From a virus, in IMG/VR virus record IMGVR_UViG_3300035701_000039, positions 1 through 55,692 of that record: DNA of 55,692 nucleotides, one strand, 5' to 3'. Shown piece after piece: positions 1-55,692 of the stretch. The position numbers and the translations under genes were made by a program. Positions within the stretch are counted from its first letter, which is position 1, and every line of letters begins with the position of its first letter. The notes under the pieces were generated by a model. That model made no database searches, was not told the DNA's origin, and saw only the letters and a list, made by a program, of their open reading frames with translations.

Positions 1-32
1 TTCAACTTCAAGACATAGGATCCTTAGACGAG
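1..32. repeat. Terminal direct repeat marking a circular molecule
   Basis: Bases 1-32 are identical to 55661-55692. The reading frame that starts at 55414 continues without a stop from the end copy into base 33, so this is an assembly overlap of a circular genome (unit about 55,660 bp). It could in principle be a short physical terminal repeat, but a repeat inside a coding frame argues for circular or circularly permuted DNA. Confidence 0.9.
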
Positions 33-155
33 ATCATAGAAGCGACCGGTTATTACCGCTGCTTAACCTGTAATGAACTTCACGCCAAGAACAGAATATG
101 CATGTTCGAGGAGTTTAAGAATGACCACCCTAAGATCAGTCAGAAGAAGACTTAG
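3..155 (+). CDS. C-terminal part of a junction-spanning zinc-binding hypothetical protein
   Basis: This is the continuation of the gene that begins at 55414. The joined product is about 133 residues. The part here ends the protein and carries a CLTC pair followed by another Cys about a dozen residues on (RICMF), which looks like a partial zinc site. The longer N-terminal part is charged and helical. I do not recognise the family. It precedes small genes of the same early block. Confidence 0.7.
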   Translation, partial: QLQDIGSLDEIIEATGYYRCLTCNELHAKNRICMFEEFKNDHPKISQKKT

Positions 156-309
156 ACAGTTCTTTCTAACGACTCTTAGACTGTCCCGAATGCCGAACGA
201 TGTCTTCGATGTGGAACAGGATTTAAACGACTTCTTCGCCGGCAAAATGAGGTTATGGTGGAATCCCTATCTTAAATGTCTAGTCTGTGAAAAGGGAGAA
301 TTCAATTGA
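121..309 (+). CDS. Small hypothetical protein with a C-terminal CLVC pair (start uncertain)
   Basis: The frame gives 62 residues from the ATG at 121, which has GAGGAG about 7 nt upstream. It overlaps the previous gene by 35 nt, and its first 25 residues look like an Arg/Leu-rich shadow. A later ATG at 190 gives 39 residues. The end (WWNPYLKCLVCEKG) looks like half of a zinc ribbon. The matching half, CPEC, lies in the +2 frame at about 188-200, so a one-base frame disruption between 190 and 215 may have split a normal ribbon protein. It ends in a 4-nt overlap with the next TTG start. Confidence 0.4.
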   Translation: MTTLRSVRRRLRQFFLTTLRLSRMPNDVFDVEQDLNDFFAGKMRLWWNPYLKCLVCEKGEFN

Positions 310-587
310 AAGTCAAGCGGCAACATCCCATGAAAGTCCTTGAGGAGTCGATGAAGGAGAATGATTCGGTCTTAAGGGGACTTAACACGGGTAGCAAGAA
401 GGTCCATGAAAATAACAAACATAACAAAAATAACAAGACCGGGTGTAAGGGTTGCAGGTTCCTAGAGACTGTCCGCCGGGCGTGGTTTCCTCCTTGGGAG
501 TGTTGGCATCCTAGGAAGAGTAAGAGGACACCGGTAAGAGTAGATCTAGATCGTTATCTGGAAGGCTGTTCAGGAAAATTGAACTAA
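306..587 (+). CDS. Hypothetical basic protein with four-cysteine pattern
   Basis: 93 residues from a TTG start that overlaps the previous stop by 4 nt. The N-terminal half is very basic and Asn/Lys-rich. The C-terminal half has CKGC, then WECWH and a last Cys near the end (EGCSG), so it probably binds a metal. No family recognised. Overlap and direction place it in the same early operon. Confidence 0.6.
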   Translation: MKVKRQHPMKVLEESMKENDSVLRGLNTGSKKVHENNKHNKNNKTGCKGCRFLETVRRAWFPPWECWHPRKSKRTPVRVDLDRYLEGCSGKLN

Positions 588-600
588 TGGAGGTGATTGA

Positions 601-945
601 ACGCCATATATAAGAAAAGATCTTCGTCCCCCAATAGATGACTTACTTGAACCTCTGATTCAGAGAATTAATGAGCTTATCAGTTATACCAAAACATCAT
701 ATCCGCACCTCTTTGAAGGCATGAAAGGGTTTAAGGAATCAGGAGGTATTAAGGATGAAAAAGAGTTAACTGGAGTCTTAACCTATATCGTGTTCAAACT
801 GCTTAGAAGATTCTATGCCAATGGAGGCTGGTATGAACAGATGGATGCGGAGAAGGTGGTTGACTCTGCCATAAGCGAATTTAAGAGAAGATTCCTTTAC
901 CCCTATGAAGACATGAAGATCCGAGACAACGGAGACGTCAAATAA
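601..945 (+). CDS. DUF6899-like protein with an apparent ACG start codon
   Basis: The open frame runs from just after a TGA at 598-600 to 945 (114 residues). The first codon, ACG at 601, is followed by PYIRKDLRPPIDDLL, which matches the usual start of the DUF6899 phage family (MPYI, then an acidic or proline-rich helix). The family's C-terminal pattern is also present: E-F-x-R-R, then PYED, K-I and NGDV. The next in-frame ATG, at 721, would remove the conserved N-terminus. A very strong ribosome-binding site, GGAGGTGA (589-596), lies 4 nt before the ACG. Family members are common in phage genomes and their function is unknown. The alternative is a base error turning ATG into ACG. Confidence 0.7.
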   Translation, partial: TPYIRKDLRPPIDDLLEPLIQRINELISYTKTSYPHLFEGMKGFKESGGIKDEKELTGVLTYIVFKLLRRFYANGGWYEQMDAEKVVDSAISEFKRRFLYPYEDMKIRDNGDVK

Positions 946-1245
946 CTAACTGCAAAGATCGAAAGTCTTGCTCTTAATTACTTGGCAAGGACCGGTATAG
1001 CCGGTTGACTTTCCTCAGTTTCTTTCACTTCTCTTCGATAATGAGGTCATGATAAGGGTCCATCAGGGGAGTTAGATCGTCTCTAGAGGGTAAGATGCTC
1101 ATGTCCGTGCCACTGCCCGTCTTCCCGTTTGAGAGGCATACAAGTCACCATAGGACCCGTATGAGGAAAAGAACTGTACGCCGGACAAACAGGAGAGGGT
1201 GACGGGTTAAATAGAGGGTATATAAGTCTGTATGTCTCAACCATC

Positions 1246-1272
1246 GAACTGTATGCGGGAACGAACTGTATG
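1246..1272 (+). repeat. Tandem operator-like motif GAACTGTATG
   Basis: Two exact copies (1246-1255 and 1263-1272) are spaced 17 bp start to start. Near copies are at 1171-1180 (ends TACG) and 1442-1451 (ends TCCG). An exact copy in reverse lies at 40431-40440 just upstream of the promoter of the other early operon. Sharing between two distant promoter regions suggests a viral regulator binding site. Confidence 0.5.
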
Positions 1273-1663
1273 AGAGGAGTGGAAAGATTTATAAGAACTG
1301 AACGTGTATACGGCGCCGGTTTAACTGGGCAAACGGATGACCTGTCTGCCCGGCATACTGGTCCAGATGATACCCTTATATACCCTCTACTTAAAGGATC
1401 ACCCTCCCCGTATGCTGGCTGTATGAGGCCGGAGCGAGAACGAACTGTCCGAGTGTATGTCAGATCCTCTAGAGGGAGTCCTGCACGGTGCGAATAGCCG
1501 AGTAGAGGCGGTACCTAAAATTTAGTCTTCTCGTATAGAAGTCCCATTTTTGGAAACGGTCTAACCTTCTTTCATAGAACTGTGAAAGTACATCCAAGGA
1601 GTGAAAGATTGGAATTGATGAATTGTATGACAACCGTCTATCTGTCAAACAGGTTAAGAGAAA

Positions 1664-1673
1664 CCTTTAAATT
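1664..1673 (+). promoter_or_regulatory. TATA box for the 1715 gene
   Basis: The sequence cctttaaatt lies about 46 nt before the ATG at 1715, giving a leader of roughly 20 nt that contains a GAGG ribosome-binding site. Confidence 0.45.
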
Positions 1674-1714
1674 CTCCCTCTCCTCTGGCATACCGTACAA
1701 AGAGGAAAAGAACT

Positions 1715-2284
1715 ATGGAAAATCCAAAGACCCCACTGCCGGAAACAATCACCATTTGGCACTCTAGTCTACCGGAGAACAAAGAGTCAATTCTGAAGAA
1801 TGGTGTGACAATGGCCAAGTTCAATTTAGACGAACAACTTCAGATGATTGAGAAATCTAATGCCCTTAAGGGATCCAAAGAGCAAGCTAAGAGGAGATTA
1901 TTTGAGGCCTTTGATGAACCTTGCATTAGTGGTTTAGTCTGTTGTTCTGGTAGCAGGGAATACTCGATTCAGAATGGTCGAGCCGCTTTGGAAGTGAAAT
2001 ATTATCTTGATTGCAAAAACTTCCATGGTCCAGTTGCAGTCTTTAAAATTGTTCTTCCTCTTAGGATGCTCGAAGTTCTAACTCCAAATTATTATCGTTA
2101 TCTCATAACCAGATTCGAAGAACTCTGGGGAAAGGGTTGGTTCAAGGCGAGGATGTGGGAGGCCCGAGCGAAGAAGTGGAAGGGAATGAGTAATGTGGTC
2201 GCAACTTATGATCACTTTGTTTTGACTCATGTTCCACCAGAATATATAAAGGGAGTTGAGATAATTGAACAACCCGAAAACTAG
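1715..2284 (+). CDS. Hypothetical protein with a faint ADP-ribosyltransferase-like pattern
   Basis: 189 residues; ATG with GAGG about 10 nt upstream. The N-terminus reads ITIWHSSLPENKESILKNGV, which recalls the H-x-(S/T)...I-L-x-x-G opening of ART-fold proteins. The end reads HVPPEYIKGVEII, like the Val-Pro-x-x-x-I closing strand of that fold. No clear catalytic Glu motif is visible, so this is only a resemblance. It is the first gene of an operon leading to the Mini-A-like protein. A viral ART could modify host proteins, but this is speculation. Confidence 0.5.
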   Translation: MENPKTPLPETITIWHSSLPENKESILKNGVTMAKFNLDEQLQMIEKSNALKGSKEQAKRRLFEAFDEPCISGLVCCSGSREYSIQNGRAALEVKYYLDCKNFHGPVAVFKIVLPLRMLEVLTPNYYRYLITRFEELWGKGWFKARMWEARAKKWKGMSNVVATYDHFVLTHVPPEYIKGVEIIEQPEN

Positions 2285-2285
2285 G

Positions 2286-2381
2286 TTGAACCGAAGAGAT
2301 TTCAGGATCATGTTGGGCATCCTAAGGTCCGACAAGAACCCAATGGTTCAATACAGGCCCAAGAAGGACTGGAGGGAATAA
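2286..2381 (+). CDS. Possible 31-residue basic microprotein
   Basis: A TTG start 1 nt after the previous stop and a stop 1 nt before the next ATG fill the gap exactly. The product is Arg/Lys-rich (RRDFRIMLGILRSDKN). Tight packing is the only support. Confidence 0.35.
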   Translation: MNRRDFRIMLGILRSDKNPMVQYRPKKDWRE

Positions 2382-2382
2382 G

Positions 2383-2583
2383 ATGACCAAGATCAAGATC
2401 ATTCAAAGTTACATGTGCCGGGTCTGTAATGGTCGGCATTTCCGAGGGGATCGTAAATTCATTCCCCATCTTCAAAGGAGCACGGATGAAGAGTGCATTG
2501 AGGTTGAGCAGACCGATCTAGTTCAGGATTTCGGATTTCCAGATGTTCCTAAGCAGTTGAAGATCGGAGGGAAAAAGAAATGA
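2383..2583 (+). CDS. Hypothetical protein with CxxC knuckle
   Basis: 66 residues, with GGAGGG 7 nt before the ATG. It has one CRVC pair with His following (GRHF, PHLQ) that may form a C2H2-like site, and a Lys-rich end. No family recognised. The stop overlaps the next ATG (ATGA). Confidence 0.6.
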   Translation: MTKIKIIQSYMCRVCNGRHFRGDRKFIPHLQRSTDEECIEVEQTDLVQDFGFPDVPKQLKIGGKKK

Positions 2584-2825
2584 AACTTACTCCCGCCCAA
2601 GAAGGAGCTCTAAGAAATCTACTTTTGCCGGATAAGGAAACGGCTTATGATTGCCATGTTCCAATAGGCACCATGTATGCCTTGGAAAAATTAGGGTTGA
2701 TTGAGTCTTTTCAAAGAAAGGGTGATATAGTCTGGGGTGGTTGGGAACGTAGCACAAAGACTTTCAGACTTACAGAACAGGGTCGAGATACCGCCATAAA
2801 TTTGATGGAGGGCAAGGTGGAATGA
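2580..2825 (+). CDS. Small winged-helix DNA-binding protein
   Basis: 81 residues. The pattern of helix, helix, then a beta wing (TMYALEKLGLIES, then FRLTEQGRDTA) is typical of archaeal winged-helix proteins, where L-T-x-x-G-R marks the wing and last helix. It is probably a transcription regulator or a partner of a neighbouring protein. It overlaps both neighbours by 4 nt. Confidence 0.6.
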   Translation: MKLTPAQEGALRNLLLPDKETAYDCHVPIGTMYALEKLGLIESFQRKGDIVWGGWERSTKTFRLTEQGRDTAINLMEGKVE

Positions 2826-3229
2826 CCGGCTACTATCGAATAAGACTTCCAAGTAGGGACGAACAATTCATTGATGGCACAATGTTAGATCCTAGTAATG
2901 GGGACATTATCCTTAGGGAAGACAAGGATGAGATTTCAGAAGAGGACATTGAAGAAGTACTTAATCATGAATTCATTCACTTGGCGATTGGGGATCTAGA
3001 GGGCTATCTGGTTTCAGGGGCGATTGACAGCATTTCCGGCTGGATCTGTCTACCCGGAGAGAAGGCGCATCTAGCATTCATCAGTGAAAAGTTGGTGATA
3101 TTTCAACTTCCCCTTCTGCCGACTCTTAATAGGCTGGCCTCGACCGCTTGGGATAAGGTTTATAGGCGGGTTGAGCTCTCTAACTACGGTCGTAAAGTTA
3201 ACAAAAGAGGGATGAGAAATGACAGATAA
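2822..3229 (+). CDS. Small HExxH metallopeptidase-like protein
   Basis: 135 residues. The motif NHEFIHLAIGDLEG has the HExxH zinc-binding helix and is preceded by an acidic segment. An acidic residue about 20 positions beyond could be the third ligand, but I cannot assign it. The size fits minimal zincin-like proteins rather than full proteases. It overlaps the Mini-A-like gene by 11 nt, so the two are translated together. Confidence 0.55.
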   Translation: MTGYYRIRLPSRDEQFIDGTMLDPSNGDIILREDKDEISEEDIEEVLNHEFIHLAIGDLEGYLVSGAIDSISGWICLPGEKAHLAFISEKLVIFQLPLLPTLNRLASTAWDKVYRRVELSNYGRKVNKRGMRNDR

Positions 3230-4874
3230 GGAAGAAAGAGGAATACCGGAAGAATATGTCCGAGGACAAATCTTCCAGATCCGAAATACCGATAAGAGAA
3301 AAGAATTTGTCAAGAAGGAACTGGAGAAGAGCCAGAAGATCAACGGTAAAGACGTCGAATTCTTTAGGGACGACGTTGGTTTCGTCCTCTTAGAGAAGGA
3401 GGCCAAGATCAGGTACAATACCGCCATGGTCCAAAGGGCCTTATCCGTCGCCGTCTTGAGTGGGAAGGCACCGAGAGAACTTAGGGAATTCTACTATACC
3501 CTGAGGACGACTCCGGAACTGGTTAAGCCCTTCGCCACCGGTAATGACGATGCAATCTATCCCCTGACCCTAAGAGCCATTTGTGACTTAGAGATCCTAT
3601 GCGACATTAACCGGGACCAGTTCACGATGGGCAACCTGAGCAAGGGGTTCATTTACTACTTCCATTCTCCGATCTTTGGTCAGAAGGAGAGGAAGATCAC
3701 CTTCACGGAAGTCATAGCCAGAAGCATCATGAAACCGGAGAAGGAAGAGGAGTGGCAGTGCGGGAACTGTGAGAACATCATCGTGGTGGAGAAGAACGCT
3801 GCAGCCCTGAGGATGGTAGAACTAGGTCTATCCGAATTCACCAACTCGATCATAGTGACAGTGGGTGGCAATTTCAACCGTGCCATTTGGGAACTGGCTT
3901 CTAGGTTCAAGGATTCCAAGAACATGATCTTCATGGCGGACGCTGACGCCTACGGGGTTGACATGCTCAGGACGATCCAAGCCGGGACTGAATCATCAAG
4001 ACACCTATCGTACAAATTCCCACCGTCCAGATACCCTAAGGTTTACTTGGCCGGCTTTTTCCCCTCGATCGGGGAAAGTCTAGGGCTACCAAACGACGTT
4101 GAGCAGAAGAGGCCCTTACAGAATCCATTCGTTAAGCAGAGGGTCAACTTCCTAATGAACCATGGCCTGTTAGACCAGAGGGACTATGACACTTGGGCGC
4201 GGGACAAGACCTATGAACTGGAATCTCTCTCGGCGGGATTTGAGAACGAGAAGGGTGAACCAATAGGTCTAGGCATTTATATTGTCGAATATATGAGGAT
4301 GTTCAATATCCCGGTTAAGCCTCCAATGCCTCCAGATGACCAGTTGAAGAAGGACTTTGACGAGGCGGCAAGGAAGGAACTGCAGAGGGAAATAGACGAG
4401 AAGATTGCCTATCCAAAATTCTTCTGGTCCTATTACAACTGGCTCACCGCTCTCAAGGAAGAACTGAAGACTAAGATCTACGACTCCCTACTCCCGAAGT
4501 ATGAAGAGGCCCTAGCCCAAATCGGACCGAAAGAAATCAAGTTTCATATCTGGAAGCAATTCGAAGAGGATCCTAAGCGGGCAAGCTACGACCTAGCCGC
4601 AATCGCCCATAAGATCAAGACCAAGTTCGACATAATCATTGACTGGGCACTGGAAAAGTTTGAGGAAGCTCTAGACGAGGCCAAGGAAGATTATGAGGGT
4701 CCGGAACCAAGGACTGACACGGAATTTACGCCAATCCACAATGAGGTTAACTATGATCCCAACGGATATGATCTAGTCTTGAAGAGGATCGGGGCGAAAG
4801 ATGAGGACGTCGTGAAGGTAAGACAGGCGTTATTGACGAGGTTCATTGATGATCCTCGGTTACGGAAGGATTGA
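3219..4874 (+). CDS. Topo VI subunit A / Spo11-like protein (Mini-A type, no B subunit)
   Basis: 551 residues. The winged-helix part carries the catalytic tyrosine motif R-E-F-Y-Y (Tyr92/93). The TOPRIM part has Glu191 (VVEKN) and the DxD motif ADADAYG (Asp241, Asp243), the counterpart of D-x-D-P-Y-G in Topo VI A. A CGNC pair (181-184) sits just before the TOPRIM domain. A roughly 200-residue charged helical C-terminus follows the usual end of the domain. No GHKL-ATPase B subunit is encoded anywhere in this genome. That fits the stand-alone Mini-A group reported from mobile elements and viruses. The likely role is DNA cleavage or strand passage in replication or recombination, possibly with a host B subunit. 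Confidence 0.85.
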   Translation: MTDKEERGIPEEYVRGQIFQIRNTDKRKEFVKKELEKSQKINGKDVEFFRDDVGFVLLEKEAKIRYNTAMVQRALSVAVLSGKAPRELREFYYTLRTTPELVKPFATGNDDAIYPLTLRAICDLEILCDINRDQFTMGNLSKGFIYYFHSPIFGQKERKITFTEVIARSIMKPEKEEEWQCGNCENIIVVEKNAAALRMVELGLSEFTNSIIVTVGGNFNRAIWELASRFKDSKNMIFMADADAYGVDMLRTIQAGTESSRHLSYKFPPSRYPKVYLAGFFPSIGESLGLPNDVEQKRPLQNPFVKQRVNFLMNHGLLDQRDYDTWARDKTYELESLSAGFENEKGEPIGLGIYIVEYMRMFNIPVKPPMPPDDQLKKDFDEAARKELQREIDEKIAYPKFFWSYYNWLTALKEELKTKIYDSLLPKYEEALAQIGPKEIKFHIWKQFEEDPKRASYDLAAIAHKIKTKFDIIIDWALEKFEEALDEAKEDYEGPEPRTDTEFTPIHNEVNYDPNGYDLVLKRIGAKDEDVVKVRQALLTRFIDDPRLRKD

Positions 4875-4879
4875 TTAGA

Positions 4880-5071
4880 ATGGCTAAATCAAAACATGAT
4901 CGGCAGAAGAATAAGAGAACATATCTGTCTGGGGTAAGTAAAAGCCGCACCCTCTCCAGACGGATAGAAAAGGCACGTTCCTCAAAATCTCAGGGTAAAC
5001 CTAAGGAATGTATGGATAGAGTCATGAAGAGGGTCAGGGAAAAGCACCCGGATCTATTTGGAGTGGATTAA
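4880..5071 (+). CDS. Small highly basic protein
   Basis: 63 residues from the ATG, or 66 from a TTG at 4871 that overlaps the previous stop. GGAAGGA at 4863 favours the ATG. About a third of the residues are Lys or Arg and one is Cys. It is probably nucleic-acid binding. No family recognised. Confidence 0.55.
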   Translation: MAKSKHDRQKNKRTYLSGVSKSRTLSRRIEKARSSKSQGKPKECMDRVMKRVREKHPDLFGVD

Positions 5072-5072
5072 G

Positions 5073-5294
5073 ATGAACAAGGGTTGGCCATTTCCTCTGG
5101 TAGTAGTCTATTCGGTTAGAAGCGGTGAAGTAGTTCCGGGAAAGTTGGCTAAATTCCTCCACTTTCTAGGATTCCACTTCTGGGTGACTCTTTACTCATT
5201 TGACCCTCCCTATCCTTCTTACCTCAGATATTGTAAATATCCGGCTTGTTCCAAGAGACAGGCGAGGACCGATATAGGTTGGGAGGATTATTAA
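5073..5294 (+). CDS. Hypothetical aromatic-rich protein
   Basis: 73 residues; the ATG lies 1 nt after the previous stop. Rich in Phe, Trp, Tyr and Pro (HFLGFHFWVTLYSF), with a CKYPAC pair near the end. The hydrophobic middle could be membrane-associated. Not recognised. Confidence 0.5.
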   Translation: MNKGWPFPLVVVYSVRSGEVVPGKLAKFLHFLGFHFWVTLYSFDPPYPSYLRYCKYPACSKRQARTDIGWEDY

Positions 5295-5536
5295 TGCTCT
5301 TTAGGACTAGGGATGGGACGTTCAAGGATCCTGAGACGATCGTTCTCCTAAATGCTATCGAACATTTCAGTCGTATGAGCTGGGATGACAAAGGGATTAG
5401 CATTCATGGGATCAAGGACATAATGGTTGAGGGTTGGATGAAGGGAGTGGTTAAATTCCTGTCAACGGAAGAATGGGAGAAGATGGCCAAGGAAATTGAG
5501 GTAGAAAAGAAGAAGGCTGATTCATACGTCGTATAG
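5294..5536 (+). CDS. Hypothetical protein
   Basis: 80 residues. The ATG overlaps the previous stop by one base; the frame extends further upstream but only as overlap. Helical, with a Lys/Glu-rich C-terminus. Not recognised. Confidence 0.5.
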   Translation: MLFRTRDGTFKDPETIVLLNAIEHFSRMSWDDKGISIHGIKDIMVEGWMKGVVKFLSTEEWEKMAKEIEVEKKKADSYVV

Positions 5537-5562
5537 GAAAATAAGATTGGGAGGCGATTAAG

Positions 5563-5673
5563 TTGGGAAAAGATTTCAAGTGTGGATGCAGGTACAGCAT
5601 GGGGCATTGGTTCCTTTGCTCGAAGCATCAAGACGAATTAGAAGAAAAATTGGAAGACTTTACAGTGGTGTGA
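5563..5673 (+). CDS. Zinc-binding microprotein
   Basis: 36 residues from TTG with GGGAGGCG about 6 nt upstream. The pattern C-G-C, then H, then C-x-x-x-H (KCGCRYSMGHWFLCSKH) fits one zinc site in a miniature fold. It fills the gap between two genes. Confidence 0.55.
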   Translation: MGKDFKCGCRYSMGHWFLCSKHQDELEEKLEDFTVV

Positions 5674-5677
5674 AGAC

Positions 5678-5938
5678 ATGGAAGTGAAAATAGGAAATCA
5701 TATCTTTGGAAACAACGAGATGGTGGAATCCATGCTCAAGACCGGCATGGCTAGACTGTATGACCTTTCACCGGGAAGTCGAGAAGCACATGATGACGAA
5801 GCAATCTTCCTGAACGGGAAGAAGATCAAATCCACCCCAGAGGAACGTAAGGCCTACTGGAAAGGGATACTGTCTCAACCCATGAAAGTGGAGACAGAAA
5901 TTCAACCGGGAGAAGAGGTGCCTAACCCATGGCAGTAA
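5678..5938 (+). CDS. Hypothetical protein
   Basis: 86 residues, ATG 4 nt after the previous stop. Charged, with a helical middle and an acidic Pro-rich end. It overlaps the methyltransferase gene by 10 nt. Not recognised. Confidence 0.5.
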   Translation: MEVKIGNHIFGNNEMVESMLKTGMARLYDLSPGSREAHDDEAIFLNGKKIKSTPEERKAYWKGILSQPMKVETEIQPGEEVPNPWQ

Positions 5939-6723
5939 AAAGGAAGGATTTGGGACCGGTTAATACGACCGAATGTGGGATAGTCATTGAGAGGATCGCT
6001 CTACCAAGGGGACAGATCCATAGGGACTATATCGCCCATTGCCTCCGTTGGTCCTATGTCCTGAAGCAGGTCAAGATTGGGATGAAGATTATAGATGTCG
6101 GTTGCGGGTCCTTTCCCTTACTCAAGGCACTCTACTCTAACAAATTGAAACCTTCTCTGTACTTGGGTGTAGACTTAAGAAAATCTGTCATTGAGAAGAT
6201 GATGGCATTTAAGACCAACTTTCCTGTAATCGGGGTGAATACGGACATTAGGGTTGACAAGCTAAGTCATGCTGGTAGTTTATGCGATGAAGCATTTGAT
6301 ATCGCTGTCTGTCTAGAAGTCGTTGAACATTTTGAGGAGAGATATGTTGATCATGTTCTGTCAGAGATCAGAAGGGTTCTTAAGGTCGGAGGCCTACTCC
6401 TACTTTCCACTCCCAACTTTAACGGTTCAGCGGCTAAACATCACATTCATGAATATACCGCCGAAGAACTAGGCAAACATATCTGGAAATACTTTACGGT
6501 TGAGAAGATGATTGGAACTTTTGCTAGCCAACGGGACATCGAACCGGTGCTTAGCCCGGCCGAGCGGGAAGTCTATGAGGGTTTAAAGAGCTGGTTCAAA
6601 CCGGAAATCATATCCATTATGTTCTCGGCTCTTCATCCCTATCAAAGCAGGAACATTCTGTGGATCTGTCGAAAGGAGGACAAGATTAGGAGGGATAATA
6701 GCGTCGACATGCAATCGGTTTAA
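5929..6723 (+). CDS. Class I SAM-dependent methyltransferase
   Basis: 264 residues. Motif I is IIDVGCGSFPLL (about residues 48-59), followed by the acidic post-I strand LGVDLRKS. Then come FDIAVCLEVVEHFEE (motif IV region) and RRVLKVGGLLLLSTPN (motif VI region), as in the Methyltransf_11/31 group. The substrate cannot be read from the sequence; nucleobase, small-molecule or protein substrates are all possible. In this cluster of nucleotide genes it might act on a modified base, but this is inference. Confidence 0.8.
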   Translation: MAVKRKDLGPVNTTECGIVIERIALPRGQIHRDYIAHCLRWSYVLKQVKIGMKIIDVGCGSFPLLKALYSNKLKPSLYLGVDLRKSVIEKMMAFKTNFPVIGVNTDIRVDKLSHAGSLCDEAFDIAVCLEVVEHFEERYVDHVLSEIRRVLKVGGLLLLSTPNFNGSAAKHHIHEYTAEELGKHIWKYFTVEKMIGTFASQRDIEPVLSPAEREVYEGLKSWFKPEIISIMFSALHPYQSRNILWICRKEDKIRRDNSVDMQSV

Positions 6724-6730
6724 TGAGTAC

Positions 6731-6943
6731 ATGAAGACCTTAGGGACAGACCCAACGAAACGTCATGCCCTGAAGGATGTCGTAGACATATTGAACCACT
6801 GCGTCGGTTGCAAAGAATGCAATGATGCCTATGACGACTGGTACTATTCCCCTAGCAACCCCAATTTCGAGAAGTACAAAAAATGGGATTCTAAATTTCG
6901 AAAGAAGGTACAGACTAGACAGACCAGTAAGGAGACGATCTGA
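6731..6943 (+). CDS. Hypothetical protein with CxxCxxC motif
   Basis: 70 residues. HCVGCKEC near residue 24 has three close cysteines, followed by an aromatic stretch (YDDWYYSP) and a basic tail. Probably metal-binding. Not recognised. Confidence 0.55.
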   Translation: MKTLGTDPTKRHALKDVVDILNHCVGCKECNDAYDDWYYSPSNPNFEKYKKWDSKFRKKVQTRQTSKETI

Positions 6944-6944
6944 T

Positions 6945-7037
6945 TTGGTCATTCCGTTCGAAGCTGTAATTGGATTTACAATCGTTGCTCTATGCTGCAT
7001 CGCCCTCTATGTGTTTAGGAAGGTTGTTTGGCGTTAG
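6945..7037 (+). CDS. Single-pass membrane microprotein
   Basis: 30 residues from TTG with AAGGAGA upstream. One hydrophobic helix (VIGFTIVALCCIALYVF) is followed by a basic end (RKVVWR). The longer upstream frame is overlap with the previous gene. Confidence 0.5.
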   Translation: MVIPFEAVIGFTIVALCCIALYVFRKVVWR

Positions 7038-7050
7038 TTGGGGGGTTAAC

Positions 7051-7659
7051 ATGTCCATCATTGGGAATTTAGACAAGTGGGTCCTAGACAAGGATCCTCT
7101 CTTCATTCAACACCTTGACCGGCTTCAGACGTGTCATAGATGCAGGTTGAGAAAAGAAGGTCAACATCTATGCCCCGGTCTAGGCAACCTGAACGCCAAG
7201 GTCATGTTCGTAGGGGAAGCACCAGGTAGGGTAGAGAATCCAGATCTAAGAGGCTTACCCTTCGTTGGGAACAGATCGAGTGACCTGCTCTTGGATGCCG
7301 TCTATACCAACTGGCCGAAAGGGTACGACGAGGTCTTTGTGACGAACGTGGTCAAGTGCAACCCTCCCATGAATAGGAAACCAGAGGAAGACGAAATAAA
7401 GTCATGTTCACCTTTCCTTAGGGAAGAACTGGCCCTTGTCAAACCTAAGGCAATCGTGGCTTTGGGAAGGACTGCTTCTAACTGGTTTGGGATTAGCGAA
7501 AGTTTAAATACGGCGAGGTGGAAAGAGTATACATGGAACGGGTGTCTGTTGTTCGCGAAATTTCACCCAGCCTACATCCTAAGGTTCGGTTATCAGGCCG
7601 TCCTTCAGTACATGGCTGAATTCAAACTCATGAAGAAGAGGATAGATGAATTTGCCTAA
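7051..7659 (+). CDS. Type IV (Fe-S) uracil-DNA glycosylase
   Basis: 202 residues from the ATG at 7051, with GGGGGTT upstream; the upstream extension in frame overlaps other genes. Motif 1 is GEAPGRVENPDLRGLPFVG and motif 2 is FHPAYILR. The segment VTNVVKCNPPMNRKP and several Cys (CHRC, later SCSPF) match the 4Fe-4S family-4 enzymes. It removes uracil from DNA. With the dUTPase-like gene at 9530 it suggests this virus keeps uracil out of its DNA. Confidence 0.9.
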   Translation: MSIIGNLDKWVLDKDPLFIQHLDRLQTCHRCRLRKEGQHLCPGLGNLNAKVMFVGEAPGRVENPDLRGLPFVGNRSSDLLLDAVYTNWPKGYDEVFVTNVVKCNPPMNRKPEEDEIKSCSPFLREELALVKPKAIVALGRTASNWFGISESLNTARWKEYTWNGCLLFAKFHPAYILRFGYQAVLQYMAEFKLMKKRIDEFA

Positions 7660-7846
7660 GAAAGAAAAAGTCAAATGTCGAACATGTGGGAAAGAAGGCG
7701 AAATTGAGTCTGACGTTCTAATGATTGAACAGGCGTTCAGGATTCATTTCGACGAAAACGGTTACGAATATTTCCTCTGTTCAGACTGTGAACCCGCAGA
7801 GAAACCAGAAGACCGGGATTCAGAAGAAGGAGAAGTGCGATGGTGA
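7646..7846 (+). CDS. Zinc-ribbon protein with acidic tail
   Basis: 66 residues. CRTC near the N-terminus and CSDC about 35 residues later form a four-Cys ribbon. The tail is rich in Asp and Glu. It overlaps the UDG gene by 14 nt and the kinase by 7 nt. It could be an adaptor or transcription-related factor. Confidence 0.65.
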   Translation: MNLPKKEKVKCRTCGKEGEIESDVLMIEQAFRIHFDENGYEYFLCSDCEPAEKPEDRDSEEGEVRW

Positions 7847-8412
7847 TGTTGGTCATCATAGAGGGAGTAGACGGTACAGGCAAGAGCACCTTAATAGACT
7901 CCTTGAAGAGGTCATTCTCTCGGACCGTCTATGTGTTCAATTTCTCATACCCCAAAAGCTGGGAAATGTTCCAAGAAGCGGCAATGGCCAGAGGAGAATA
8001 TTATGGGGCAATCAAGATTTTCAAGGTCATATTTGAGAAGGATCCTGATGCCGTCATAATCTGCGACAGGTTCCATCTTGGCGAATTCGCTTATGGACCT
8101 GTTATGAGGGGCTACCCGGAATGGTTGGCAGAAGAGGTTCTCAAAGTTGAAGACGAGATCCTTAAAGAGATCGGAAGGGATAACGTCAGGTTGATAATCA
8201 CAGGGGTGTCTAAACCGGAAGTAGCGATGAAGAGGTCTAATAGAACCGGAGAATACCTCAAGGACCTGAAGGAATATACGGAAGTCAATCTGAGATACTC
8301 TTTAGCTGCTGATAAAACCAAACTTCCATGGATAGTTCTTCAACCAGACTATCTTAATCGGGGACAGATGCTTAAACGGGCAATAGGGTTCATAACGGAG
8401 AAATTGACATGA
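7840..8412 (+). CDS. tmk: Thymidylate kinase-like dNMP kinase
   Basis: 190 residues, close to the family's usual size of about 200. The P-loop is IIEGVDGTGKST (about 6-17). The DR motif is IICDRFHLGEFAYG. The LID-like region is R-S-N-R-T-G-E-Y. It phosphorylates dTMP or a related nucleotide. Directly upstream of the ThyA-family gene (4-nt overlap), it could act on that enzyme's product. Phages with modified cytosine use a dNMP kinase of matching specificity, so dedicated use on a hydroxymethylated dCMP is plausible. Confidence 0.85.
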   Translation: MVMLVIIEGVDGTGKSTLIDSLKRSFSRTVYVFNFSYPKSWEMFQEAAMARGEYYGAIKIFKVIFEKDPDAVIICDRFHLGEFAYGPVMRGYPEWLAEEVLKVEDEILKEIGRDNVRLIITGVSKPEVAMKRSNRTGEYLKDLKEYTEVNLRYSLAADKTKLPWIVLQPDYLNRGQMLKRAIGFITEKLT

Positions 8413-9374
8413 GAGTATTCAAAGGGAATAACGTGCCGGGCCTCTACGCCGACATTCTGAGAGAAATTCTCTTGGAAGGAAAAGAAGTGGGTCCTAGAGG
8501 TTTGAAGACGAAGGAACTTAGTCCGGTCTGTATAGAAGTGACGGATCCGAGAAGAAGGTTGTTCGGTCACCCGCACCGGAAGGATGTCAGCATTTTCACC
8601 TACATAGAAGGTCTTTGGATCCTAAGGCATGAGAATAAACCGGATAGATTGGTTCATTACGTTCCAGCAATGGCCAATTTTGTTAATGAAGAAACAGGGG
8701 AACTAGACGGGGCTTACGGTCCAGCTATAAGTACCCAATTGGATCAATGTTTTCAGAGACTTAAGGCGGATCCAGATACCAGACAAGCAGTAGTCATGAT
8801 CAATCAACCTCAACTTCATAGACTCCCAACGAAAGATTTTCCTTGCACCCTTACCTTTCAATTCCTACTTCGGGACGACTTTCTAGATCTGATCGTCAAT
8901 ATGAGGAGTCAAGATGCTTGGCTAGGTTTAATCTATGATACTGGAGAATTTCAGTGGTTTCAAGAGATAATGGCGGGCTGGCTTGGAGTGAATCTAGGGA
9001 GATACTATCATATTGATGGAAGCCTTCACCTCTATGAGAGGGATTGGAAGAAGGCACAAGAGGTTGTGGATTATGATTTCAACTTCGCCCTTTATGATCA
9101 AGCTGTAGTCCTAGATGCTCGGTTAGGAAAATTCGATTATGACCAAATTGAACGTCACATGGCCTTTTGGGAATATGCCTGCAGGAAAGGGGATTTCAAT
9201 TCGGTTGAAGAATGGGAAATTCATAACGATTTCTATATGAATTTGGCTGACATAATTATGGCTTACAATCTGCGACTTGAAGGGCACAAGGAAGAAGCCT
9301 ATGAAATAGTCAGACACAACAAAAGTGATTTAGGTTTAATCTATGAGACAAGGTGGAGAAGAAATGCCGAGTAA
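8409..9374 (+). CDS. ThyA-family enzyme, probable dCMP hydroxymethylase (Asp177)
   Basis: 321 residues. By simple counting, the catalytic residues fall at the E. coli ThyA numbers: Cys146 (DFPCTLTFQF), Arg166-Ser167, Asp169, and His207-Leu-Tyr209 (SLHLYE). At 177, where thymidylate synthases have the Asn that selects dUMP, this protein has Asp (GLIYDTGEF). In T4 dCMP hydroxymethylase the equivalent residue is Asp, and Asn-to-Asp changes shift ThyA enzymes to dCMP. The residue after the catalytic Cys is Thr, not the His of classical ThyA. So it is likely to act on dCMP using methylene-tetrahydrofolate, giving 5-hydroxymethyl-dCMP or 5-methyl-dCMP. A thymidylate synthase role cannot be excluded. 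Confidence 0.75.
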   Translation: MRVFKGNNVPGLYADILREILLEGKEVGPRGLKTKELSPVCIEVTDPRRRLFGHPHRKDVSIFTYIEGLWILRHENKPDRLVHYVPAMANFVNEETGELDGAYGPAISTQLDQCFQRLKADPDTRQAVVMINQPQLHRLPTKDFPCTLTFQFLLRDDFLDLIVNMRSQDAWLGLIYDTGEFQWFQEIMAGWLGVNLGRYYHIDGSLHLYERDWKKAQEVVDYDFNFALYDQAVVLDARLGKFDYDQIERHMAFWEYACRKGDFNSVEEWEIHNDFYMNLADIIMAYNLRLEGHKEEAYEIVRHNKSDLGLIYETRWRRNAE

Positions 9375-9552
9375 AGAGAAGGAATTATTCCATAAGGAAG
9401 AAGTCCCGGAATCAATGATTGATCCGTGGGAGAAACCGACTCTTATCGTTAAAAGAAGGGATAGTTATGAACTCCATTTCAAGAACAGAGTGGAATTTAT
9501 GACTTTAACGGGCAAGTATTTAGGCTGGAGTGAAGTTGAAGTTGTTGAGTGA
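9364..9552 (+). CDS. Small hypothetical protein
   Basis: 62 residues from the ATG at 9364, overlapping the previous gene by 11 nt. Acidic, with a predicted beta-rich end (SYELHFKNRVEFMTL). Not recognised. Confidence 0.5.
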   Translation: MPSKEKELFHKEEVPESMIDPWEKPTLIVKRRDSYELHFKNRVEFMTLTGKYLGWSEVEVVE

Positions 9553-10060
9553 CAAACAGATTTTGGACCTAATAGCATCTGGGGACATTAAGATAGAACC
9601 ATTCGATAGGAAAAGACTGGGGCCAGTAAGTTACGACCTGACCACTGAAAGCATAGAACCGGGTTTCAGAGGGGTCTATAAACTAGTTTCAAAAGAGCGA
9701 ATTAGACTGTCGAATAAGGTCGTGGGGTTAGTATGCATGAGGTCTAGGACAACCCTTCAGGGCTGGTTCGGTTCCTTTAGCGCTTTAGTCGATCCCGGTT
9801 ATTGTGGTAACTTGATTTTTCTAGTCTATAAACCTGCTCTTATCGCCGTTTCTTCGATCGGGGAAATGAACGATATGTTTCAGATTATGTTCTTCAAGGT
9901 CGGGGATGTGGAGCAGGCTTATAACGAGAGGGAGTTGAGCACGGCCATGAATAGGAAAGGTTGGTCTCCGTGGTTGAGAGAAGCCGTAGACACTTTACCT
10001 CCAGATGAAGAGAAGGAATCAGGTCTTGAAACAGAGGTCCAAGAGAATCCTGTCATATAG
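9530..10060 (+). CDS. dUTPase / dCTP deaminase family protein, dUTPase-like
   Basis: 176 residues from GTG; TTG codons at 9536 and 9542 are alternatives. The opening LLSDKQILDLIASGDIKI and LGPVSYDL are typical of the family. MRSRTTLQGWFG and ALVDPGYCGNL supply the conserved active-site motifs. The Glu that is catalytic in dCTP deaminases (in G-x-I-x-L-E-F) is Leu here (GNLIFLVY), as in plain dUTPases. The likely reaction is dUTP to dUMP plus pyrophosphate. The C-terminus is Glu-rich. Confidence 0.8.
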   Translation: MKLKLLSDKQILDLIASGDIKIEPFDRKRLGPVSYDLTTESIEPGFRGVYKLVSKERIRLSNKVVGLVCMRSRTTLQGWFGSFSALVDPGYCGNLIFLVYKPALIAVSSIGEMNDMFQIMFFKVGDVEQAYNERELSTAMNRKGWSPWLREAVDTLPPDEEKESGLETEVQENPVI

Positions 10061-10199
10061 GATCTTATCTATTGTGTCTGAATTCCTTATCGTCTATCTA
10101 GTCACAGGTTCAATTGTGATTCCTACCATCACTACTCCCGCCTGCATATTCATTCATACCGGTCTTCATTATCTTATTGAAAGGATCTGGAAAGATTGA
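10005..10199 (+). CDS. DUF2061-like small membrane protein
   Basis: 64 residues. Two hydrophobic helices (FLIVYLVTGSIVIP and a second ending in HYLIERIW) follow a basic start. This layout, with Arg-Ile before helix 1 and (H/E)-x-x-W at the end, matches DUF2061 membrane proteins. It overlaps the dUTPase-like gene and touches TerL. Start uncertain (ATG 10005 or TTG 10026). Role unknown. Confidence 0.55.
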   Translation: MKRRNQVLKQRSKRILSYRILSIVSEFLIVYLVTGSIVIPTITTPACIFIHTGLHYLIERIWKD

Positions 10200-11680
10200 A
10201 CGAAATAGAAGGGATTAGGATTAAGCTTGGAAATGCCAAGAATATTTTTGACGTCATGGACTGTTGCAAGGATTGGAGAGAAATTTTAAGTCTCAGGATC
10301 AAGTCCACTCTTAGACCCTACCAATTACCTCTCTCTGACAAGATGATAGAATATGTCATTTCAGAAGGGATAATCGGGAATGAAATCAGCAGCCTCTGGT
10401 CCAGACAAAGTGGGAAGACTGAAACCGTCGCCTTCACGAGTTTAGTCTTAGGGACCTTCCATAACCTATTCCTAGGAGAGGATTTCGGTTGTGGCCTCTT
10501 TGCCCCGGTTGAAAGCATGATCACTCACGTCACGAGGAACAGGGTTAGACAGAAGTACAAGATGATTAAACACTGGCTGGAAAGGGACGCCCATATAATT
10601 CAAACTGCCGGAGAAGGATATACCGCTGCAACCTTCACCCTTCTGAATCTGGTCAACAACAAGGAATTAACCATAAGGTCTCTATCTGCTGGAGAATCAG
10701 CCTCGATCATTGGTGAAACCTTTAACCTCTTGGTAATTGAACAGTCAGAAATTGTTGACGCCCTCAAACTGAAGACAGACATATTTCCTATGGGAGCAGC
10801 GAAGGGAGGAGTAAGAATAATGACCGGGACAACCTCACCCTACTTTAGGAATGAGTATTTCAGGGAGGCTATTGAGAAGTGGAATAAAGATCCTAAACTG
10901 AACAAGTCCACTTCCGACTTCGTAGAGATGATAGACTGGAAAGAAGCGGCTAAAGTCTGTCCGGCGTATGCCCGTTATGTAAAGAGGGAAAGGGATAAAC
11001 TAGGGGAAGACTCAATAGAATTCAAGACCCAATACGGTTTAGAATGGGTAGGAGTAGCTCTTAAGTTCGTTGCTTGGGAAACCTTAGCCGTTCTTGAGCA
11101 GGACTACCAAAGTCTCAAGGAGAGGTTAAGGTTCTTTGCTGTGGATCCGGCTAGAGCAGGGGACTCGACGGTTGTTACAGTCATAGAACTAGACGGGGCG
11201 TCTATCCATATACTGGGCTGGTTAGAATTGGAAGGTCTAGACTTTGAGACCCATCAGGTCCCTACTATAGTTGAGTGGTTAAAGCAGTATGACCCTCTCA
11301 GGTACGGATTAGTAGATATTGCCGGTCTAGGTCGTCCCGTCTATGATATGTTGAAGAAAAGACTGTGGCCATGGGCTAGACTAGATTCTTATTATCCATC
11401 TGCATCGGGGAATGATGAGGTATTTAAGGCAATGGATCGGGAATTTGCTCATAAGAGAATCTTCTATCCCAAGACGGTGGCTGACGACCAGAAGAAGAAC
11501 AAGGCCAAATTCATCGAGCAGATGTTGGATCTGGAGAGGAAATATACTGGGTTCAGCCTCAAACTTTCAGCCCCTCATATCAAGGGAAGGCATGACGACT
11601 ACCCATGCAGTTTAGCGATGGCTGTATATGCATTGAAGGAGAAAGCGTTTAAGCCGGGTGTTTCCTATGTTGAACTTTAG
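10196..11680 (+). CDS. terL: Large terminase subunit (TerL)
   Basis: 494 residues, normal for the family. ATPase: Walker A-like SRQSGKTE (69-76) and Walker B-like LLVIEQSE (178-185). RNase H-like nuclease: Asp317 (AVDPARAGDS), Asp374 (LVDIAGLG) and Asp467/468 (GRHDDYP). It cuts and pumps viral DNA into the prohead through the portal. It opens the late block. No small terminase subunit is obvious next to it. Confidence 0.95.
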   Translation: MNEIEGIRIKLGNAKNIFDVMDCCKDWREILSLRIKSTLRPYQLPLSDKMIEYVISEGIIGNEISSLWSRQSGKTETVAFTSLVLGTFHNLFLGEDFGCGLFAPVESMITHVTRNRVRQKYKMIKHWLERDAHIIQTAGEGYTAATFTLLNLVNNKELTIRSLSAGESASIIGETFNLLVIEQSEIVDALKLKTDIFPMGAAKGGVRIMTGTTSPYFRNEYFREAIEKWNKDPKLNKSTSDFVEMIDWKEAAKVCPAYARYVKRERDKLGEDSIEFKTQYGLEWVGVALKFVAWETLAVLEQDYQSLKERLRFFAVDPARAGDSTVVTVIELDGASIHILGWLELEGLDFETHQVPTIVEWLKQYDPLRYGLVDIAGLGRPVYDMLKKRLWPWARLDSYYPSASGNDEVFKAMDREFAHKRIFYPKTVADDQKKNKAKFIEQMLDLERKYTGFSLKLSAPHIKGRHDDYPCSLAMAVYALKEKAFKPGVSYVEL

Positions 11681-11744
11681 AATAGTTCATCCTTTCATCT
11701 TTTTAATGCAGTTATCCTTCTTATGGCCTGTTTCATTAAAAACA

Positions 11745-11753
11745 TTTAAATAG
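11745..11753 (+). promoter_or_regulatory. TATA box of a small autonomous unit
   Basis: The sequence tttaaatag is centred about 25 nt upstream of the ATG at 11774, the spacing of a leaderless archaeal gene. Confidence 0.6.
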
Positions 11754-11773
11754 AAGATCAGCGCTTATATCTA

Positions 11774-11896
11774 ATGCCGATACCGAACCTTACCGTGACA
11801 AACCACATTGTCGCGGAGATAGGGCGCTACTCTTGTGGAAAGGTCTTTGAACAAAGACTGGGAGTGTGTGATACTGTCCCCACGTTCACGGGATAA
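11774..11896 (+). CDS. Leaderless 40-residue ORF or small RNA
   Basis: 40 residues (starts MPIPNLTVTNHIV, contains two Cys). It has its own TATA box and is followed 17 nt later by a T-run flanked by a short inverted repeat, so a transcript of about 150 nt is predicted. There is no Shine-Dalgarno sequence, as expected for a leaderless mRNA. It may instead be a non-coding RNA. It sits between the packaging gene and the protease gene. Confidence 0.45.
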   Translation: MPIPNLTVTNHIVAEIGRYSCGKVFEQRLGVCDTVPTFTG

Positions 11897-11903
11897 GCAA
11901 TCG

Positions 11904-11953
11904 GGTCGGTAAACTATTTTTTATAGCTAGTTCAAGTTTAAATATTTCCGACC
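11904..11953 (+). promoter_or_regulatory. Promoter with flanking inverted repeat upstream of the protease gene
   Basis: TATA box gtttaaatat (11936-11945) lies about 27 nt before the GTG at 11969. GGTCGG (11904-11909) and CCGACC (11948-11953) are perfect inverted arms around it, an arrangement that fits a repressor or activator site on the late promoter. Confidence 0.5.
11914..11926 (+). terminator. T-run terminator of the small unit
   Basis: CTATTTTTTATAG: six T inside a short inverted repeat, 17 nt after the stop at 11896. Confidence 0.45.
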
Positions 11954-11968
11954 GCTCTATCTTCTTAG

Positions 11969-12853
11969 GTGATTAATGTGCCTCCTATTCGTTATAGTGA
12001 AGAGGAAAGAGCGAAGCAGCACGCAGAAATTTTATGGCCGACAGTCCGGATACACACAGAGAAGGCTTGGGGATCAGGGACCATCGTCTATTCTGAAGTG
12101 AACGCTAAAGGGGAATTCGTCTCTTATGTTTTGACCTGCCATCACGTCATTGCCGACAATATCAAGATCGAGAAGAAATTCGATCATAGGGTCGGATATG
12201 ACATCAAGAAGGAGATTAGAATACCGGTAGAGATAGAATTCTTCTATTACGAGAAAATGTCCAGATGTATGGGCATAGCTGGATCCTGCAAGGCTGATAT
12301 AGTCGCTTATGACGAAGATGGTGACATTGCTCTCTTAGAATTCAAAAAGACGTCTAAGACCCAACCTGTAGCAACCTTATTCCCGAAGAATCGGGAAGAT
12401 GAAGTTCATGTCTTCGACGAGGTATGGGCCTGCGGTGCAGCATTAGCCCACGAACCTATAGCCACTAAGGGTATCATAAACTTCATGAATGAAATCCTCG
12501 AGAATGGTGTCGAATACTGGATGAGCAGCGCCCAGATCATTTTCGGCAATTCCGGAGGATCCCTATTCAGGTATAGCGAGGAAAGAGACAAGTATGAATT
12601 CCTAGGCATGCCTGCCCGTATAAGCATCTCCATGTCCGGCTTCAGTGCTGATCCTATAACCCACATGGGGTTCTTTGTCCCCATAACTAGAATCTATGAA
12701 TTCTTGGACAACCATTTCTTCCAGTACATATACGACAAGAACGAGACGTTTGAGACCTGCAAGAAGAAGATGGAAGACTTCAAGAAGGAACAAGAGAAGC
12801 TATTACTAGCCAAATTCGGCGGTTCTCCAGAGCAGGACAAGAGGGAGAAATAG
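11969..12853 (+). CDS. Trypsin-like serine protease
   Basis: 294 residues from a leaderless GTG. The triad is visible: His59 (LTCHHVIA), Asp119 (DGDIALLEF) and Ser195 (FGNSGGSLF, with the oxyanion Gly193). WGSGTIV is the usual first strand. The C-terminus is a charged coiled segment (KKKMEDFKKEQEKLL) that may tether it. There is no signal peptide, so it acts in the cytoplasm or the capsid. A separate S78 prohead protease exists at 25452, so this is a second, chymotrypsin-fold protease between TerL and portal. It may mature another virion protein or degrade a host factor. Confidence 0.85.
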   Translation: MINVPPIRYSEEERAKQHAEILWPTVRIHTEKAWGSGTIVYSEVNAKGEFVSYVLTCHHVIADNIKIEKKFDHRVGYDIKKEIRIPVEIEFFYYEKMSRCMGIAGSCKADIVAYDEDGDIALLEFKKTSKTQPVATLFPKNREDEVHVFDEVWACGAALAHEPIATKGIINFMNEILENGVEYWMSSAQIIFGNSGGSLFRYSEERDKYEFLGMPARISISMSGFSADPITHMGFFVPITRIYEFLDNHFFQYIYDKNETFETCKKKMEDFKKEQEKLLLAKFGGSPEQDKREK

Positions 12854-12855
12854 CA

Positions 12856-13071
12856 ATGGGCTTGCCGAATGGAAAGTGTGATTCATGTGGAGAAAAGGTT
12901 GATGTCCTCTTTCCAGTCGGCATTCTAGACGAATTGCCTACGGGTGGAGAAGCTCATGTTCAACGTTGGTACTGCATCTCTTGCAAGGATACTCTAGAAG
13001 AAGAGGCGGGAGAGGCAGATGATAAGACCGACGATGACGATGAGCAGCCAAGACCTTTTAACCCGAAGTGA
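12856..13071 (+). CDS. Zinc-ribbon protein with acidic tail
   Basis: 71 residues. CDSC (8-11) and CISC (about 43-46) form a ribbon; then an Asp/Glu-rich stretch and a Pro end. It lies between protease and portal genes and resembles the ribbon-plus-acid-tail protein at 7646 in layout. Role unknown. Confidence 0.65.
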   Translation: MGLPNGKCDSCGEKVDVLFPVGILDELPTGGEAHVQRWYCISCKDTLEEEAGEADDKTDDDDEQPRPFNPK

Positions 13072-13075
13072 TTAG

Positions 13076-15622
13076 ATGCCAAGAGCAAAAATAGCGAAGA
13101 ACCAGCCGAAGATACCCTCTTTTTCTAGGAGGGAGAAGGCATTAGCGGTTCTAGGAAGATTAGTCGGCGTAAAGCTGGAGAAGACTACTCCAGTCCAACC
13201 AACTTTTGTCTTTGAACCAGAACCTCAGATCAGATACCCTGTTTATGATTACATCAATCTATTTGAGGTAGCCACTACTTCATGGCCGCTCAGACGGGCA
13301 TTCCGGGCGATCATTCAGGAATGCATAAGGAACCGTTGGACGATCAAACCGGCCTTTAAGTGGAAGTGTGACAAATGTGGCAAGACGTATGACCACACCC
13401 CGAATGAGAATCAGTTGAAGGAAGGGGAAAAACCGAAGTGCGAGGCTAATGGGTGTGGTGCTGAATTAAGACAACCATCCGAAGATCAGGCTAGGATTCT
13501 AGAACGTCTTCTTAAGAGACCGAATGGGGACTACCATTTCGATGACTTTGTTAAGTCATCTATATTCTACGACTTGTCCTTAGACGACTGGTACTGGGGC
13601 ATGTCCTTCAAGCGGGTTCCTAAGACTGAAGGCGGCAAGGTAGTCGTTCAGGAGAAGAAGGTAGTCTACGAGAAGGTCCCTAAAGAAATATTCGTTGAGG
13701 ATGCAAGGTTCATCTTCCCAGTAGCAGACGAATTCGGACACCTAGGCGGTTACGAATGGTTCTGTTCAGAATGTTATGATAAACAGCCCGGGGATCAGCC
13801 GGTAGTTGCTATCAGACAAGACATGAGTCTAGCAGATCGACAAAAGGCTATAATCTGTCCTCTCTGTGGGGAAGTAATGGAACAGACGGCCTACGTTCAG
13901 GAAATAGGCGGGATGGTGACGGCAAGGTTCACCAAGAACGAACTTATTCATGGGTCCAGTTCCAGAGTAGCACCTGCCCTCTTTGGGAATTCTAAGATCG
14001 TAAGCGTATGGAAGCTAGTTCAAACGGTCTTAGCCATGGACGATTATAATTGGGAAGTCTACAGCACCGGAAAGGTTGGAAGCATCATTGGCTTTCCGGG
14101 AGAGGACCAGTTAGAAGTCGACGAGAAGAAGAAGGCCATAGAAGAGGAAATCAAGGCCCTTGACGCTAAAGACATTCAGAGTGGAAGGTACAAGTCTTCT
14201 AAGAAGATAAGGACCCTAATGCTCGGTCTCAAGAAGGACCAGCAACCGATCAGGATTCCTATCATGGAAGACATGAAGGCGATGCAGTCGATCGAATTCT
14301 ACAGGCTCTACATGGAAGCAATTGCCGGAATATATGGGGTTACACCTGAATTCGTGAGCACAACGGACGTGGCCGGAGGAGGGATAAAACTCAAGATTGA
14401 TGTTCAGAACAGGACGACTCAGGAGCATCAGGCTGGATTTGCGGATCTATTTAACGACGACCTACTCCCCAAGTTCGGGATAACCGACTGGTTGTTCATC
14501 TTCAATCCGATAGAGGGAAGGGACCAATTAAGGGACTCTCAGACCGAACACACTAAGGCTGCTACCGCCATGACTTGGGCTCAGGCTGGGTTCAATGTAA
14601 GTCTAGGACCCGGAAGAGAATTGATCGTCACTGGAAAAGCGAACATACCTAGGGTTCAAGAACCTTCTAGGGCGGGTGAAGCACCTCGTTTCATGGAAGG
14701 CAAACCTGAATTCTGGCAGGGAGGAGAACCCACTAGGACAGGCGGCGAACGACTAGAATTGGGTGAGAAACCCACGGTTGAAGGGATGGGTGAGGGTGAA
14801 GTCCGTCTACCCATTTCTTGGTATTCAGCTTCTCAGATACGGATATGGGACCGGGTCTATGCTCTCAACAATGACAAAGATGAAGTCTATGTCGTGGTTA
14901 ACAATCATGAAGTGCAAGGGACTAGAACTTCGGCTACTAATCTTAACTACGCTGTAGCTTACCTTCTCGATAACGTTCTGGAATACATTAGCTCAAAACT
15001 AGCTGGAAAAGTGGGATTTAACGAAGATGACTTTAAGTCCGGGCAAAAGAAGATCGTGACTGGCTTTCGAAGGAAATTTGAGCCAGAACTTTTGATAAAC
15101 CTAGCTAGTTACTTAGATTCAATCGGCATGGAAGCCCTTGGTGAAAAGATTGATAGTCTGAGGATGAGACTAGAACAGATCAAGCCCAAGAAACTAGAGA
15201 TTCAGGGAGAACCGAGTACGGAAACGGCGTCTGGAGAAATGTTGGAACCGATATTTGAACAGAAGTCTATTCTTCAGGCTCGTGCTCCTTTCGGGGTTTC
15301 ATGGCAGGAGGAAACATTGTTCAAAGCTTTCAAGTCGATAATCAAATGGGCGCAGGATGAGGTTAAGAAGGGGAAGAACAAGGAAAAGGTGACGCACGAG
15401 GCCCTAATCAAGGCTCAACATACTTTGGACTCATCCTATGAGGAACTGGTTAAGCGGGCAATTGAGCATGCCAAGAAGAGGACGAAGAAGATCGTAAATC
15501 TTTCGCCCGATGAATTGAGAAGGATCAACGCCTATAAAGAAAACAGTCTCAACGATTTTGATAGGATCCTAAGAGATTCTCTAAAGGAGACGAAGAAGAA
15601 TGACGGAGAAAACATTGAGTAA
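13076..15622 (+). CDS. Portal protein with zinc-knuckle insertions and a long C-terminal extension
   Basis: 848 residues, far above the usual 400-550. The portal core starts at about residue 55 (YDYINLFEVATTSWPLRRAF) and includes the helical stem and clip region, with TPEFVSTTD at about 422. Two four-Cys inserts interrupt the wing: CDKC with CEANGC (about 100-123), and CSEC with CPLC (about 222-263). After about residue 560 comes an unassigned region with an SWYSASQIRIWD segment and a charged helical end. Position after TerL and before the MuF-like gene supports the call. The extension could hold the N-terminal half of a MuF-type protein. Confidence 0.85.
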   Translation: MPRAKIAKNQPKIPSFSRREKALAVLGRLVGVKLEKTTPVQPTFVFEPEPQIRYPVYDYINLFEVATTSWPLRRAFRAIIQECIRNRWTIKPAFKWKCDKCGKTYDHTPNENQLKEGEKPKCEANGCGAELRQPSEDQARILERLLKRPNGDYHFDDFVKSSIFYDLSLDDWYWGMSFKRVPKTEGGKVVVQEKKVVYEKVPKEIFVEDARFIFPVADEFGHLGGYEWFCSECYDKQPGDQPVVAIRQDMSLADRQKAIICPLCGEVMEQTAYVQEIGGMVTARFTKNELIHGSSSRVAPALFGNSKIVSVWKLVQTVLAMDDYNWEVYSTGKVGSIIGFPGEDQLEVDEKKKAIEEEIKALDAKDIQSGRYKSSKKIRTLMLGLKKDQQPIRIPIMEDMKAMQSIEFYRLYMEAIAGIYGVTPEFVSTTDVAGGGIKLKIDVQNRTTQEHQAGFADLFNDDLLPKFGITDWLFIFNPIEGRDQLRDSQTEHTKAATAMTWAQAGFNVSLGPGRELIVTGKANIPRVQEPSRAGEAPRFMEGKPEFWQGGEPTRTGGERLELGEKPTVEGMGEGEVRLPISWYSASQIRIWDRVYALNNDKDEVYVVVNNHEVQGTRTSATNLNYAVAYLLDNVLEYISSKLAGKVGFNEDDFKSGQKKIVTGFRRKFEPELLINLASYLDSIGMEALGEKIDSLRMRLEQIKPKKLEIQGEPSTETASGEMLEPIFEQKSILQARAPFGVSWQEETLFKAFKSIIKWAQDEVKKGKNKEKVTHEALIKAQHTLDSSYEELVKRAIEHAKKRTKKIVNLSPDELRRINAYKENSLNDFDRILRDSLKETKKNDGENIE

Positions 15623-15701
15623 ATGGGCCATTCGTGCCCATGACGGCACCGAGTATAGGAAAGTCGCTGTTTCAAGTTTAGGAGTGTTGAGTACAAGATG
15701 A
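15615..15701 (+). CDS. 28-residue microprotein resembling the N-terminus of the next gene
   Basis: TTG start overlapping the portal stop by 8 nt; its stop overlaps the next ATG. The product contains AIRAHDGTEYRKVAV, which parallels AIYGFDGTNWVKVKV at the start of the next protein. It is therefore either a partial duplication or a real minimal repeat unit. Confidence 0.4.
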   Translation: MSKWAIRAHDGTEYRKVAVSSLGVLSTR

Positions 15702-16498
15702 GTGAAAAAGGCCTGCCGGCCCGGGCAATTTATGGTTTTGACGGTACCAACTGGGTAAAGGTCAAGGTTGATGCAGATGGAAAGGTCTATATTACTAATA
15801 CAGATCTAACCACTATTCTCGCGGCGGTACAACATACCACTTATGGTCTTTCTGCCCTCAAGACCCTGATAGATTCAATCATAGCAAAAACTGATCTCAT
15901 ACCTGCAGGTGGGATAGCAACTGAGGATAAACAAGATACTATCATTGACAAAACAGAGAATTTGCCTTCAGATCCCGCAGACGAATCCGCTGTAGAAGCA
16001 GCCATAACCGCCGCTCATTCTGCTACCGAGACAAAGATTGAGAGGAAAATAACACACATGGATTTCTGGGCGGATAATACGGCGCAGGTCATTTTGACGA
16101 CAATAGCAACTGCCGACTATGCTCTGTCCGCTTTAACCGTGGCCGGAATACCTAACGGAGCAACTTTAGTTCGCGTCGTTGCCCTGCTCAAGATAGCGGT
16201 TATTCGGGATACAAGCGCCTCCAACAATGCTGTGAATGGAGCAACTGCCCTAAAAGTTGATGCTGATGTTGCTTATGGTTCATTGGTTACGGCTATAGAT
16301 ATTGCAGACAATTCATGGGCTGTTCTGGTGGCGAATGGTGCAGACCGGGGCGGGGACATTATGATTGGAGACAACGATGTCAAGACCGAAATAACCGGGA
16401 ATGGGATTTTTTACGCCCGGTTAGAGAACATAGCCTGTGACGGGAACAATCTCAGCCTTGAAGACGTTGCTTGGGGAGTAAGGGTTTACTTTTACTGA
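15698..16498 (+). CDS. Virion surface or fibre-like protein
   Basis: 266 residues. It starts with the A-I-x-x-x-D-G-T-x-W strand seen in phage surface proteins, then a coiled stretch with YGLSALKTLIDSI and TEDKQDTIIDKTENL typical of trimeric fibre stalks. The C-terminal half is beta-rich and low in charge. It sits between portal and the lectin-propeller protein, so decoration or head fibre is a reasonable guess. Confidence 0.6.
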   Translation: MSEKGLPARAIYGFDGTNWVKVKVDADGKVYITNTDLTTILAAVQHTTYGLSALKTLIDSIIAKTDLIPAGGIATEDKQDTIIDKTENLPSDPADESAVEAAITAAHSATETKIERKITHMDFWADNTAQVILTTIATADYALSALTVAGIPNGATLVRVVALLKIAVIRDTSASNNAVNGATALKVDADVAYGSLVTAIDIADNSWAVLVANGADRGGDIMIGDNDVKTEITGNGIFYARLENIACDGNNLSLEDVAWGVRVYFY

Positions 16499-16508
16499 GG
16501 CATAGTCT

Positions 16509-18527
16509 TTGGGCTGGTTGTCCGGTTGGGGTAGAAAACGTGTCAAACTTACAATAGATGCCGATGACATTGACGCCGACTTAACAGATTTTCCTATTCT
16601 AGTCTACATATCAGCAAGTTCTGGAATCAATGCCGAGGATATGAGTTGTGTCTTTGATGAATTAATTTCGGATGCTAACAGGAAGAAGATAGCGGTTACA
16701 ACAGGCGATGGCGTAACTGAGTGCAAAGTTGAAATAGAGAAATGGGATGACGCTAATGAAAAGGCTTGGTTGTGGGTTAAAGTTCCCACAATAGACGATG
16801 CAAATAACACGGATCTGTACCTTTATTATGATCGCAATCATGCCGACAATGATGCTAATGTCGGTGATCCAGAATCAACTCCTGCCATGGCTGTTTGGGA
16901 TACTAATTTCTTGTTAGTTCAACACATGGAAGATACTGTCCTTGGTGAAGTTTGGGTTAGGCAGGGCAACTGTATAGGTCCAATCGCCGATCAATGGATC
17001 CTCGAATCTTCGGTTATATATGATATTGATCCCCAAATTCTTACTGGAGAAACGAATGTTTTTAAGATGTGGTACCTGAACGAGAATGCTGGAAGTTATG
17101 GTATTTATTATGCCGAATCTACAGATGGACTGTCTTGGACACTCTATAGCAGCAATCCTGTTTTAGCGAGCATACGCAGGGTTTCCATATTTAAAGATGG
17201 TTCAACATTTTATCTATACGGCAGTCCTGATGACGTAAATATTAAACGTTATCACAGTTCTGACGGTTTAAGCTGGACTGATGATGGAATAGTTCTTAGT
17301 CCGAGTGGCAGTGGGTGGGACAGTGTAAGATGCGTTAATTCTTTCGTTTGGAAAGAATCAGCTAATGACTGGAGAATGCTGTACGAAGCGGAAGGAAGTT
17401 TTTGGCAAATTGGTTATGCTACATCCACCGACGGTTTGTCTTGGTCTAAAAGTGGGAGCAACCCAGTAATTCCTGCTCCTAGTGGTGGAGTTCGTGGTGG
17501 TCCATTCGTACAGAAAATAGGTTCCACTTACTGGTGTTGGTGTCATGGTTCAACTGGTGGATTTCTACCAACGGACATTTATCGTTACTATAGCACTAAT
17601 TTAACATCTTGGACGCAAAGTCCTTCTGGAATTGATTTCGCTCGGACTGATTCAGATGAGGGTCCGAGTAGTGGTGCTGGACAAGTCGCGGATCCAAGCT
17701 TGTTAGAAATGGGCGGCAATGTCTACATGTGGTACACGGCCTGTATAACTCAAAACAGCGGAGACATGCACATTAAACTAGCAAAGGCGACTGGGACTTT
17801 TGCTCAAATTATTCTTGCTCCAATAATTTTAGATTCCACAACTAACAACTTGGACGGTACAAAGAAAGACGGTACTCACCCCGCCGTAAACACTAATAGC
17901 AAAATAGCTCATGGTCAGACTCAAGCTTCTGCGGATTACATTGACTTTGGAACTTCAGCAATTTTAAAACCTACTAGTGTCACTGTAGAAGCGTGGGTGA
18001 AAAGTTCTGCCGATACCGGATATATTTTTTGCAAATCATGCGACAATAAGGGTGGACATGTGGCTTATGGTGTGAATTGGGGCGTTTACGCCGCTGGAAA
18101 AATATGGGTCCGCATACAAAAAACTAATGGCGGTTTAAGCCCAACATTTTTAGATTTGAGCGTAACCGTGGCAACAATGAATGATGGCAACTGGCATCAT
18201 GTGACTTTTACTTATGGCGGAGTTGGTACTCCTATAAATCTCTATTATGATGGAGTATTAATAGGCACATCGGCGAATGGAGTAGCTCTTCTTTACGTGT
18301 CAGATATGAATGCTGGAACAGCAGAATATGATATTGTTGGGTGGGAAATTCCATTCGTAGGGGTTTTAGATGAGTTAAGGATTTCTGGTACCGCAAGAGC
18401 GGCTGGTTGGGTTAAGGCGACCTATGAAACCGGAAGGGATCATTTGTTGGTTTGGGGAACGGAAGAATTATTGCCAAGAGGGGCAGGTTCAATTATTCCC
18501 TTTATGGAGGAGATGATCCTTGGCTGA
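16509..18527 (+). CDS. DUF2341 / LamG lectin-like protein with an inserted five-blade beta-propeller
   Basis: 672 residues from TTG. Residues 1-115 match DUF2341 (RVKLTIDADDIDADLTDFPI). A concanavalin-like LamG domain begins at WDTNFLLVQHMEDT (about 130-143) and resumes at ILDSTTNNLDGT (about 440), ending VGVLDELRISGTARA. Between them lies about 290 residues of GH43/GH32-like propeller repeats (STDGLSW three times, DPSLLEMGGNVYMWY). In ordinary DUF2341-LamG proteins the two LamG pieces are adjacent. Composition is more AT-rich than the flanking genes, suggesting transfer. Likely glycan binding, possibly glycan cleavage, at the virion surface. Confidence 0.75.
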   Translation: MGWLSGWGRKRVKLTIDADDIDADLTDFPILVYISASSGINAEDMSCVFDELISDANRKKIAVTTGDGVTECKVEIEKWDDANEKAWLWVKVPTIDDANNTDLYLYYDRNHADNDANVGDPESTPAMAVWDTNFLLVQHMEDTVLGEVWVRQGNCIGPIADQWILESSVIYDIDPQILTGETNVFKMWYLNENAGSYGIYYAESTDGLSWTLYSSNPVLASIRRVSIFKDGSTFYLYGSPDDVNIKRYHSSDGLSWTDDGIVLSPSGSGWDSVRCVNSFVWKESANDWRMLYEAEGSFWQIGYATSTDGLSWSKSGSNPVIPAPSGGVRGGPFVQKIGSTYWCWCHGSTGGFLPTDIYRYYSTNLTSWTQSPSGIDFARTDSDEGPSSGAGQVADPSLLEMGGNVYMWYTACITQNSGDMHIKLAKATGTFAQIILAPIILDSTTNNLDGTKKDGTHPAVNTNSKIAHGQTQASADYIDFGTSAILKPTSVTVEAWVKSSADTGYIFCKSCDNKGGHVAYGVNWGVYAAGKIWVRIQKTNGGLSPTFLDLSVTVATMNDGNWHHVTFTYGGVGTPINLYYDGVLIGTSANGVALLYVSDMNAGTAEYDIVGWEIPFVGVLDELRISGTARAAGWVKATYETGRDHLLVWGTEELLPRGAGSIIPFMEEMILG

Positions 18528-18807
18528 AGAAGGAAGCTTCTGGACGAGCGATGAAGGCATACTTCTCCGTTTAGAAGATCTAGCCGGGGACTTCACCTTT
18601 AAGACTTACAATGGGGCGCTGCTGGGGAATTTCAAAGAGGCAGGGTTCGAGAAGCTCGTTTGGGTAGGAGTGGAGGATGACAAGATCTGTGAGGATTGCC
18701 TAGACCACGTCGGACGGGTTTGGAGGTCCTATGGGTTTCTACCTAAGATGCCGAGGCATGTTGGCTGTCGTTGCTGTTGGGATGTAGAAATTTCATTGGA
18801 GGATTGA
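18520..18807 (+). CDS. Short MuF-like head protein (C-terminal MuF core only)
   Basis: 95 residues from TTG with GGAGG upstream. The end, D-D-K-I-C-E-D-C then MPRHVGCRCCWD, is the Cys/His signature of the Mu gpF head-morphogenesis domain (D-x-x-x-C-x-x-C ... P-x-H-x-x-C-R-C). Typical MuF proteins are 250 residues or more, so the N-terminal part is missing or is supplied by the portal extension. A homing-endonuclease remnant follows directly. Confidence 0.7.
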   Translation: MAEEGSFWTSDEGILLRLEDLAGDFTFKTYNGALLGNFKEAGFEKLVWVGVEDDKICEDCLDHVGRVWRSYGFLPKMPRHVGCRCCWDVEISLED

Positions 18808-18811
18808 CGGT

Positions 18812-18880
18812 TTGGAGAAGAGTTATCTGGCAGGTCTATTTGACGGTGAAGGTTGCGTTTCATTAATAGAATTAAAATAA
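18812..18880 (+). pseudogene. LAGLIDADG homing-endonuclease remnant
   Basis: A 22-residue frame from TTG encodes EKSYLAGLFDGEGCVSLIEL, the diagnostic first LAGLIDADG helix and beta strand. It then stops at 18878-18880. The rest of the enzyme (about 130 residues or more) is absent. This looks like the stump of a homing endonuclease lost by deletion, right after the MuF-like gene. Confidence 0.75.
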
Positions 18881-18900
18881 AATGAGGAGGAAAAGAAAGA

Positions 18901-19269
18901 ATGACTGAAGTGAAAGACCTAACCTATTCGAAGAGTCAAAGGAAGTCTAAACTGAAAGAGATCGTCGGACCAGACGGCACTAAGCATCAAGTGCCACAGG
19001 AATATTGGAGGGCAACAGTCCTAAGAGACCCGATGGGAGCAACGGCACAATTGGCTGCTCGGAACAAGGATCCTGACCTTGAGAAGATTAGGATAATGGA
19101 CATACCCATCAAATCTTTCGTCGAGGCGCCGATCATAGATCTGGAGAAGCCAAATGAACCGATTCAACCGCCCATCATTTCTAGACCGTTGATTTCAAAT
19201 CTCAGTCAGGACACGGCAAAGCGATTAGGATTTAGGTCTGAGCAAGAAGGTAAAACGAAGAAGAAGTGA
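18901..19269 (+). CDS. Hypothetical head-region protein
   Basis: 122 residues; ATG with GAGGAGG about 12 nt upstream. Basic ends and a Pro/Ile-rich middle (PPIISRPLIS). Not recognised. Position suggests a minor head or internal protein. Confidence 0.5.
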   Translation: MTEVKDLTYSKSQRKSKLKEIVGPDGTKHQVPQEYWRATVLRDPMGATAQLAARNKDPDLEKIRIMDIPIKSFVEAPIIDLEKPNEPIQPPIISRPLISNLSQDTAKRLGFRSEQEGKTKKK

Positions 19270-19273
19270 GAAA

Positions 19274-19687
19274 ATGAGGTTGGATCCGAATAGCGTGATT
19301 AAGCGGCCTAGATTTTTGACTTCAACTCGAAGACCCGGGTATGATATAGACTTTCATCCTCGCGCTTTTGACAAACCTCTCGCATGTCGGGTTGGAAGAC
19401 ATCCTACTCTAAGAAGGATCATTGGTCCCGGTGGCATACCCCATCTCTATTGCCCCAAATGTGGTTCAAGCATTGGGGAAGGTCTGCATACCGGAACGTG
19501 GAGCAAAGACGACATAGACCGTTTGACGAAGATCAAGCAGGGATTATATTCGGCTCAGAAACCTAGGACGAAGAAAGAGATAATGAATGAGGCTTGGGAG
19601 AAGCACCAAGCATCGGCGGGTCAACGTAAGGAACGAATGGAAGCTTCGATTGAGAGGTTTGTAAAAGAGCGAATGCTCGATGAATGA
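19274..19687 (+). CDS. Hypothetical protein with zinc ribbon half-site
   Basis: 137 residues. A Cys-x-x-x-x-His (ACRVGRH) and a CPKC about 20 residues later form a likely zinc site; the C-terminus is a basic helix. It overlaps the ligase gene by 8 nt, so a functional link with it is possible. Confidence 0.5.
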   Translation: MRLDPNSVIKRPRFLTSTRRPGYDIDFHPRAFDKPLACRVGRHPTLRRIIGPGGIPHLYCPKCGSSIGEGLHTGTWSKDDIDRLTKIKQGLYSAQKPRTKKEIMNEAWEKHQASAGQRKERMEASIERFVKERMLDE

Positions 19688-21455
19688 CTTTTCTTCTAAG
19701 CCTATTAAGTTTCTTTATTTTGAAATAGCTAGGCTTAGGACCCTCTACGATTCTAAACCAGAAATACGTGAGGCTATAATAGAACGGTATGGGCAGGTAG
19801 TGAAGGAACTTGATGGTAGAGGAGCCAAATGGTTCTGGGCACCTCATCTAATAGACCAATTCATTGACATCAAGAAGGCCTTTATTAAACCCAACAAGCC
19901 GGCATGGAGGATCTTTACTCCAGAAGAAGTCTTTGACATTTCCGGATTTGAACTTCCTGTTCTGGTTGACGTCAAGATAGATGGGATGAGGCTTCAGATC
20001 CATAATGATGCTGGGGTACAAATCTATTCTGAAGATGAGGGCCTGAACAAGACTCATAAATTCAAGGAACCTCTAGAGGACATTAAGAAACTGCCGGAAG
20101 GAACGATCCTAGACGCCGAAGGGGTTCTAGTCGCTGATGGACAGGTTCTTCATAGGACTAGTTTCATTGGTTACGTTAACGGGAAGGGGTTTGACGAGGA
20201 GAAGGACAAGCAGACTGAATTTTGGGTCTTTGACGTCCTCAGATGGGGAAATAAGGATCTTACCGATGAGCCATTATCAGTCCGGTTATCCTACCTAAAG
20301 AAGGTTCCGGAATGCAAGCACCTGAAGGTGTTCAAGGCCGGGGAAGAAGCTTTCATCTGTAAGACTAGAGAAGAGGTTCTAACCGCGGTCAAGAAGGTTG
20401 CAGGGAAGAAAGGATCAGAAGGGGCAATGATTAAACTCCTTTCCAGCACATACGTCAAGGACATTCATAATAAAGGCTGGATAAAACTCAAGAACCTCAA
20501 GGAGGTAGACTGTCTAGTAGTTGAGATTGAACAACCCAAACACCAGAAGGGTCCTTTAGAAGGCAAACCGGTTGAGGGAGTATTCAACTATCATGTGGCT
20601 GCTGGTCCATACCCGGAAGCAGATGGTAAGGTTCTTCTAGACAAGGTTTCAACTAAAGTCCGAGAGTATGAGGGGAAAGTCTATGCTCACCTCGGTAAGA
20701 CCTTTAATACCGAGATCAAGGCGAAGGTTGGGGACATAATAAGGGTCTGGTCACCGGAAATAAACAGGTATGAGGTTAAGGATACGAAACTTTATACTTA
20801 TGGAATCTATGAACCCAAGGTTCTGGAATGGGTTCACGAGAGGAATATACCGGATAGTCTGAACGTCCTCAATCGTTTGGCGGAACAGACTTCAGAATTA
20901 CATCCAAGAGAAGTTAATAAGGCTGGGGATTGGTGTGTAGATGGCGGAGGAAATTGGATCACGATTTCCGGTACTCATGTCTGCGTGGGTATTAAAGATC
21001 AAATGGAATTTCAAGGGTCCAACCCTATTCAGGAGACTCGAGTTCGAGCAGCTTTATCTAGACTACCTTTGGGAGATCGTAAAGACTTCAAAAGGGTTTA
21101 TATCCGGGATAGGTTGAATCTATCCGGATATGACGCCACTTTTAAGAGGGATGTTGATGGTTCTTCTTCCATGTTCGTGGCGAAAGAGACTTTGGAAGGT
21201 GAGGACTGGAACAATTTTTCTAATCACGTCATTTCTCACGAAGTAGGTCATAATGTATTCGTTAGAAATCTGACCGAAGATCAGTCTTCGGATTGGAGAA
21301 CTTTCTTCTATGACGCAAAAGATAGTTTTCCGTCCGAGCATTCGCAAATAAATCCGGATGAAGGGTTCGCTGAGGCCTATAGCAGATATCAAACTGGTTT
21401 GCCACTCGATCCCAAAATAAAGGATAAGATTGAGGGACTCGGGATAAAGAGATGA
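19680..21455 (+). CDS. ATP-dependent DNA ligase fused to a zinc metallopeptidase
   Basis: 591 residues. Ligase: motif I V-K-I-D-G-M-R with Lys99 as adenylation site, motif III ILDAEGV, motif IV EGAMIKL, motif V GWIKLKN, then an OB-fold-like part to about residue 400. A linker GGNWITISGTHVCVG (about 422-436) leads to a gluzincin-like domain: HEVGH (His520, Glu521, His524) and DEGFAEAY (Glu565 as third ligand). The next gene repeats the linker plus peptidase without the ligase. The overlap chain with neighbours is 8 and 4 nt. Ligase-peptidase fusion is unusual. I infer that the peptidase part is a phage head-type domain and that the ligase was joined to it, perhaps for virion loading and release. 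Confidence 0.85.
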   Translation: MNDFSSKPIKFLYFEIARLRTLYDSKPEIREAIIERYGQVVKELDGRGAKWFWAPHLIDQFIDIKKAFIKPNKPAWRIFTPEEVFDISGFELPVLVDVKIDGMRLQIHNDAGVQIYSEDEGLNKTHKFKEPLEDIKKLPEGTILDAEGVLVADGQVLHRTSFIGYVNGKGFDEEKDKQTEFWVFDVLRWGNKDLTDEPLSVRLSYLKKVPECKHLKVFKAGEEAFICKTREEVLTAVKKVAGKKGSEGAMIKLLSSTYVKDIHNKGWIKLKNLKEVDCLVVEIEQPKHQKGPLEGKPVEGVFNYHVAAGPYPEADGKVLLDKVSTKVREYEGKVYAHLGKTFNTEIKAKVGDIIRVWSPEINRYEVKDTKLYTYGIYEPKVLEWVHERNIPDSLNVLNRLAEQTSELHPREVNKAGDWCVDGGGNWITISGTHVCVGIKDQMEFQGSNPIQETRVRAALSRLPLGDRKDFKRVYIRDRLNLSGYDATFKRDVDGSSSMFVAKETLEGEDWNNFSNHVISHEVGHNVFVRNLTEDQSSDWRTFFYDAKDSFPSEHSQINPDEGFAEAYSRYQTGLPLDPKIKDKIEGLGIKR

Positions 21456-22228
21456 AGAAGAAGATTTACTTAGATTCAAAATTCAACTCAGTTCCTAAAT
21501 CTGGGGCCAAATATGAGGTTGAATTAACCATAGAAGATGAACAGACAGTCGAGGAAAAATGGAAAATTCTGACTGAAAAGGACCGGGTCGCTAAGCAGGA
21601 TGAAGGCGGGGATGGAGGACATTGGGTCACGGTTAACGGACGACACATCTTCATCGGGGATGAGGAGCAGGGGAATTGGGAAGTCAATTATGAGAAGGTG
21701 TCTGGTTCAAGGCAGAAAGTCGGAGAGAAGACTTACCTTTACAATCAGGATTCAGATGCCTTTCCCGAAGAAGAAAAGAAGAAGATCAGTTCAGCCCTTT
21801 TACTAGAGGACAACAAGATTAAGAATAGATTTTCTTCTGTCCTCTTAACCAAAGGGAAGGACTATTTTGGAATGAATTGGAGGGAATTTGACGGTGAGAA
21901 ATGGGCTAACACCTTGGAAATTTCTAATTCGTCTCCTGAAGCCGTAATGACGATGGAGCATGAGTTCGGGCACGAATACACCAATTACGCCCGGGAAGAA
22001 GGATTGAATGAAGAATTCGAAACGGACTTTAAGAAGGCACGAAAAACTGACGGTTTAGATACAAGCGCATTTTCTCTTACCCCGGAACAGTCCAAGAAAG
22101 ATATAGATGAAGACATCGCTAATGCCTACGCCGCCTACGTCGTGGATCCAAAAGCCCTTAAAGAGGCCAGCCCCAATCGTTACGAAGCCATTAGGGGTCT
22201 GGTTGAGAAGGTGAGGGGTAAACCATGA
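21452..22228 (+). CDS. Zinc metallopeptidase-like head protein, paralogue of the ligase C-terminus
   Basis: 258 residues. GGHWVTVNGRHIFIG (about 54-68) matches the linker in the ligase fusion. HEFGHEY (His170, Glu171, His174) is the zinc helix. DEDIANAYAAYVVDP, some 40 residues later, may hold the third ligand. Overlaps neighbours by 4 nt on both sides. It may cleave a head or scaffold protein, or the fusion upstream. Confidence 0.7.
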   Translation: MKKKIYLDSKFNSVPKSGAKYEVELTIEDEQTVEEKWKILTEKDRVAKQDEGGDGGHWVTVNGRHIFIGDEEQGNWEVNYEKVSGSRQKVGEKTYLYNQDSDAFPEEEKKKISSALLLEDNKIKNRFSSVLLTKGKDYFGMNWREFDGEKWANTLEISNSSPEAVMTMEHEFGHEYTNYAREEGLNEEFETDFKKARKTDGLDTSAFSLTPEQSKKDIDEDIANAYAAYVVDPKALKEASPNRYEAIRGLVEKVRGKP

Positions 22229-23634
22229 AGATAGAGAGGATCACCGAAGAAAAGATTGAGACGATCATGGTCTCAGATGAGAATTTCAATTTAGTCATTT
22301 ATGCCTCACCCGGGAAAATGAAGGACGAGGATATTGAGGGGATCATTGAGGATTATCGGCGAAGGAAAGAAACCAAAGGATTTTCTAAGGTTGAGAAGAA
22401 AGAATCTGATTCCATGTATCTACCTCGTCATTCTTGCATGCTCATCTGGTCCGGGGTCAAGACACTGATAGTGAAGGAGAAACACTTTGAAGGCATGCTC
22501 AAGAAGAAAATGAACCTCTGCGATGACAATTACAAATATGGGGACATCATTCTCACTCGGATGTTTGAGATGTCTAGGGAAGAAGTCGACAGGAGTAGGA
22601 AGAGGAGCAGGTTAACGGATCTGGACATGGAGGACTGGAAGGGAGCTAAAATCTTCTACGGGTATGACTTTGAATTCGAACCTTTAGAGGAACCGCAAGA
22701 GGTTAAGGTTCCACATGGCGCCCAAACCTTCTTTAATATCGAGAAGGCTGAAGGTCCTACCTTACCTGAATACGAGGGACTGGCTAAACCGGGTGAACCG
22801 TTACCAGACAAATATTACAAGTTCCATTCTAATGTCAAGGATCCTAAGTTCGTACTTCAGAGGCATTATCCGACTGGGAAGAAGGTGCCGATAAAACCGG
22901 GTGAAGAAGAACCTCAGATGTATAAGAGCTTCGTAGTCGAGTATGATGAGAAACACCCTGAGGCTTTGACCGGTCTAATGTCTGATCTGATAGACCAATA
23001 CGAGGAACTAGACGAGAAGGAACGGGTCAAGATCGAGAAGAGTACGTTTGGGGTCCTCTTCGAGGGTTTAGTGGTTAAGATCCGAGACCATTTGGATCTG
23101 AGGATGGAGATAAGCGATTCTAAATTAGTAGGTGTCACCATTCACCCACCGGTCCCGGGAGGAATAACGGCTTGGGACGCCTTTAAATCTCGCATGACTG
23201 GCGAAGAAAAGACTCAGGTCACGCCTAAGTACGAACACCCTCATCCTTGGCTGACTAGGGAAGGAGAATTAAGATTTCCAACGAGGCACAAGGAACCTCA
23301 AGAGGCCCATTACCTAGAAGTCGCTAGGATGGACATCATAGACACTGGACCGGTTAAGTTCGGGGTTCAGAGGGAAGACCTGCATGAATTCTTCTTCTAT
23401 GGGAAGATTTTAAAAGGCCGATGGGTGATAAGGAAGCTGAAGATAGGAACAGAAGCAGCTCATTGGGCTTGGTTGCTAATGAAACCATCCGACCAGAGAC
23501 CATTAGACCCTGTTCTGCATCGGGATAATGGGCACATTAAGATAGAACGAGTAGCTGAGCCAACGACAGAAGAACGTTCCCATATAGAAGAAGAGACTCA
23601 AGCGGCTAGGGCGGAAAGAGGACAGGAAATTTAG
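22225..23634 (+). CDS. ASCH-like plus LigD-type 3'-phosphoesterase-like protein
   Basis: 469 residues. The first 170 residues (GVKTLIVKEKHF, LTDLDMEDWKGAKIFYGY, VPHGAQTFF) resemble ASCH/PUA-like folds. The second part has FVLQRHYPTG (His214), then H-L-D-L-R-M-E (His289, Asp291) and VGVTI. It ends with LHEFFFYGKILKGRW and AWLLMKPSDQRP. These are the order and signatures of the LigD 3'-phosphoesterase fold (Q-x-H, H-x-D-x-R-x-E, L-K-G-R-W, W-L-x-x-K), with a large insert between the first two. That fold removes 3'-phosphates or ribonucleotides from DNA ends. Direct linkage to the ligase fits DNA end repair. Confidence 0.6.
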   Translation: MKIERITEEKIETIMVSDENFNLVIYASPGKMKDEDIEGIIEDYRRRKETKGFSKVEKKESDSMYLPRHSCMLIWSGVKTLIVKEKHFEGMLKKKMNLCDDNYKYGDIILTRMFEMSREEVDRSRKRSRLTDLDMEDWKGAKIFYGYDFEFEPLEEPQEVKVPHGAQTFFNIEKAEGPTLPEYEGLAKPGEPLPDKYYKFHSNVKDPKFVLQRHYPTGKKVPIKPGEEEPQMYKSFVVEYDEKHPEALTGLMSDLIDQYEELDEKERVKIEKSTFGVLFEGLVVKIRDHLDLRMEISDSKLVGVTIHPPVPGGITAWDAFKSRMTGEEKTQVTPKYEHPHPWLTREGELRFPTRHKEPQEAHYLEVARMDIIDTGPVKFGVQREDLHEFFFYGKILKGRWVIRKLKIGTEAAHWAWLLMKPSDQRPLDPVLHRDNGHIKIERVAEPTTEERSHIEEETQAARAERGQEI

Positions 23635-23975
23635 GCTCTTATACCGTCGAAGGTTATTGTCAGGGCTATTTGAATCTTGAATTCTAACTGTAATAATTCC
23701 CTAATCCCTTCAGACGTTATGAAGTACTGATGTCGGAAACGATCTGGCTTCGTACGACCTAAACCCGGTCTGGTTCTAAGCCAAGGCAATTTTTCTAAAC
23801 TTGAGGATATGAAATTCTTCTTCTTCAATTCGGCTATGAGAGAATAGAAATGGCCTAAGGGGAAGTCGAATTGAAGGGCGGACATCTTCTTCCTGATCTG
23901 GTAACGAGTGATGTAAGGATGGTCCTTGAGCACCTTGAGGATTATGCATTTTTCTAGGATATACTTGTCTCTCAT
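23631..23975 (-). CDS. Winged-helix protein (minus strand)
   Basis: 114 residues. The helix-turn-helix region YITRYQIRKKM and a wing ending in YFITSEGIRELL are typical of PadR-like or archaeal winged-helix regulators. It overlaps the stop of the plus-strand phosphoesterase gene by 4 nt and the nuclease gene upstream by 4 nt. It is the last gene of the minus-strand island. Confidence 0.65.
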   Translation of the reverse strand: MRDKYILEKCIILKVLKDHPYITRYQIRKKMSALQFDFPLGHFYSLIAELKKKNFISSSLEKLPWLRTRPGLGRTKPDRFRHQYFITSEGIRELLQLEFKIQIALTITFDGIRA

Positions 23976-25063
23976 ACGTGGTACTTCTCGGGGTGAATGA
24001 ATAGGTTTATTATATGGGGTAAATGACTTAGGTCCTTAAAGTTATTGGAATTGAGACGGAGGATCCTGATGCCGAATGAACCAATGTACCTATCCCGTTC
24101 AGCGTCTCTCTCCTTCTGTCCCGGAATAGCAGTATGAAATATACCATCTACCTCAATTAGGAGCATTCGATCGAAGTCAAAGAAGTCCAGATGGTAGAAG
24201 GAACCCCTAGATTTAGATTTAAGCAAAGTGGACAATAAGGTGGCAATTCGCGCACAGAAGTTGAATAATGGACAATAATTCTTTCTGTGGTAATTTATAA
24301 ATTTCAAGCCATGATTCTCCCGTTTGACGTCCAAATCTATGATGGAAGACAAGAACTCTTGGATCTGTCGTCCCACATATTGAACATTCGCCGCCGAGAG
24401 TCTGGATAAGTTTAAGACGCATTTTCCTTTTAAATCTTCTTTCATTTTCTTGTTGTTTCGGAAGAATTTTTCTCTTATTCTTGGAGTAATATTCTCGTTT
24501 GTACTGTTTAAGCTTTTCTTTATTCTTGAGTCGCCATTTATGCTGCTGTTCTCGGTATTTATCCGGATACTTTGCCCGCCAACGATAGACAGCCGCCTTC
24601 CAGACTTCAGGGTGTTTCTGGTAATGTCTTCTATTTGCTTCACTTGCGGGCATGAATCGTTTCTCTCCGAACAACTCCTTAGATAGAGTAAAGTTAATTG
24701 GGTTATATAATCTTTACTAATTTTTGATGGGAATGGACAATTATGGATGAAATTGTTCTCCTCATTAAGGAGGACTAAAGCGGCGAAGGTGTATTCCTCT
24801 AGGGTGGACCAGCAGTTGATGTAATACCGTTTAGACACGTTCGAAGAATACTTGATGAAGGCCCGTTCCTTAGCTGAAGTCGGAGGCATTGGCCGCTTAA
24901 TCGCCTTCAAGAAGGCTCTGTAACCATTGAACCTGTGCATGATCATGTCATAGAGGAAAGGATCCTTCTTCTTGACCTTCTGGTATCTGGGCGAGTGATG
25001 TGGATCCGGGAATAGGGAAATGAAGATTTTCTTCAGTCTCTGTCTAGTCCAAGGATCATTCAT
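23972..25063 (-). CDS. Vsr/DUF559-like nuclease gene interrupted by an HNH gene
   Basis: The frame is open for 363 codons from the ATG at 25063 (a TTG at 25087 is possible). The last 80 codons encode LIEVDGIFHTA, then Arg-Asp, and GIRILRLNSNNF, as in DUF559/Vsr PD-(D/E)XK nucleases. About 150 codons in the middle are only a shadow of the HNH gene at 24219-24653 in another frame. Taking that block out joins FIHNCPFPSK to FYHLDFFDF, a natural nuclease core. The host frame stays open through the insert, so a longer product could still be made. The enzyme may be a homing-type nuclease. Confidence 0.6.
   Translation of the reverse strand: MNDPWTRQRLKKIFISLFPDPHHSPRYQKVKKKDPFLYDMIMHRFNGYRAFLKAIKRPMPPTSAKERAFIKYSSNVSKRYYINCWSTLEEYTFAALVLLNEENNFIHNCPFPSKISKDYITQLTLLYLRSCSERNDSCPQVKQIEDITRNTLKSGRRLSIVGGQSIRINTENSSINGDSRIKKSLNSTNENITPRIREKFFRNNKKMKEDLKGKCVLNLSRLSAANVQYVGRQIQEFLSSIIDLDVKRENHGLKFINYHRKNYCPLFNFCARIATLLSTLLKSKSRGSFYHLDFFDFDRMLLIEVDGIFHTAIPGQKERDAERDRYIGSFGIRILRLNSNNFKDLSHLPHIINLFIHPEKYHV
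24219..24653 (-). CDS. HNH homing endonuclease nested in the DUF559-like gene
   Basis: 144 residues from the ATG at 24653 (or 151 from a TTG at 24674). An N-terminal basic region with repeated W-R-x-K-x-P/N-K-x units is typical of phage HNH DNA-binding arms. It is followed by C-S-I-C-G, VFHHRFG and LCANCHLIVH, a zinc-bound HNH core. It has its own TATA box at 24703-24712. This is a mobile gene inserted in the nuclease gene, on the same strand but in another frame. Confidence 0.85.
   Translation of the reverse strand: MPASEANRRHYQKHPEVWKAAVYRWRAKYPDKYREQQHKWRLKNKEKLKQYKREYYSKNKRKILPKQQENERRFKRKMRLKLIQTLGGECSICGTTDPRVLVFHHRFGRQTGESWLEIYKLPQKELLSIIQLLCANCHLIVHFA
24703..24712 (-). promoter_or_regulatory. 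TATA box for the nested HNH gene
   Basis: On the minus strand ttatataacc lies about 30 nt upstream of the TTG at 24674, and AAGGAG follows close to the start. The element probably came with the HNH gene. Confidence 0.5.
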
Positions 25064-25226
25064 TTCTCTCTTTAAACTTCTTGACAAATTCCATCATGCC
25101 CTTAAAGATGTCTAACTTCTTTGTCAGGCCCAATAACTCTCCGATGTACCAGAAGTCTGAATACTCCTTCGTGGTCAGGTCTAGAAGAAGCTTCTTCCCC
25201 TTAGGTTTCTTATCATTAGGGTTCAA
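25056..25226 (-). CDS. Small hypothetical protein of the minus-strand island
   Basis: 56 residues from a TTG that overlaps the stop of the RHH gene, with GGAGGG upstream. Lys-rich, with one amphipathic helix (LGLTKKLDIFKGMMEFV). The longer frame upstream is a shadow of the RHH gene. Not recognised. Confidence 0.5.
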   Translation of the reverse strand: MNPNDKKPKGKKLLLDLTTKEYSDFWYIGELLGLTKKLDIFKGMMEFVKKFKERNE

Positions 25227-25359
25227 GTTTAGCTCCCTCCTTAACCTTCTTCTTGATGTAGTCACGAAAGGCCTCTTCTGCGGCATCATAAAGTTTAGTC
25301 TTAGCCACGCTCGAAGTAGACCTGAATTTCGTCCATAGGACATCATCCACTTCGACCAT
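25216..25359 (-). CDS. Ribbon-helix-helix-like regulator
   Basis: 47 residues. V-E-V-D-D-V-L-W-T-K-F (strand then helix A) followed by AAEEAFRDYIKKKV (helix B) is the RHH/CopG layout with the common D-x-x-L-W start. It is the first gene of the minus-strand operon and lies opposite the prohead protease promoter, so it may repress both. Confidence 0.6.
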   Translation of the reverse strand: MVEVDDVLWTKFRSTSSVAKTKLYDAAEEAFRDYIKKKVKEGAKLEP

Positions 25360-25422
25360 TACCTTTTTCCTAGTCAACTTAGACAACTCTTAATAGTATT
25401 AAAGCTCAGACTAGTTAATAAA

Positions 25423-25432
25423 CTTTTAAATT
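25423..25432 (+). promoter_or_regulatory. TATA box of the prohead protease gene
   Basis: cttttaaatt is centred about 25 nt before the ATG at 25452, so the mRNA is probably leaderless. The 92-bp divergent region 25360-25451 must also hold the minus-strand promoter (a TTTAATA-like box near 25396-25402). Confidence 0.5.
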
Positions 25433-25451
25433 TTGATGATAGGGTATATTA

Positions 25452-26720
25452 ATGTTCGGACAGTCTATGTATTCGTACAACACAGGGAGTACAATGTCAG
25501 AACTAAATGGATGTCCAGACACCCTTCTCAATTCTGAGTTGGAAATATACAAACATCCATTGGTTCAATCCCTGTTAGATGCCCTTCCCCAACCTCTTAC
25601 TCGCACTCCTTGGTCATTCACTTTTCCCATTTCTAAGAAGATGGAAGAAGAAGGAAAAATCATTATCGCTGGTTATGCTTCCGTAGAGGTCATTGACAGC
25701 CAGAACGAACTTATACCCATACCGGTTCTAAAGGAGGCTTGGGTAAAGTTCAAGGCTAATAAGTATTTTGCTACTGGGTCACTCATGCATTCTAACATTC
25801 CTGTCATTAGGATCCTAGACGAGTACAAAGATTCTAAGGGTCAGGTCTGGAAGAGTGAAGTCGACGACACCGGTCTCTTTATCGTGGCCGAAGTCAGGAA
25901 CGATATCGAGAAGGGGTTGCAGACGATTGAACTTATCAAGGATAATAAACTTACCGGGTTCAGTATAGGAGGGGAAGCCCTAGCTTCTTCTATCATCTGT
26001 GAAGGGAAATGCTACACTAGGATAGACAAGATGGAATTACACGAAATAGCGGTTGTGGACCGTCCGGCAAATCAACCTTCCGTCTTTACCATAGTCAAGT
26101 CGGATAGGTTGAGAAAATTGGCGGAATTGACTGAAGCCCTTCCTGATCTAATCATCAGTCCGGGAGTAGCCAAGGTCGCAGGTTCAGTAGCCGAATTAGG
26201 AGAAGGTCACGATTTCGACCTGATCATAACCGCTTCTGAAGGTTCATTTGTTGACCGGGCAATTCAAACCCGGATTTTTAATGAGCTGAGAAGAAAAGGG
26301 AAAGAAGACCTTTGGAAGAGTCTACATGTCATTCACGAACCGGAAGGTCTAGGACCCTTTACCGATCACTATGACCTGTTCGATCTTGTCCTGTTAAGGT
26401 CTACTCCCCATAAAAGGGACATGACCTACACCGGAGGGGAAAAGACTAAGAACTCCCTCAAGGACAAACTCGTAGAGGAATTCAAACTTAATCCGGGTCA
26501 AGCTGGTTTATTGATCAACTGGCTTGGCGATGCCGCTAAGAAATTAGTGGCTGTTGGGACAAAGAAGGAAAAATTCGAGTGTCCCATTCTAGTCTCAGTA
26601 GAGAAACTAGATGAGGCAATAGACAAGGCCAATTCAAGTAGGATAATGAGAAAATCCATATCTCATCTTGATGAGGCAATTTCAAAGTTATCTCTTAACC
26701 GAGAAACTATAACCTCGTAA
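25452..26720 (+). CDS. Prohead protease (S78/XkdF type) fused to a nucleotidyltransferase-like domain
   Basis: 422 residues. Protease: GYASVEVIDSQNEL (74-87), His113 (GSLMHSN), Ser171 (LTGFSIGGE) and HEIAVVDRPANQP. It digests scaffold and capsid precursor tails. Residues about 220-320 do not belong to the protease. GSVAELGEGHDFDL (244-257) has the G-S plus D-x-D (Asp254, Asp256) of Pol-beta-type nucleotidyltransferases. It is followed by a GLGPFTDHYDLFDLVLL strand. The C-terminal 100 residues are charged helices and run into the scaffold gene. The DxD-bearing domain next to ligase and phosphoesterase genes is notable. Confidence 0.85.
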   Translation: MFGQSMYSYNTGSTMSELNGCPDTLLNSELEIYKHPLVQSLLDALPQPLTRTPWSFTFPISKKMEEEGKIIIAGYASVEVIDSQNELIPIPVLKEAWVKFKANKYFATGSLMHSNIPVIRILDEYKDSKGQVWKSEVDDTGLFIVAEVRNDIEKGLQTIELIKDNKLTGFSIGGEALASSIICEGKCYTRIDKMELHEIAVVDRPANQPSVFTIVKSDRLRKLAELTEALPDLIISPGVAKVAGSVAELGEGHDFDLIITASEGSFVDRAIQTRIFNELRRKGKEDLWKSLHVIHEPEGLGPFTDHYDLFDLVLLRSTPHKRDMTYTGGEKTKNSLKDKLVEEFKLNPGQAGLLINWLGDAAKKLVAVGTKKEKFECPILVSVEKLDEAIDKANSSRIMRKSISHLDEAISKLSLNRETITS

Positions 26721-26736
26721 GAGGAAGGAAAGAAAG

Positions 26737-27270
26737 ATGCCAGAAATTAAAGAACCGGAAAAACCTAAGGAAGAGGAACCGAAAAAGAAAGCATGCGAGG
26801 AACCAGATAAATATCCTAAAGAGGAAAAGGCTGAGGCCGCTCCCCATTGGGCTATTGAACTGGGAGCAAAGATCGACAAGCTTGCGGATGCCATAATTCG
26901 TTCAGCGGCTAAACCTGAAGAGGTTAAGCCGGAAGAGGAAAAGCCGAAGGAGAAGACGAAGGCTGATGCTTATCCCAAGCCACCTGAGGAAGAGAAACCG
27001 AAGGAAGAGGGAAAAGCTGAACCGGAGAAGTATCCTTACGGCAAGGACGAGCAGAAGTTCAAGACCATGATCGAGGACGCAATCAAGTCGGCCAATATAC
27101 CGGATGTTGTTGAGAAAGCAATTTCGAAACGTCTGGTCGAGGAACCGATCGAGAAGCGCGCTAAGGCTGTGGGTCCTGAGAAGGAATCCGAAGTCGACAT
27201 TTCTCCAGAAGCACTAGGCAAGTTGTCTTTTAGAGAAGTCGAAGCACTGGCGAAAAGACTGGGGTCTTAG
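26737..27270 (+). CDS. Scaffold-like acidic protein
   Basis: 177 residues, with repeated K-P-E-E/K-P-K-E-E units and Pro/Glu/Lys-rich low complexity, then a helical C-terminus (VEKAISKRL, SFREVEALAKRL). Between prohead protease and capsid genes this composition fits an assembly scaffold that the protease removes. Confidence 0.65.
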   Translation: MPEIKEPEKPKEEEPKKKACEEPDKYPKEEKAEAAPHWAIELGAKIDKLADAIIRSAAKPEEVKPEEEKPKEKTKADAYPKPPEEEKPKEEGKAEPEKYPYGKDEQKFKTMIEDAIKSANIPDVVEKAISKRLVEEPIEKRAKAVGPEKESEVDISPEALGKLSFREVEALAKRLGS

Positions 27271-27272
27271 AT

Positions 27273-28376
27273 ATGCCAGAAACAATGGAAGAATTCCTAG
27301 CCAAGTTCTACGGTCCTAGAAAGAGACTGTTGAAGACCGCAACCCAAATATCGGATGCGGCAGTCGCTGCTGGGTCTAGAACGATCTGGGAACCAATCTT
27401 TGGCGCTAAGGTCTGGTCATGGCTGAATCTGGAAGCTAACGTATTCGCTATTCTGCCGAAGGAACCATGGGGCAAGTCAGGCTGGCGCATACTAACCGCT
27501 CGAGCTCACGAATCGGGTGGAGGCATAGCTGAAGGCGCAGAGGGTGGAGCAATTCCAGCGTCTGTGACTCTCACCTTTGCTGAGGTATTGGCCGCGCCTA
27601 AACTGGTCAGCCACACCTTCGACATAACGGAACTAGCGGAATTTCTAAGCTCAGCCGACGACGCAATAGACCTGTTCCCGATTTACCGAGAGGAAATTGG
27701 GAAGGAACACGCCTCCTGCATCAACAAAATGCTGGTTGGGGATGCTAACACTGTGGCCGGGAATAACTTCGAATCTTTGGACCGTGTTATAGCGGCTAAA
27801 TCCGAAATAACCGGTGGAAGATACGGAGCTAACGATCTAGACATTTATGGTCTAGACCGAGACAGTCCGACGACCTACGATGCTTACGTAAGTCACAACA
27901 GCGGCACAGACAGGGACCTAAGTCTGTCTCTCATTGATACCGTACTTCAAAATGTATGGGATAATGGAGGCTTACCTAAGGTCATTCTGACCAAGACCGA
28001 CAGCATGATGCGATGGCAGCAACTCCTCGAAGCCGAAAGACGATTCATGGACACCGCTAGGGTAGTCCCTACCTACGGCGGCGTGCGTGGACCGGCTCCG
28101 GGTGTAGAGGCAGGATTCCTAGTCGCAACCTACTTTGGCATACCCATCATACCGAGCATAGACATTCCAGTGGATGACACTATAGGTCCAATATTCTTCA
28201 TCGACACCGATTTTCTCAAGTTCGCGGTTGCTCAACCGACGACCTACGTGGAATCGGGCAAGGGTGAAGGATTCATCTATAGGGGATACTTCAAGACTCA
28301 GGGTCTGTACAAGACAAGGGGCGAGCTTAGGGCATACCGGTTCAACGTTCACGGCAAGCTAGTAGACCTGAAGTAG
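27273..28376 (+). CDS. HK97-fold major capsid protein
   Basis: 367 residues, 2 nt after the scaffold gene. N-terminal helix (MPETMEEFLAKFYGPRKRL), then ISDAAVAAGSRTIWEPIFG, an E-loop-like region, a GKEHASCINKMLVGD spine helix region, a P-domain, and an A-domain with GIPIIPSIDIPVDD. Gene order (protease, scaffold, capsid) and size fit. Confidence 0.85.
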   Translation: MPETMEEFLAKFYGPRKRLLKTATQISDAAVAAGSRTIWEPIFGAKVWSWLNLEANVFAILPKEPWGKSGWRILTARAHESGGGIAEGAEGGAIPASVTLTFAEVLAAPKLVSHTFDITELAEFLSSADDAIDLFPIYREEIGKEHASCINKMLVGDANTVAGNNFESLDRVIAAKSEITGGRYGANDLDIYGLDRDSPTTYDAYVSHNSGTDRDLSLSLIDTVLQNVWDNGGLPKVILTKTDSMMRWQQLLEAERRFMDTARVVPTYGGVRGPAPGVEAGFLVATYFGIPIIPSIDIPVDDTIGPIFFIDTDFLKFAVAQPTTYVESGKGEGFIYRGYFKTQGLYKTRGELRAYRFNVHGKLVDLK

Positions 28377-28389
28377 ACGGTTAGTCCGG

Positions 28390-28445
28390 AAGGATTAACC
28401 TTAACTTCTCCCCTTTACTTGACGGGGAAGGTCCGGTATAGGACC
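28390..28445 (+). terminator. Three consecutive hairpins after the capsid gene
   Basis: AAGG-attaa-CCTT (28390-28402), CCCC paired with GGGG around 28410-28427, and GGTCC-ggtata-GGACC (28430-28445). There is no long T-run after them, so they may end or process the capsid mRNA and protect its 3' end. An A-rich ribosome-binding region for the next gene follows. Confidence 0.5.
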
Positions 28446-28482
28446 TTAAACTATACCAAATAATAAAAAAGGAAGAAAGAAA

Positions 28483-29319
28483 ATGGGAACGAACGACTTA
28501 AGTCTTGGAAAAGCTGCTTGTCCTTTCCTAATTACGGGAAGACGATCAAAGCACTTTGATATGGACGGTAAACTATCGGTTACTTTGGATACGACCGCAT
28601 TGGCCGCAGTTGAGACAAGAGAGTCAGTTGCTAGTGAAATAAAACTGACAACTAACAGCTCTTACTTGACCGGGGATAGTCTGGTTTATTCCGGTGGAAG
28701 AGGATCATCCGCCTTAAAGATCAGCTTGACGCACTCCGGTCTAGGTGGCGGACACGGAATATACGTGGCTTTAACTAATACCGGGGCACAGGTTACGGCT
28801 GGTCACGGCGTAGTCGGAATCAAATGCGTGGTTACAAATACTGTCGCATTGAGTAATGGTGTCATATACGCCGCTCAGTTCATAGCTAAACACAACCACG
28901 CCACCAATGTAATGACTGCCGAAGCCAGCCTTATTGGAGTTGAAGCTTGGGCTTACCTCGCCAACGATGGACCAGCCAGAACAGCGATAGGAGCAAACTT
29001 TGCTATCCATAACGAATGCACAGCGGCAATTGGGGCCGGTTCAGTCCACAGAGTAGTTCAGATAGTATGCGATCTAGCCTCGGGCGCTCAGGCGCCAACT
29101 GAAGGTTCTGCTCTATGCATTTGGAACTTTGTCGGGGCATGGGACAACGCTATCAACATCGTCAATTCTAGCTCGGGTTTCACTAATTTCGTGAAGTTCA
29201 CTGATGACGAGGCGCCAGCCAAATCGACAGAAGCGGTAACTGGCACTCAAGCCGGGTGGATCAGGGTACTTATCGGTTCAGTGACGGGATACATACCAGT
29301 TTATCCGACCCACGATTAG
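28483..29319 (+). CDS. Virion protein, probable decoration or surface protein
   Basis: 278 residues. Low charge, rich in Gly, Ala, Ser and Thr, with repeated strands (GHGIYVALTNTG, GHGVVGIKCVVTNT). No known domain recognised. Its place right after the capsid gene and beta-rich make-up suggest a capsid-bound protein. Confidence 0.55.
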   Translation: MGTNDLSLGKAACPFLITGRRSKHFDMDGKLSVTLDTTALAAVETRESVASEIKLTTNSSYLTGDSLVYSGGRGSSALKISLTHSGLGGGHGIYVALTNTGAQVTAGHGVVGIKCVVTNTVALSNGVIYAAQFIAKHNHATNVMTAEASLIGVEAWAYLANDGPARTAIGANFAIHNECTAAIGAGSVHRVVQIVCDLASGAQAPTEGSALCIWNFVGAWDNAINIVNSSSGFTNFVKFTDDEAPAKSTEAVTGTQAGWIRVLIGSVTGYIPVYPTHD

Positions 29320-29365
29320 GCAAGTTAAATAACTGGGAAGACTAGATAGATATAGGTGTCAAAAA

Positions 29366-29707
29366 TTGAGGAAGATAAACCTGAAGCCCTATAAGGTGTC
29401 AATCACTACACCAGAGGGGATTAAGGAATTCGACTATGACATTAAGACGTCTATCGAGTCTATTCTACTGTCCTCGGGACCAATGACCGAACAGAAACTG
29501 TCGATGGTTGAGGTGCTTAGGAATGCTAGGCTGGCTGAGAAAATAAAATCAGCTCAGGATGACATTCTACTCGAAGAAAGCGAGTATAGCACCTTAAAAC
29601 AATCCTTCGACGCCTTCAAGGGGTATAGCGGGAACGAAGTCGAAATGTGTCGTCGGGTGCAAGAAGCGGATCATGTAGACGTCCAAGAGAAAAGAAAGAA
29701 ATCATAG
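29366..29707 (+). CDS. Conserved-type small phage protein
   Basis: 113 residues from TTG with AGGTG upstream. Starts with a beta strand part (YKVSITTPEGIKEFDYD) and continues as helices ending ILLEESEYSTLKQSFDAF, a layout seen in small phage proteins near head genes. Function unknown. Confidence 0.5.
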   Translation: MRKINLKPYKVSITTPEGIKEFDYDIKTSIESILLSSGPMTEQKLSMVEVLRNARLAEKIKSAQDDILLEESEYSTLKQSFDAFKGYSGNEVEMCRRVQEADHVDVQEKRKKS

Positions 29708-29732
29708 GTTAGTAAACCTTTTCTTAAGTTTC

Positions 29733-29751
29733 TACTCTAGCCAGAAGAGTA
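29733..29751 (+). terminator. Hairpin in an AT-rich gap
   Basis: TACTCT-agccaga-AGAGTA, followed by A-rich sequence. It sits between the 29366 and 29798 genes. Weak terminator or mRNA processing site. Confidence 0.35.
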
Positions 29752-29797
29752 AAACAAACTGGTTCAAAATAAAAAAAAGAAAAGAAGGAAAGAATGA

Positions 29798-30061
29798 ATG
29801 GCTCTTACAATTGTGCAAGAATATAAAGGATCCTTAGCCGGCTTGCTTAAGGTCATCATATACAAGATCACGGACAGTGACGGGAGCGGAGGAGTAGTCA
29901 ATGCAGCGGTAAACCACATCTGTTGGGCAGGGGCAACTAACCTGACTAGAGCGGTCTTTATGAGTACGATCTGGACTGACGATTCAGAGGCAATAACTCT
30001 CGGGACGGAAGGAAGTGCTGGCGACGTTATAAGGCTCATAGTTCTGGGATGGGGGGGTTAG
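29798..30061 (+). CDS. Small beta-rich structural protein
   Basis: 87 residues. Alternating strands (LKVIIYKITDSDGSGG, AVFMSTIWTDD) and few charges. One base separates its frame from the next gene. Likely virion-associated; family unknown. Confidence 0.45.
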   Translation: MALTIVQEYKGSLAGLLKVIIYKITDSDGSGGVVNAAVNHICWAGATNLTRAVFMSTIWTDDSEAITLGTEGSAGDVIRLIVLGWGG

Positions 30062-30259
30062 ATGTCCAAAGAAGAAAAGAAGGACTGTGCTGAGGGGCTC
30101 ATCAAACTCGTCAACAAGCCCAATGCTTGGAGAATGGAAGCCACTCACGTGCTGATAGACTTTGGACACGACATCAAGACCCTCAAGATGGAATGTGCTG
30201 CCGTCCTCGGCTTAGCAATCCTTATATTGGGCGTCATGGTTAAGTTAGCATTAGGGTGA
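30062..30259 (+). CDS. Small membrane protein, holin-like layout
   Basis: 65 residues. A charged N-terminal half (HDIKTLKME) followed by one strong transmembrane helix (AAVLGLAILILGVMVKLAL). This matches haemolysin XhlA-like or tail-associated one-helix proteins. The role is a guess. Confidence 0.5.
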   Translation: MSKEEKKDCAEGLIKLVNKPNAWRMEATHVLIDFGHDIKTLKMECAAVLGLAILILGVMVKLALG

Positions 30260-30263
30260 GACG

Positions 30264-30437
30264 ATGACAGACATAACTTTTACCGTATTCAAGAAATCCT
30301 ACGCCGACAACATTACTGATGCCGCCTTTCAAACCGCGTTGAAGACGGACTTAGACGCCCTGACGTGCAATACCGTTTACGAATTAAGCATCGAGCACGT
30401 TCAAGGATTTTGGGTAGTCATACTCGTCTACGCCTAG
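30264..30437 (+). CDS. 57-residue hypothetical protein
   Basis: ATG 5 nt after the previous stop; product starts MTDITFTVFKKSY and ends FWVVILVYA. Alternating hydrophobic residues suggest two beta strands around a helix. Tight packing supports it. Confidence 0.5.
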   Translation: MTDITFTVFKKSYADNITDAAFQTALKTDLDALTCNTVYELSIEHVQGFWVVILVYA

Positions 30438-30446
30438 GGATAGATC

Positions 30447-31184
30447 ATGACCTACACGCCGAAGTACGCCTCTCAAGCTAAGGTAGCGGGAATAACCCAG
30501 TTTACGGCAGGGGCTGGAACTACCCCGACCGAGACTCAGGTTCTTACTTGGATAGAAGAGGTTGAGGCGGACGCGGATGCTAGGTTCTTAGCTTCTTATA
30601 CCGTGACTGACCAGATCATAGACGTGGATCCAAAACTGAACTACCCTCCCAAAGGTACGATCGCTTGGTTAGAGGCAATCGCCGGGGCTGAATTCGAAGA
30701 GGCCAATGCCGGGGTATTAATACCTCCCTTCAAACCGGTAGTGAGCGTTACATCCATATATCGAAGGACTACCAGTCTAACCGAGACAGCTGTATGGGAA
30801 CTTCTAACTGAGGGTCCGGGATCAACGGCCAGCTTCATAATCATGAAGAAGCCGACTAAGACGGGGCAGTATCTGGGAGTAGCAATCTTCTTCTACCAGA
30901 ATGAACCGTACGTCGGCTTCGGTAGGTTAAAGATGACCTACGTCTACGGATGGAACCTGAACACGACGATAATAGGCGAGTGGTGCTCCCTTAAGGTCGC
31001 ATTGAAAGTTCTTGAGGCTCTAAAAGAGGCCAACACCCCGGTAGGAAGCGGGGACTATAGTCTAATGGACCTGAGGATCGGTCTAGTAGACATCGAGACG
31101 AGGGCGAAAGGAATAATCAAAAGAGTGGAGGAATTAGAAGAACAGTACTTCCCTAGCAAGAAGTTAGGTATAGCATTCTTCTAG
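30447..31184 (+). CDS. Head-tail connector (adaptor) protein
   Basis: 245 residues. The N-terminal helix with TPTETQVLTWIEEVEADADARF, and the strand region around FKPVVSVTSIYRR and VYGWN, recall adaptor proteins of the SPP1 gp15/HK97 gp6 kind. It follows the capsid block and precedes the stopper-like gene. Confidence 0.55.
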   Translation: MTYTPKYASQAKVAGITQFTAGAGTTPTETQVLTWIEEVEADADARFLASYTVTDQIIDVDPKLNYPPKGTIAWLEAIAGAEFEEANAGVLIPPFKPVVSVTSIYRRTTSLTETAVWELLTEGPGSTASFIIMKKPTKTGQYLGVAIFFYQNEPYVGFGRLKMTYVYGWNLNTTIIGEWCSLKVALKVLEALKEANTPVGSGDYSLMDLRIGLVDIETRAKGIIKRVEELEEQYFPSKKLGIAFF

Positions 31185-31190
31185 GTTCAT

Positions 31191-31204
31191 TGCCCGGAAG
31201 GGCA
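31191..31204 (+). terminator. Small stable hairpin between neck genes
   Basis: TGCCC-ggaa-GGGCA, 7 nt after the 30447 gene. No T-run. May be an mRNA processing signal. Confidence 0.35.
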
Positions 31205-31234
31205 TCCCAATAAAATGTTGATGTTGGTGAATAA

Positions 31235-31591
31235 ATGGGAAAATTTCAAGACCTCTTGAGCAAGGAGGGTGAGACAGTGTCTCATTACGTTCATTCCTTT
31301 GAGAGCAGTAGAAATTCGACTACTAATCTCAAGATTTCTAAATGGGCGGCTTCTGTAAATATAAAGGCCTGTGTCAGAAGCCAATCGAAATTACCTGACC
31401 ATAAGGATGCTGGTCTGCATTTTCTAGACCATATTGTTCTTCTGACTGAAACTGTTATGAACCCCTTAGACGTCGTGAAGTGGAACAGTAAATATTATGA
31501 TGTTTCGCTCGTAGAAGGACAATTCTGGAAAGGAGTATTGCAATATTATAAGATCACGTGCGAGGAACGTATTGAATTTCTAGGTGTTTGA
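31235..31591 (+). CDS. Head closure (stopper-like) neck protein
   Basis: 118 residues. The length, the beta-rich second half (DVVKWNSKYYDVSLVEGQFW) and the position between adaptor and tail-terminator-like genes fit SPP1 gp16-like stoppers. Sequence alone is not decisive. Confidence 0.5.
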   Translation: MGKFQDLLSKEGETVSHYVHSFESSRNSTTNLKISKWAASVNIKACVRSQSKLPDHKDAGLHFLDHIVLLTETVMNPLDVVKWNSKYYDVSLVEGQFWKGVLQYYKITCEERIEFLGV

Positions 31592-32549
31592 TATGGTAGA
31601 CATAACTGACCCCGTTCGGACCATCGTAGGTTTACTGAAGTCGTCTAGTACCGGCATTGGGACAACGGGCTATGAGATAACCAACGATGCCGGAACAGGA
31701 CTAACCATATCGAATGGGGATATACTCGTCTCTTATGCTTTGAGTCGGGAAGAACTTAAGGATCTGTTCGGAGGAAGTCAGGATTATGACGTCATCATTA
31801 CCGTCAGGAAAGGGGAGGTAGAGGACGACTGGATAGGCCTATCAACCAAGCAGTGGAAGGTTCCGGTAATAATCGAGGTTAACATAATAGACAAGTGGTC
31901 GGGAGCAGGTTCAAATCTGCAGACCATAACTGCCGTTCTAGTCCGGGAAAAGGCCGAGAATGCTATTAGGAAGTTCATCAAGAACAAGACGAATGCTCCG
32001 GGCGGTTCAGTTCATCGTTGGTTAGGCAAGACCTACAGAGACGAAGAGGACAGAAGCCTTAAACCCATCATTTTCAAGTGTACCATAACGACTGAATCGT
32101 GGACCTATTACGACCCTCCGATCGAATACTGTCCTGCCGGTGAACAGATAACAGGCGGAGGATTAGAAAATACCTTGGAGGGTTGGGACAGTGGCGGGTA
32201 TGGCACCTATTTCAGCGACTCTAATCCTCATGGCGGCAGTTGGATGCTCGTACTACAGCTCAATGGATGTTCTGGAGAAACCAGTTGGATTAAACAGACC
32301 CTCTCCTCTTCTATTAGAGTCGCATGCGTAAGCCTATTGAGGTTGTTCGTGATGGGGACGGTGATTGTTACTCTCACATACGAGGACAATCCCGATCAGG
32401 AGATAGAATGCGTAGGGAATTTCTGTGAATGGACGGAATTTGATCTGACGGGTGACCTGATAACCGGAAAGGTCTTAACCGCGATAAAGATAGAGAACGT
32501 TAGTGCAGACGCTTACGTTGATGATGTCTCTCTGGTGGGGTCCGGATGA
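31584..32549 (+). CDS. Tail terminator-like protein with C-terminal carbohydrate-binding-like domain
   Basis: 321 residues. Residues 1-190 have the layout of tail completion proteins (DPVRTIVGLLK, then VIITVRKG, VIIEVNIID). Residues about 195-321 look like a CBM/jelly-roll domain: NTLEGWDSGGYGTYFSDS, then TSWIKQTL, and ending SADAYVDDVSLVG. An added lectin-like domain at the neck could bind host glycans. Overlaps both neighbours. Confidence 0.55.
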   Translation: MFDMVDITDPVRTIVGLLKSSSTGIGTTGYEITNDAGTGLTISNGDILVSYALSREELKDLFGGSQDYDVIITVRKGEVEDDWIGLSTKQWKVPVIIEVNIIDKWSGAGSNLQTITAVLVREKAENAIRKFIKNKTNAPGGSVHRWLGKTYRDEEDRSLKPIIFKCTITTESWTYYDPPIEYCPAGEQITGGGLENTLEGWDSGGYGTYFSDSNPHGGSWMLVLQLNGCSGETSWIKQTLSSSIRVACVSLLRLFVMGTVIVTLTYEDNPDQEIECVGNFCEWTEFDLTGDLITGKVLTAIKIENVSADAYVDDVSLVGSG

Positions 32550-33091
32550 ACAACCTAACGATCGTCATACCCGTCTCAGAGGATCCTAAGGTCATAAAGG
32601 ATTTCATAATTGGCAATGAGAAAATCCTAACTGAGAATCGGGTCATAGTAGTCAATCGGAGAGGAGGAGAAGAATTGAAGCCCTTCTCGACGATATGGTT
32701 CTCTAAGGAGTCCACCTTTTGGGATGCCAGAAGGGAAGGTCTAGATCTAGTCGAGACGGAGTATACCCTCTGTCTGGATTCGGACACTATACTCCCGGAA
32801 GGTTACATCGAGGAAGCCCTCACGATTCTTCAACTGAGAAGGTATGTAGCGGTAGTGGCTATAGACTACGAGGACCTTCAAGGCCATTTAGCGTTCGGGA
32901 CGAGCATCTGGAGAACCGTTATTCTAAAGGACCTTTACGACTGGAATAAGAACAGAGAAAATCCTTCTCGGGGATGCGAATGCGTCCATATGTGGTCCAA
33001 GGTTAGAAGGTCCAAATTCAGAGTTGAAACCCTCAACATGAGGGCTAAACACCTAAAAATTGAAGGAGGAAATAAAACACGACTGACGTGA
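32546..33091 (+). CDS. Family 2 glycosyltransferase-like protein
   Basis: 181 residues. LTIVIPVSEDP at the start and C-L-D-S-D-T-I-L-P-E-G-Y (D-x-D) are the GT-A hallmarks. The usual C-terminal acceptor part is short, so this is a compact or truncated GT2. It lies between neck and tail-tube genes with 4-nt overlaps, so it is made with the virion proteins and may glycosylate one of them. Confidence 0.7.
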   Translation: MNNLTIVIPVSEDPKVIKDFIIGNEKILTENRVIVVNRRGGEELKPFSTIWFSKESTFWDARREGLDLVETEYTLCLDSDTILPEGYIEEALTILQLRRYVAVVAIDYEDLQGHLAFGTSIWRTVILKDLYDWNKNRENPSRGCECVHMWSKVRRSKFRVETLNMRAKHLKIEGGNKTRLT

Positions 33092-33999
33092 TAACCCCTC
33101 AAGATGTAAGTGTCTATTACGACACGGAAGACACCTTCGGAGACGGAGGAAGTGCAGGCACGCCTGTATTCTCTTGGATAGGGATAATAGACGACGTGAT
33201 GAATTCCTACGGCAACTCCATGCTTGAATGTCGTGGCATTGGAGGCATAGACGTGAATGCCTTAGCCGTTGGAATGAAGGACCCGGAAATAACTCTCAAG
33301 TGGATAGTCCAGAAGAAGAGGAGCGTGGCAACAGCCTTTGACCCGGCCACTTTCTTCGCCTATGCAAAGAGCTTTCCTACCGGATTGGCCTTAGGCTACG
33401 AGGCGACATTCGGCGCTAGTCACTTTAGTCTCTGGTACAAGGGCATGCAGATGGACTCTCTAGAGGTAGAGTTTACAGTTGACAGTTTCATAAAGGCCTC
33501 TTCTAAGTTCGTCGGCCAAGACATAACTAGTGCCAATGCCGTGATCGGGGCGGCGAGCAGGGCATCTAATCCCCTCGACCTAGCCAACAGTTATTCCTTG
33601 CCATTAACTGGCTTCGACGCTGAAGTATTCGTTAATGCGGCGGGAGCAGGGGACAGTCCGATCGCCAATCTTAAGAGGGCGAGCTTCTACATAAAGAACA
33701 ACCTGACTAGGATCCCTGTTGTTAGGACGAGCAATGCAACCCTTCTCAAGTACATCCTCAAGTCTAGGAGAGAATTGGGAGGAGAATTGACCGTCTACGT
33801 CGAAGACAAGACGCAGATAGACTACCTGCTTAACGCCACGCCCTTGGACATTAGAATAGACCTCGAGAAGAGCGGTAATACACCCTACTTCGACTTTACC
33901 GGCGCCAAGATAGACATGGGCAACTTGACGACTAGACTGAACGAAATACCATGTGAGATAAGTCTGCCATTCACGGCGACTGGAATCTCAGTGGGTTAG
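33088..33999 (+). CDS. Major tail tube protein
   Basis: 303 residues. Opens with PQDVSVYYDTEDTFGDGG, has a strand-rich middle (MDSLEVEFTVDSFIKASSKFVG) and a second similar half, as in duplicated-fold tail tube proteins. It is followed at once by the chaperone pair, the standard order (tube, G, GT, tape measure). Confidence 0.75.
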   Translation: MITPQDVSVYYDTEDTFGDGGSAGTPVFSWIGIIDDVMNSYGNSMLECRGIGGIDVNALAVGMKDPEITLKWIVQKKRSVATAFDPATFFAYAKSFPTGLALGYEATFGASHFSLWYKGMQMDSLEVEFTVDSFIKASSKFVGQDITSANAVIGAASRASNPLDLANSYSLPLTGFDAEVFVNAAGAGDSPIANLKRASFYIKNNLTRIPVVRTSNATLLKYILKSRRELGGELTVYVEDKTQIDYLLNATPLDIRIDLEKSGNTPYFDFTGAKIDMGNLTTRLNEIPCEISLPFTATGISVG

Positions 34000-34007
34000 G
34001 TGGTGAC

Positions 34008-34361
34008 ATGAGAAAAGAAATAACCCTTAAGAAAGAGGATTTTGGTTCTGATTGGGAGGGCAAATACGTCTTTGAGACTATGAGCTGGGGAACAAGCAAC
34101 GAGATAACGAGCGACTGTACCTCGATCAACCCGGCGACCAAGAAGAGCTCAGTAGACCTTAAGACGCTCCAAGCCAGAATGCTTGATGCTACCTTAGTCG
34201 AGAAACCTAAGGGCATAACTCTAGACGTCCTGATGCAGAAGGACGGCATACCGATGGTCCTAGGAGAATTCCTTATGTCGGTAGCAGACCACGTCAACGG
34301 CTTCGGTGAAGAGGACAGAGAAACACTAAAAAAATTAAAGCGGCGATGGGGTTTGGAGTAG
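34008..34361 (+). CDS. Tail assembly chaperone G
   Basis: 117 residues; ATG with GGTGG upstream, 9 nt after the tube gene. Starts with strands (KEITLKKEDFG) and a DVLMQKDGIP helix region; ends in KKLKRRWGLE. A slippery heptamer lies 27 nt before its stop. Known role of the family: binds the tape measure and recruits tube subunits. Confidence 0.7.
   Translation: MRKEITLKKEDFGSDWEGKYVFETMSWGTSNEITSDCTSINPATKKSSVDLKTLQARMLDATLVEKPKGITLDVLMQKDGIPMVLGEFLMSVADHVNGFGEEDRETLKKLKRRWGLE
34328..34334 (+). other. Programmed -1 frameshift site A_AAA_AAA
   Basis: The seven A bases are phased as ct-A AAA AAA-tt against the G frame (codons CTA AAA AAA TTA). A -1 slip gives ATT AAA GCG GCG ATG and enters the downstream frame, producing a G-GT fusion. 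Position at the end of the chaperone gene is the classical one. Confidence 0.8.
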
Positions 34362-34624
34362 GTCAGCCAGACCTAGCCCTTTATAGACTCATCAAAGGCG
34401 GGGATACAGGCCTCAATATCCGACTAGCAGACCTCTTAGACAGGGAGATGGAAGTACCTAATCTAAGGGATCTGATAAGGAGCTTCTTAACCGGTCAGAA
34501 GCTCAAGGTGAAGATTAAGGGTTTACCGGTCCCTCTAATAAAGAGGTTGGAAACGATCCAGAGGGAAATAGACGAGCAGATCCAGACCGAAATAAACAAG
34601 GCGAAGAGGAAGACAAACACATGA
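34334..34624 (+). CDS. Tail assembly chaperone GT extension (T part, -1 frame)
   Basis: The -1 frame from the slippery site runs to 34624 (96 codons). An internal ATG at 34346 gives 92 residues but overlaps the G frame. The product is helical and charged (LADLLDREMEVPNLRDLI, IQREIDEQIQTEINKAKRK). As in lambda-like phages it is most likely made as a fusion with G and contacts the tape measure. Confidence 0.7.
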   Translation: MKAAMGFGVGQPDLALYRLIKGGDTGLNIRLADLLDREMEVPNLRDLIRSFLTGQKLKVKIKGLPVPLIKRLETIQREIDEQIQTEINKAKRKTNT

Positions 34625-35022
34625 GTGAAGAATGCGATGTAGACTTCGACCTTAGGGTAGAGAATGTTCAGGAGGTCCTAAGGATCCTAGACGGTTTCCC
34701 TGAGTATGTTCACGACGAACTTTATACTTCCATGGAGAGGATAGCATCGGAGAAGGAAAGGGAATTGAAACAGATGGCTGGCTGGACGGACAGGACAGGA
34801 CACTTCAGGAGAAGTCTATACGTTGCACCGACCTTCGATCCGATAGGGATAGAATTCGGTTCTTTCGCCGCCTACGGTTTTTGGGTCGCTAATCCCCACG
34901 GCACTTGGAGTCCTACATGGTGGGAGGAGTGGATCGAGATTTGTGTCCGTCAGATGGAGGACAGGTTACTAGGGGCATTGGATAAGATAATCAAGAAATT
35001 CAACACGGAGTATGGTACCTAA
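34621..35022 (+). CDS. HK97 gp10-like tail completion protein
   Basis: 133 residues. The first helical half (EYVHDELYTSMERIASE) and then GWTDRTGHFRRSLYV and IGIEFGSFAAYGFWVANPHG follow the gp10 pattern: helix, T-G-x-L-R/S-x-S, strand, Y-x-x-x-x-x-x-G. Here it lies after the chaperones rather than in the neck group. Confidence 0.6.
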   Translation: MSEECDVDFDLRVENVQEVLRILDGFPEYVHDELYTSMERIASEKERELKQMAGWTDRTGHFRRSLYVAPTFDPIGIEFGSFAAYGFWVANPHGTWSPTWWEEWIEICVRQMEDRLLGALDKIIKKFNTEYGT

Positions 35023-35552
35023 TGGGGATGTTAGAAGGAGGCGGAGGAGGAGGCGGTCCTACCCTATGGATGGCAATTGCCGCTAGGGACAGGACAGGGG
35101 ACACGTTCGACAGGGTAAGCAACAAGGTCAATAAACTCCAGACGATGTCGGTCAGGGCGATGGGCAAGATTGGAAGTCTAGCTATGTCCTTCGCGACACT
35201 AGGCCGGGTGACTGGTCTTCTAAATGAGGAACAGGCCCGGACTATAGGATTAATGGGCACGGTTATAAGGATCTTCACTACGGGTTACTATGTGGCCAAG
35301 ACGATCGCAACGGCAGTCACATGGGCTCACAATGCCGCCTTGACTTGGGAAGTGTCTCTAATGACCCTCGGCATAGGAGTAGCAATTGCGGCGGCTGCGG
35401 CTATAGCGGTTCTAGCGATGCAGACTCAGAAGGCGGCAGACGCTCAAGGATCCTATAACGCCGAATTGGAGAAGGGGACTAAGATGGAACAGAGAAGAGC
35501 GGCTAATCAGAGATTAGTACGGAGAGGCGAGTTTGAAGAAATTATTGACTGA
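35022..35552 (+). CDS. Very short tape measure-like protein
   Basis: 176 residues. It follows the chaperones as expected and has a Gly-rich start (EGGGGGGGPTL), a coiled helix, two hydrophobic helices (VGIAIA/AAAAAIAVLAMQ region) and a helical end, like a tape measure reduced to its core. Typical siphovirus tape measures exceed 500 residues. At about 0.15 nm per residue this predicts a tail of roughly 25-30 nm, unless the gene was cut short by the HNH gene that starts inside its last 20 bases. Confidence 0.6.
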   Translation: MGMLEGGGGGGGPTLWMAIAARDRTGDTFDRVSNKVNKLQTMSVRAMGKIGSLAMSFATLGRVTGLLNEEQARTIGLMGTVIRIFTTGYYVAKTIATAVTWAHNAALTWEVSLMTLGIGVAIAAAAAIAVLAMQTQKAADAQGSYNAELEKGTKMEQRRAANQRLVRRGEFEEIID

Positions 35553-35904
35553 GACTCAAAAATCAGAAAAACGTCTGGCGTATAAAAATAATCCGACCTA
35601 TTACAGGTTAAAACAGAGAGGATATTATCATGCCCTTCGAAAGAAAATTTTGATTCTTCTAGGTGGAAAATGTGTCTGGTGCGGTTATGATAAGAATTGG
35701 AAGGCATTGACAATTGATCATGTTCGTGGCAATGGATCAGAAGAGAGAAAACTGCTAACTCATAGAAAAAGTGCTGGTGTTAAGACGTATAAATTCATCT
35801 TGAAGAGAATTCAGGAGGGTTCAAAAGACTATCAGTGCCTCTGTGCAAATTGTAACCTCATTAAGAAAATTGAACAAGATGAATGTAGGAGAAAGAAAGA
35901 TTGA
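35533..35904 (+). CDS. HNH homing endonuclease
   Basis: 123 residues. Basic N-terminal arm, then CVWCGYD, LTIDHVRGNG and CLCANCNLIKK: the Cys2-His-Asn-His core typical of phage HNH homing enzymes. More AT-rich than its neighbours. It overlaps the tape measure end by 20 nt and the fibre start by 4 nt, so insertion may have remodelled the tape measure C-terminus. Confidence 0.85.
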   Translation: MKKLLTETQKSEKRLAYKNNPTYYRLKQRGYYHALRKKILILLGGKCVWCGYDKNWKALTIDHVRGNGSEERKLLTHRKSAGVKTYKFILKRIQEGSKDYQCLCANCNLIKKIEQDECRRKKD

Positions 35905-37751
35905 CAGTCAAGAATTTTACTGTCAAGAAACGTCGGGGTGTCTTAGGCGCTTACGATAATGCGAGTGGACAACTTATATACGGTGGGTCCACGAACGAGG
36001 GAGGAGTAAACAGTCTAAATTGGGACGACGTAATTCAAGCGGCGATCGATCACGTTGATACTTCTGGCACCGTCACCGTTGAGGGGATAGATTTCAAATT
36101 CTCTCTGGACAATGGGGTTAACATTCCCGAAGGGGTAACGGTCTACGAGAAATTTCTTGGGAGGAAAGTGACTTATACCCAAGGCAAGGGGGAAGGTCAT
36201 TATCACGTCGCCGGGGACATAAGTTCAGGCACCCTCAATCTGGATAGAATTCCTTCTCATAGTTCTGCCAAGCATACCGAATCCTATGCTCCGTCAAGCC
36301 ATTATCACTCATGCGCAGAACTGACAGACCATGGCAAGACTCTACATGACTTACTTGACATTGATGCCGGGACGGTGGAAGGGGCGACGGTAAGTGAAAT
36401 TCGGTACCACGAACCCATGGCCCATGAGCATGTTGAGTCTGAAATTACTGATCTGGTCCACGACGCTGTCAAGATCAAGGGGAAGGAAGTAGACGATTCT
36501 GGAATCGGGGACGGCAAGAAGCTTGGTTACAATGCTGTTTCCGGGAAGATTGAGTACCAGACCGGAGGGACGGGAGGAATGGAAGTTCATGGCAACGAGT
36601 ATCATGAACCGGACTTTCTGTCGGAAGAAGTGGATCCTTCTATCGACTCAACCCTGAAGGGAGTGACTAAGGCCCAAGTTCAGGATCATGATCCTAAAAC
36701 TCATTCTCATCCAGAATCCGAAGTTACAAATCTGGTTACTGATCTGGCCTCTAAAGAAACACCTTCCGGTTCACAGGCGAAAGTGGATGCCCATAAGGAT
36801 CTAAGCACCGGGGTTCATGGTGTAGGAGCAGGCGTCGTTTCTAAAGTCGGGGATATAGCGGTTGATTCTAACTTATCAGTTGCTGCTCAAGACGCTGTAT
36901 CAAAGAAGCATACTCATTCTAATCAGACTTTACTGGATTCTTATACCCAGACGGAAGTTAATTTGGCCGATGCAGTTTCTAAAAGACATAGTAATAGCCT
37001 AGATCATTCTCATTCTAACAAGACCCTTCTCGATTCCTACACCCAAACAGAGGTTAATCTTGCTGACGCCGTGACAAAGAAACACGCTCAGGTTCATGGA
37101 AGTGGAGATCATACCGGGACTATTGGAACCCCTACTCAGGTCGGTCTAGCAAACGTTACTAATGATTCTCAACTTAAACGGGCGGACGGGGATTTGAATT
37201 CATTTACCTTAAAGGGGACACCGGTTGCAGCAGATGTTCTTCTAGTAGAGGACAGCGCTGCTAGTTTTGCTAAGAAGAAGATAACGGTTGGAAGTCTACC
37301 CTCAGGAGGAGGAAGTGAACTTGAAACCGTGGTGGTTGCTACTGCTGATACTCCTAATACCACAACCACTTTGGCGGATGCAACTGGCTTAGTCTGTGCA
37401 TTGTTGGCTAATTCAACTTACATTATCGAGGGGTTCATTGTTTGGAGTGCAAGTGTGGCAACCGTTGGAATCAAGTTGAGTGCGACTGGTCCAACAAGTC
37501 CAACATTATTGGCTGGTCACTTCATAACGGATGCGACTAATGGGACACCAGATAGTTCTTCATTCAACGCTAATGATGTAACGGTAACTACTTCAGCTTC
37601 GGCATTTACGGTTGGAAACGTAGCGGCATTGCATTGTATCGTTAAGACCGGAGCTAATGCCGGCAACTTCCAGATCAGATTCGCCGCTGAAACAACAGGT
37701 ACAATCACGATAAAGATAGGTTCTACTCTAAGGTGCAGGAAAGTGGCCTAA
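35901..37751 (+). CDS. Tail fibre-like protein with histidine motifs and internal repeats
   Basis: 616 residues from TTG. Many H-x-H and H-x-x-H pairs (GHYHVAG, SHYHS, HSHPESE, DHSHSN), as in metal-stabilised trimeric fibres. A 21-residue unit (HSN-x-TLLDSYTQTEVNLADAV) occurs twice at about residues 339 and 371. The C-terminal 120 residues (after a Ser-Gly-Gly-Gly-Ser linker) form a beta-rich head domain, likely the receptor-contacting part. Confidence 0.7.
   Translation: MTVKNFTVKKRRGVLGAYDNASGQLIYGGSTNEGGVNSLNWDDVIQAAIDHVDTSGTVTVEGIDFKFSLDNGVNIPEGVTVYEKFLGRKVTYTQGKGEGHYHVAGDISSGTLNLDRIPSHSSAKHTESYAPSSHYHSCAELTDHGKTLHDLLDIDAGTVEGATVSEIRYHEPMAHEHVESEITDLVHDAVKIKGKEVDDSGIGDGKKLGYNAVSGKIEYQTGGTGGMEVHGNEYHEPDFLSEEVDPSIDSTLKGVTKAQVQDHDPKTHSHPESEVTNLVTDLASKETPSGSQAKVDAHKDLSTGVHGVGAGVVSKVGDIAVDSNLSVAAQDAVSKKHTHSNQTLLDSYTQTEVNLADAVSKRHSNSLDHSHSNKTLLDSYTQTEVNLADAVTKKHAQVHGSGDHTGTIGTPTQVGLANVTNDSQLKRADGDLNSFTLKGTPVAADVLLVEDSAASFAKKKITVGSLPSGGGSELETVVVATADTPNTTTTLADATGLVCALLANSTYIIEGFIVWSASVATVGIKLSATGPTSPTLLAGHFITDATNGTPDSSSFNANDVTVTTSASAFTVGNVAALHCIVKTGANAGNFQIRFAAETTGTITIKIGSTLRCRKVA
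36915..37073 (+). repeat. Two-copy 63-bp coding repeat in the fibre gene
   Basis: Copies at 36915-36977 and 37011-37073 encode the same 21 residues except one (Gln/Lys). They differ at many third positions, so the duplication is old and held by protein-level selection. Confidence 0.8.
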
Positions 37752-40024
37752 TGAGTCTGACAGTCCCTACTATCTCAGTGACCGTCGGCGGAGATACAAT
37801 AGCGACAGCAGAAATACTCTCCTTAACCTTGCATTTAGGTTGCACGACTGAAGTGTCCTCTTTTGAAATGGTTATGGATAATGGCAATCCGGATTATAAC
37901 ATTGGCGACTATTACCCCGGAGGAAGCAAAGAATTCACTCTGGGCGACGCATTCGTCGTTAAACTGAAAAGGGGTTCAATCACTGGAAGTACAAACCCGC
38001 TTCTAACCGGCAATGTCGAGGTTATAGACGTTCTAGATGAAGCTGAAGAATTCAATTACCGTAACGTCGTCATACTCAGGGGAAGATGCAAAGGCCTTCA
38101 ACTCTTCGCTAGGAAGTTCAATGGTGACCTGATAGACCAAGTAGGAACGGGGTATAAGGCCTTCAAGAGAACGGCGGGAGAAGCTGAAAGCCTAATCGCC
38201 TTTCTAATCGACAACTATACCTCTCTGTCTCATACCAGAGTGAACAGCGCTATAACCGCTCAGGCCGCCTCTGCTCAGAAGGATGTCAGCGTAACGGATG
38301 GAACCAAATTCACGGCTGGCGACCTAGTCAAGATTAGAGATGGAACGACTTGGGAGTATAATAAGGTTGCAAGCATTGCGACCAACGTCTTAACCATGAC
38401 CAGTAATTTAGTCAATACCTATGAAAACACTGGGTACGTGGATCTGGATCTGATTAAGGACACTAACACGAGTTATACGGAAATGCTGTTCAGCCACGAG
38501 ACTATTTTTGACATTATCAAATTCATAGCGGACACCGCATCTACTTCTGGCGGAGTGATAGGTTACGATTCCAGAGTAGAGTACGACGGTTGTTTCGCCT
38601 TCGTCTCCAAGGGTAGCATAGCAGAACCCTATAACCTGACGGGAGAATGCCAGATCGAAAGGTATATGGAAAGCATCGAAGCGGTAAAGAATAAAATTAC
38701 GGTCTATGGGAAGGCTGAGGCGTCTAGACCTGCCAACTTGGATGACTGGACTGAAGGTTTAGAAACCGTGACTATGACGGATGCGGATATAGATTCAAGT
38801 TTATCGGCTACTTATGTTCTAGTCTCGACCAACACCTATTATCAAGCTGAACGCATGCTGGGGCTTAAACAGGTAAAGATAACAGCCATGGTTGACTTTT
38901 TCGTTACAGATGCCGGTTACTATAAAATCACTTATCAGATAGGAAGCGGGGCAGAAACAACGATCGTCACAGACCAGTTAGTTAGTTGGTTAGAATATCA
39001 TACCTTCACTCATGATGTATCGCCTGCCGTCTGGACCGACTTAGGAGAAACCTTAACGGTCAGGTATTACATTAGGACGGACGGTCCGACTATTTATGCC
39101 AAGGACTATAAGGCGATTTGGGATACAATCGAGACTGCTTTCTGGGGCTGTACCGGGACCGGCGTCAGCATGGGAGTCTCTCAGGCCACGAAATACGCCG
39201 GGGACGCCAGCATAGACCTGATTATGCCGTCGACCACCTATGGAAGCCTCTACATCAACTTCTTTGAATTCTTAGGGGAATATCTGAGTCTAAGTAGGCT
39301 TCAGAATGTCAGGTTTTTTGTCCTCATAGAAGACGTGGTCAATGTCCTTGGAACTATAAGGGTCACATTAACCGATTCGAATGACGTCGACGCCTACCAA
39401 GACGTTTCTATTACTAAAGGATCATGGTCCGAAGTGAACCTAGCGACAGACTATAAAAGTAGGGGCGACTGGACTGTAGGCGCTGGTTTCAAGTGGGAGT
39501 CGATTAAGAAGACCGATGTTAAAACATCTGCATCTGCCGCCGCCTCTTGGTACATGTGTGTTGACGAGTTCCATCTAGCCTATGAGAGGTGGGGAGGAGG
39601 AACGGACAATGCGGCAGTCGATGGCTTTGCCGAGGATGTTGCAGACAGTCAAGCCAAATATGGGGTAAAAGAACACGTGGTCATTAACGACATGCTCCTG
39701 AGCAATGAGGAATGTGAGGCTAAAGCCCAGTCCCTCCTAGCATTCATGAAGGACAAAAGGATAACTCTAGAAGTTGAAACCGAAAGTCTGGACTGGGGCG
39801 ACTATGCCTTCACGCCCGGAAATAAGACTACTTTAGTGACCGGGAAAATGGGTTTGAGTGATGCTTACCGAATAGACTCCATCGACGTGAGAATAGATTC
39901 TAAAGAGAATAAACCCCAATTCACCTTCATCCTAGAGAATACCCCGCTTAGGATGGCTGACTACCTCCACGGCCTTGCCAAGAAGGTTAGGGAACTAGAA
40001 CGGGACTATGCAGGAATCAGGTAA
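37751..40024 (+). CDS. Tail hub (gp27/late-control-like) protein with inserted carbohydrate-binding-like domains
   Basis: 757 residues from the ATG at 37751, overlapping the fibre stop. N-terminal strands with DAFVVKLKRG and FNYRNVVILRGRC fit a hub barrel. HETIFDIIKFIAD and KNKITVYGKA lie in the middle. About residues 350-610 form jelly-roll-like modules (TWDTIETAFWGC, SWSEVNLATDY, MCVDEFHLAYERW). The hub resumes at ALLAFMKDKRI-like residues and ends LENTPLRMADYLHGL. Likely tail tip and host contact. Confidence 0.65.
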   Translation: MSLTVPTISVTVGGDTIATAEILSLTLHLGCTTEVSSFEMVMDNGNPDYNIGDYYPGGSKEFTLGDAFVVKLKRGSITGSTNPLLTGNVEVIDVLDEAEEFNYRNVVILRGRCKGLQLFARKFNGDLIDQVGTGYKAFKRTAGEAESLIAFLIDNYTSLSHTRVNSAITAQAASAQKDVSVTDGTKFTAGDLVKIRDGTTWEYNKVASIATNVLTMTSNLVNTYENTGYVDLDLIKDTNTSYTEMLFSHETIFDIIKFIADTASTSGGVIGYDSRVEYDGCFAFVSKGSIAEPYNLTGECQIERYMESIEAVKNKITVYGKAEASRPANLDDWTEGLETVTMTDADIDSSLSATYVLVSTNTYYQAERMLGLKQVKITAMVDFFVTDAGYYKITYQIGSGAETTIVTDQLVSWLEYHTFTHDVSPAVWTDLGETLTVRYYIRTDGPTIYAKDYKAIWDTIETAFWGCTGTGVSMGVSQATKYAGDASIDLIMPSTTYGSLYINFFEFLGEYLSLSRLQNVRFFVLIEDVVNVLGTIRVTLTDSNDVDAYQDVSITKGSWSEVNLATDYKSRGDWTVGAGFKWESIKKTDVKTSASAAASWYMCVDEFHLAYERWGGGTDNAAVDGFAEDVADSQAKYGVKEHVVINDMLLSNEECEAKAQSLLAFMKDKRITLEVETESLDWGDYAFTPGNKTTLVTGKMGLSDAYRIDSIDVRIDSKENKPQFTFILENTPLRMADYLHGLAKKVRELERDYAGIR

Positions 40025-40036
40025 CTGGTTGGCAAG

Positions 40037-40046
40037 GTTTAAATAT
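40037..40046 (+). promoter_or_regulatory. TATA box of the 40077 gene
   Basis: gtttaaatat lies about 35 nt before the ATG at 40077, giving a very short leader. It resembles the box upstream of the serine protease gene (same ten bases). Confidence 0.5.
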
Positions 40047-40076
40047 TCGCTCACCCCTTAAGGTATCAGGGATAAA

Positions 40077-40385
40077 ATGGATCCAATAGCAGAAACATTG
40101 TACGCCTTCTATCAGGCCATAGTTGCTAACCCCATCGCTCGGGGCGCCTTATTCGGTCTGGTTAGATCAGGCACTGGCTACATACAGAAGAAATGGAAGG
40201 AAAAGACCGGAACCGAATTCGACCCGAAGGTATTAGGCACGACAATAGTGAAGTACGAAGTTGCGGTCAATGCCCTTGCTGTCCTAGTACCAGCCGAATA
40301 TGCCGGACCAGTCGTCGTTCTCGCTGACATTATCTTCTCGGCAGCCAAGAAATTGAAGAATGGGACTTTACCAATTTCTCCGTAG
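40077..40385 (+). CDS. Small protein with hydrophobic helices, possible holin or tail-end protein
   Basis: 102 residues. GALFGLVRSGTGYIQKKWKEK and a hydrophobic second half (ALAVLVPAEYAGPVVVLADIIF) suggest one or two membrane segments. It has its own promoter and a terminator after it, so it is a single-gene unit at the end of the late block. A lysis role fits the position but is unproven. Confidence 0.5.
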   Translation: MDPIAETLYAFYQAIVANPIARGALFGLVRSGTGYIQKKWKEKTGTEFDPKVLGTTIVKYEVAVNALAVLVPAEYAGPVVVLADIIFSAAKKLKNGTLPISP

Positions 40386-40410
40386 ACCCATACACTTCAA
40401 CCATCCCTCA

Positions 40411-40416
40411 TTTTTT
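40411..40416 (+). terminator. T-run after the late block
   Basis: Six T, 26 nt after the stop at 40385, as in archaeal T-rich terminators. Confidence 0.5.
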
Positions 40417-40420
40417 ATTC

Positions 40421-40459
40421 GTATGTCCGTCATACAGTTCTAGGAACAGCCTTAAATAC
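40421..40459 (+). promoter_or_regulatory. Operator-like palindrome and TATA box before the 40497 operon
   Basis: GTATG-tccgt-CATAC (40421-40435) is a perfect inverted repeat. CATACAGTTC (40431-40440) is the complement of the GAACTGTATG motif at 1246 and 1263. The TATA box ccttaaatac (40450-40459) lies directly downstream, so a bound protein would sit over or next to the BRE. Confidence 0.6.
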
Positions 40460-40496
40460 TGGTTTAGACTCCCTGTCCTTATAGAAGAGATGTTAG

Positions 40497-40697
40497 ATGG
40501 GGAAAATAAAAGTAATGGATCTAATCAACGGGCATACCTACACCTTCCAGAATGATAATTCCGCCTTAAGCTATTTTGCCGGCCTATGCAATTCATCAAT
40601 GACTGAAATCGTAATTGACCACGTCAAGGGCGAGATTGTCATCCAGAATGAGGCCCGGACAGAAAAGAAGGTTGTGGGGAGGATCATAGATGACTGA
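40497..40697 (+). CDS. Small hypothetical protein, first gene of the early operon
   Basis: 66 residues. Beta-rich first half (KVMDLINGHTYTF) and a Lys/Glu end. About 45 nt from the TATA box. Overlaps the next ATG by 8 nt. Not recognised. Confidence 0.55.
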   Translation: MGKIKVMDLINGHTYTFQNDNSALSYFAGLCNSSMTEIVIDHVKGEIVIQNEARTEKKVVGRIIDD

Positions 40698-40791
40698 TAT
40701 GGGCAAATGGCTACTCCGTAGGATCATGCTCAGACAGGGATTCACCGAGATGGAAGTAGCTGAGGTTCTAACAGAGGTGAAGGAACAATGA
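40690..40791 (+). CDS. 33-residue microprotein
   Basis: Overlaps both neighbours (8 and 4 nt). Product has an amphipathic helix with RRIMLRQGFTEMEVAEVL. Supported only by packing. Confidence 0.4.
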   Translation: MTDMGKWLLRRIMLRQGFTEMEVAEVLTEVKEQ

Positions 40792-40967
40792 TAACCGAAG
40801 AGGAATATACGGCCTATGAGAAGGTTCGACTGTCCGGAGTCACCAATATGTTTGATGTGAGAACTGTTGAAATCCTTTCCGGGTTGAGCCGTGAGAAGAT
40901 TTTCGAGATCATGAAATCATACGAGGAATTAATGAAGAAGTATCCAGAGGTTAGGGGAAATGTGTAG
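40788..40967 (+). CDS. DUF5049-like small protein
   Basis: 59 residues. S-G-V-T-N-M-F-D-V followed by a helix and YEELMKKYPE matches the DUF5049 signature (S-G-x-T-N-M-F-D) found in many phages. Function unknown. Overlaps neighbours by 4 and 8 nt. Confidence 0.65.
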   Translation: MITEEEYTAYEKVRLSGVTNMFDVRTVEILSGLSREKIFEIMKSYEELMKKYPEVRGNV

Positions 40968-41115
40968 ACAATCCGGTTTCAATTGGTCTGGGGTTCACCT
41001 TCCCTCCTGTGAAGATTCAGAATTGACTTGCCCACAGTGCGGGGAACAATTAAAGAAGGATCCGGTTGGAGGACATTACCTGAAATGTCCAAGGTGTGGT
41101 TTGGAGACGAGTTAA
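40960..41115 (+). CDS. Zinc-ribbon microprotein
   Basis: 51 residues. CPQCG and CPRCG, 19 residues apart, form a complete rubredoxin-like ribbon; two more Cys lie in the first 17 residues. Confidence 0.65.
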   Translation: MCRQSGFNWSGVHLPSCEDSELTCPQCGEQLKKDPVGGHYLKCPRCGLETS

Positions 41116-41116
41116 G

Positions 41117-41245
41117 ATGGATGAGGAAAGATTCGTCCTCTTAGAAAAGATCAGAAAGTTGATAGAGGATAGTCACAAATTTAATGGTGGTCAGGTCGAC
41201 GATATCATGAACAAGGTTGGGGAGGCCTTAGAGGAATATGACTAA
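41117..41245 (+). CDS. 42-residue helical microprotein
   Basis: Acidic helices (LLEKIRKLIEDSH, VDDIMNKVGEALEEYD). ATG 1 nt after the previous stop, overlaps the next gene by 8 nt. Not recognised. Confidence 0.45.
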   Translation: MDEERFVLLEKIRKLIEDSHKFNGGQVDDIMNKVGEALEEYD

Positions 41246-41474
41246 TAGAAGAGTGGGGACGCCGCCTAATCCATCCCTCCTTTCTCCCCTTCTCAAGCAC
41301 CTCTTTGTCGGCGACGTTCCCCTTCTATACCCAATGAAGAATGTGGGTAGACAGATGGAAGTTGAACTGTGGTTGGGAACAATCACTTTAGAAACTAAGG
41401 ATCTCAATCTCACCCCGATCATGAAGAATATCATACTGAGATTACCGGATCAGGCACAGGAGTATGTAGTTTAA
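41238..41474 (+). CDS. Hypothetical protein
   Basis: 78 residues. Pro/Leu-rich start, then strands (MEVELWLGTITLETKDL). The stop overlaps the next ATG by one base. Not recognised. Confidence 0.5.
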   Translation: MTNRRVGTPPNPSLLSPLLKHLFVGDVPLLYPMKNVGRQMEVELWLGTITLETKDLNLTPIMKNIILRLPDQAQEYVV

Positions 41475-41650
41475 TGACTAGTCAAAGATGCCCGGCCTGT
41501 GCTAGAGAAGGAAAGAAGGGCAGGCTTAGACTCAAAGAGGATCAGGATTATGAACAGACCCAGTTTAGGGGAACGATGAACAAGATCTGGAAGTGCAAGA
41601 AGTGTGGAAAGGAATACATAAAGGTGAGTAGGTCATGGCGGAGAGCATAG
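41474..41650 (+). CDS. Zinc-ribbon microprotein
   Basis: 58 residues. CPAC (6-9) and CKKC (41-44) make a ribbon with a basic loop. It overlaps the next gene by 16 nt. Confidence 0.6.
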   Translation: MTSQRCPACAREGKKGRLRLKEDQDYEQTQFRGTMNKIWKCKKCGKEYIKVSRSWRRA

Positions 41651-42303
41651 ATCAAAACTACATCATTTCAGAAATGATTAAGCACCGTCTAAATGAGCTC
41701 TTATTCTCTTTCGACCCACTTCATCTGGAACATAAACTCTTCAACATGGCGGTAGAGGATTTTCTTAACTACCTTCGATATACATGGTCCGTAGCCCTTC
41801 AGGAGTGGATGCCCGCCGAGGTTGAGGATAATGAACCCAGCCCCTCTGAGAAGTTAAGGTTTCTAATCTTTGACTGGTTAGAGAAGGATCCTAAGGCGGC
41901 CAAAGAGGAATTAGACGCATGGGTCAGTCTCTGGCTGGTTAAGTGGCGGGAAAGGATCAAGTTGCTATTCGGGGCAGAGGAACATAATAGGAATATAGAA
42001 CAGGTTCAAAGGTTGGCCCAGAAAGGAAGTAGCATGATGGGGCACGAAGAACTTAAACAATTCAAAGAGCCTGTCCTCTTCACCTTCATTAGCCAAGGGG
42101 AAATAGCCGGTACCGAGATTCTTACTGACACTATTATCAAGAGAGAAGCGGGGAAGCTTCGACACGCCCCTAGGGAGATAAAGGAGAAGGTACAATTTCT
42201 GAACACCTGCATGGTGGAAGCAAGGGCGCTAAGCCGGACTGCAGGGCATTTCATATTCGTCTCGGTAAAAGACTTTAAATGGAGGGTTGAAACGAATGGA
42301 TAA
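41635..42303 (+). CDS. Hypothetical helical protein
   Basis: 222 residues, almost all helix by eye, with Trp-rich segments (YLRYTWSVALQEWMP, AWVSLWLVKWRER). No motif recognised. Head of a run of early genes with 8-nt overlaps. Confidence 0.55.
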   Translation: MAESIDQNYIISEMIKHRLNELLFSFDPLHLEHKLFNMAVEDFLNYLRYTWSVALQEWMPAEVEDNEPSPSEKLRFLIFDWLEKDPKAAKEELDAWVSLWLVKWRERIKLLFGAEEHNRNIEQVQRLAQKGSSMMGHEELKQFKEPVLFTFISQGEIAGTEILTDTIIKREAGKLRHAPREIKEKVQFLNTCMVEARALSRTAGHFIFVSVKDFKWRVETNG

Positions 42304-42577
42304 GAAAATATTGAGAATGGTTTATACCAAAATCTCCGGTGCAAGAGAAGCGACAGCCGGATGTGAAGTCCTCGATATACCACAAGTCCTAGAAAGATTA
42401 GACGAGGCCATAGAAATATGTGGAACATTTAGAGACATGGGAAATTTGGGTGCCGTTCAGATCACGCTTGGGGAAATAAGGAAGGAAATCAGGAAGGTTA
42501 AGGTCTATGGAGACCGGCTTAAACCGGATCGAGAATTGTGTGACATCCTAAACGAGATGCTGAAGGTGCTAGGTTGA
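42296..42577 (+). CDS. Hypothetical helical protein
   Basis: 93 residues from the ATG at 42296 (TTG 42287 possible). Helical and charged (VLERLDEAIEICGTF, IRKEIRKVKVYG). Overlaps the next gene by 4 nt. Not recognised. Confidence 0.5.
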   Translation: MDKKILRMVYTKISGAREATAGCEVLDIPQVLERLDEAIEICGTFRDMGNLGAVQITLGEIRKEIRKVKVYGDRLKPDRELCDILNEMLKVLG

Positions 42578-42759
42578 ATTTGAATAAGGTAACCTTTCCG
42601 CTCCTTTTCTGGTTAGAGTGGACCATCTTCCATCTTTTCCTAATCAGTATAGTAGAGGACTTGGTGACGAGAATTGCTCTAGTCATCCTCTACGTCTGGG
42701 TCATGTTAGGTATTATAGTCATGGGAAGAATCGAATATGAAGGAAAGAAAAACCTGTAG
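42574..42759 (+). CDS. Two-helix membrane protein
   Basis: 61 residues from TTG. Two hydrophobic segments (TFPLLFWLEWTIFHLFLISI and IALVILYVWVMLGIIVMG) around an acidic turn, with a basic C-terminus. Inner-membrane hairpin; role unknown. Confidence 0.6.
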   Translation: MNLNKVTFPLLFWLEWTIFHLFLISIVEDLVTRIALVILYVWVMLGIIVMGRIEYEGKKNL

Positions 42760-43024
42760 GTGCGGAAAAGTATACTGGGTCAGTCCGCCTAAGAAGGGAG
42801 AGGACGTCCTAAAATACGAATTGAAATATGCCCTATGTCAAAGGTGCCGCAATAGACTTAACCAGCAAAGACAGGATCCTAGAAGGAGTTTAGTCCAAGA
42901 GGTCAAGGACGACAACTTGAAACAGGACATTCAAACCTTGGTCTGGTTGGAGAAGAATAGACCAGATCTGGCAAAGAGACTTAGAAGCCGGGGAATAGGT
43001 ATAAATAAGACGAAGGACTTATAA
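42737..43024 (+). CDS. Zinc-binding hypothetical protein
   Basis: 95 residues. CRCG near the start and CQRC near residue 34 form a probable zinc site, followed by a charged helical tail. Overlaps the membrane gene by 23 nt. Confidence 0.6.
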   Translation: MKERKTCRCGKVYWVSPPKKGEDVLKYELKYALCQRCRNRLNQQRQDPRRSLVQEVKDDNLKQDIQTLVWLEKNRPDLAKRLRSRGIGINKTKDL

Positions 43025-43030
43025 GGTTAG

Positions 43031-44014
43031 GTGTCTGGTAGTTTGAAAGCGGCAGTCTTCTATGGAACGTACGGGCATTGGACTCAAAGTCTTTTGAATG
43101 CTGGCATTCCATTAGCCTATCATTACCAACCTAGACTCGACATCGACCCGGATAATGAACAGGTCGGTTGGATTAGCGATCCCCTAGCGAAACAGATCCT
43201 ATTCATGAATTTTCCAAATGTTGAATTTAGGCCTCCTTCCGCGAATGACGAACCCTATGACCTGATAGTCGGTTCGCCTCCTTGTGTAGGTTTTTCAAGG
43301 GCTAATCCCAAGGCCAGACCAGATCATCCTCTCAACAAACACACCTTCAACTTTTTCAAGTGGGTAGTCCTTAACGGACCCAAACATTTTCTGATGGAGA
43401 TGGTTCCGGGCATTCTCAAGTCAGGAGATCCTATCCTCGGCCCCGGCATATTCAGTCAGTGTCTCAATCTTATCAGGAATTATTATCAATGGGATTATGC
43501 TGTCATGAATGCTGCCGATTATGGAGCTGCCCAGACCAGAGAACGTCTTTACATCTGGGGACGGAGAAGGGGTCAAGAACACTTGGAATCCCCATTGGCC
43601 ACCCTTGAGAAAAGAGGATGTTCATCTATCCAAGAGGTCCTTAATCCAGACTTAATTAGGTATTGGGATGGAAGAAAACCTGATGGTAAACAACTTCTCA
43701 ACCTAATCGGTAAGAATGGGAAGAGGATTGCTGGCGCTTGGGGAAGTCTTACAGAAAAGAAGATTGGAAATAGGACCCTTAAACCAGATGGTCTTATGTT
43801 TACCATTACAAGTACGAGTGTGAGGGACTGTCTTCATTATTCGACTCAACGCCTTCTATCAATACCCGAATTGAAGGTCCTCATGGGCTTTCCGGTTGGC
43901 TACTTTATCCCTCCGGTCAACGCGGGTTTAGCCTCTAAGATCGTGGCCTCGGGCGTGGACATCAGATTCGCCTCCTACTTACTGGAACATATCAAGATGG
44001 TGTTGGAAGCATGA
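43031..44014 (+). CDS. C5-cytosine DNA methyltransferase
   Basis: 327 residues. GSPPCVGFS (Cys85 as the catalytic nucleophile in motif IV), LMEMVPG (motif VI, E-N-V variant), and NAADYGAAQTRERLYIWG (motif VIII, Q-x-R-x-R). The target-recognition region is between about 190 and 250 (GKNGKRIAGAWGSL). Motif I is degenerate (FYGTYGHWTQS). It methylates cytosine in the virus DNA, probably against host restriction. It may also relate to the cytosine-modifying enzyme at 8409. Confidence 0.8.
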   Translation: MSGSLKAAVFYGTYGHWTQSLLNAGIPLAYHYQPRLDIDPDNEQVGWISDPLAKQILFMNFPNVEFRPPSANDEPYDLIVGSPPCVGFSRANPKARPDHPLNKHTFNFFKWVVLNGPKHFLMEMVPGILKSGDPILGPGIFSQCLNLIRNYYQWDYAVMNAADYGAAQTRERLYIWGRRRGQEHLESPLATLEKRGCSSIQEVLNPDLIRYWDGRKPDGKQLLNLIGKNGKRIAGAWGSLTEKKIGNRTLKPDGLMFTITSTSVRDCLHYSTQRLLSIPELKVLMGFPVGYFIPPVNAGLASKIVASGVDIRFASYLLEHIKMVLEA

Positions 44015-44166
44015 GTAAGAACAAGAAATACCGAATCATAATCGAGGTTACGGATCAAGAACTTCAGACCGGTTTATATGGAAGTGTGAACGACATGTCC
44101 AAGATTTTCGATAAGGTTCTGGCGAAGGCGAAGGACCAAGGTTTCAAAGAGGAAATGGAAAGATGA
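44011..44166 (+). CDS. 51-residue hypothetical protein
   Basis: Starts with a beta strand (KYRIIIEVTDQEL) and continues as a helix (SKIFDKVLAKAKDQG). Overlaps both neighbours by 4 nt. Confidence 0.5.
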   Translation: MSKNKKYRIIIEVTDQELQTGLYGSVNDMSKIFDKVLAKAKDQGFKEEMER

Positions 44167-44594
44167 TTTATTCGGCAACAGTCAAGGAATTGAAGAAGGG
44201 GCAAGTTCACCCCCATTTATGTCGTATCCTAGTAACTAAGGGAAGAATACCTTTTGGTTGCAAGAAGAAAATTGATGTAGATGCTAGAAAGTTGCAACCT
44301 AACGAGGACCTAATGAAGGAGTACATAAAGGAATTTAGGCGGTTTAAACTCGACATCACGATTAAAGAAGGAGCATTGGAGAAGGCTTTTAACATTACCC
44401 ATTTCGAGACCAGATATCGAAGACAGATCCTGTCAGATTCAGACTCTATAACCCTCATCAGAAGGATCAAGAAAGAGCATCAAGACGCGGTGTCATGGCC
44501 TATGGGCATTTGTATTGTCGCCGAATGGCCGGATAAATATCCCATATTTGTAGTCTTGGAATCCCTAATCAAATCGACCATCGGGGATCAATGA
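44163..44594 (+). CDS. Hypothetical protein
   Basis: 143 residues. Basic, mixed helix and strand (RILVTKGRIPFGCKKKIDV, GICIVAEWPDKYPIFVVL). No family recognised. Confidence 0.5.
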   Translation: MIYSATVKELKKGQVHPHLCRILVTKGRIPFGCKKKIDVDARKLQPNEDLMKEYIKEFRRFKLDITIKEGALEKAFNITHFETRYRRQILSDSDSITLIRRIKKEHQDAVSWPMGICIVAEWPDKYPIFVVLESLIKSTIGDQ

Positions 44595-44887
44595 TGAGAA
44601 GAAGCATCTTAGAAATGCATTATTCCCTTCTTAAGCGGATTCGTACCAGTCCGGTTATTCTTACTCATCTCATGGCTGACTGTCGACTTAATCAGGGATC
44701 CTGTAAGGGTCTATTAGAATTTCTTATTGGCAAGGGTTGGGTCAAGAGAAATCCTCCATTACGAATTCGATTTAGAAAATCATTCAAGAAATCGTATTAT
44801 ACCCTGACGGATGAAGGACGGCGAATATTGTCCGCCATAGAACTAGTTTACCGGGAATTCAATCTTTCTTTAGAGGTTCTGCCATGA
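44591..44887 (+). CDS. Winged-helix regulator
   Basis: 98 residues. The HTH (LTHLMADCRLNQGSCKGLLEFL) and wing (KSYYTLTDEGRRILSAI) match the archaeal HTH_45-like group. Probably an early-gene transcription regulator. Overlaps both neighbours by 4 nt. Confidence 0.7.
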   Translation: MMRRSILEMHYSLLKRIRTSPVILTHLMADCRLNQGSCKGLLEFLIGKGWVKRNPPLRIRFRKSFKKSYYTLTDEGRRILSAIELVYREFNLSLEVLP

Positions 44888-45099
44888 AGATGAAATGGAC
44901 TAAGAAAGAAGAAGAAGTCTTAAAGAGATTGTACCCTAAAGCGGATATACCATTCGCGGAGATCCTTAAAGTATTTCCGGGAAGGTCTATGTCCGGTATT
45001 CAAAATCATGCGACCGGCAAATTGGGCCTTCATAGAGGGAAGAGTGGAGAAATCAATCAGGAACAACTAATCAAATTGGAAAAGGCGTTTAAAATATGA
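44884..45099 (+). CDS. SANT/Myb-like HTH protein
   Basis: 71 residues. W-T-K-K-E-E-E-V-L-K-R-L-Y, then IPFAEILKVFPGRS and IQNHATGKLGLHR follow the W-T-x-x-E ... S-x-x-x-I-x-x-x-A/K pattern. Paralogous in layout to the N-terminus of the 54012 protein. Likely DNA binding. Confidence 0.65.
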   Translation: MKMKWTKKEEEVLKRLYPKADIPFAEILKVFPGRSMSGIQNHATGKLGLHRGKSGEINQEQLIKLEKAFKI

Positions 45100-45911
45100 G
45101 ATTAGAACATGAGTATCTAAGGAGCATAGCCCTTACGGCTGACCTTCACGTTGGTTCAAGGTTTGGGTTATGTCCCGGGGCATATATAAGCCCGACCGGT
45201 GACGAACTGGGAATGGCCATGAATGCTGGTCAGAAGAACCTTCTAGAGTCTTGGAACCTCTACGTGGCGAAGATGAAGGAGATGAAGGTTGATACGGTCT
45301 TCCTAGTTGGTGACATCTGTGCTGGGGCTAACCTGAAGGAAGGTGGAGTATTCATGATGACTACCGACATGAACGAACAGGTCGAAATGGCCGCATCCCT
45401 CTTGAAACCCCTATGCAAGGGGAAAAGAGTTGCAGTCTGGAGTGGAACACCCTACCATGAGGCTAGAGACTTTAGGATCCACCAGTTGCTAGCGGAATAC
45501 CTTGACGGCAAGTTCTATGGGTCCATATCTAACATGAGGTTGGAACCGACGAAGAAGATAGTCAACGTCGCCCACGCCACTACTCAGGCAATGGTGTATC
45601 CAGAGACCGTGCTTAGCCGTGACATCCTCTTCATGAAGGAGGCTGAGGCCCTTCAGAAACTGTACAAGATCCACGCTATAGTCCGTGCCCATAGACATTC
45701 ATACGTCGAGATCCATAAGCATGACGTCCATTACATCAGTCTCCCCTGCTGGGAAGCCTTCACTCCCTATTACAAGAACGTTCAGTGGTACTTCAAGAAT
45801 CAACCCGACATAGGTGGCGCCTTAATGCTCATAGACGATCAAGAACGTTTACGCTTTATGCACTTTTTATTCGCTTGCCCCAAGATAGCAGACAGACTGG
45901 TATCGGGTTGA
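45096..45911 (+). CDS. Calcineurin-like metallophosphoesterase
   Basis: 271 residues. Metal motifs in order: ADLHVGS (D-x-H), VGDICAG (G-D), WSGTPYHEARD (G-N-H-[E/D] counterpart), NVAHATT (His) and RAHRHSY (G-H-x-H counterpart). Related to Mre11/SbcD or simple phage phosphoesterases; the capping domain of SbcD is absent. Likely a nuclease or phosphatase in DNA metabolism. Confidence 0.75.
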   Translation: MRLEHEYLRSIALTADLHVGSRFGLCPGAYISPTGDELGMAMNAGQKNLLESWNLYVAKMKEMKVDTVFLVGDICAGANLKEGGVFMMTTDMNEQVEMAASLLKPLCKGKRVAVWSGTPYHEARDFRIHQLLAEYLDGKFYGSISNMRLEPTKKIVNVAHATTQAMVYPETVLSRDILFMKEAEALQKLYKIHAIVRAHRHSYVEIHKHDVHYISLPCWEAFTPYYKNVQWYFKNQPDIGGALMLIDDQERLRFMHFLFACPKIADRLVSG

Positions 45912-46099
45912 AGAAGCTTAAAGAGATAGATGGTTGGATTGAGAATGACGAGAAGAAGAAAGTCAAGACCGGCATCCCGTCTAAGTGTCCCAGGTGTGGA
46001 TCTAAACTCTGGAAGACCAACGCCCTTCAGTCCTGCGGAATATATTGGGTCGGATGCCAGAACCTCAAGTGCAGATGGTGTGAGATTTACAGAGAATAA
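45908..46099 (+). CDS. Zinc-ribbon protein
   Basis: 63 residues from a TTG that overlaps the previous stop. CPRCGSKLW and CQNLKCRWC give at least four Cys in a ribbon fold. The longer upstream frame is a shadow. Confidence 0.65.
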   Translation: MKKLKEIDGWIENDEKKKVKTGIPSKCPRCGSKLWKTNALQSCGIYWVGCQNLKCRWCEIYRE

Positions 46100-46110
46100 A
46101 TGGTGAATTG

Positions 46111-46215
46111 ATGCCAGTACATTATAAATCGAAAGGCCTCTTCAGTCTCGATAACATATACCAATGCCTGAAGAGGATTAAGGAAGAAATCATGCATTGG
46201 TGGAGAGGATGTTAA
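46111..46215 (+). CDS. 34-residue microprotein
   Basis: ATG after a short gap, stop overlapping the ATG of the HNH gene. Helical and basic (YQCLKRIKEEIMHWW). Packing is the main support. Confidence 0.4.
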   Translation: MPVHYKSKGLFSLDNIYQCLKRIKEEIMHWWRGC

Positions 46216-46712
46216 TGTCCAAACAAGAGAAAAGAAAGAATTTCCCTACGAAGATTATAGAGGAAGTCTTTGAGGAACAAGGCCGGCAATGTTCTAAGTG
46301 TGATAAATCCCTACTCTATGGTTATCATGCCCATCACAAGGACGGGGACAATACCAATATCCAGAAAGAGAATTGTCAACTCCTCTGTCCCGGATGCCAT
46401 GGAGGGGAACAGTATAAGACTCTTCTGGAACAAAAGAAGGCCGCTATAGTCGACTTAGACAAACTGATCCTTACCGGGACAGAGAACAAGGCGTCAGGAG
46501 CAACTATAGAAAAGTTACTGGATGCCATCAAGATGAAATTAAGTCTTCAGAGGCAGGTCATGGACGATCCACCATTAGAGGTTCCGAGTGGTGTCAAAGC
46601 GGAGACATATATAACCGTCATGGAACATGGCATAAAGGAGTACGAGAAGGGGATCAAAGAGGGCATCCTCAAAGGGATTGAAATAGCCAAGGAACTAATG
46701 AAGAAGGTTTGA
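46215..46712 (+). CDS. HNH endonuclease with helical extension
   Basis: 165 residues. CSKCDKSL, GYHAHHKDGDNTN and LLCPGCHGGEQ form a zinc-stabilised HNH core in the first 70 residues. The C-terminal 90 residues are coiled helices (KKAAIVDLDKLI, KEYEKGIKEGILKG). A homing or recombination-linked nuclease, close to the RadA gene. Confidence 0.75.
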   Translation: MSKQEKRKNFPTKIIEEVFEEQGRQCSKCDKSLLYGYHAHHKDGDNTNIQKENCQLLCPGCHGGEQYKTLLEQKKAAIVDLDKLILTGTENKASGATIEKLLDAIKMKLSLQRQVMDDPPLEVPSGVKAETYITVMEHGIKEYEKGIKEGILKGIEIAKELMKKV

Positions 46713-46713
46713 G

Positions 46714-46950
46714 ATGGGTTCATCTGAGTCTTCCAGTTCCATAATTCCTAAGGAGGCCACTAGATGTCTGCGTGACGGAGGCATCCTTGTCGAACTTGAG
46801 ACGTACTTGGAACAGAGGACTGGTTCAGACGAGGTTTGGGTTAAGAGAACATGCTCAACCTGTTCAAAAATCTATATCAGTCCGGTCACTGTTTACCCGA
46901 TGAAAGAGGAAAGTACCGACCCCGGTAAAGGATCATTGAGGTGGAAATAA
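46714..46950 (+). CDS. Hypothetical protein with CSTC pair
   Basis: 78 residues. Ser-rich start (GSSESSSSI) and TCSTCSKIYISPV in the second half; another Cys at about 18. Stop overlaps the RadA ATG by one base. Confidence 0.5.
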   Translation: MGSSESSSSIIPKEATRCLRDGGILVELETYLEQRTGSDEVWVKRTCSTCSKIYISPVTVYPMKEESTDPGKGSLRWK

Positions 46951-48038
46951 TGGTCAAGAAGAAAGAAGAGGAAAAGGATCCTAAGAAGTTAGAGAATGGT
47001 TCCAAGATAAAGGATAAACCGACCGACGAAAAGACGCCGGCAGACCATGAGGAGGACGTTACCAGTCCGGCCATGAGAAGGTTAGAGGACCTTCCCGGAA
47101 TAGGACCCAAGACCGCCGATAAACTTCGAGAATTAGGTTATACTCTAGTCGGGGTCGCTACCGGTAGAGCAGATGAAATTGCAGCAGAGATGAAGATTTC
47201 TTTCGTCATGGCTAAGTCGTGGGTTACAGCGGCGCAAGAAGCCCTTCTCACCAAGATGAAGCTTAAGACGGCTACGGATCAAGATAGGGAAAAGAAGATT
47301 AGACAGCAGTTCATTAAGACTGGTTCTTCGATCTTCAACGACCTAATAGGAGGAGGATTTCCTACTATGGCCACGACCGGTCTAAGCGGAAGGTTCGCTA
47401 CTGGGAAGACACAGGCGTCTTTTGACGGAGTAGTTGACTGTCTAACCCGTCTGAATAGAAAGGTCGTCTACATAGAGACGGAACCTAATACGTTCAGCCT
47501 TGACCGGCTCAAACAGATAGCTAAATGTCGGAAGGTAGAGGTGAATTGGGATAACCTCTTCGTCTGCGAGTCCGACCAGATACCGACCGCCAAGGCGCAG
47601 TTCCTCCAGTATAAGGTCGTCCAGAAGGCCCTAGAGAAGGGAGAGGATATTGGCCTTGTCGTGGTTGATTCCTTCACCGCTAAGTTCAGGCCGGGTTATT
47701 CCAGAAGGGAGATGTTGCCGGTGAGGACGAGAGAATTTACCGAACACTTTCTCCTTATAGACTACCTCGCCGCCCGGTATAATATAGCATGGGTTTTGAC
47801 CTGTCAGGTCATAGGGGCGCCGGATCCGGGTCAGAGTCTAGGGATCAAGGTTAAGACTGGAGACTCGTTCTATCCTGTCGGTGGAGAATTTCTGCTCCAT
47901 TCAGTCAATACATGGGTGGGACTGCAGCAGATAAAGACTGAATTGTGGCGTGCGACCTTATACGACTCGAGTTACCTAGCCAGACAGTCTAGAGACTTCA
48001 TGTTGTCACCTTCGGGGATCATAAATGCACCAGAATAG
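46950..48038 (+). CDS. radA: RadA-type recombinase
   Basis: 362 residues from the ATG at 46950. Charged N-terminus, then a helix-hairpin-helix domain (LEDLPGIGPKTADKLRELGY, about 45-64). RecA core: GGGFPTMATTGLSGRF, Walker A GRFATGKTQ (from residue 147), VVYIETEPNTF, and Walker B GLVVVDSFTAKFRPGYSRRE. It lacks the exact archaeal Walker A spelling but keeps the GKT. It drives strand exchange in replication and repair, likely with the nuclease and SSB genes downstream. Confidence 0.9.
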   Translation: MVKKKEEEKDPKKLENGSKIKDKPTDEKTPADHEEDVTSPAMRRLEDLPGIGPKTADKLRELGYTLVGVATGRADEIAAEMKISFVMAKSWVTAAQEALLTKMKLKTATDQDREKKIRQQFIKTGSSIFNDLIGGGFPTMATTGLSGRFATGKTQASFDGVVDCLTRLNRKVVYIETEPNTFSLDRLKQIAKCRKVEVNWDNLFVCESDQIPTAKAQFLQYKVVQKALEKGEDIGLVVVDSFTAKFRPGYSRREMLPVRTREFTEHFLLIDYLAARYNIAWVLTCQVIGAPDPGQSLGIKVKTGDSFYPVGGEFLLHSVNTWVGLQQIKTELWRATLYDSSYLARQSRDFMLSPSGIINAPE

Positions 48039-48183
48039 TAAATTCAAAGTCAAACCGTTGAAGGCCTGTCTATTATGCCTCACGGCTGGGAGGGTCTTAA
48101 TGGTGCATAGGAAGAGGGCCTTAATCCTGAGTTACTCTATCTTAGTTCCCTGCCCAAGGTGCAAAGGAAGAGGATTCATCTGA
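48025..48183 (+). CDS. Zinc-binding microprotein
   Basis: 52 residues overlapping the radA end by 14 nt. CLLC and CPRCKGRG, a DnaJ-like zinc pair arrangement. Basic. Confidence 0.55.
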   Translation: MHQNSKFKVKPLKACLLCLTAGRVLMVHRKRALILSYSILVPCPRCKGRGFI

Positions 48184-48314
48184 ACTGCGACTATTGTGGG
48201 GCGGGTAGACCTAACCTGTTCAATAAGCATGGTGCATTCTGCAACGTCGAGTGTTATGTTAACTTCGCAATAAATGGTTTCAGGAGGAAAAGACCGAAAA
48301 ATGCCCAAGGTTAA
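48159..48314 (+). CDS. Treble-clef-like zinc microprotein
   Basis: About 51 residues from GTG 48159 (a CTG at 48180 is closer to the domain). CDYCGAG then AFCNVECYVNF is the C-x-x-C ... C-x-x-x-C pattern of FCS/treble-clef fingers. Basic tail. Confidence 0.5.
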   Translation: MQRKRIHLNCDYCGAGRPNLFNKHGAFCNVECYVNFAINGFRRKRPKNAQG

Positions 48315-48435
48315 AATCAGAATGAGTAAATGGACCATATTCGGCCACTTAAGATGTCAGGTCGAATTGGAAGGTACCGTTGAAGAATTAGTTCAGCTAA
48401 AGGAAAAGGGTTTCGATTCCGTAGAGGTGCGCTGA
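48301..48435 (+). CDS. 44-residue hypothetical protein
   Basis: ATG overlaps the previous frame; stop overlaps the XPF-like ATG. Strand-helix layout (LRCQVELEGTVEELVQLKEKG). Not recognised. Confidence 0.45.
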   Translation: MPKVKIRMSKWTIFGHLRCQVELEGTVEELVQLKEKGFDSVEVR

Positions 48436-49073
48436 TGCCGATATTCGTTGACGACAGAGAACCGGAAGAGGTCATTAAGGGTCTTAGACGTCAGAACCTA
48501 GCAGTTGAAATTCACCACAATGACAGTGGGGACTATGTCTTTGGAGAAGTGGCCATCGAGAGGAAGACAATATCGGATCTAATCGGCTCCGTCTGTTCTA
48601 AGAAGCACAGGTTATGGGACCAACTAGGCACGATGAAAGATACATACCAGCAACCGATGCTTCTAGTCGAGGGAATGATCAACTGGAAGGATCCTTATCT
48701 CTCCGGCATCCTGACTACAGTCCTCCTCTTCTGGAAGTACCAGACAATATTCACTCTGGGAATGGAAGAGACTGCTTTGGCGGTCGGTCACCTGTTCACT
48801 AAGCAGGGAATAGGAAGGAGCGGTAGGATTCCACCTGCCGCCGTTAAGAAACACTCCACCCCTAAGGAAATCCTCTGGGAAATGCTCCAATGCATAGAAG
48901 GCGTCGGACCCAAGACGGCGAAGAAGATCCTTGATGTTATCCCATTAGAGGATTTGGTGAACATGGACATCTTCCGATTAGACGAGGAGCTTAAGTCGGT
49001 TCATGGTCTCCCGTCCAGATCTAGGAAATTGATGACTCAAGTCTTCCGTGGAGGAGAGGTCGAGGAGCATTAG
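48435..49073 (+). CDS. XPF/ERCC4-family nuclease with HhH domain
   Basis: 212 residues. Active site: FVDDREP (5-10), GDYVFG (32-37) and I-E-R-K (41-44). The C-terminal helix-hairpin-helix is IEGVGPKTAKKIL. This is the compact nuclease-HhH form of archaeal XPF, without the helicase and without a PCNA box that I can see. It cuts branched or flap DNA and works well beside RadA. Confidence 0.9.
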   Translation: MPIFVDDREPEEVIKGLRRQNLAVEIHHNDSGDYVFGEVAIERKTISDLIGSVCSKKHRLWDQLGTMKDTYQQPMLLVEGMINWKDPYLSGILTTVLLFWKYQTIFTLGMEETALAVGHLFTKQGIGRSGRIPPAAVKKHSTPKEILWEMLQCIEGVGPKTAKKILDVIPLEDLVNMDIFRLDEELKSVHGLPSRSRKLMTQVFRGGEVEEH

Positions 49074-49133
49074 TATTACACACATGTGGGGTCACACACA
49101 CTTTGATGGATATTAACCATAGAGGTTCACAGA

Positions 49134-49427
49134 ATGTCTGAAGAAATAAACCAGAATAATCTCTTCATGAGGAAGAAATTGACCGAATTAGCGGCGATGT
49201 TTAAGGAGAAGAGACAAGGGAATATGAAACTCTTCAAGAAGATTAAAGCCCGATTCTGTCTCCAAGAGGGAGTAAACCCCAGAACCGCTGATTCCTACTG
49301 TAAAATTTTAGAATCTTCTGGTTTACTTACAATTTCTTCCGGGGAGAAGAGATGGAAGTATAATACGAAAGAGGAATGGGATCTGTTCTCAGTCACTCCT
49401 ATTACTTACAGGAGAAGAGGGAGGTGA
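49134..49427 (+). CDS. Winged-helix-like DNA-binding protein
   Basis: 97 residues; the 60-bp gap upstream contains two CACACA runs and GATATTAAC. VNPRTADSYCKILESSGLL is an HTH recognition region and ISSGEKRWKYN a wing. It precedes the SSB-like gene by 4 nt and may regulate or assist it. Confidence 0.6.
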   Translation: MSEEINQNNLFMRKKLTELAAMFKEKRQGNMKLFKKIKARFCLQEGVNPRTADSYCKILESSGLLTISSGEKRWKYNTKEEWDLFSVTPITYRRRGR

Positions 49428-49431
49428 ATGA

Positions 49432-50616
49432 ATGACAAAGAAAAAGACTGTTGAGGGTGGAAAAGTGAGAGACATATCAGAAGAGGACATGGAACGTTTA
49501 CGGAATATAGCCAAGGCCAACAAGAAGACCGTCGATTCCGTCCTAGAGGAATGGGACAAGGAATACAAGAATATCACTGATGCCGGCCTGTCGAATGCCG
49601 GTCACTTGGCCGTCTTTGCCGTCATGAACAACTACCGTCGGGTCAAGTTGAAGCAGAATGCTCCCCTGAGAAAGAAGAAGGAGACTATAACCGTCTCTGG
49701 GATCATTGCCGGCGACATGGGCATCTGGGACAAGGCAGAACAGGTACGTAGGCAAGTCAAGGCCTTCATAGACAAGAATGGGATTAAGGCGGCACAGGAG
49801 GCCCAAATGGTCGACGGTGAAAACCACATCTTGGACCAGAGGGATAAACTCTACGGTAGGCCCAACCCTAATCACCTTAAACCCCTTAACCCGAACCTAC
49901 ATGTGCTAGACCGCACCCTATTCGGCTTCTTCAAGCATAACGGAGAGAAAACCTTCAAGTGGGGTTCACTGCAGACGGGAGATAACCGTCTGGCGAGAGG
50001 ATGGAACAAGGTCAAATTCTATACCCCATGCCAAGTCACCGTTATAGTGAGGGAAGAGACAGACGAGGACATCAAATTGGGTTCATCCTCTGCCGAAGAG
50101 TCGATGAGCGTCTTCAAAGCCATAAAGGAAAATTGGAATATAAGGAAGATCATAGACGAGACCCTAGGCGAACATACTATAGAAGTGGAGGGCAAGAAGG
50201 TCAAAGTCAAGGATCAATGGACGGCAATCAAGGACGTCGACAAGCATCACGAGAACTTCAAAGACGCCTGGGACAGAAGGATATTCGTCAAGGGAGTAGT
50301 CGCATGGATCAACATAGACAGACCAACTCCATTCGGCGCCGTCTGGATGGGCCTGATGAACCCGGACAACGAAGATGAACTGGTCAGAGTCCTGATACCG
50401 GAACAGGTCACTGTAGACTTCGGTGAATTAAGTGAGATCTATGTCTTCGGGAAGACCAAGAGGAGCAAGTACAAGGATCAGGAAACAGAGAAGTTAGTGG
50501 ACGGGGACGTCGTCATCAATGCGGTCGGAATATACCCGGTAGTCTCGACACCTAAGGCGAACACCTCAGCGGAAGGACTCGGAGAAGAAGAGACAGTCGA
50601 GGGTTGGTTAGACTAG
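49432..50616 (+). CDS. Probable single-stranded DNA-binding protein
   Basis: 394 residues. Helical N-terminal region, an OB-like middle with aromatic strands (LFGFFKHNGEKTFKWGSL, KVKFYTPCQVTVIV) and a second strand-rich part (VVAWINIDRPTPFGAVWMG). It ends in an acidic tail with an aromatic tip (EEETVEGWLD), typical of SSBs. Located between RadA/XPF and PolB. The fold is inferred, not certain. Confidence 0.6.
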   Translation: MTKKKTVEGGKVRDISEEDMERLRNIAKANKKTVDSVLEEWDKEYKNITDAGLSNAGHLAVFAVMNNYRRVKLKQNAPLRKKKETITVSGIIAGDMGIWDKAEQVRRQVKAFIDKNGIKAAQEAQMVDGENHILDQRDKLYGRPNPNHLKPLNPNLHVLDRTLFGFFKHNGEKTFKWGSLQTGDNRLARGWNKVKFYTPCQVTVIVREETDEDIKLGSSSAEESMSVFKAIKENWNIRKIIDETLGEHTIEVEGKKVKVKDQWTAIKDVDKHHENFKDAWDRRIFVKGVVAWINIDRPTPFGAVWMGLMNPDNEDELVRVLIPEQVTVDFGELSEIYVFGKTKRSKYKDQETEKLVDGDVVINAVGIYPVVSTPKANTSAEGLGEEETVEGWLD

Positions 50617-50671
50617 CCCTCTTAATCCCCTTTTGTTAATATTCCTCATATATTGTTGGAAGTATATAATC

Positions 50672-51034
50672 ATGAGAAAATTAACCAAAAAAGAAAAGAT
50701 AGAAATGCATCTCCCTGATAAGGATAGTGAGGTCCTCCTAATAGAGACCGGTTTCTTTGAAATGATAGGGAATGATCTCAAAAGAAGGTTAGGTTTACCC
50801 AGCATTAAAGAGGAAACGGCGAGAAAGATCTGCGCCTACCGTAATTGGGCCGGGGAAAAAGGATCCTGTGAGAACTGTTCCAAGATAGAATGGTATCCAG
50901 ATTATGGAAAAGCCGATATGGTCCGGTTCCATAAGGAAAATCTGTTTGATCCGTGGAGATGTAAGTCGTGGATCTATTACCTATCAAGATTCAACCGGTT
51001 AAGACTGAGACTATTTGGTAATCTACATGATTAA
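50672..51034 (+). CDS. Hypothetical protein with CxxC
   Basis: 120 residues from the ATG at 50672. KGSCENCSKIEWYPDYGKADMV with a later Cys (PWRCKSW) suggests a zinc site. Basic C-terminus. Not recognised. Confidence 0.5.
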   Translation: MRKLTKKEKIEMHLPDKDSEVLLIETGFFEMIGNDLKRRLGLPSIKEETARKICAYRNWAGEKGSCENCSKIEWYPDYGKADMVRFHKENLFDPWRCKSWIYYLSRFNRLRLRLFGNLHD

Positions 51035-51476
51035 AAAGAATGAAAGACCACGGATCGAGGTTGGCATTTCATCTCCATTTAGTCAGGGGAACGTTTGTTC
51101 GGAAAAGGAAAGGGAGTTCAGGCTTAGAGAACTCGAAGAAGAGATTAAAACAGGTTGGTTAGATAAAGAAATCGTGCCTTATATTAAACGGATTAACCTA
51201 TATCCTTTTCTAGTCACAACCCAATCCTGCTGTGGACACGGAGAAAACCCGATGACAGGAAGACGGGCTCATATTGATTTCAGAAGTCTTTTATCAGAAA
51301 CAGACACTATAAATAAGATTTCGAGGCCATTCGATTCTAAAAGGAACCCTTCAGATTCCGCCCTCGAATTGGTGATTGAACCTTACGGTATAAGATACCT
51401 TCTCTGGTTGAGAAATGATGCTTGGAAGGAGCAATTAGAGGATTTCATATCCGTTCTAAGAGAGGTTAAGTATTGA
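51027..51476 (+). CDS. Hypothetical protein with TTQSCCGHGE motif
   Basis: 149 residues from the ATG at 51027. PFLVTTQSCCGHGE and RRAHIDFRSLL resemble the T-x-x-S-C-x-G-[H/R] loop of some archaeal RNA-modification or metal-binding proteins. It overlaps the PolB gene by 4 nt. No function assigned. Confidence 0.5.
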   Translation: MIKKNERPRIEVGISSPFSQGNVCSEKEREFRLRELEEEIKTGWLDKEIVPYIKRINLYPFLVTTQSCCGHGENPMTGRRAHIDFRSLLSETDTINKISRPFDSKRNPSDSALELVIEPYGIRYLLWLRNDAWKEQLEDFISVLREVKY

Positions 51477-54028
51477 CTAAACTGGGAATCATAACCGCCG
51501 AGACCCTGATGGTGGAGAAGCACAAACAGAAGATGCCCACCATAGTCCTAATAGGGCGGGATGAGACCGGTAAGAAGAGGATGTGGAGGACTATATTCTG
51601 GCCCTACATGTACCTGACCGAAGAAGATTATATCCGGATCAAAGACCAGAAGGGTTATTCCCTGAGCAAGTGGGTCAGGGACTTTGAGGGGACTAAGGTC
51701 AGGTCCCTAAACAAGAAGGCCTTGACTAAACTGATCCTGACCGACAGTCTATGTTCTCTCGACGTCATCAAGTTTCTGATCAAATATGGCAAGACTTCTT
51801 TATCAGGGCCGGTCTTCTCCTATGAGGCGGACTTGGCCACGCCGACCATGCTCCCCATAAGGTTCTTGATCGACAAAGGAATAAGATCGGGAGTGGACAT
51901 CAGTAGAGATGGAGAGTTAACCCCGATTGACTTCGTCATCAACCTGAGGAAGTGGCATCTGGACTTTGAAGCCCTGTCGACTAAACAGTGTGGTTCCGGT
52001 CCAAAGAAAGAGGATCCTATACCTATCATGAGCTTCCATGACAACTATAATGACACCCTTTACACCCTTTTAGTAGTCAATCCCAAATGGCCCAAGTCTA
52101 GGCGAGATGCCTTCCATTACGGTTTCAAGACCGTTTATAAGACTCATCTAATTATGGGTTTCAAGAACGAGGGACTGCTTTTAGAGGCCCTAGTGAGACT
52201 GGTTAACGAGTTAGACCCCGATCTCTTCTCCGCTTGGAATCTGGACCGGTATGATATAGTCAAATGGACTCAGAGAATGACGGAACAGCATCTGGATCCT
52301 AAGACCCTAAGCCCCTTCCGCAGTTTCAGCTGGAAACGCCTGCCGTACAGGATTAAGGGTAGGATCCTATTCGACCTAATGAAGGCATTCAAGAGGTTCA
52401 CTGATGCCGAATTAAGATCTTATGCCTTAGGTGCGATATCTGAAGAGGAGGGGTTAGCCATAGAGAAGGTGCCTCTTAAGAAACCTACTCAATGGATCTG
52501 GGATAATGATCCGGACGTCCTATTCAGAAGGAATGTCAACGACGTCTTGATCCTGAAGGCATTAGACGACAAGTATGAACTGATCGAGATGTTCGACGAC
52601 CTTAGGAGAGAATTCGGTGCCCTATTCCATGAGGTCCTTCTTAACTATCGGGTTCTAGACACCGCCCTCATGAGGTTCATCAACGGTAAGATCGCTCTTA
52701 GCACGGCGTTCAAGGCGAAGAGGAATAAGGAATCGTACCTTGGGGCTGTAGTCGTTGAACCTGTGCCGGGAGAATATCCCTTCATAGTCCAGTTCGACTT
52801 TAATAGGGAATACCCATCTCTGATCAAGGCGTTCAACATCGGTCCCGAGACTTATCGAGACGAGAATTATACCGGACCCTGCTATACGATCGAGTACAAG
52901 GGGAAGGTCTTCAAGTTCGTCAAGTTCCCTAAGAGTCTTCTAGCCCAATTGATTGACTTCTTCTTCCATAAGAGGGACGAGTATGAGGAATGTTATCGGA
53001 AGGCGATTGAGGCCAAGGATGAAGTCAAGATCAAGATGTGGTACCGTAAGATTTTCAACATCAAGAAGATGACTAATGCAATCTATGGCGTCATGGATTA
53101 TCCTTCCTTCCGTCTTTACAGACAGGAATGTTCTGCCGCAACCGCCATCTTGGGGAGGATAGGGATAGAGCAGATCACTAACATTCTTAAACCTCTCGGT
53201 TACGAGTTGATCTACGGGGATACAGATTCTAGTTTCGTTCCCCTCAAGTCTAGGATCAAGGAAGAGGCGGTTAAGAAAGCTCAATGGCTGGCCGAACAGA
53301 TTAATATAGGTCTGTCTGAATACTTTAAGAAGACCTATGGTTTACCGTCCGCCCCGACCGGTCTAGGAGTTAAGAAGATATACGACTCATTCCTTCTGAT
53401 AGCGAAGAAGAATTACGCCGGAAGGTCATTCTGGGATGAGAAGAAAGGTTACAAAATTGATTACGATTTCAAGGGTTTAGAAGTGATCAGGTCTGATTCT
53501 AGTTCCTTCGAGAAGGAGGTTATGGAGAAGATAGTCCGCATGGTTCTAGACGGGTTTAAATCCGATATTGGCGGGGTAAGAGACGATGCGCTCCTAAGAG
53601 TGTCTTCTAGAACGTTAGACCCTCTTATGGTCTCTTACCCTCTCCAAATATCAGGCAACCTTAAGGACTATCCTAAACCGGACAAGAATGGTAAACTCCA
53701 AATGCCCGCCCATATCAGGGCAGCAGTCTACAGCAATATGTACCTCAACACCGATTACGGCAGGGAAGATAAACCTAGACGGTTACCGATTAAAGAGATG
53801 TTAGATATCAGTTCGGGTCAGTCTACTCTATTCCAATCCGACGTCATATATCCTTCTGAATGTGAATGGAATGGGTTCAAGTTTAAACTTGGCGGCATTT
53901 CGATAACAGAAGATTCAGAGATACCGATATGGTTCTTGGAGAGGATAGACTGGGAGAGGATAAAGAAGCGTCTTACCGGCAAGATAGATAAGATCATGGG
54001 GCTTGTAAAGGTTGAAGTGGACCCCTAA
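51473..54028 (+). CDS. polB: Family B DNA polymerase
   Basis: 851 residues from TTG. Exonuclease: Exo I LDFEAL (Asp164, Glu166), Exo II SAWNLDRYD, and Exo III RRNVNDV, where the usual Tyr is Arg but the Asp remains. Polymerase: motif A FDFNREYPSL (about 441), motif B KKMTNAIYG (about 531) and motif C YGDTDSS (Tyr581, Asp583, Asp585). It replicates the viral genome with proofreading. Protein-primed TPR inserts are not evident. Ends 17 nt into the next gene. Confidence 0.95.
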   Translation: MTKLGIITAETLMVEKHKQKMPTIVLIGRDETGKKRMWRTIFWPYMYLTEEDYIRIKDQKGYSLSKWVRDFEGTKVRSLNKKALTKLILTDSLCSLDVIKFLIKYGKTSLSGPVFSYEADLATPTMLPIRFLIDKGIRSGVDISRDGELTPIDFVINLRKWHLDFEALSTKQCGSGPKKEDPIPIMSFHDNYNDTLYTLLVVNPKWPKSRRDAFHYGFKTVYKTHLIMGFKNEGLLLEALVRLVNELDPDLFSAWNLDRYDIVKWTQRMTEQHLDPKTLSPFRSFSWKRLPYRIKGRILFDLMKAFKRFTDAELRSYALGAISEEEGLAIEKVPLKKPTQWIWDNDPDVLFRRNVNDVLILKALDDKYELIEMFDDLRREFGALFHEVLLNYRVLDTALMRFINGKIALSTAFKAKRNKESYLGAVVVEPVPGEYPFIVQFDFNREYPSLIKAFNIGPETYRDENYTGPCYTIEYKGKVFKFVKFPKSLLAQLIDFFFHKRDEYEECYRKAIEAKDEVKIKMWYRKIFNIKKMTNAIYGVMDYPSFRLYRQECSAATAILGRIGIEQITNILKPLGYELIYGDTDSSFVPLKSRIKEEAVKKAQWLAEQINIGLSEYFKKTYGLPSAPTGLGVKKIYDSFLLIAKKNYAGRSFWDEKKGYKIDYDFKGLEVIRSDSSSFEKEVMEKIVRMVLDGFKSDIGGVRDDALLRVSSRTLDPLMVSYPLQISGNLKDYPKPDKNGKLQMPAHIRAAVYSNMYLNTDYGREDKPRRLPIKEMLDISSGQSTLFQSDVIYPSECEWNGFKFKLGGISITEDSEIPIWFLERIDWERIKKRLTGKIDKIMGLVKVEVDP

Positions 54029-54338
54029 ACAAATCCAGATTCTAAGGGACAAGTTCGAGAGGGTCAGTTGGACCGAACTTAAAGGCCTCTTCCCGGACGT
54101 CAGCAAGGAGGTCATATATAAGAAGGCGAGGACCTTAGGCCTTAACAGGTCTGGTCTATCAACATCCAAGGGAAGGTACCTTAATTATGCCCTATGTCAT
54201 AGAGACGGTAGAATCCTACGGTATGAAATAATCTGGAAGAAGAATACACCGACCTGTCCCCGCTGCGGGAGAAGGTTGAGGTTGATGCCCCGAGTAAGCG
54301 AGTATAAAGGTGAGAAGAGAATTGAACTCCGAACCTAA
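54012..54338 (+). CDS. SANT-like HTH protein with zinc ribbon
   Basis: 108 residues from TTG. W-T-P-K-Q-I-Q-I-L-R-D-K-F and VIYKKARTLGLNRSG form a SANT-like HTH similar to the 44884 protein. The second half has ALCHRDG and CPRCGRRL, a ribbon. Possible promoter-binding factor. Confidence 0.65.
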   Translation: MKWTPKQIQILRDKFERVSWTELKGLFPDVSKEVIYKKARTLGLNRSGLSTSKGRYLNYALCHRDGRILRYEIIWKKNTPTCPRCGRRLRLMPRVSEYKGEKRIELRT

Positions 54339-54339
54339 A

Positions 54340-54729
54340 ATGGTATATCTGGCATTTGCCTTTTCGGGCAATCCAACAGAGAACACTAGGAAGGAGAGGG
54401 AAATGGCTCTTAAACTGATGGATATTCACCCGGATTGGTTCATCCTGTCCCCTCATTTCGCTATAGATGTTCTACTAGACGGTTGTCTTGACTGGGGAAA
54501 AAGGAAAAGTAATTTTACCCAAGAGAGGAGGATAAAGGCCGGGATGATGTGTTTGGCATTTCTCTTCAAGTCTGATATAATGATTCTTGGTTGCGAACCC
54601 ACATATAAAGAAAGCCCCGGTGTGACGTGGGAGTATGTCATTGTTAGACTCTGGAATGAAAGTTTTAGAAGGGATAACCCAATCAAAATCATTACTCTTA
54701 AAGAGGCCTTAAAAATTGAAGACGAGTGA
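54340..54729 (+). CDS. DUF4406 / deoxyribosyltransferase-like protein
   Basis: 129 residues from the ATG at 54340 (GTG 54310 possible). YLAFAFSGNPTENT at the start, FILSPHFAIDVL in the middle and ESPGVTWEYVIVRLW at the end follow the DUF4406/nucleoside 2-deoxyribosyltransferase pattern (Y-[LV]-[AS]-x-[PA]; P-H; S-x-G-x-x-x-E). Likely binds or processes nucleosides or nucleotides. Confidence 0.65.
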   Translation: MVYLAFAFSGNPTENTRKEREMALKLMDIHPDWFILSPHFAIDVLLDGCLDWGKRKSNFTQERRIKAGMMCLAFLFKSDIMILGCEPTYKESPGVTWEYVIVRLWNESFRRDNPIKIITLKEALKIEDE

Positions 54730-55063
54730 AATGGGAGAAGAGATGAAGAAGATGCTCAATGAACTAGTCCGCATCTTCTTGGATAGAAACATCCAATATG
54801 CCGGAGAAGAGGAATGGGCAGCCAATTTCAGAAGGAATGCCGAGTTGAATAGGATCCTAAGGATCGACAGAGTCATAACTAAACCTTATGGAAAGTCCTT
54901 GGCCTTCGTCGTCGATAAAGTCGACCGGGCAATTAATGGCATCATTCAGACTAACGAAGGGACGGTAACAGAAATGACCCATATTGGAGACTCGATCGAT
55001 GACGCCATTGTCTACCTGTTCATAACCAAGATGCTTCTCAAGGAGGACGAGTTAATTGAATAA
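54716..55063 (+). CDS. Nmad1/DUF1599-like protein
   Basis: 115 residues from TTG. The layout of a helix with Arg-Asn-x-x-x-Y, then K-V-D-R and DSIDDAIVYLFI near the end resembles DUF1599 (nucleotide modification associated domain 1, Nmad1), found in phages with modified DNA. Overlaps neighbours by 14 and 8 nt. Confidence 0.5.
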   Translation: MKTSEMGEEMKKMLNELVRIFLDRNIQYAGEEEWAANFRRNAELNRILRIDRVITKPYGKSLAFVVDKVDRAINGIIQTNEGTVTEMTHIGDSIDDAIVYLFITKMLLKEDELIE

Positions 55064-55208
55064 GAAGGTTATTGCCGGCCTCTTAAAGGAACTTCAGAAA
55101 GAGGTCTGTAGTCCTAGAACCTGCCCCGCTAAATCCTACGACGACTGTTCCATCTGCAACATCCATAAGCTGACTAATAGGATCATGGAGGAGGCCAGCG
55201 ATTGTTAG
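55056..55208 (+). CDS. Cysteine-rich microprotein
   Basis: 50 residues from TTG. CSPRTC and CSICNIH near the middle give a four-Cys/His site; a last Cys ends the protein. Overlaps both neighbours. Confidence 0.55.
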   Translation: MNKKVIAGLLKELQKEVCSPRTCPAKSYDDCSICNIHKLTNRIMEEASDC

Positions 55209-55423
55209 ACTTTCTAAGTTATGGCGGTATGATCTGTCTTCTTACCGCTCTTGTTCTGAATAGAAAGTATTTGAGATTATCAGATGCCCTTAATCTAATC
55301 GGTTCTTTAAGTCTGACTATTTGGGCAATTGTATTTCAAACATGGGCAATTTTCATCCTTGATTTCGTTTGGTCTATCATTTCAATTATCAAATTGCTTA
55401 AGGATTTGAGAACATGCCGATGA
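55202..55423 (+). CDS. Small membrane protein
   Basis: 73 residues from TTG. Three hydrophobic stretches (YGGMICLLTALVL, LIGSLSLTIWAIVF, WAIFILDFVWSIISII) and a basic end. Two or three membrane helices. Role unknown. Confidence 0.55.
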   Translation: MLDFLSYGGMICLLTALVLNRKYLRLSDALNLIGSLSLTIWAIVFQTWAIFILDFVWSIISIIKLLKDLRTCR

Positions 55424-55692
55424 GTGAACGAAAAGGGAATGAGATAAGACAGAAGAAGAAACAGATCGTAGAAGCGGTCAAGAAGGCCATCGACTCGATC
55501 ATAGCGAAGGTTGACGCGAAGGAATCCCTCAGGGATGAGGACCTTAGGTTCTTAAAGACCGCGATGAAGGAATGGCCGGCCCTAGAAGAAAGTCTAGCAG
55601 AGTCTAAGGAAGAGATCGGTCTTCCGGAAGGACGTCTAAAGGAATTCATCGAGAGGTTGCTTCAACTTCAAGACATAGGATCCTTAGACGAG
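55414..55692 (+). CDS. N-terminal part of the junction-spanning hypothetical protein
   Basis: 93 codons to the window end with no stop; continues at base 33 of the window and ends at 155 (full product about 133 residues). Lys/Glu-rich helices (KKKQIVEAVKKAIDS, EEIGLPEGRLKEFIERLL). The C-terminal part has the CLTC pair. Its ATG overlaps the membrane gene by 10 nt. A helical plus metal-binding layout with no recognised family. Confidence 0.7.
   Translation, partial: MPMSERKGNEIRQKKKQIVEAVKKAIDSIIAKVDAKESLRDEDLRFLKTAMKEWPALEESLAESKEEIGLPEGRLKEFIERLLQLQDIGSLDE

What the first reader, a model, noticed from the sequence alone, without database searches (positions are those of the whole stretch)
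19680..26720. LigD-like DNA-end repair set embedded in the head-assembly locus
Between portal/MuF and capsid genes there are, in order, an ATP-dependent DNA ligase, a LigD-type 3'-phosphoesterase-like protein, and a prohead protease carrying a nucleotidyltransferase-like domain with D-x-D. Bacterial LigD combines ligase, phosphoesterase and polymerase activities. Here these activities are split and joined to virion genes and peptidase domains. I infer they may be packaged and injected, repairing nicks or ends of the entering genome or helping it circularise. A minus-strand island interrupts the set.
Basis: partly seen in the sequence, partly recalled or inferred. Interest (0 to 1): 0.85.

Follow-up and report, generated by a model that had tools for sequence, protein, structure and literature searches.

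The report
LigD-like repair enzymes in virus head locus
Tailed viruses of archaea keep a DNA-end repair kit (a ligase, a LigD-type 3'-end cleaner and a probable nucleotidyltransferase) inside the gene block that builds the virus head, sometimes fused to the head-assembly protease, which suggests the kit travels in the particle and mends the viral DNA on entry.

Summary
Between portal/MuF and the capsid protein lie an intact ATP-dependent DNA ligase (PF01068, E 5e-22), a zincin, an ASCH + LigD-type 3'-phosphoesterase (PE) protein, and an S78 prohead protease with a nucleotidyltransferase-like (NTase) tail. The PE is well supported: Foldseek of its model returns LigD-PE structures first (best E 1e-5), profile-profile comparison with cellular LigD-PE gives E 2.5e-8 (reversed control 0.8), and the key catalytic residues are kept. 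The NTase is probable, not proven. The linkage is no accident: it recurs in at least five divergent groups of archaeal tailed viruses. Ligase and PE are one protein in L004, L017 and L024; NTase-ligase-PE is one protein in ANMV-1, whose record annotates only the ligase; a Methanothrix contig carries ligase-PE-protease-NTase as a polyprotein. No Ku and no LigD-type polymerase were found, so it works like LigD but is not a full LigD. Cargo domains (zincin, GNAT, methyltransferases, ATP-grasp, metallo-beta-lactamase) are swapped around the core, several behind a short W[IV]TxxGxH linker, as in polyvalent injected proteins. Packaging and injection remain inference, strengthened by the fusions to the prohead protease.

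The parts
13076..15622 (+). portal protein gene (upstream boundary of the head locus)
   Evidence: PF04860 E 7.5e-5
18520..18807 (+). MuF-like minor head protein, short
   Evidence: PF04233 E 0.0036; PHROG minor head protein 5e-5
19274..19687 (+). conserved small protein with CxxC immediately upstream of the ligase gene in relatives
   Evidence: 47-96% identity in L002, L003, L004, L010
19680..21455 (+). ATP-dependent DNA ligase fused to a C-terminal zincin-like module
   Evidence: PF01068 4.9e-22; only ligase in the record
19680..19904 (+). N-terminal anchor (res 1-75), kept in L010 where the ligase itself is gone
   Evidence: alignment score 168 against shuffle maximum 46
19959..20492 (+). 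ligase adenylation domain; K99-x-D-G at 19974-19985, GSEGAMIK 20412-20435, GWIKLKN 20475-20495
20943..20990 (+). linker motif GGGNWITISGTHVCVG before zincin-like module
21237..21377 (+). zincin motif HEVGH and downstream EGFAEA
   Evidence: the homologous module in L023 matches PF07737 (ATLF) at 1.7e-5, below its cut-off
21452..22228 (+). second linker + zincin-like protein (linker 21614-21661, HEFGH 21959-21973); start overlaps ligase stop
22225..23634 (+). ASCH + LigD-type 3'-phosphoesterase protein
   Evidence: Foldseek: LigD PE 3p43/3p4h/3n9b/5dmp, ZmASCH 5y6c/5guq
22405..22734 (+). ASCH domain (about res 60-170)
   Evidence: same domain in L003, L017, L024, L025
22753..23520 (+). PE domain; Q212-x-H214, H289-x-D291-x-R293, H338; about 70-residue insertion between H214 and H289
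   Evidence: hhalign to cellular LigD-PE E 2.5e-8; residues per PMC8656161
23631..25346 (-). minus-strand island: PadR-like wHTH, DUF559 nuclease-like gene, small gene
   Evidence: counterparts in L002, L003, L004 and a DUF559-like gene in L007
25452..26720 (+). S78 prohead protease with C-terminal NTase-like domain
   Evidence: PF04586 2.2e-9
26109..26414 (+). NTase-like domain: VAGSVAELGEGHDFDLI 26175-26225 (D254, D256) and third Asp in GPFTDHYDLFDLVL 26352-26393 (D311)
   Evidence: probable only
27273..28376 (+). major capsid protein (downstream boundary)
   Evidence: PF17236 9.9e-8

Best explanation
This is a LigD-like DNA-end healing and sealing module built into the head-assembly locus of a tailed archaeal virus. 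Shown by sequence and structure comparison: an intact nick-sealing ligase, a LigD-family 3'-phosphoesterase that should turn 3'-phosphate or 3'-ribonucleotide ends into ligatable 3'-OH ends, and (probable) a pol-beta-type NTase, conserved together between portal and capsid genes in divergent archaeal viruses. Inferred: because the NTase, and in other viruses the ligase and PE too, are translated as one chain with the prohead protease and scaffold-like region, they are enclosed in the procapsid, cut free (by the prohead protease and/or the zincin-like modules), kept with the DNA, and enter the cell with it. There they clean and seal nicks and ends, including those left by packaging, environmental damage or host nucleases, before the virus has made any protein. 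The other modules found at this place (GNAT, methyltransferases, ATP-grasp, MBL, ASCH) would be further cargo loaded the same way.
For: PE: Foldseek, six LigD-PE entries among the ten best matches; profile-profile E 2.5e-8 and 8.6e-14, reversed controls negative; the viral PE profile over 394 archaeal genomes recovers cellular LigD PEs, including ligase-PE and larger LigD-type proteins; PF13298 7.9e-7 in L060 and 3.9e-4 in L056, both under the curated cut-off; TIGR02777 0.0039 in L017. Ligase. Conserved fusions: ligase-PE in one ORF in L004 and L017, ASCH-MTase-ligase-PE in L024 and MBL-ASCH-ligase-PE in L025, NTase-ligase-PE in ANMV-1 directly after the portal and in L056, ASCH-D12 MTase-MBL-NTase-ligase in L060 followed by PE, S78 protease and a capsid-like ORF, ligase-PE-DUF2213 protease-NTase in L039 behind portal and MuF, ASCH-PE-protease-like in L044/L058. 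One ligase per virus record wherever there is one, and it is this one. In three rhizobial phages the nearest solo ligases sit outside any annotated head locus.
Against: No proteomics or biochemistry. Prohead proteases can destroy themselves and leave before packaging, so fusion does not prove retention. The ligase is the only one in each virus record and could serve replication instead. L009 and L010 lack ligase and PE, so the module is not essential in every relative. NTase fold support is weak.
Confidence: 0.58

Rival explanations
1. Packaging-side repair: the enzymes act at or inside the procapsid on the concatemer, sealing nicks so the motor does not stall and finishing ends, and are not delivered to the next cell.
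For: Genes sit between portal, MuF and protease in divergent groups; fusions to the protease place them in the procapsid before DNA enters.
Against: Accompanying cargo such as GNAT, MTases and ATP-grasp has no obvious packaging role and looks like injected polyvalent cargo.
Confidence: 0.2
2. An ordinary replication or recombination ligase and end-processing enzyme that merely happens to lie in the late operon.
For: It is the only ligase in the record and the virus has its own PolB, Rad51-like and ERCC4-domain proteins.
Against: Conserved placement and fusion with the prohead protease in divergent viruses; two relatives have no ligase at all; the conserved N-terminal anchor survives without the ligase.
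Confidence: 0.12
3. RNA repair: ligase, PE, NTase and ASCH mend tRNA or other RNA cut by host defence nucleases.
For: ASCH domains are RNA-linked (general knowledge, not tested here); LigD PE also acts on 3'-ribonucleotides (PMC8656161).
Against: The ligase domain scores best against NHEJ and other DNA ligase models, not RNA ligase models; no 2H or kinase partner seen.
Confidence: 0.07
4. A true Ku-independent NHEJ machine in which the NTase replaces the LigD polymerase and joins the virus's own ends to circularise it.
For: Three enzyme classes parallel to LigD, fused in the same protein in ANMV-1 and L056.
Against: No Ku in any of 18 records searched, no LigD_pol over cut-off; a minimal NTase is not known to fill gaps; genome ends unknown (only a 32-base end overlap in the window).
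Confidence: 0.12

Closest known systems
Bacterial/archaeal LigD (NHEJ ligase D) and stand-alone archaeal 3'-phosphoesterases (3p43, 3p4h, 5dmp)
   Same: ATP-dependent ligase + LigD_N-type PE in one protein (L004, L017) or as neighbours (window); Mn-site and most phosphate-site residues kept
   Different: No AEP polymerase domain, no Ku; an NTase-like domain instead; about 70-residue insertion in the PE; Tyr88 position is Trp; encoded in a virion locus and linked to prohead protease, zincin-like and ASCH domains
Polyvalent proteins of phages and conjugative elements (Iyer et al. 2017, PMC5512222)
   Same: Multi-domain chains with zincin, GNAT, MTase and NTase domains, encoded among virion genes, with swapped modules
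   Different: PMC5512222 reports a particular paucity in archaea; a text search of its main text found no DNA ligase among the described domains
ANMV-1 virus AJP62006.1 (Paul et al. 2015, KP703175)
   Same: NTase-ligase-PE directly after the portal gene
   Different: Record annotates only 'ATP-dependent DNA ligase'; NTase is on the ligase, not on the protease
Virion-packaged base-excision-repair set of African swine fever virus (PMC12172490)
   Same: Ligase and DNA polymerase X carried in the virion, proposed to repair the genome before replication
   Different: Unrelated virus, separate proteins, no LigD-type PE named there, no prohead protease fusion

Membership tests
LigD (DNA ligase D) | ATP-dependent ligase domain with KxDG lysine | tested here: met
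   PF01068 4.9e-22; K99-I-D-G
LigD (DNA ligase D) | 3'-phosphoesterase domain | tested here: met
   Foldseek and hhalign
LigD (DNA ligase D) | AEP Prim-Pol polymerase domain | tested here: not met
   TIGR02778: nothing over cut-off in 14 records
LigD (DNA ligase D) | Ku partner | tested here: not met
   PF02735: none in 18 records
LigD (DNA ligase D) | domains in one polypeptide | tested here: inconclusive
   split in the window, fused in L004, L017, L024, L025, ANMV-1, L056
LigD 3'-phosphoesterase superfamily | PE fold | tested here: met
   3p43 1.1e-5, 3p4h, 3n9b, 3n9d, 5dmp, 2lj6; model confidence moderate (pLDDT 63)
LigD 3'-phosphoesterase superfamily | His42, His48, Asp50 (Mn site), Arg52, His84, Tyr88 | tested here: met
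   H214, H289, D291, R293, H338; Trp342 in place of Tyr88
LigD 3'-phosphoesterase superfamily | 3'-phosphatase / 3'-ribonuclease activity | not testable with these tools
   needs protein
Pol-beta superfamily NTase (25452 product, res 220-320) | hG[GS] followed by DxD plus a third acidic residue | tested here: met
   G244-S245, D254, D256, D311; G and both D of DxD invariant in 10 members, third position mostly D or E
Pol-beta superfamily NTase (25452 product, res 220-320) | significant profile or fold match | tested here: inconclusive
   best Foldseek 6sxj 0.011; hhalign E 0.0028 for the family, 0.19 for the window group; ANMV-1 member PF01909 6.9e-4 per record, below cut-off
Polyvalent proteins | several effector domains in one chain, encoded with virion genes, zincin frequent | tested here: met
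Polyvalent proteins | delivered into the host with the DNA | not testable with these tools
   needs virion proteomics
NHEJ system | Ku plus end-joining ligase | tested here: not met

The most novel reading that the evidence does not exclude
Archaeal tailed viruses carry a virion-borne, Ku-independent analogue of LigD in which a pol-beta-type NTase takes the place of the AEP polymerase; it is made as part of the prohead protease/scaffold polyprotein, loaded into the head, and joins or repairs the ends of the incoming genome. A short W[IV]TxxGxH module marks interchangeable cargo behind a conserved anchor, a loading code for archaeal virion cargo.
Probability: 0.25. Interest if true: 0.9.

Novelty: new variant of a known kind. 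Interest (0 to 1): 0.74.

Why it matters
LigD-type end repair is known from cellular NHEJ; here the same enzyme pairing is assembled repeatedly with capsid-assembly genes in viruses of archaea, where polyvalent cargo was thought rare. It offers a testable case of DNA repair delivered by a virion, reannotates a published virus (ANMV-1), and gives fused proteins (L004, ANMV-1 type) that can be expressed and assayed directly.

Tried and rejected
PF13298 by HMMER on the window and eleven other records: no hit, so the PE needed profile-profile and structure. phmmer/hmmsearch against PDB with the PE and protease profiles: nothing significant (the top phmmer hit 3p43 at E 0.45 was only a lead), NTase profile none. 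P0003 against INPHARED: none. PE alignment in genome contigs: none. ANMV-1 and L039 proteins in viral contigs: no relatives. Linker 24-mers against INPHARED: none, a low-sensitivity test. Group I/II intron in the DUF559 insert: no Rfam match. Canonical NHEJ rejected as a label: no Ku, no LigD_pol over cut-off. Rhizobial phage ligases considered as the same arrangement and rejected from their neighbourhoods. Literature searches for a prior report of prohead protease + ligase + phosphoesterase found none in the held library, which lacks most subscription journals.
Full report
What is there. The window is a 55,692-base virus record whose first and last 32 bases are identical, so it is probably a complete or circularly assembled genome. 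It encodes a TopoVI-A/Spo11 Toprim-like protein, Rad51-like, ERCC4-domain, PolB and a weak TYW3-like protein, pointing to an archaeal host. The head locus runs portal, variable proteins, MuF-like, two small conserved proteins, ligase, zincin-like, ASCH-PE, a minus-strand island, S78 protease, an acidic protein, capsid protein. The ligase, zincin-like and ASCH-PE genes overlap by four bases each.

The ligase. PF01068 hits residues 94-271 with E 4.9e-22. The adenylation lysine motif K99-I-D-G, GSEGAMIK and GWIKLKN are present. It is the only PF01068 match in the record. Residues 1-75 are a conserved anchor that survives in L010, where ligase and PE are missing and an NTase-like domain follows a linker instead. 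Past residue 420 comes the linker GGGNWITISGTHVCVG and a zincin-like module with HEVGH.

The phosphoesterase. No library HMM hits the window protein. Its AlphaFold model (pLDDT 63), searched against the PDB, returns 3p43, 3p4h, 3n9b, 3n9d, 5dmp and 2lj6, all LigD 3'-phosphoesterases, and ZmASCH for the ASCH part. hhalign of the window-group PE against cellular LigD PEs gives E 2.5e-8; the wider viral set gives 8.6e-14; reversed and unrelated profiles give nothing. The cellular set was picked up by the viral profile itself in 394 genomes of one archaeal phylum, so the choice of partners is not fully independent; but its members show textbook LigD motifs, one is fused to a ligase and one lies in a larger LigD-type protein. 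The catalytic residues listed in PMC8656161, Gln40, His42, His48, Asp50, Arg52 and His84, correspond to Q212, H214, H289, D291, R293 and H338; Tyr88 is Trp342. An insertion of about 70 residues separates H214 and H289 in the window group but is short or absent in ANMV-1 and L039.

The NTase. Residues 220-320 of the protease carry GSVAELGEGHDFDLII and a later DLFDLVLL. Ten relatives in several fusion contexts share the glycines, the two aspartates and a GPFT-like stretch. ANMV-1's copy hits PF01909 at 6.9e-4 in its record, below the curated cut-off. Foldseek of the poor P0004 model (pLDDT 59) has several NTases among the best 50 but none better than E 0.011; hhalign is weak. I treat it as probable.

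The linkage in relatives. Near relatives L002, L003, L004, L007/L017 (one contig) and L023 keep the order as far as their contigs reach; L004 has ligase and PE in one 710-aa ORF, L017 ligase-ASCH-PE-PE in 985 aa. L024: ASCH-methyltransferase-ligase-PE after the portal, then a DUF559-like minus-strand gene, protease-NTase, capsid protein. The L025 group (ten loci): MBL-ASCH-ligase, PE, then NTase fused to the N-terminus of the protease. L028 and L030 have an ATP-grasp module after the ligase and L031 an ORF of the same length at the same place; L033 has an intein in the ligase. ANMV-1: NTase-ligase-PE directly after the portal, with a MuF-like C-terminus in the next gene. L056 (an archaeal genome contig): portal, then NTase-ligase-PE with LigD_N 3.9e-4. 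L060: portal, ASCH-D12 MTase-MBL-NTase-ligase, PE (LigD_N 7.9e-7) with a LAGLIDADG-bearing insertion, S78 protease, capsid-like ORF. L039 (Methanothrix MAG): portal, MuF, ligase, then one chain of ligase C-terminus, PE, DUF2213 protease, NTase and a scaffold-like tail, with an in-frame TAG in the ligase. L044/L058: ASCH-PE-protease-like in one chain near a weak capsid match. Chance does not give this.

Modularity. Close pairs show single modules coming or going: the L002 PE protein has a linker + GNAT segment of about 455 bases absent from the window gene, which is 93% identical elsewhere; L006 has a linker-bearing segment of about 415 bases absent from L008. The linker W[IV]TxxGxH[IV]x[IV] was found eight times as distinct sequences, seven ahead of a recognisable module (zincin-like, GNAT, NTase-like) and one (L006) ahead of an unidentified segment. 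Its function is unknown; a cleavage or loading signal is a guess.

Mechanism. Shown: the domains, their conservation and their fusions. Inferred: that being one chain with the prohead protease/scaffold places these enzymes inside the procapsid, that proteolysis frees them, and that they enter with the DNA. The precedents are polyvalent proteins (PMC5512222) and the repair enzymes packaged by African swine fever virus (PMC12172490). The likely work is removing blocked 3' ends and sealing nicks in incoming DNA; the NTase could fill or modify ends, or act on protein. Without Ku or a LigD polymerase this is LigD-like in work, not a member of the full LigD/NHEJ system.

Verdict. The most informative additions are the structural and profile support for the PE, the fused forms in relatives including a published virus, the recognition of zincin-like, ASCH and linker modules, and the failure of the Ku and polymerase tests.

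Noticed in passing
window 24213-24725 (-): A 513-base segment containing an HNH-like ORF (24219-24674) sits inside the DUF559 gene and is absent from the otherwise similar gene in L002; no Rfam intron match.
   Followed up: partly
window 23631-25346 (-); L002, L003, L004, L007, L024: A minus-strand island between the PE and protease genes (PadR-like wHTH + DUF559 in L002-L004; DUF559-like in L007 and L024) recurs in relatives; in L010 its place holds a Lon-like protease gene and others.
   Followed up: partly
L033:5576-9355; L060:2135-7078; L060:7036-10074: Intein in the ligase of L033 (PF14890 1.8e-11 + LAGLIDADG); weaker Hint/intein signals in the L060 ligase; a LAGLIDADG-bearing insertion in the L060 PE.
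   Followed up: no
L039:7491-7493: In-frame TAG within the ligase of the Methanothrix contig; mutation, assembly error or readthrough not resolved.
   Followed up: no
window 20943-20990, 21614-21661; L002 10196, L006 949, L003 9284, L023 7310 and 8838, L009 1016: Short recurrent linker W[IV]TxxGxH[IV]x[IV] ahead of swapped modules; no match in INPHARED by short tblastn.
   Followed up: partly
window 11969-12853; L003 660-1250: A trypsin-like protease gene (PF13365) lies upstream of the portal; in L003 that place holds what reads like a ClpP-type protease (the latter by eye only).
   Followed up: no
window 16509-18527: A large variable protein between portal and MuF genes, replaced by different proteins in L002, L003, L010 and L023; not annotated here.
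   Followed up: no
L037, L038: Related contigs are binned as a Thermoplasmata archaeon and a Planctomycetota bacterium from the same sampling, so one bin assignment is probably wrong.
   Followed up: no
window 5929-10057: Upstream region with methyltransferase, uracil-DNA glycosylase, thymidylate kinase-like, thymidylate synthase and dCTP deaminase-like genes.
   Followed up: no
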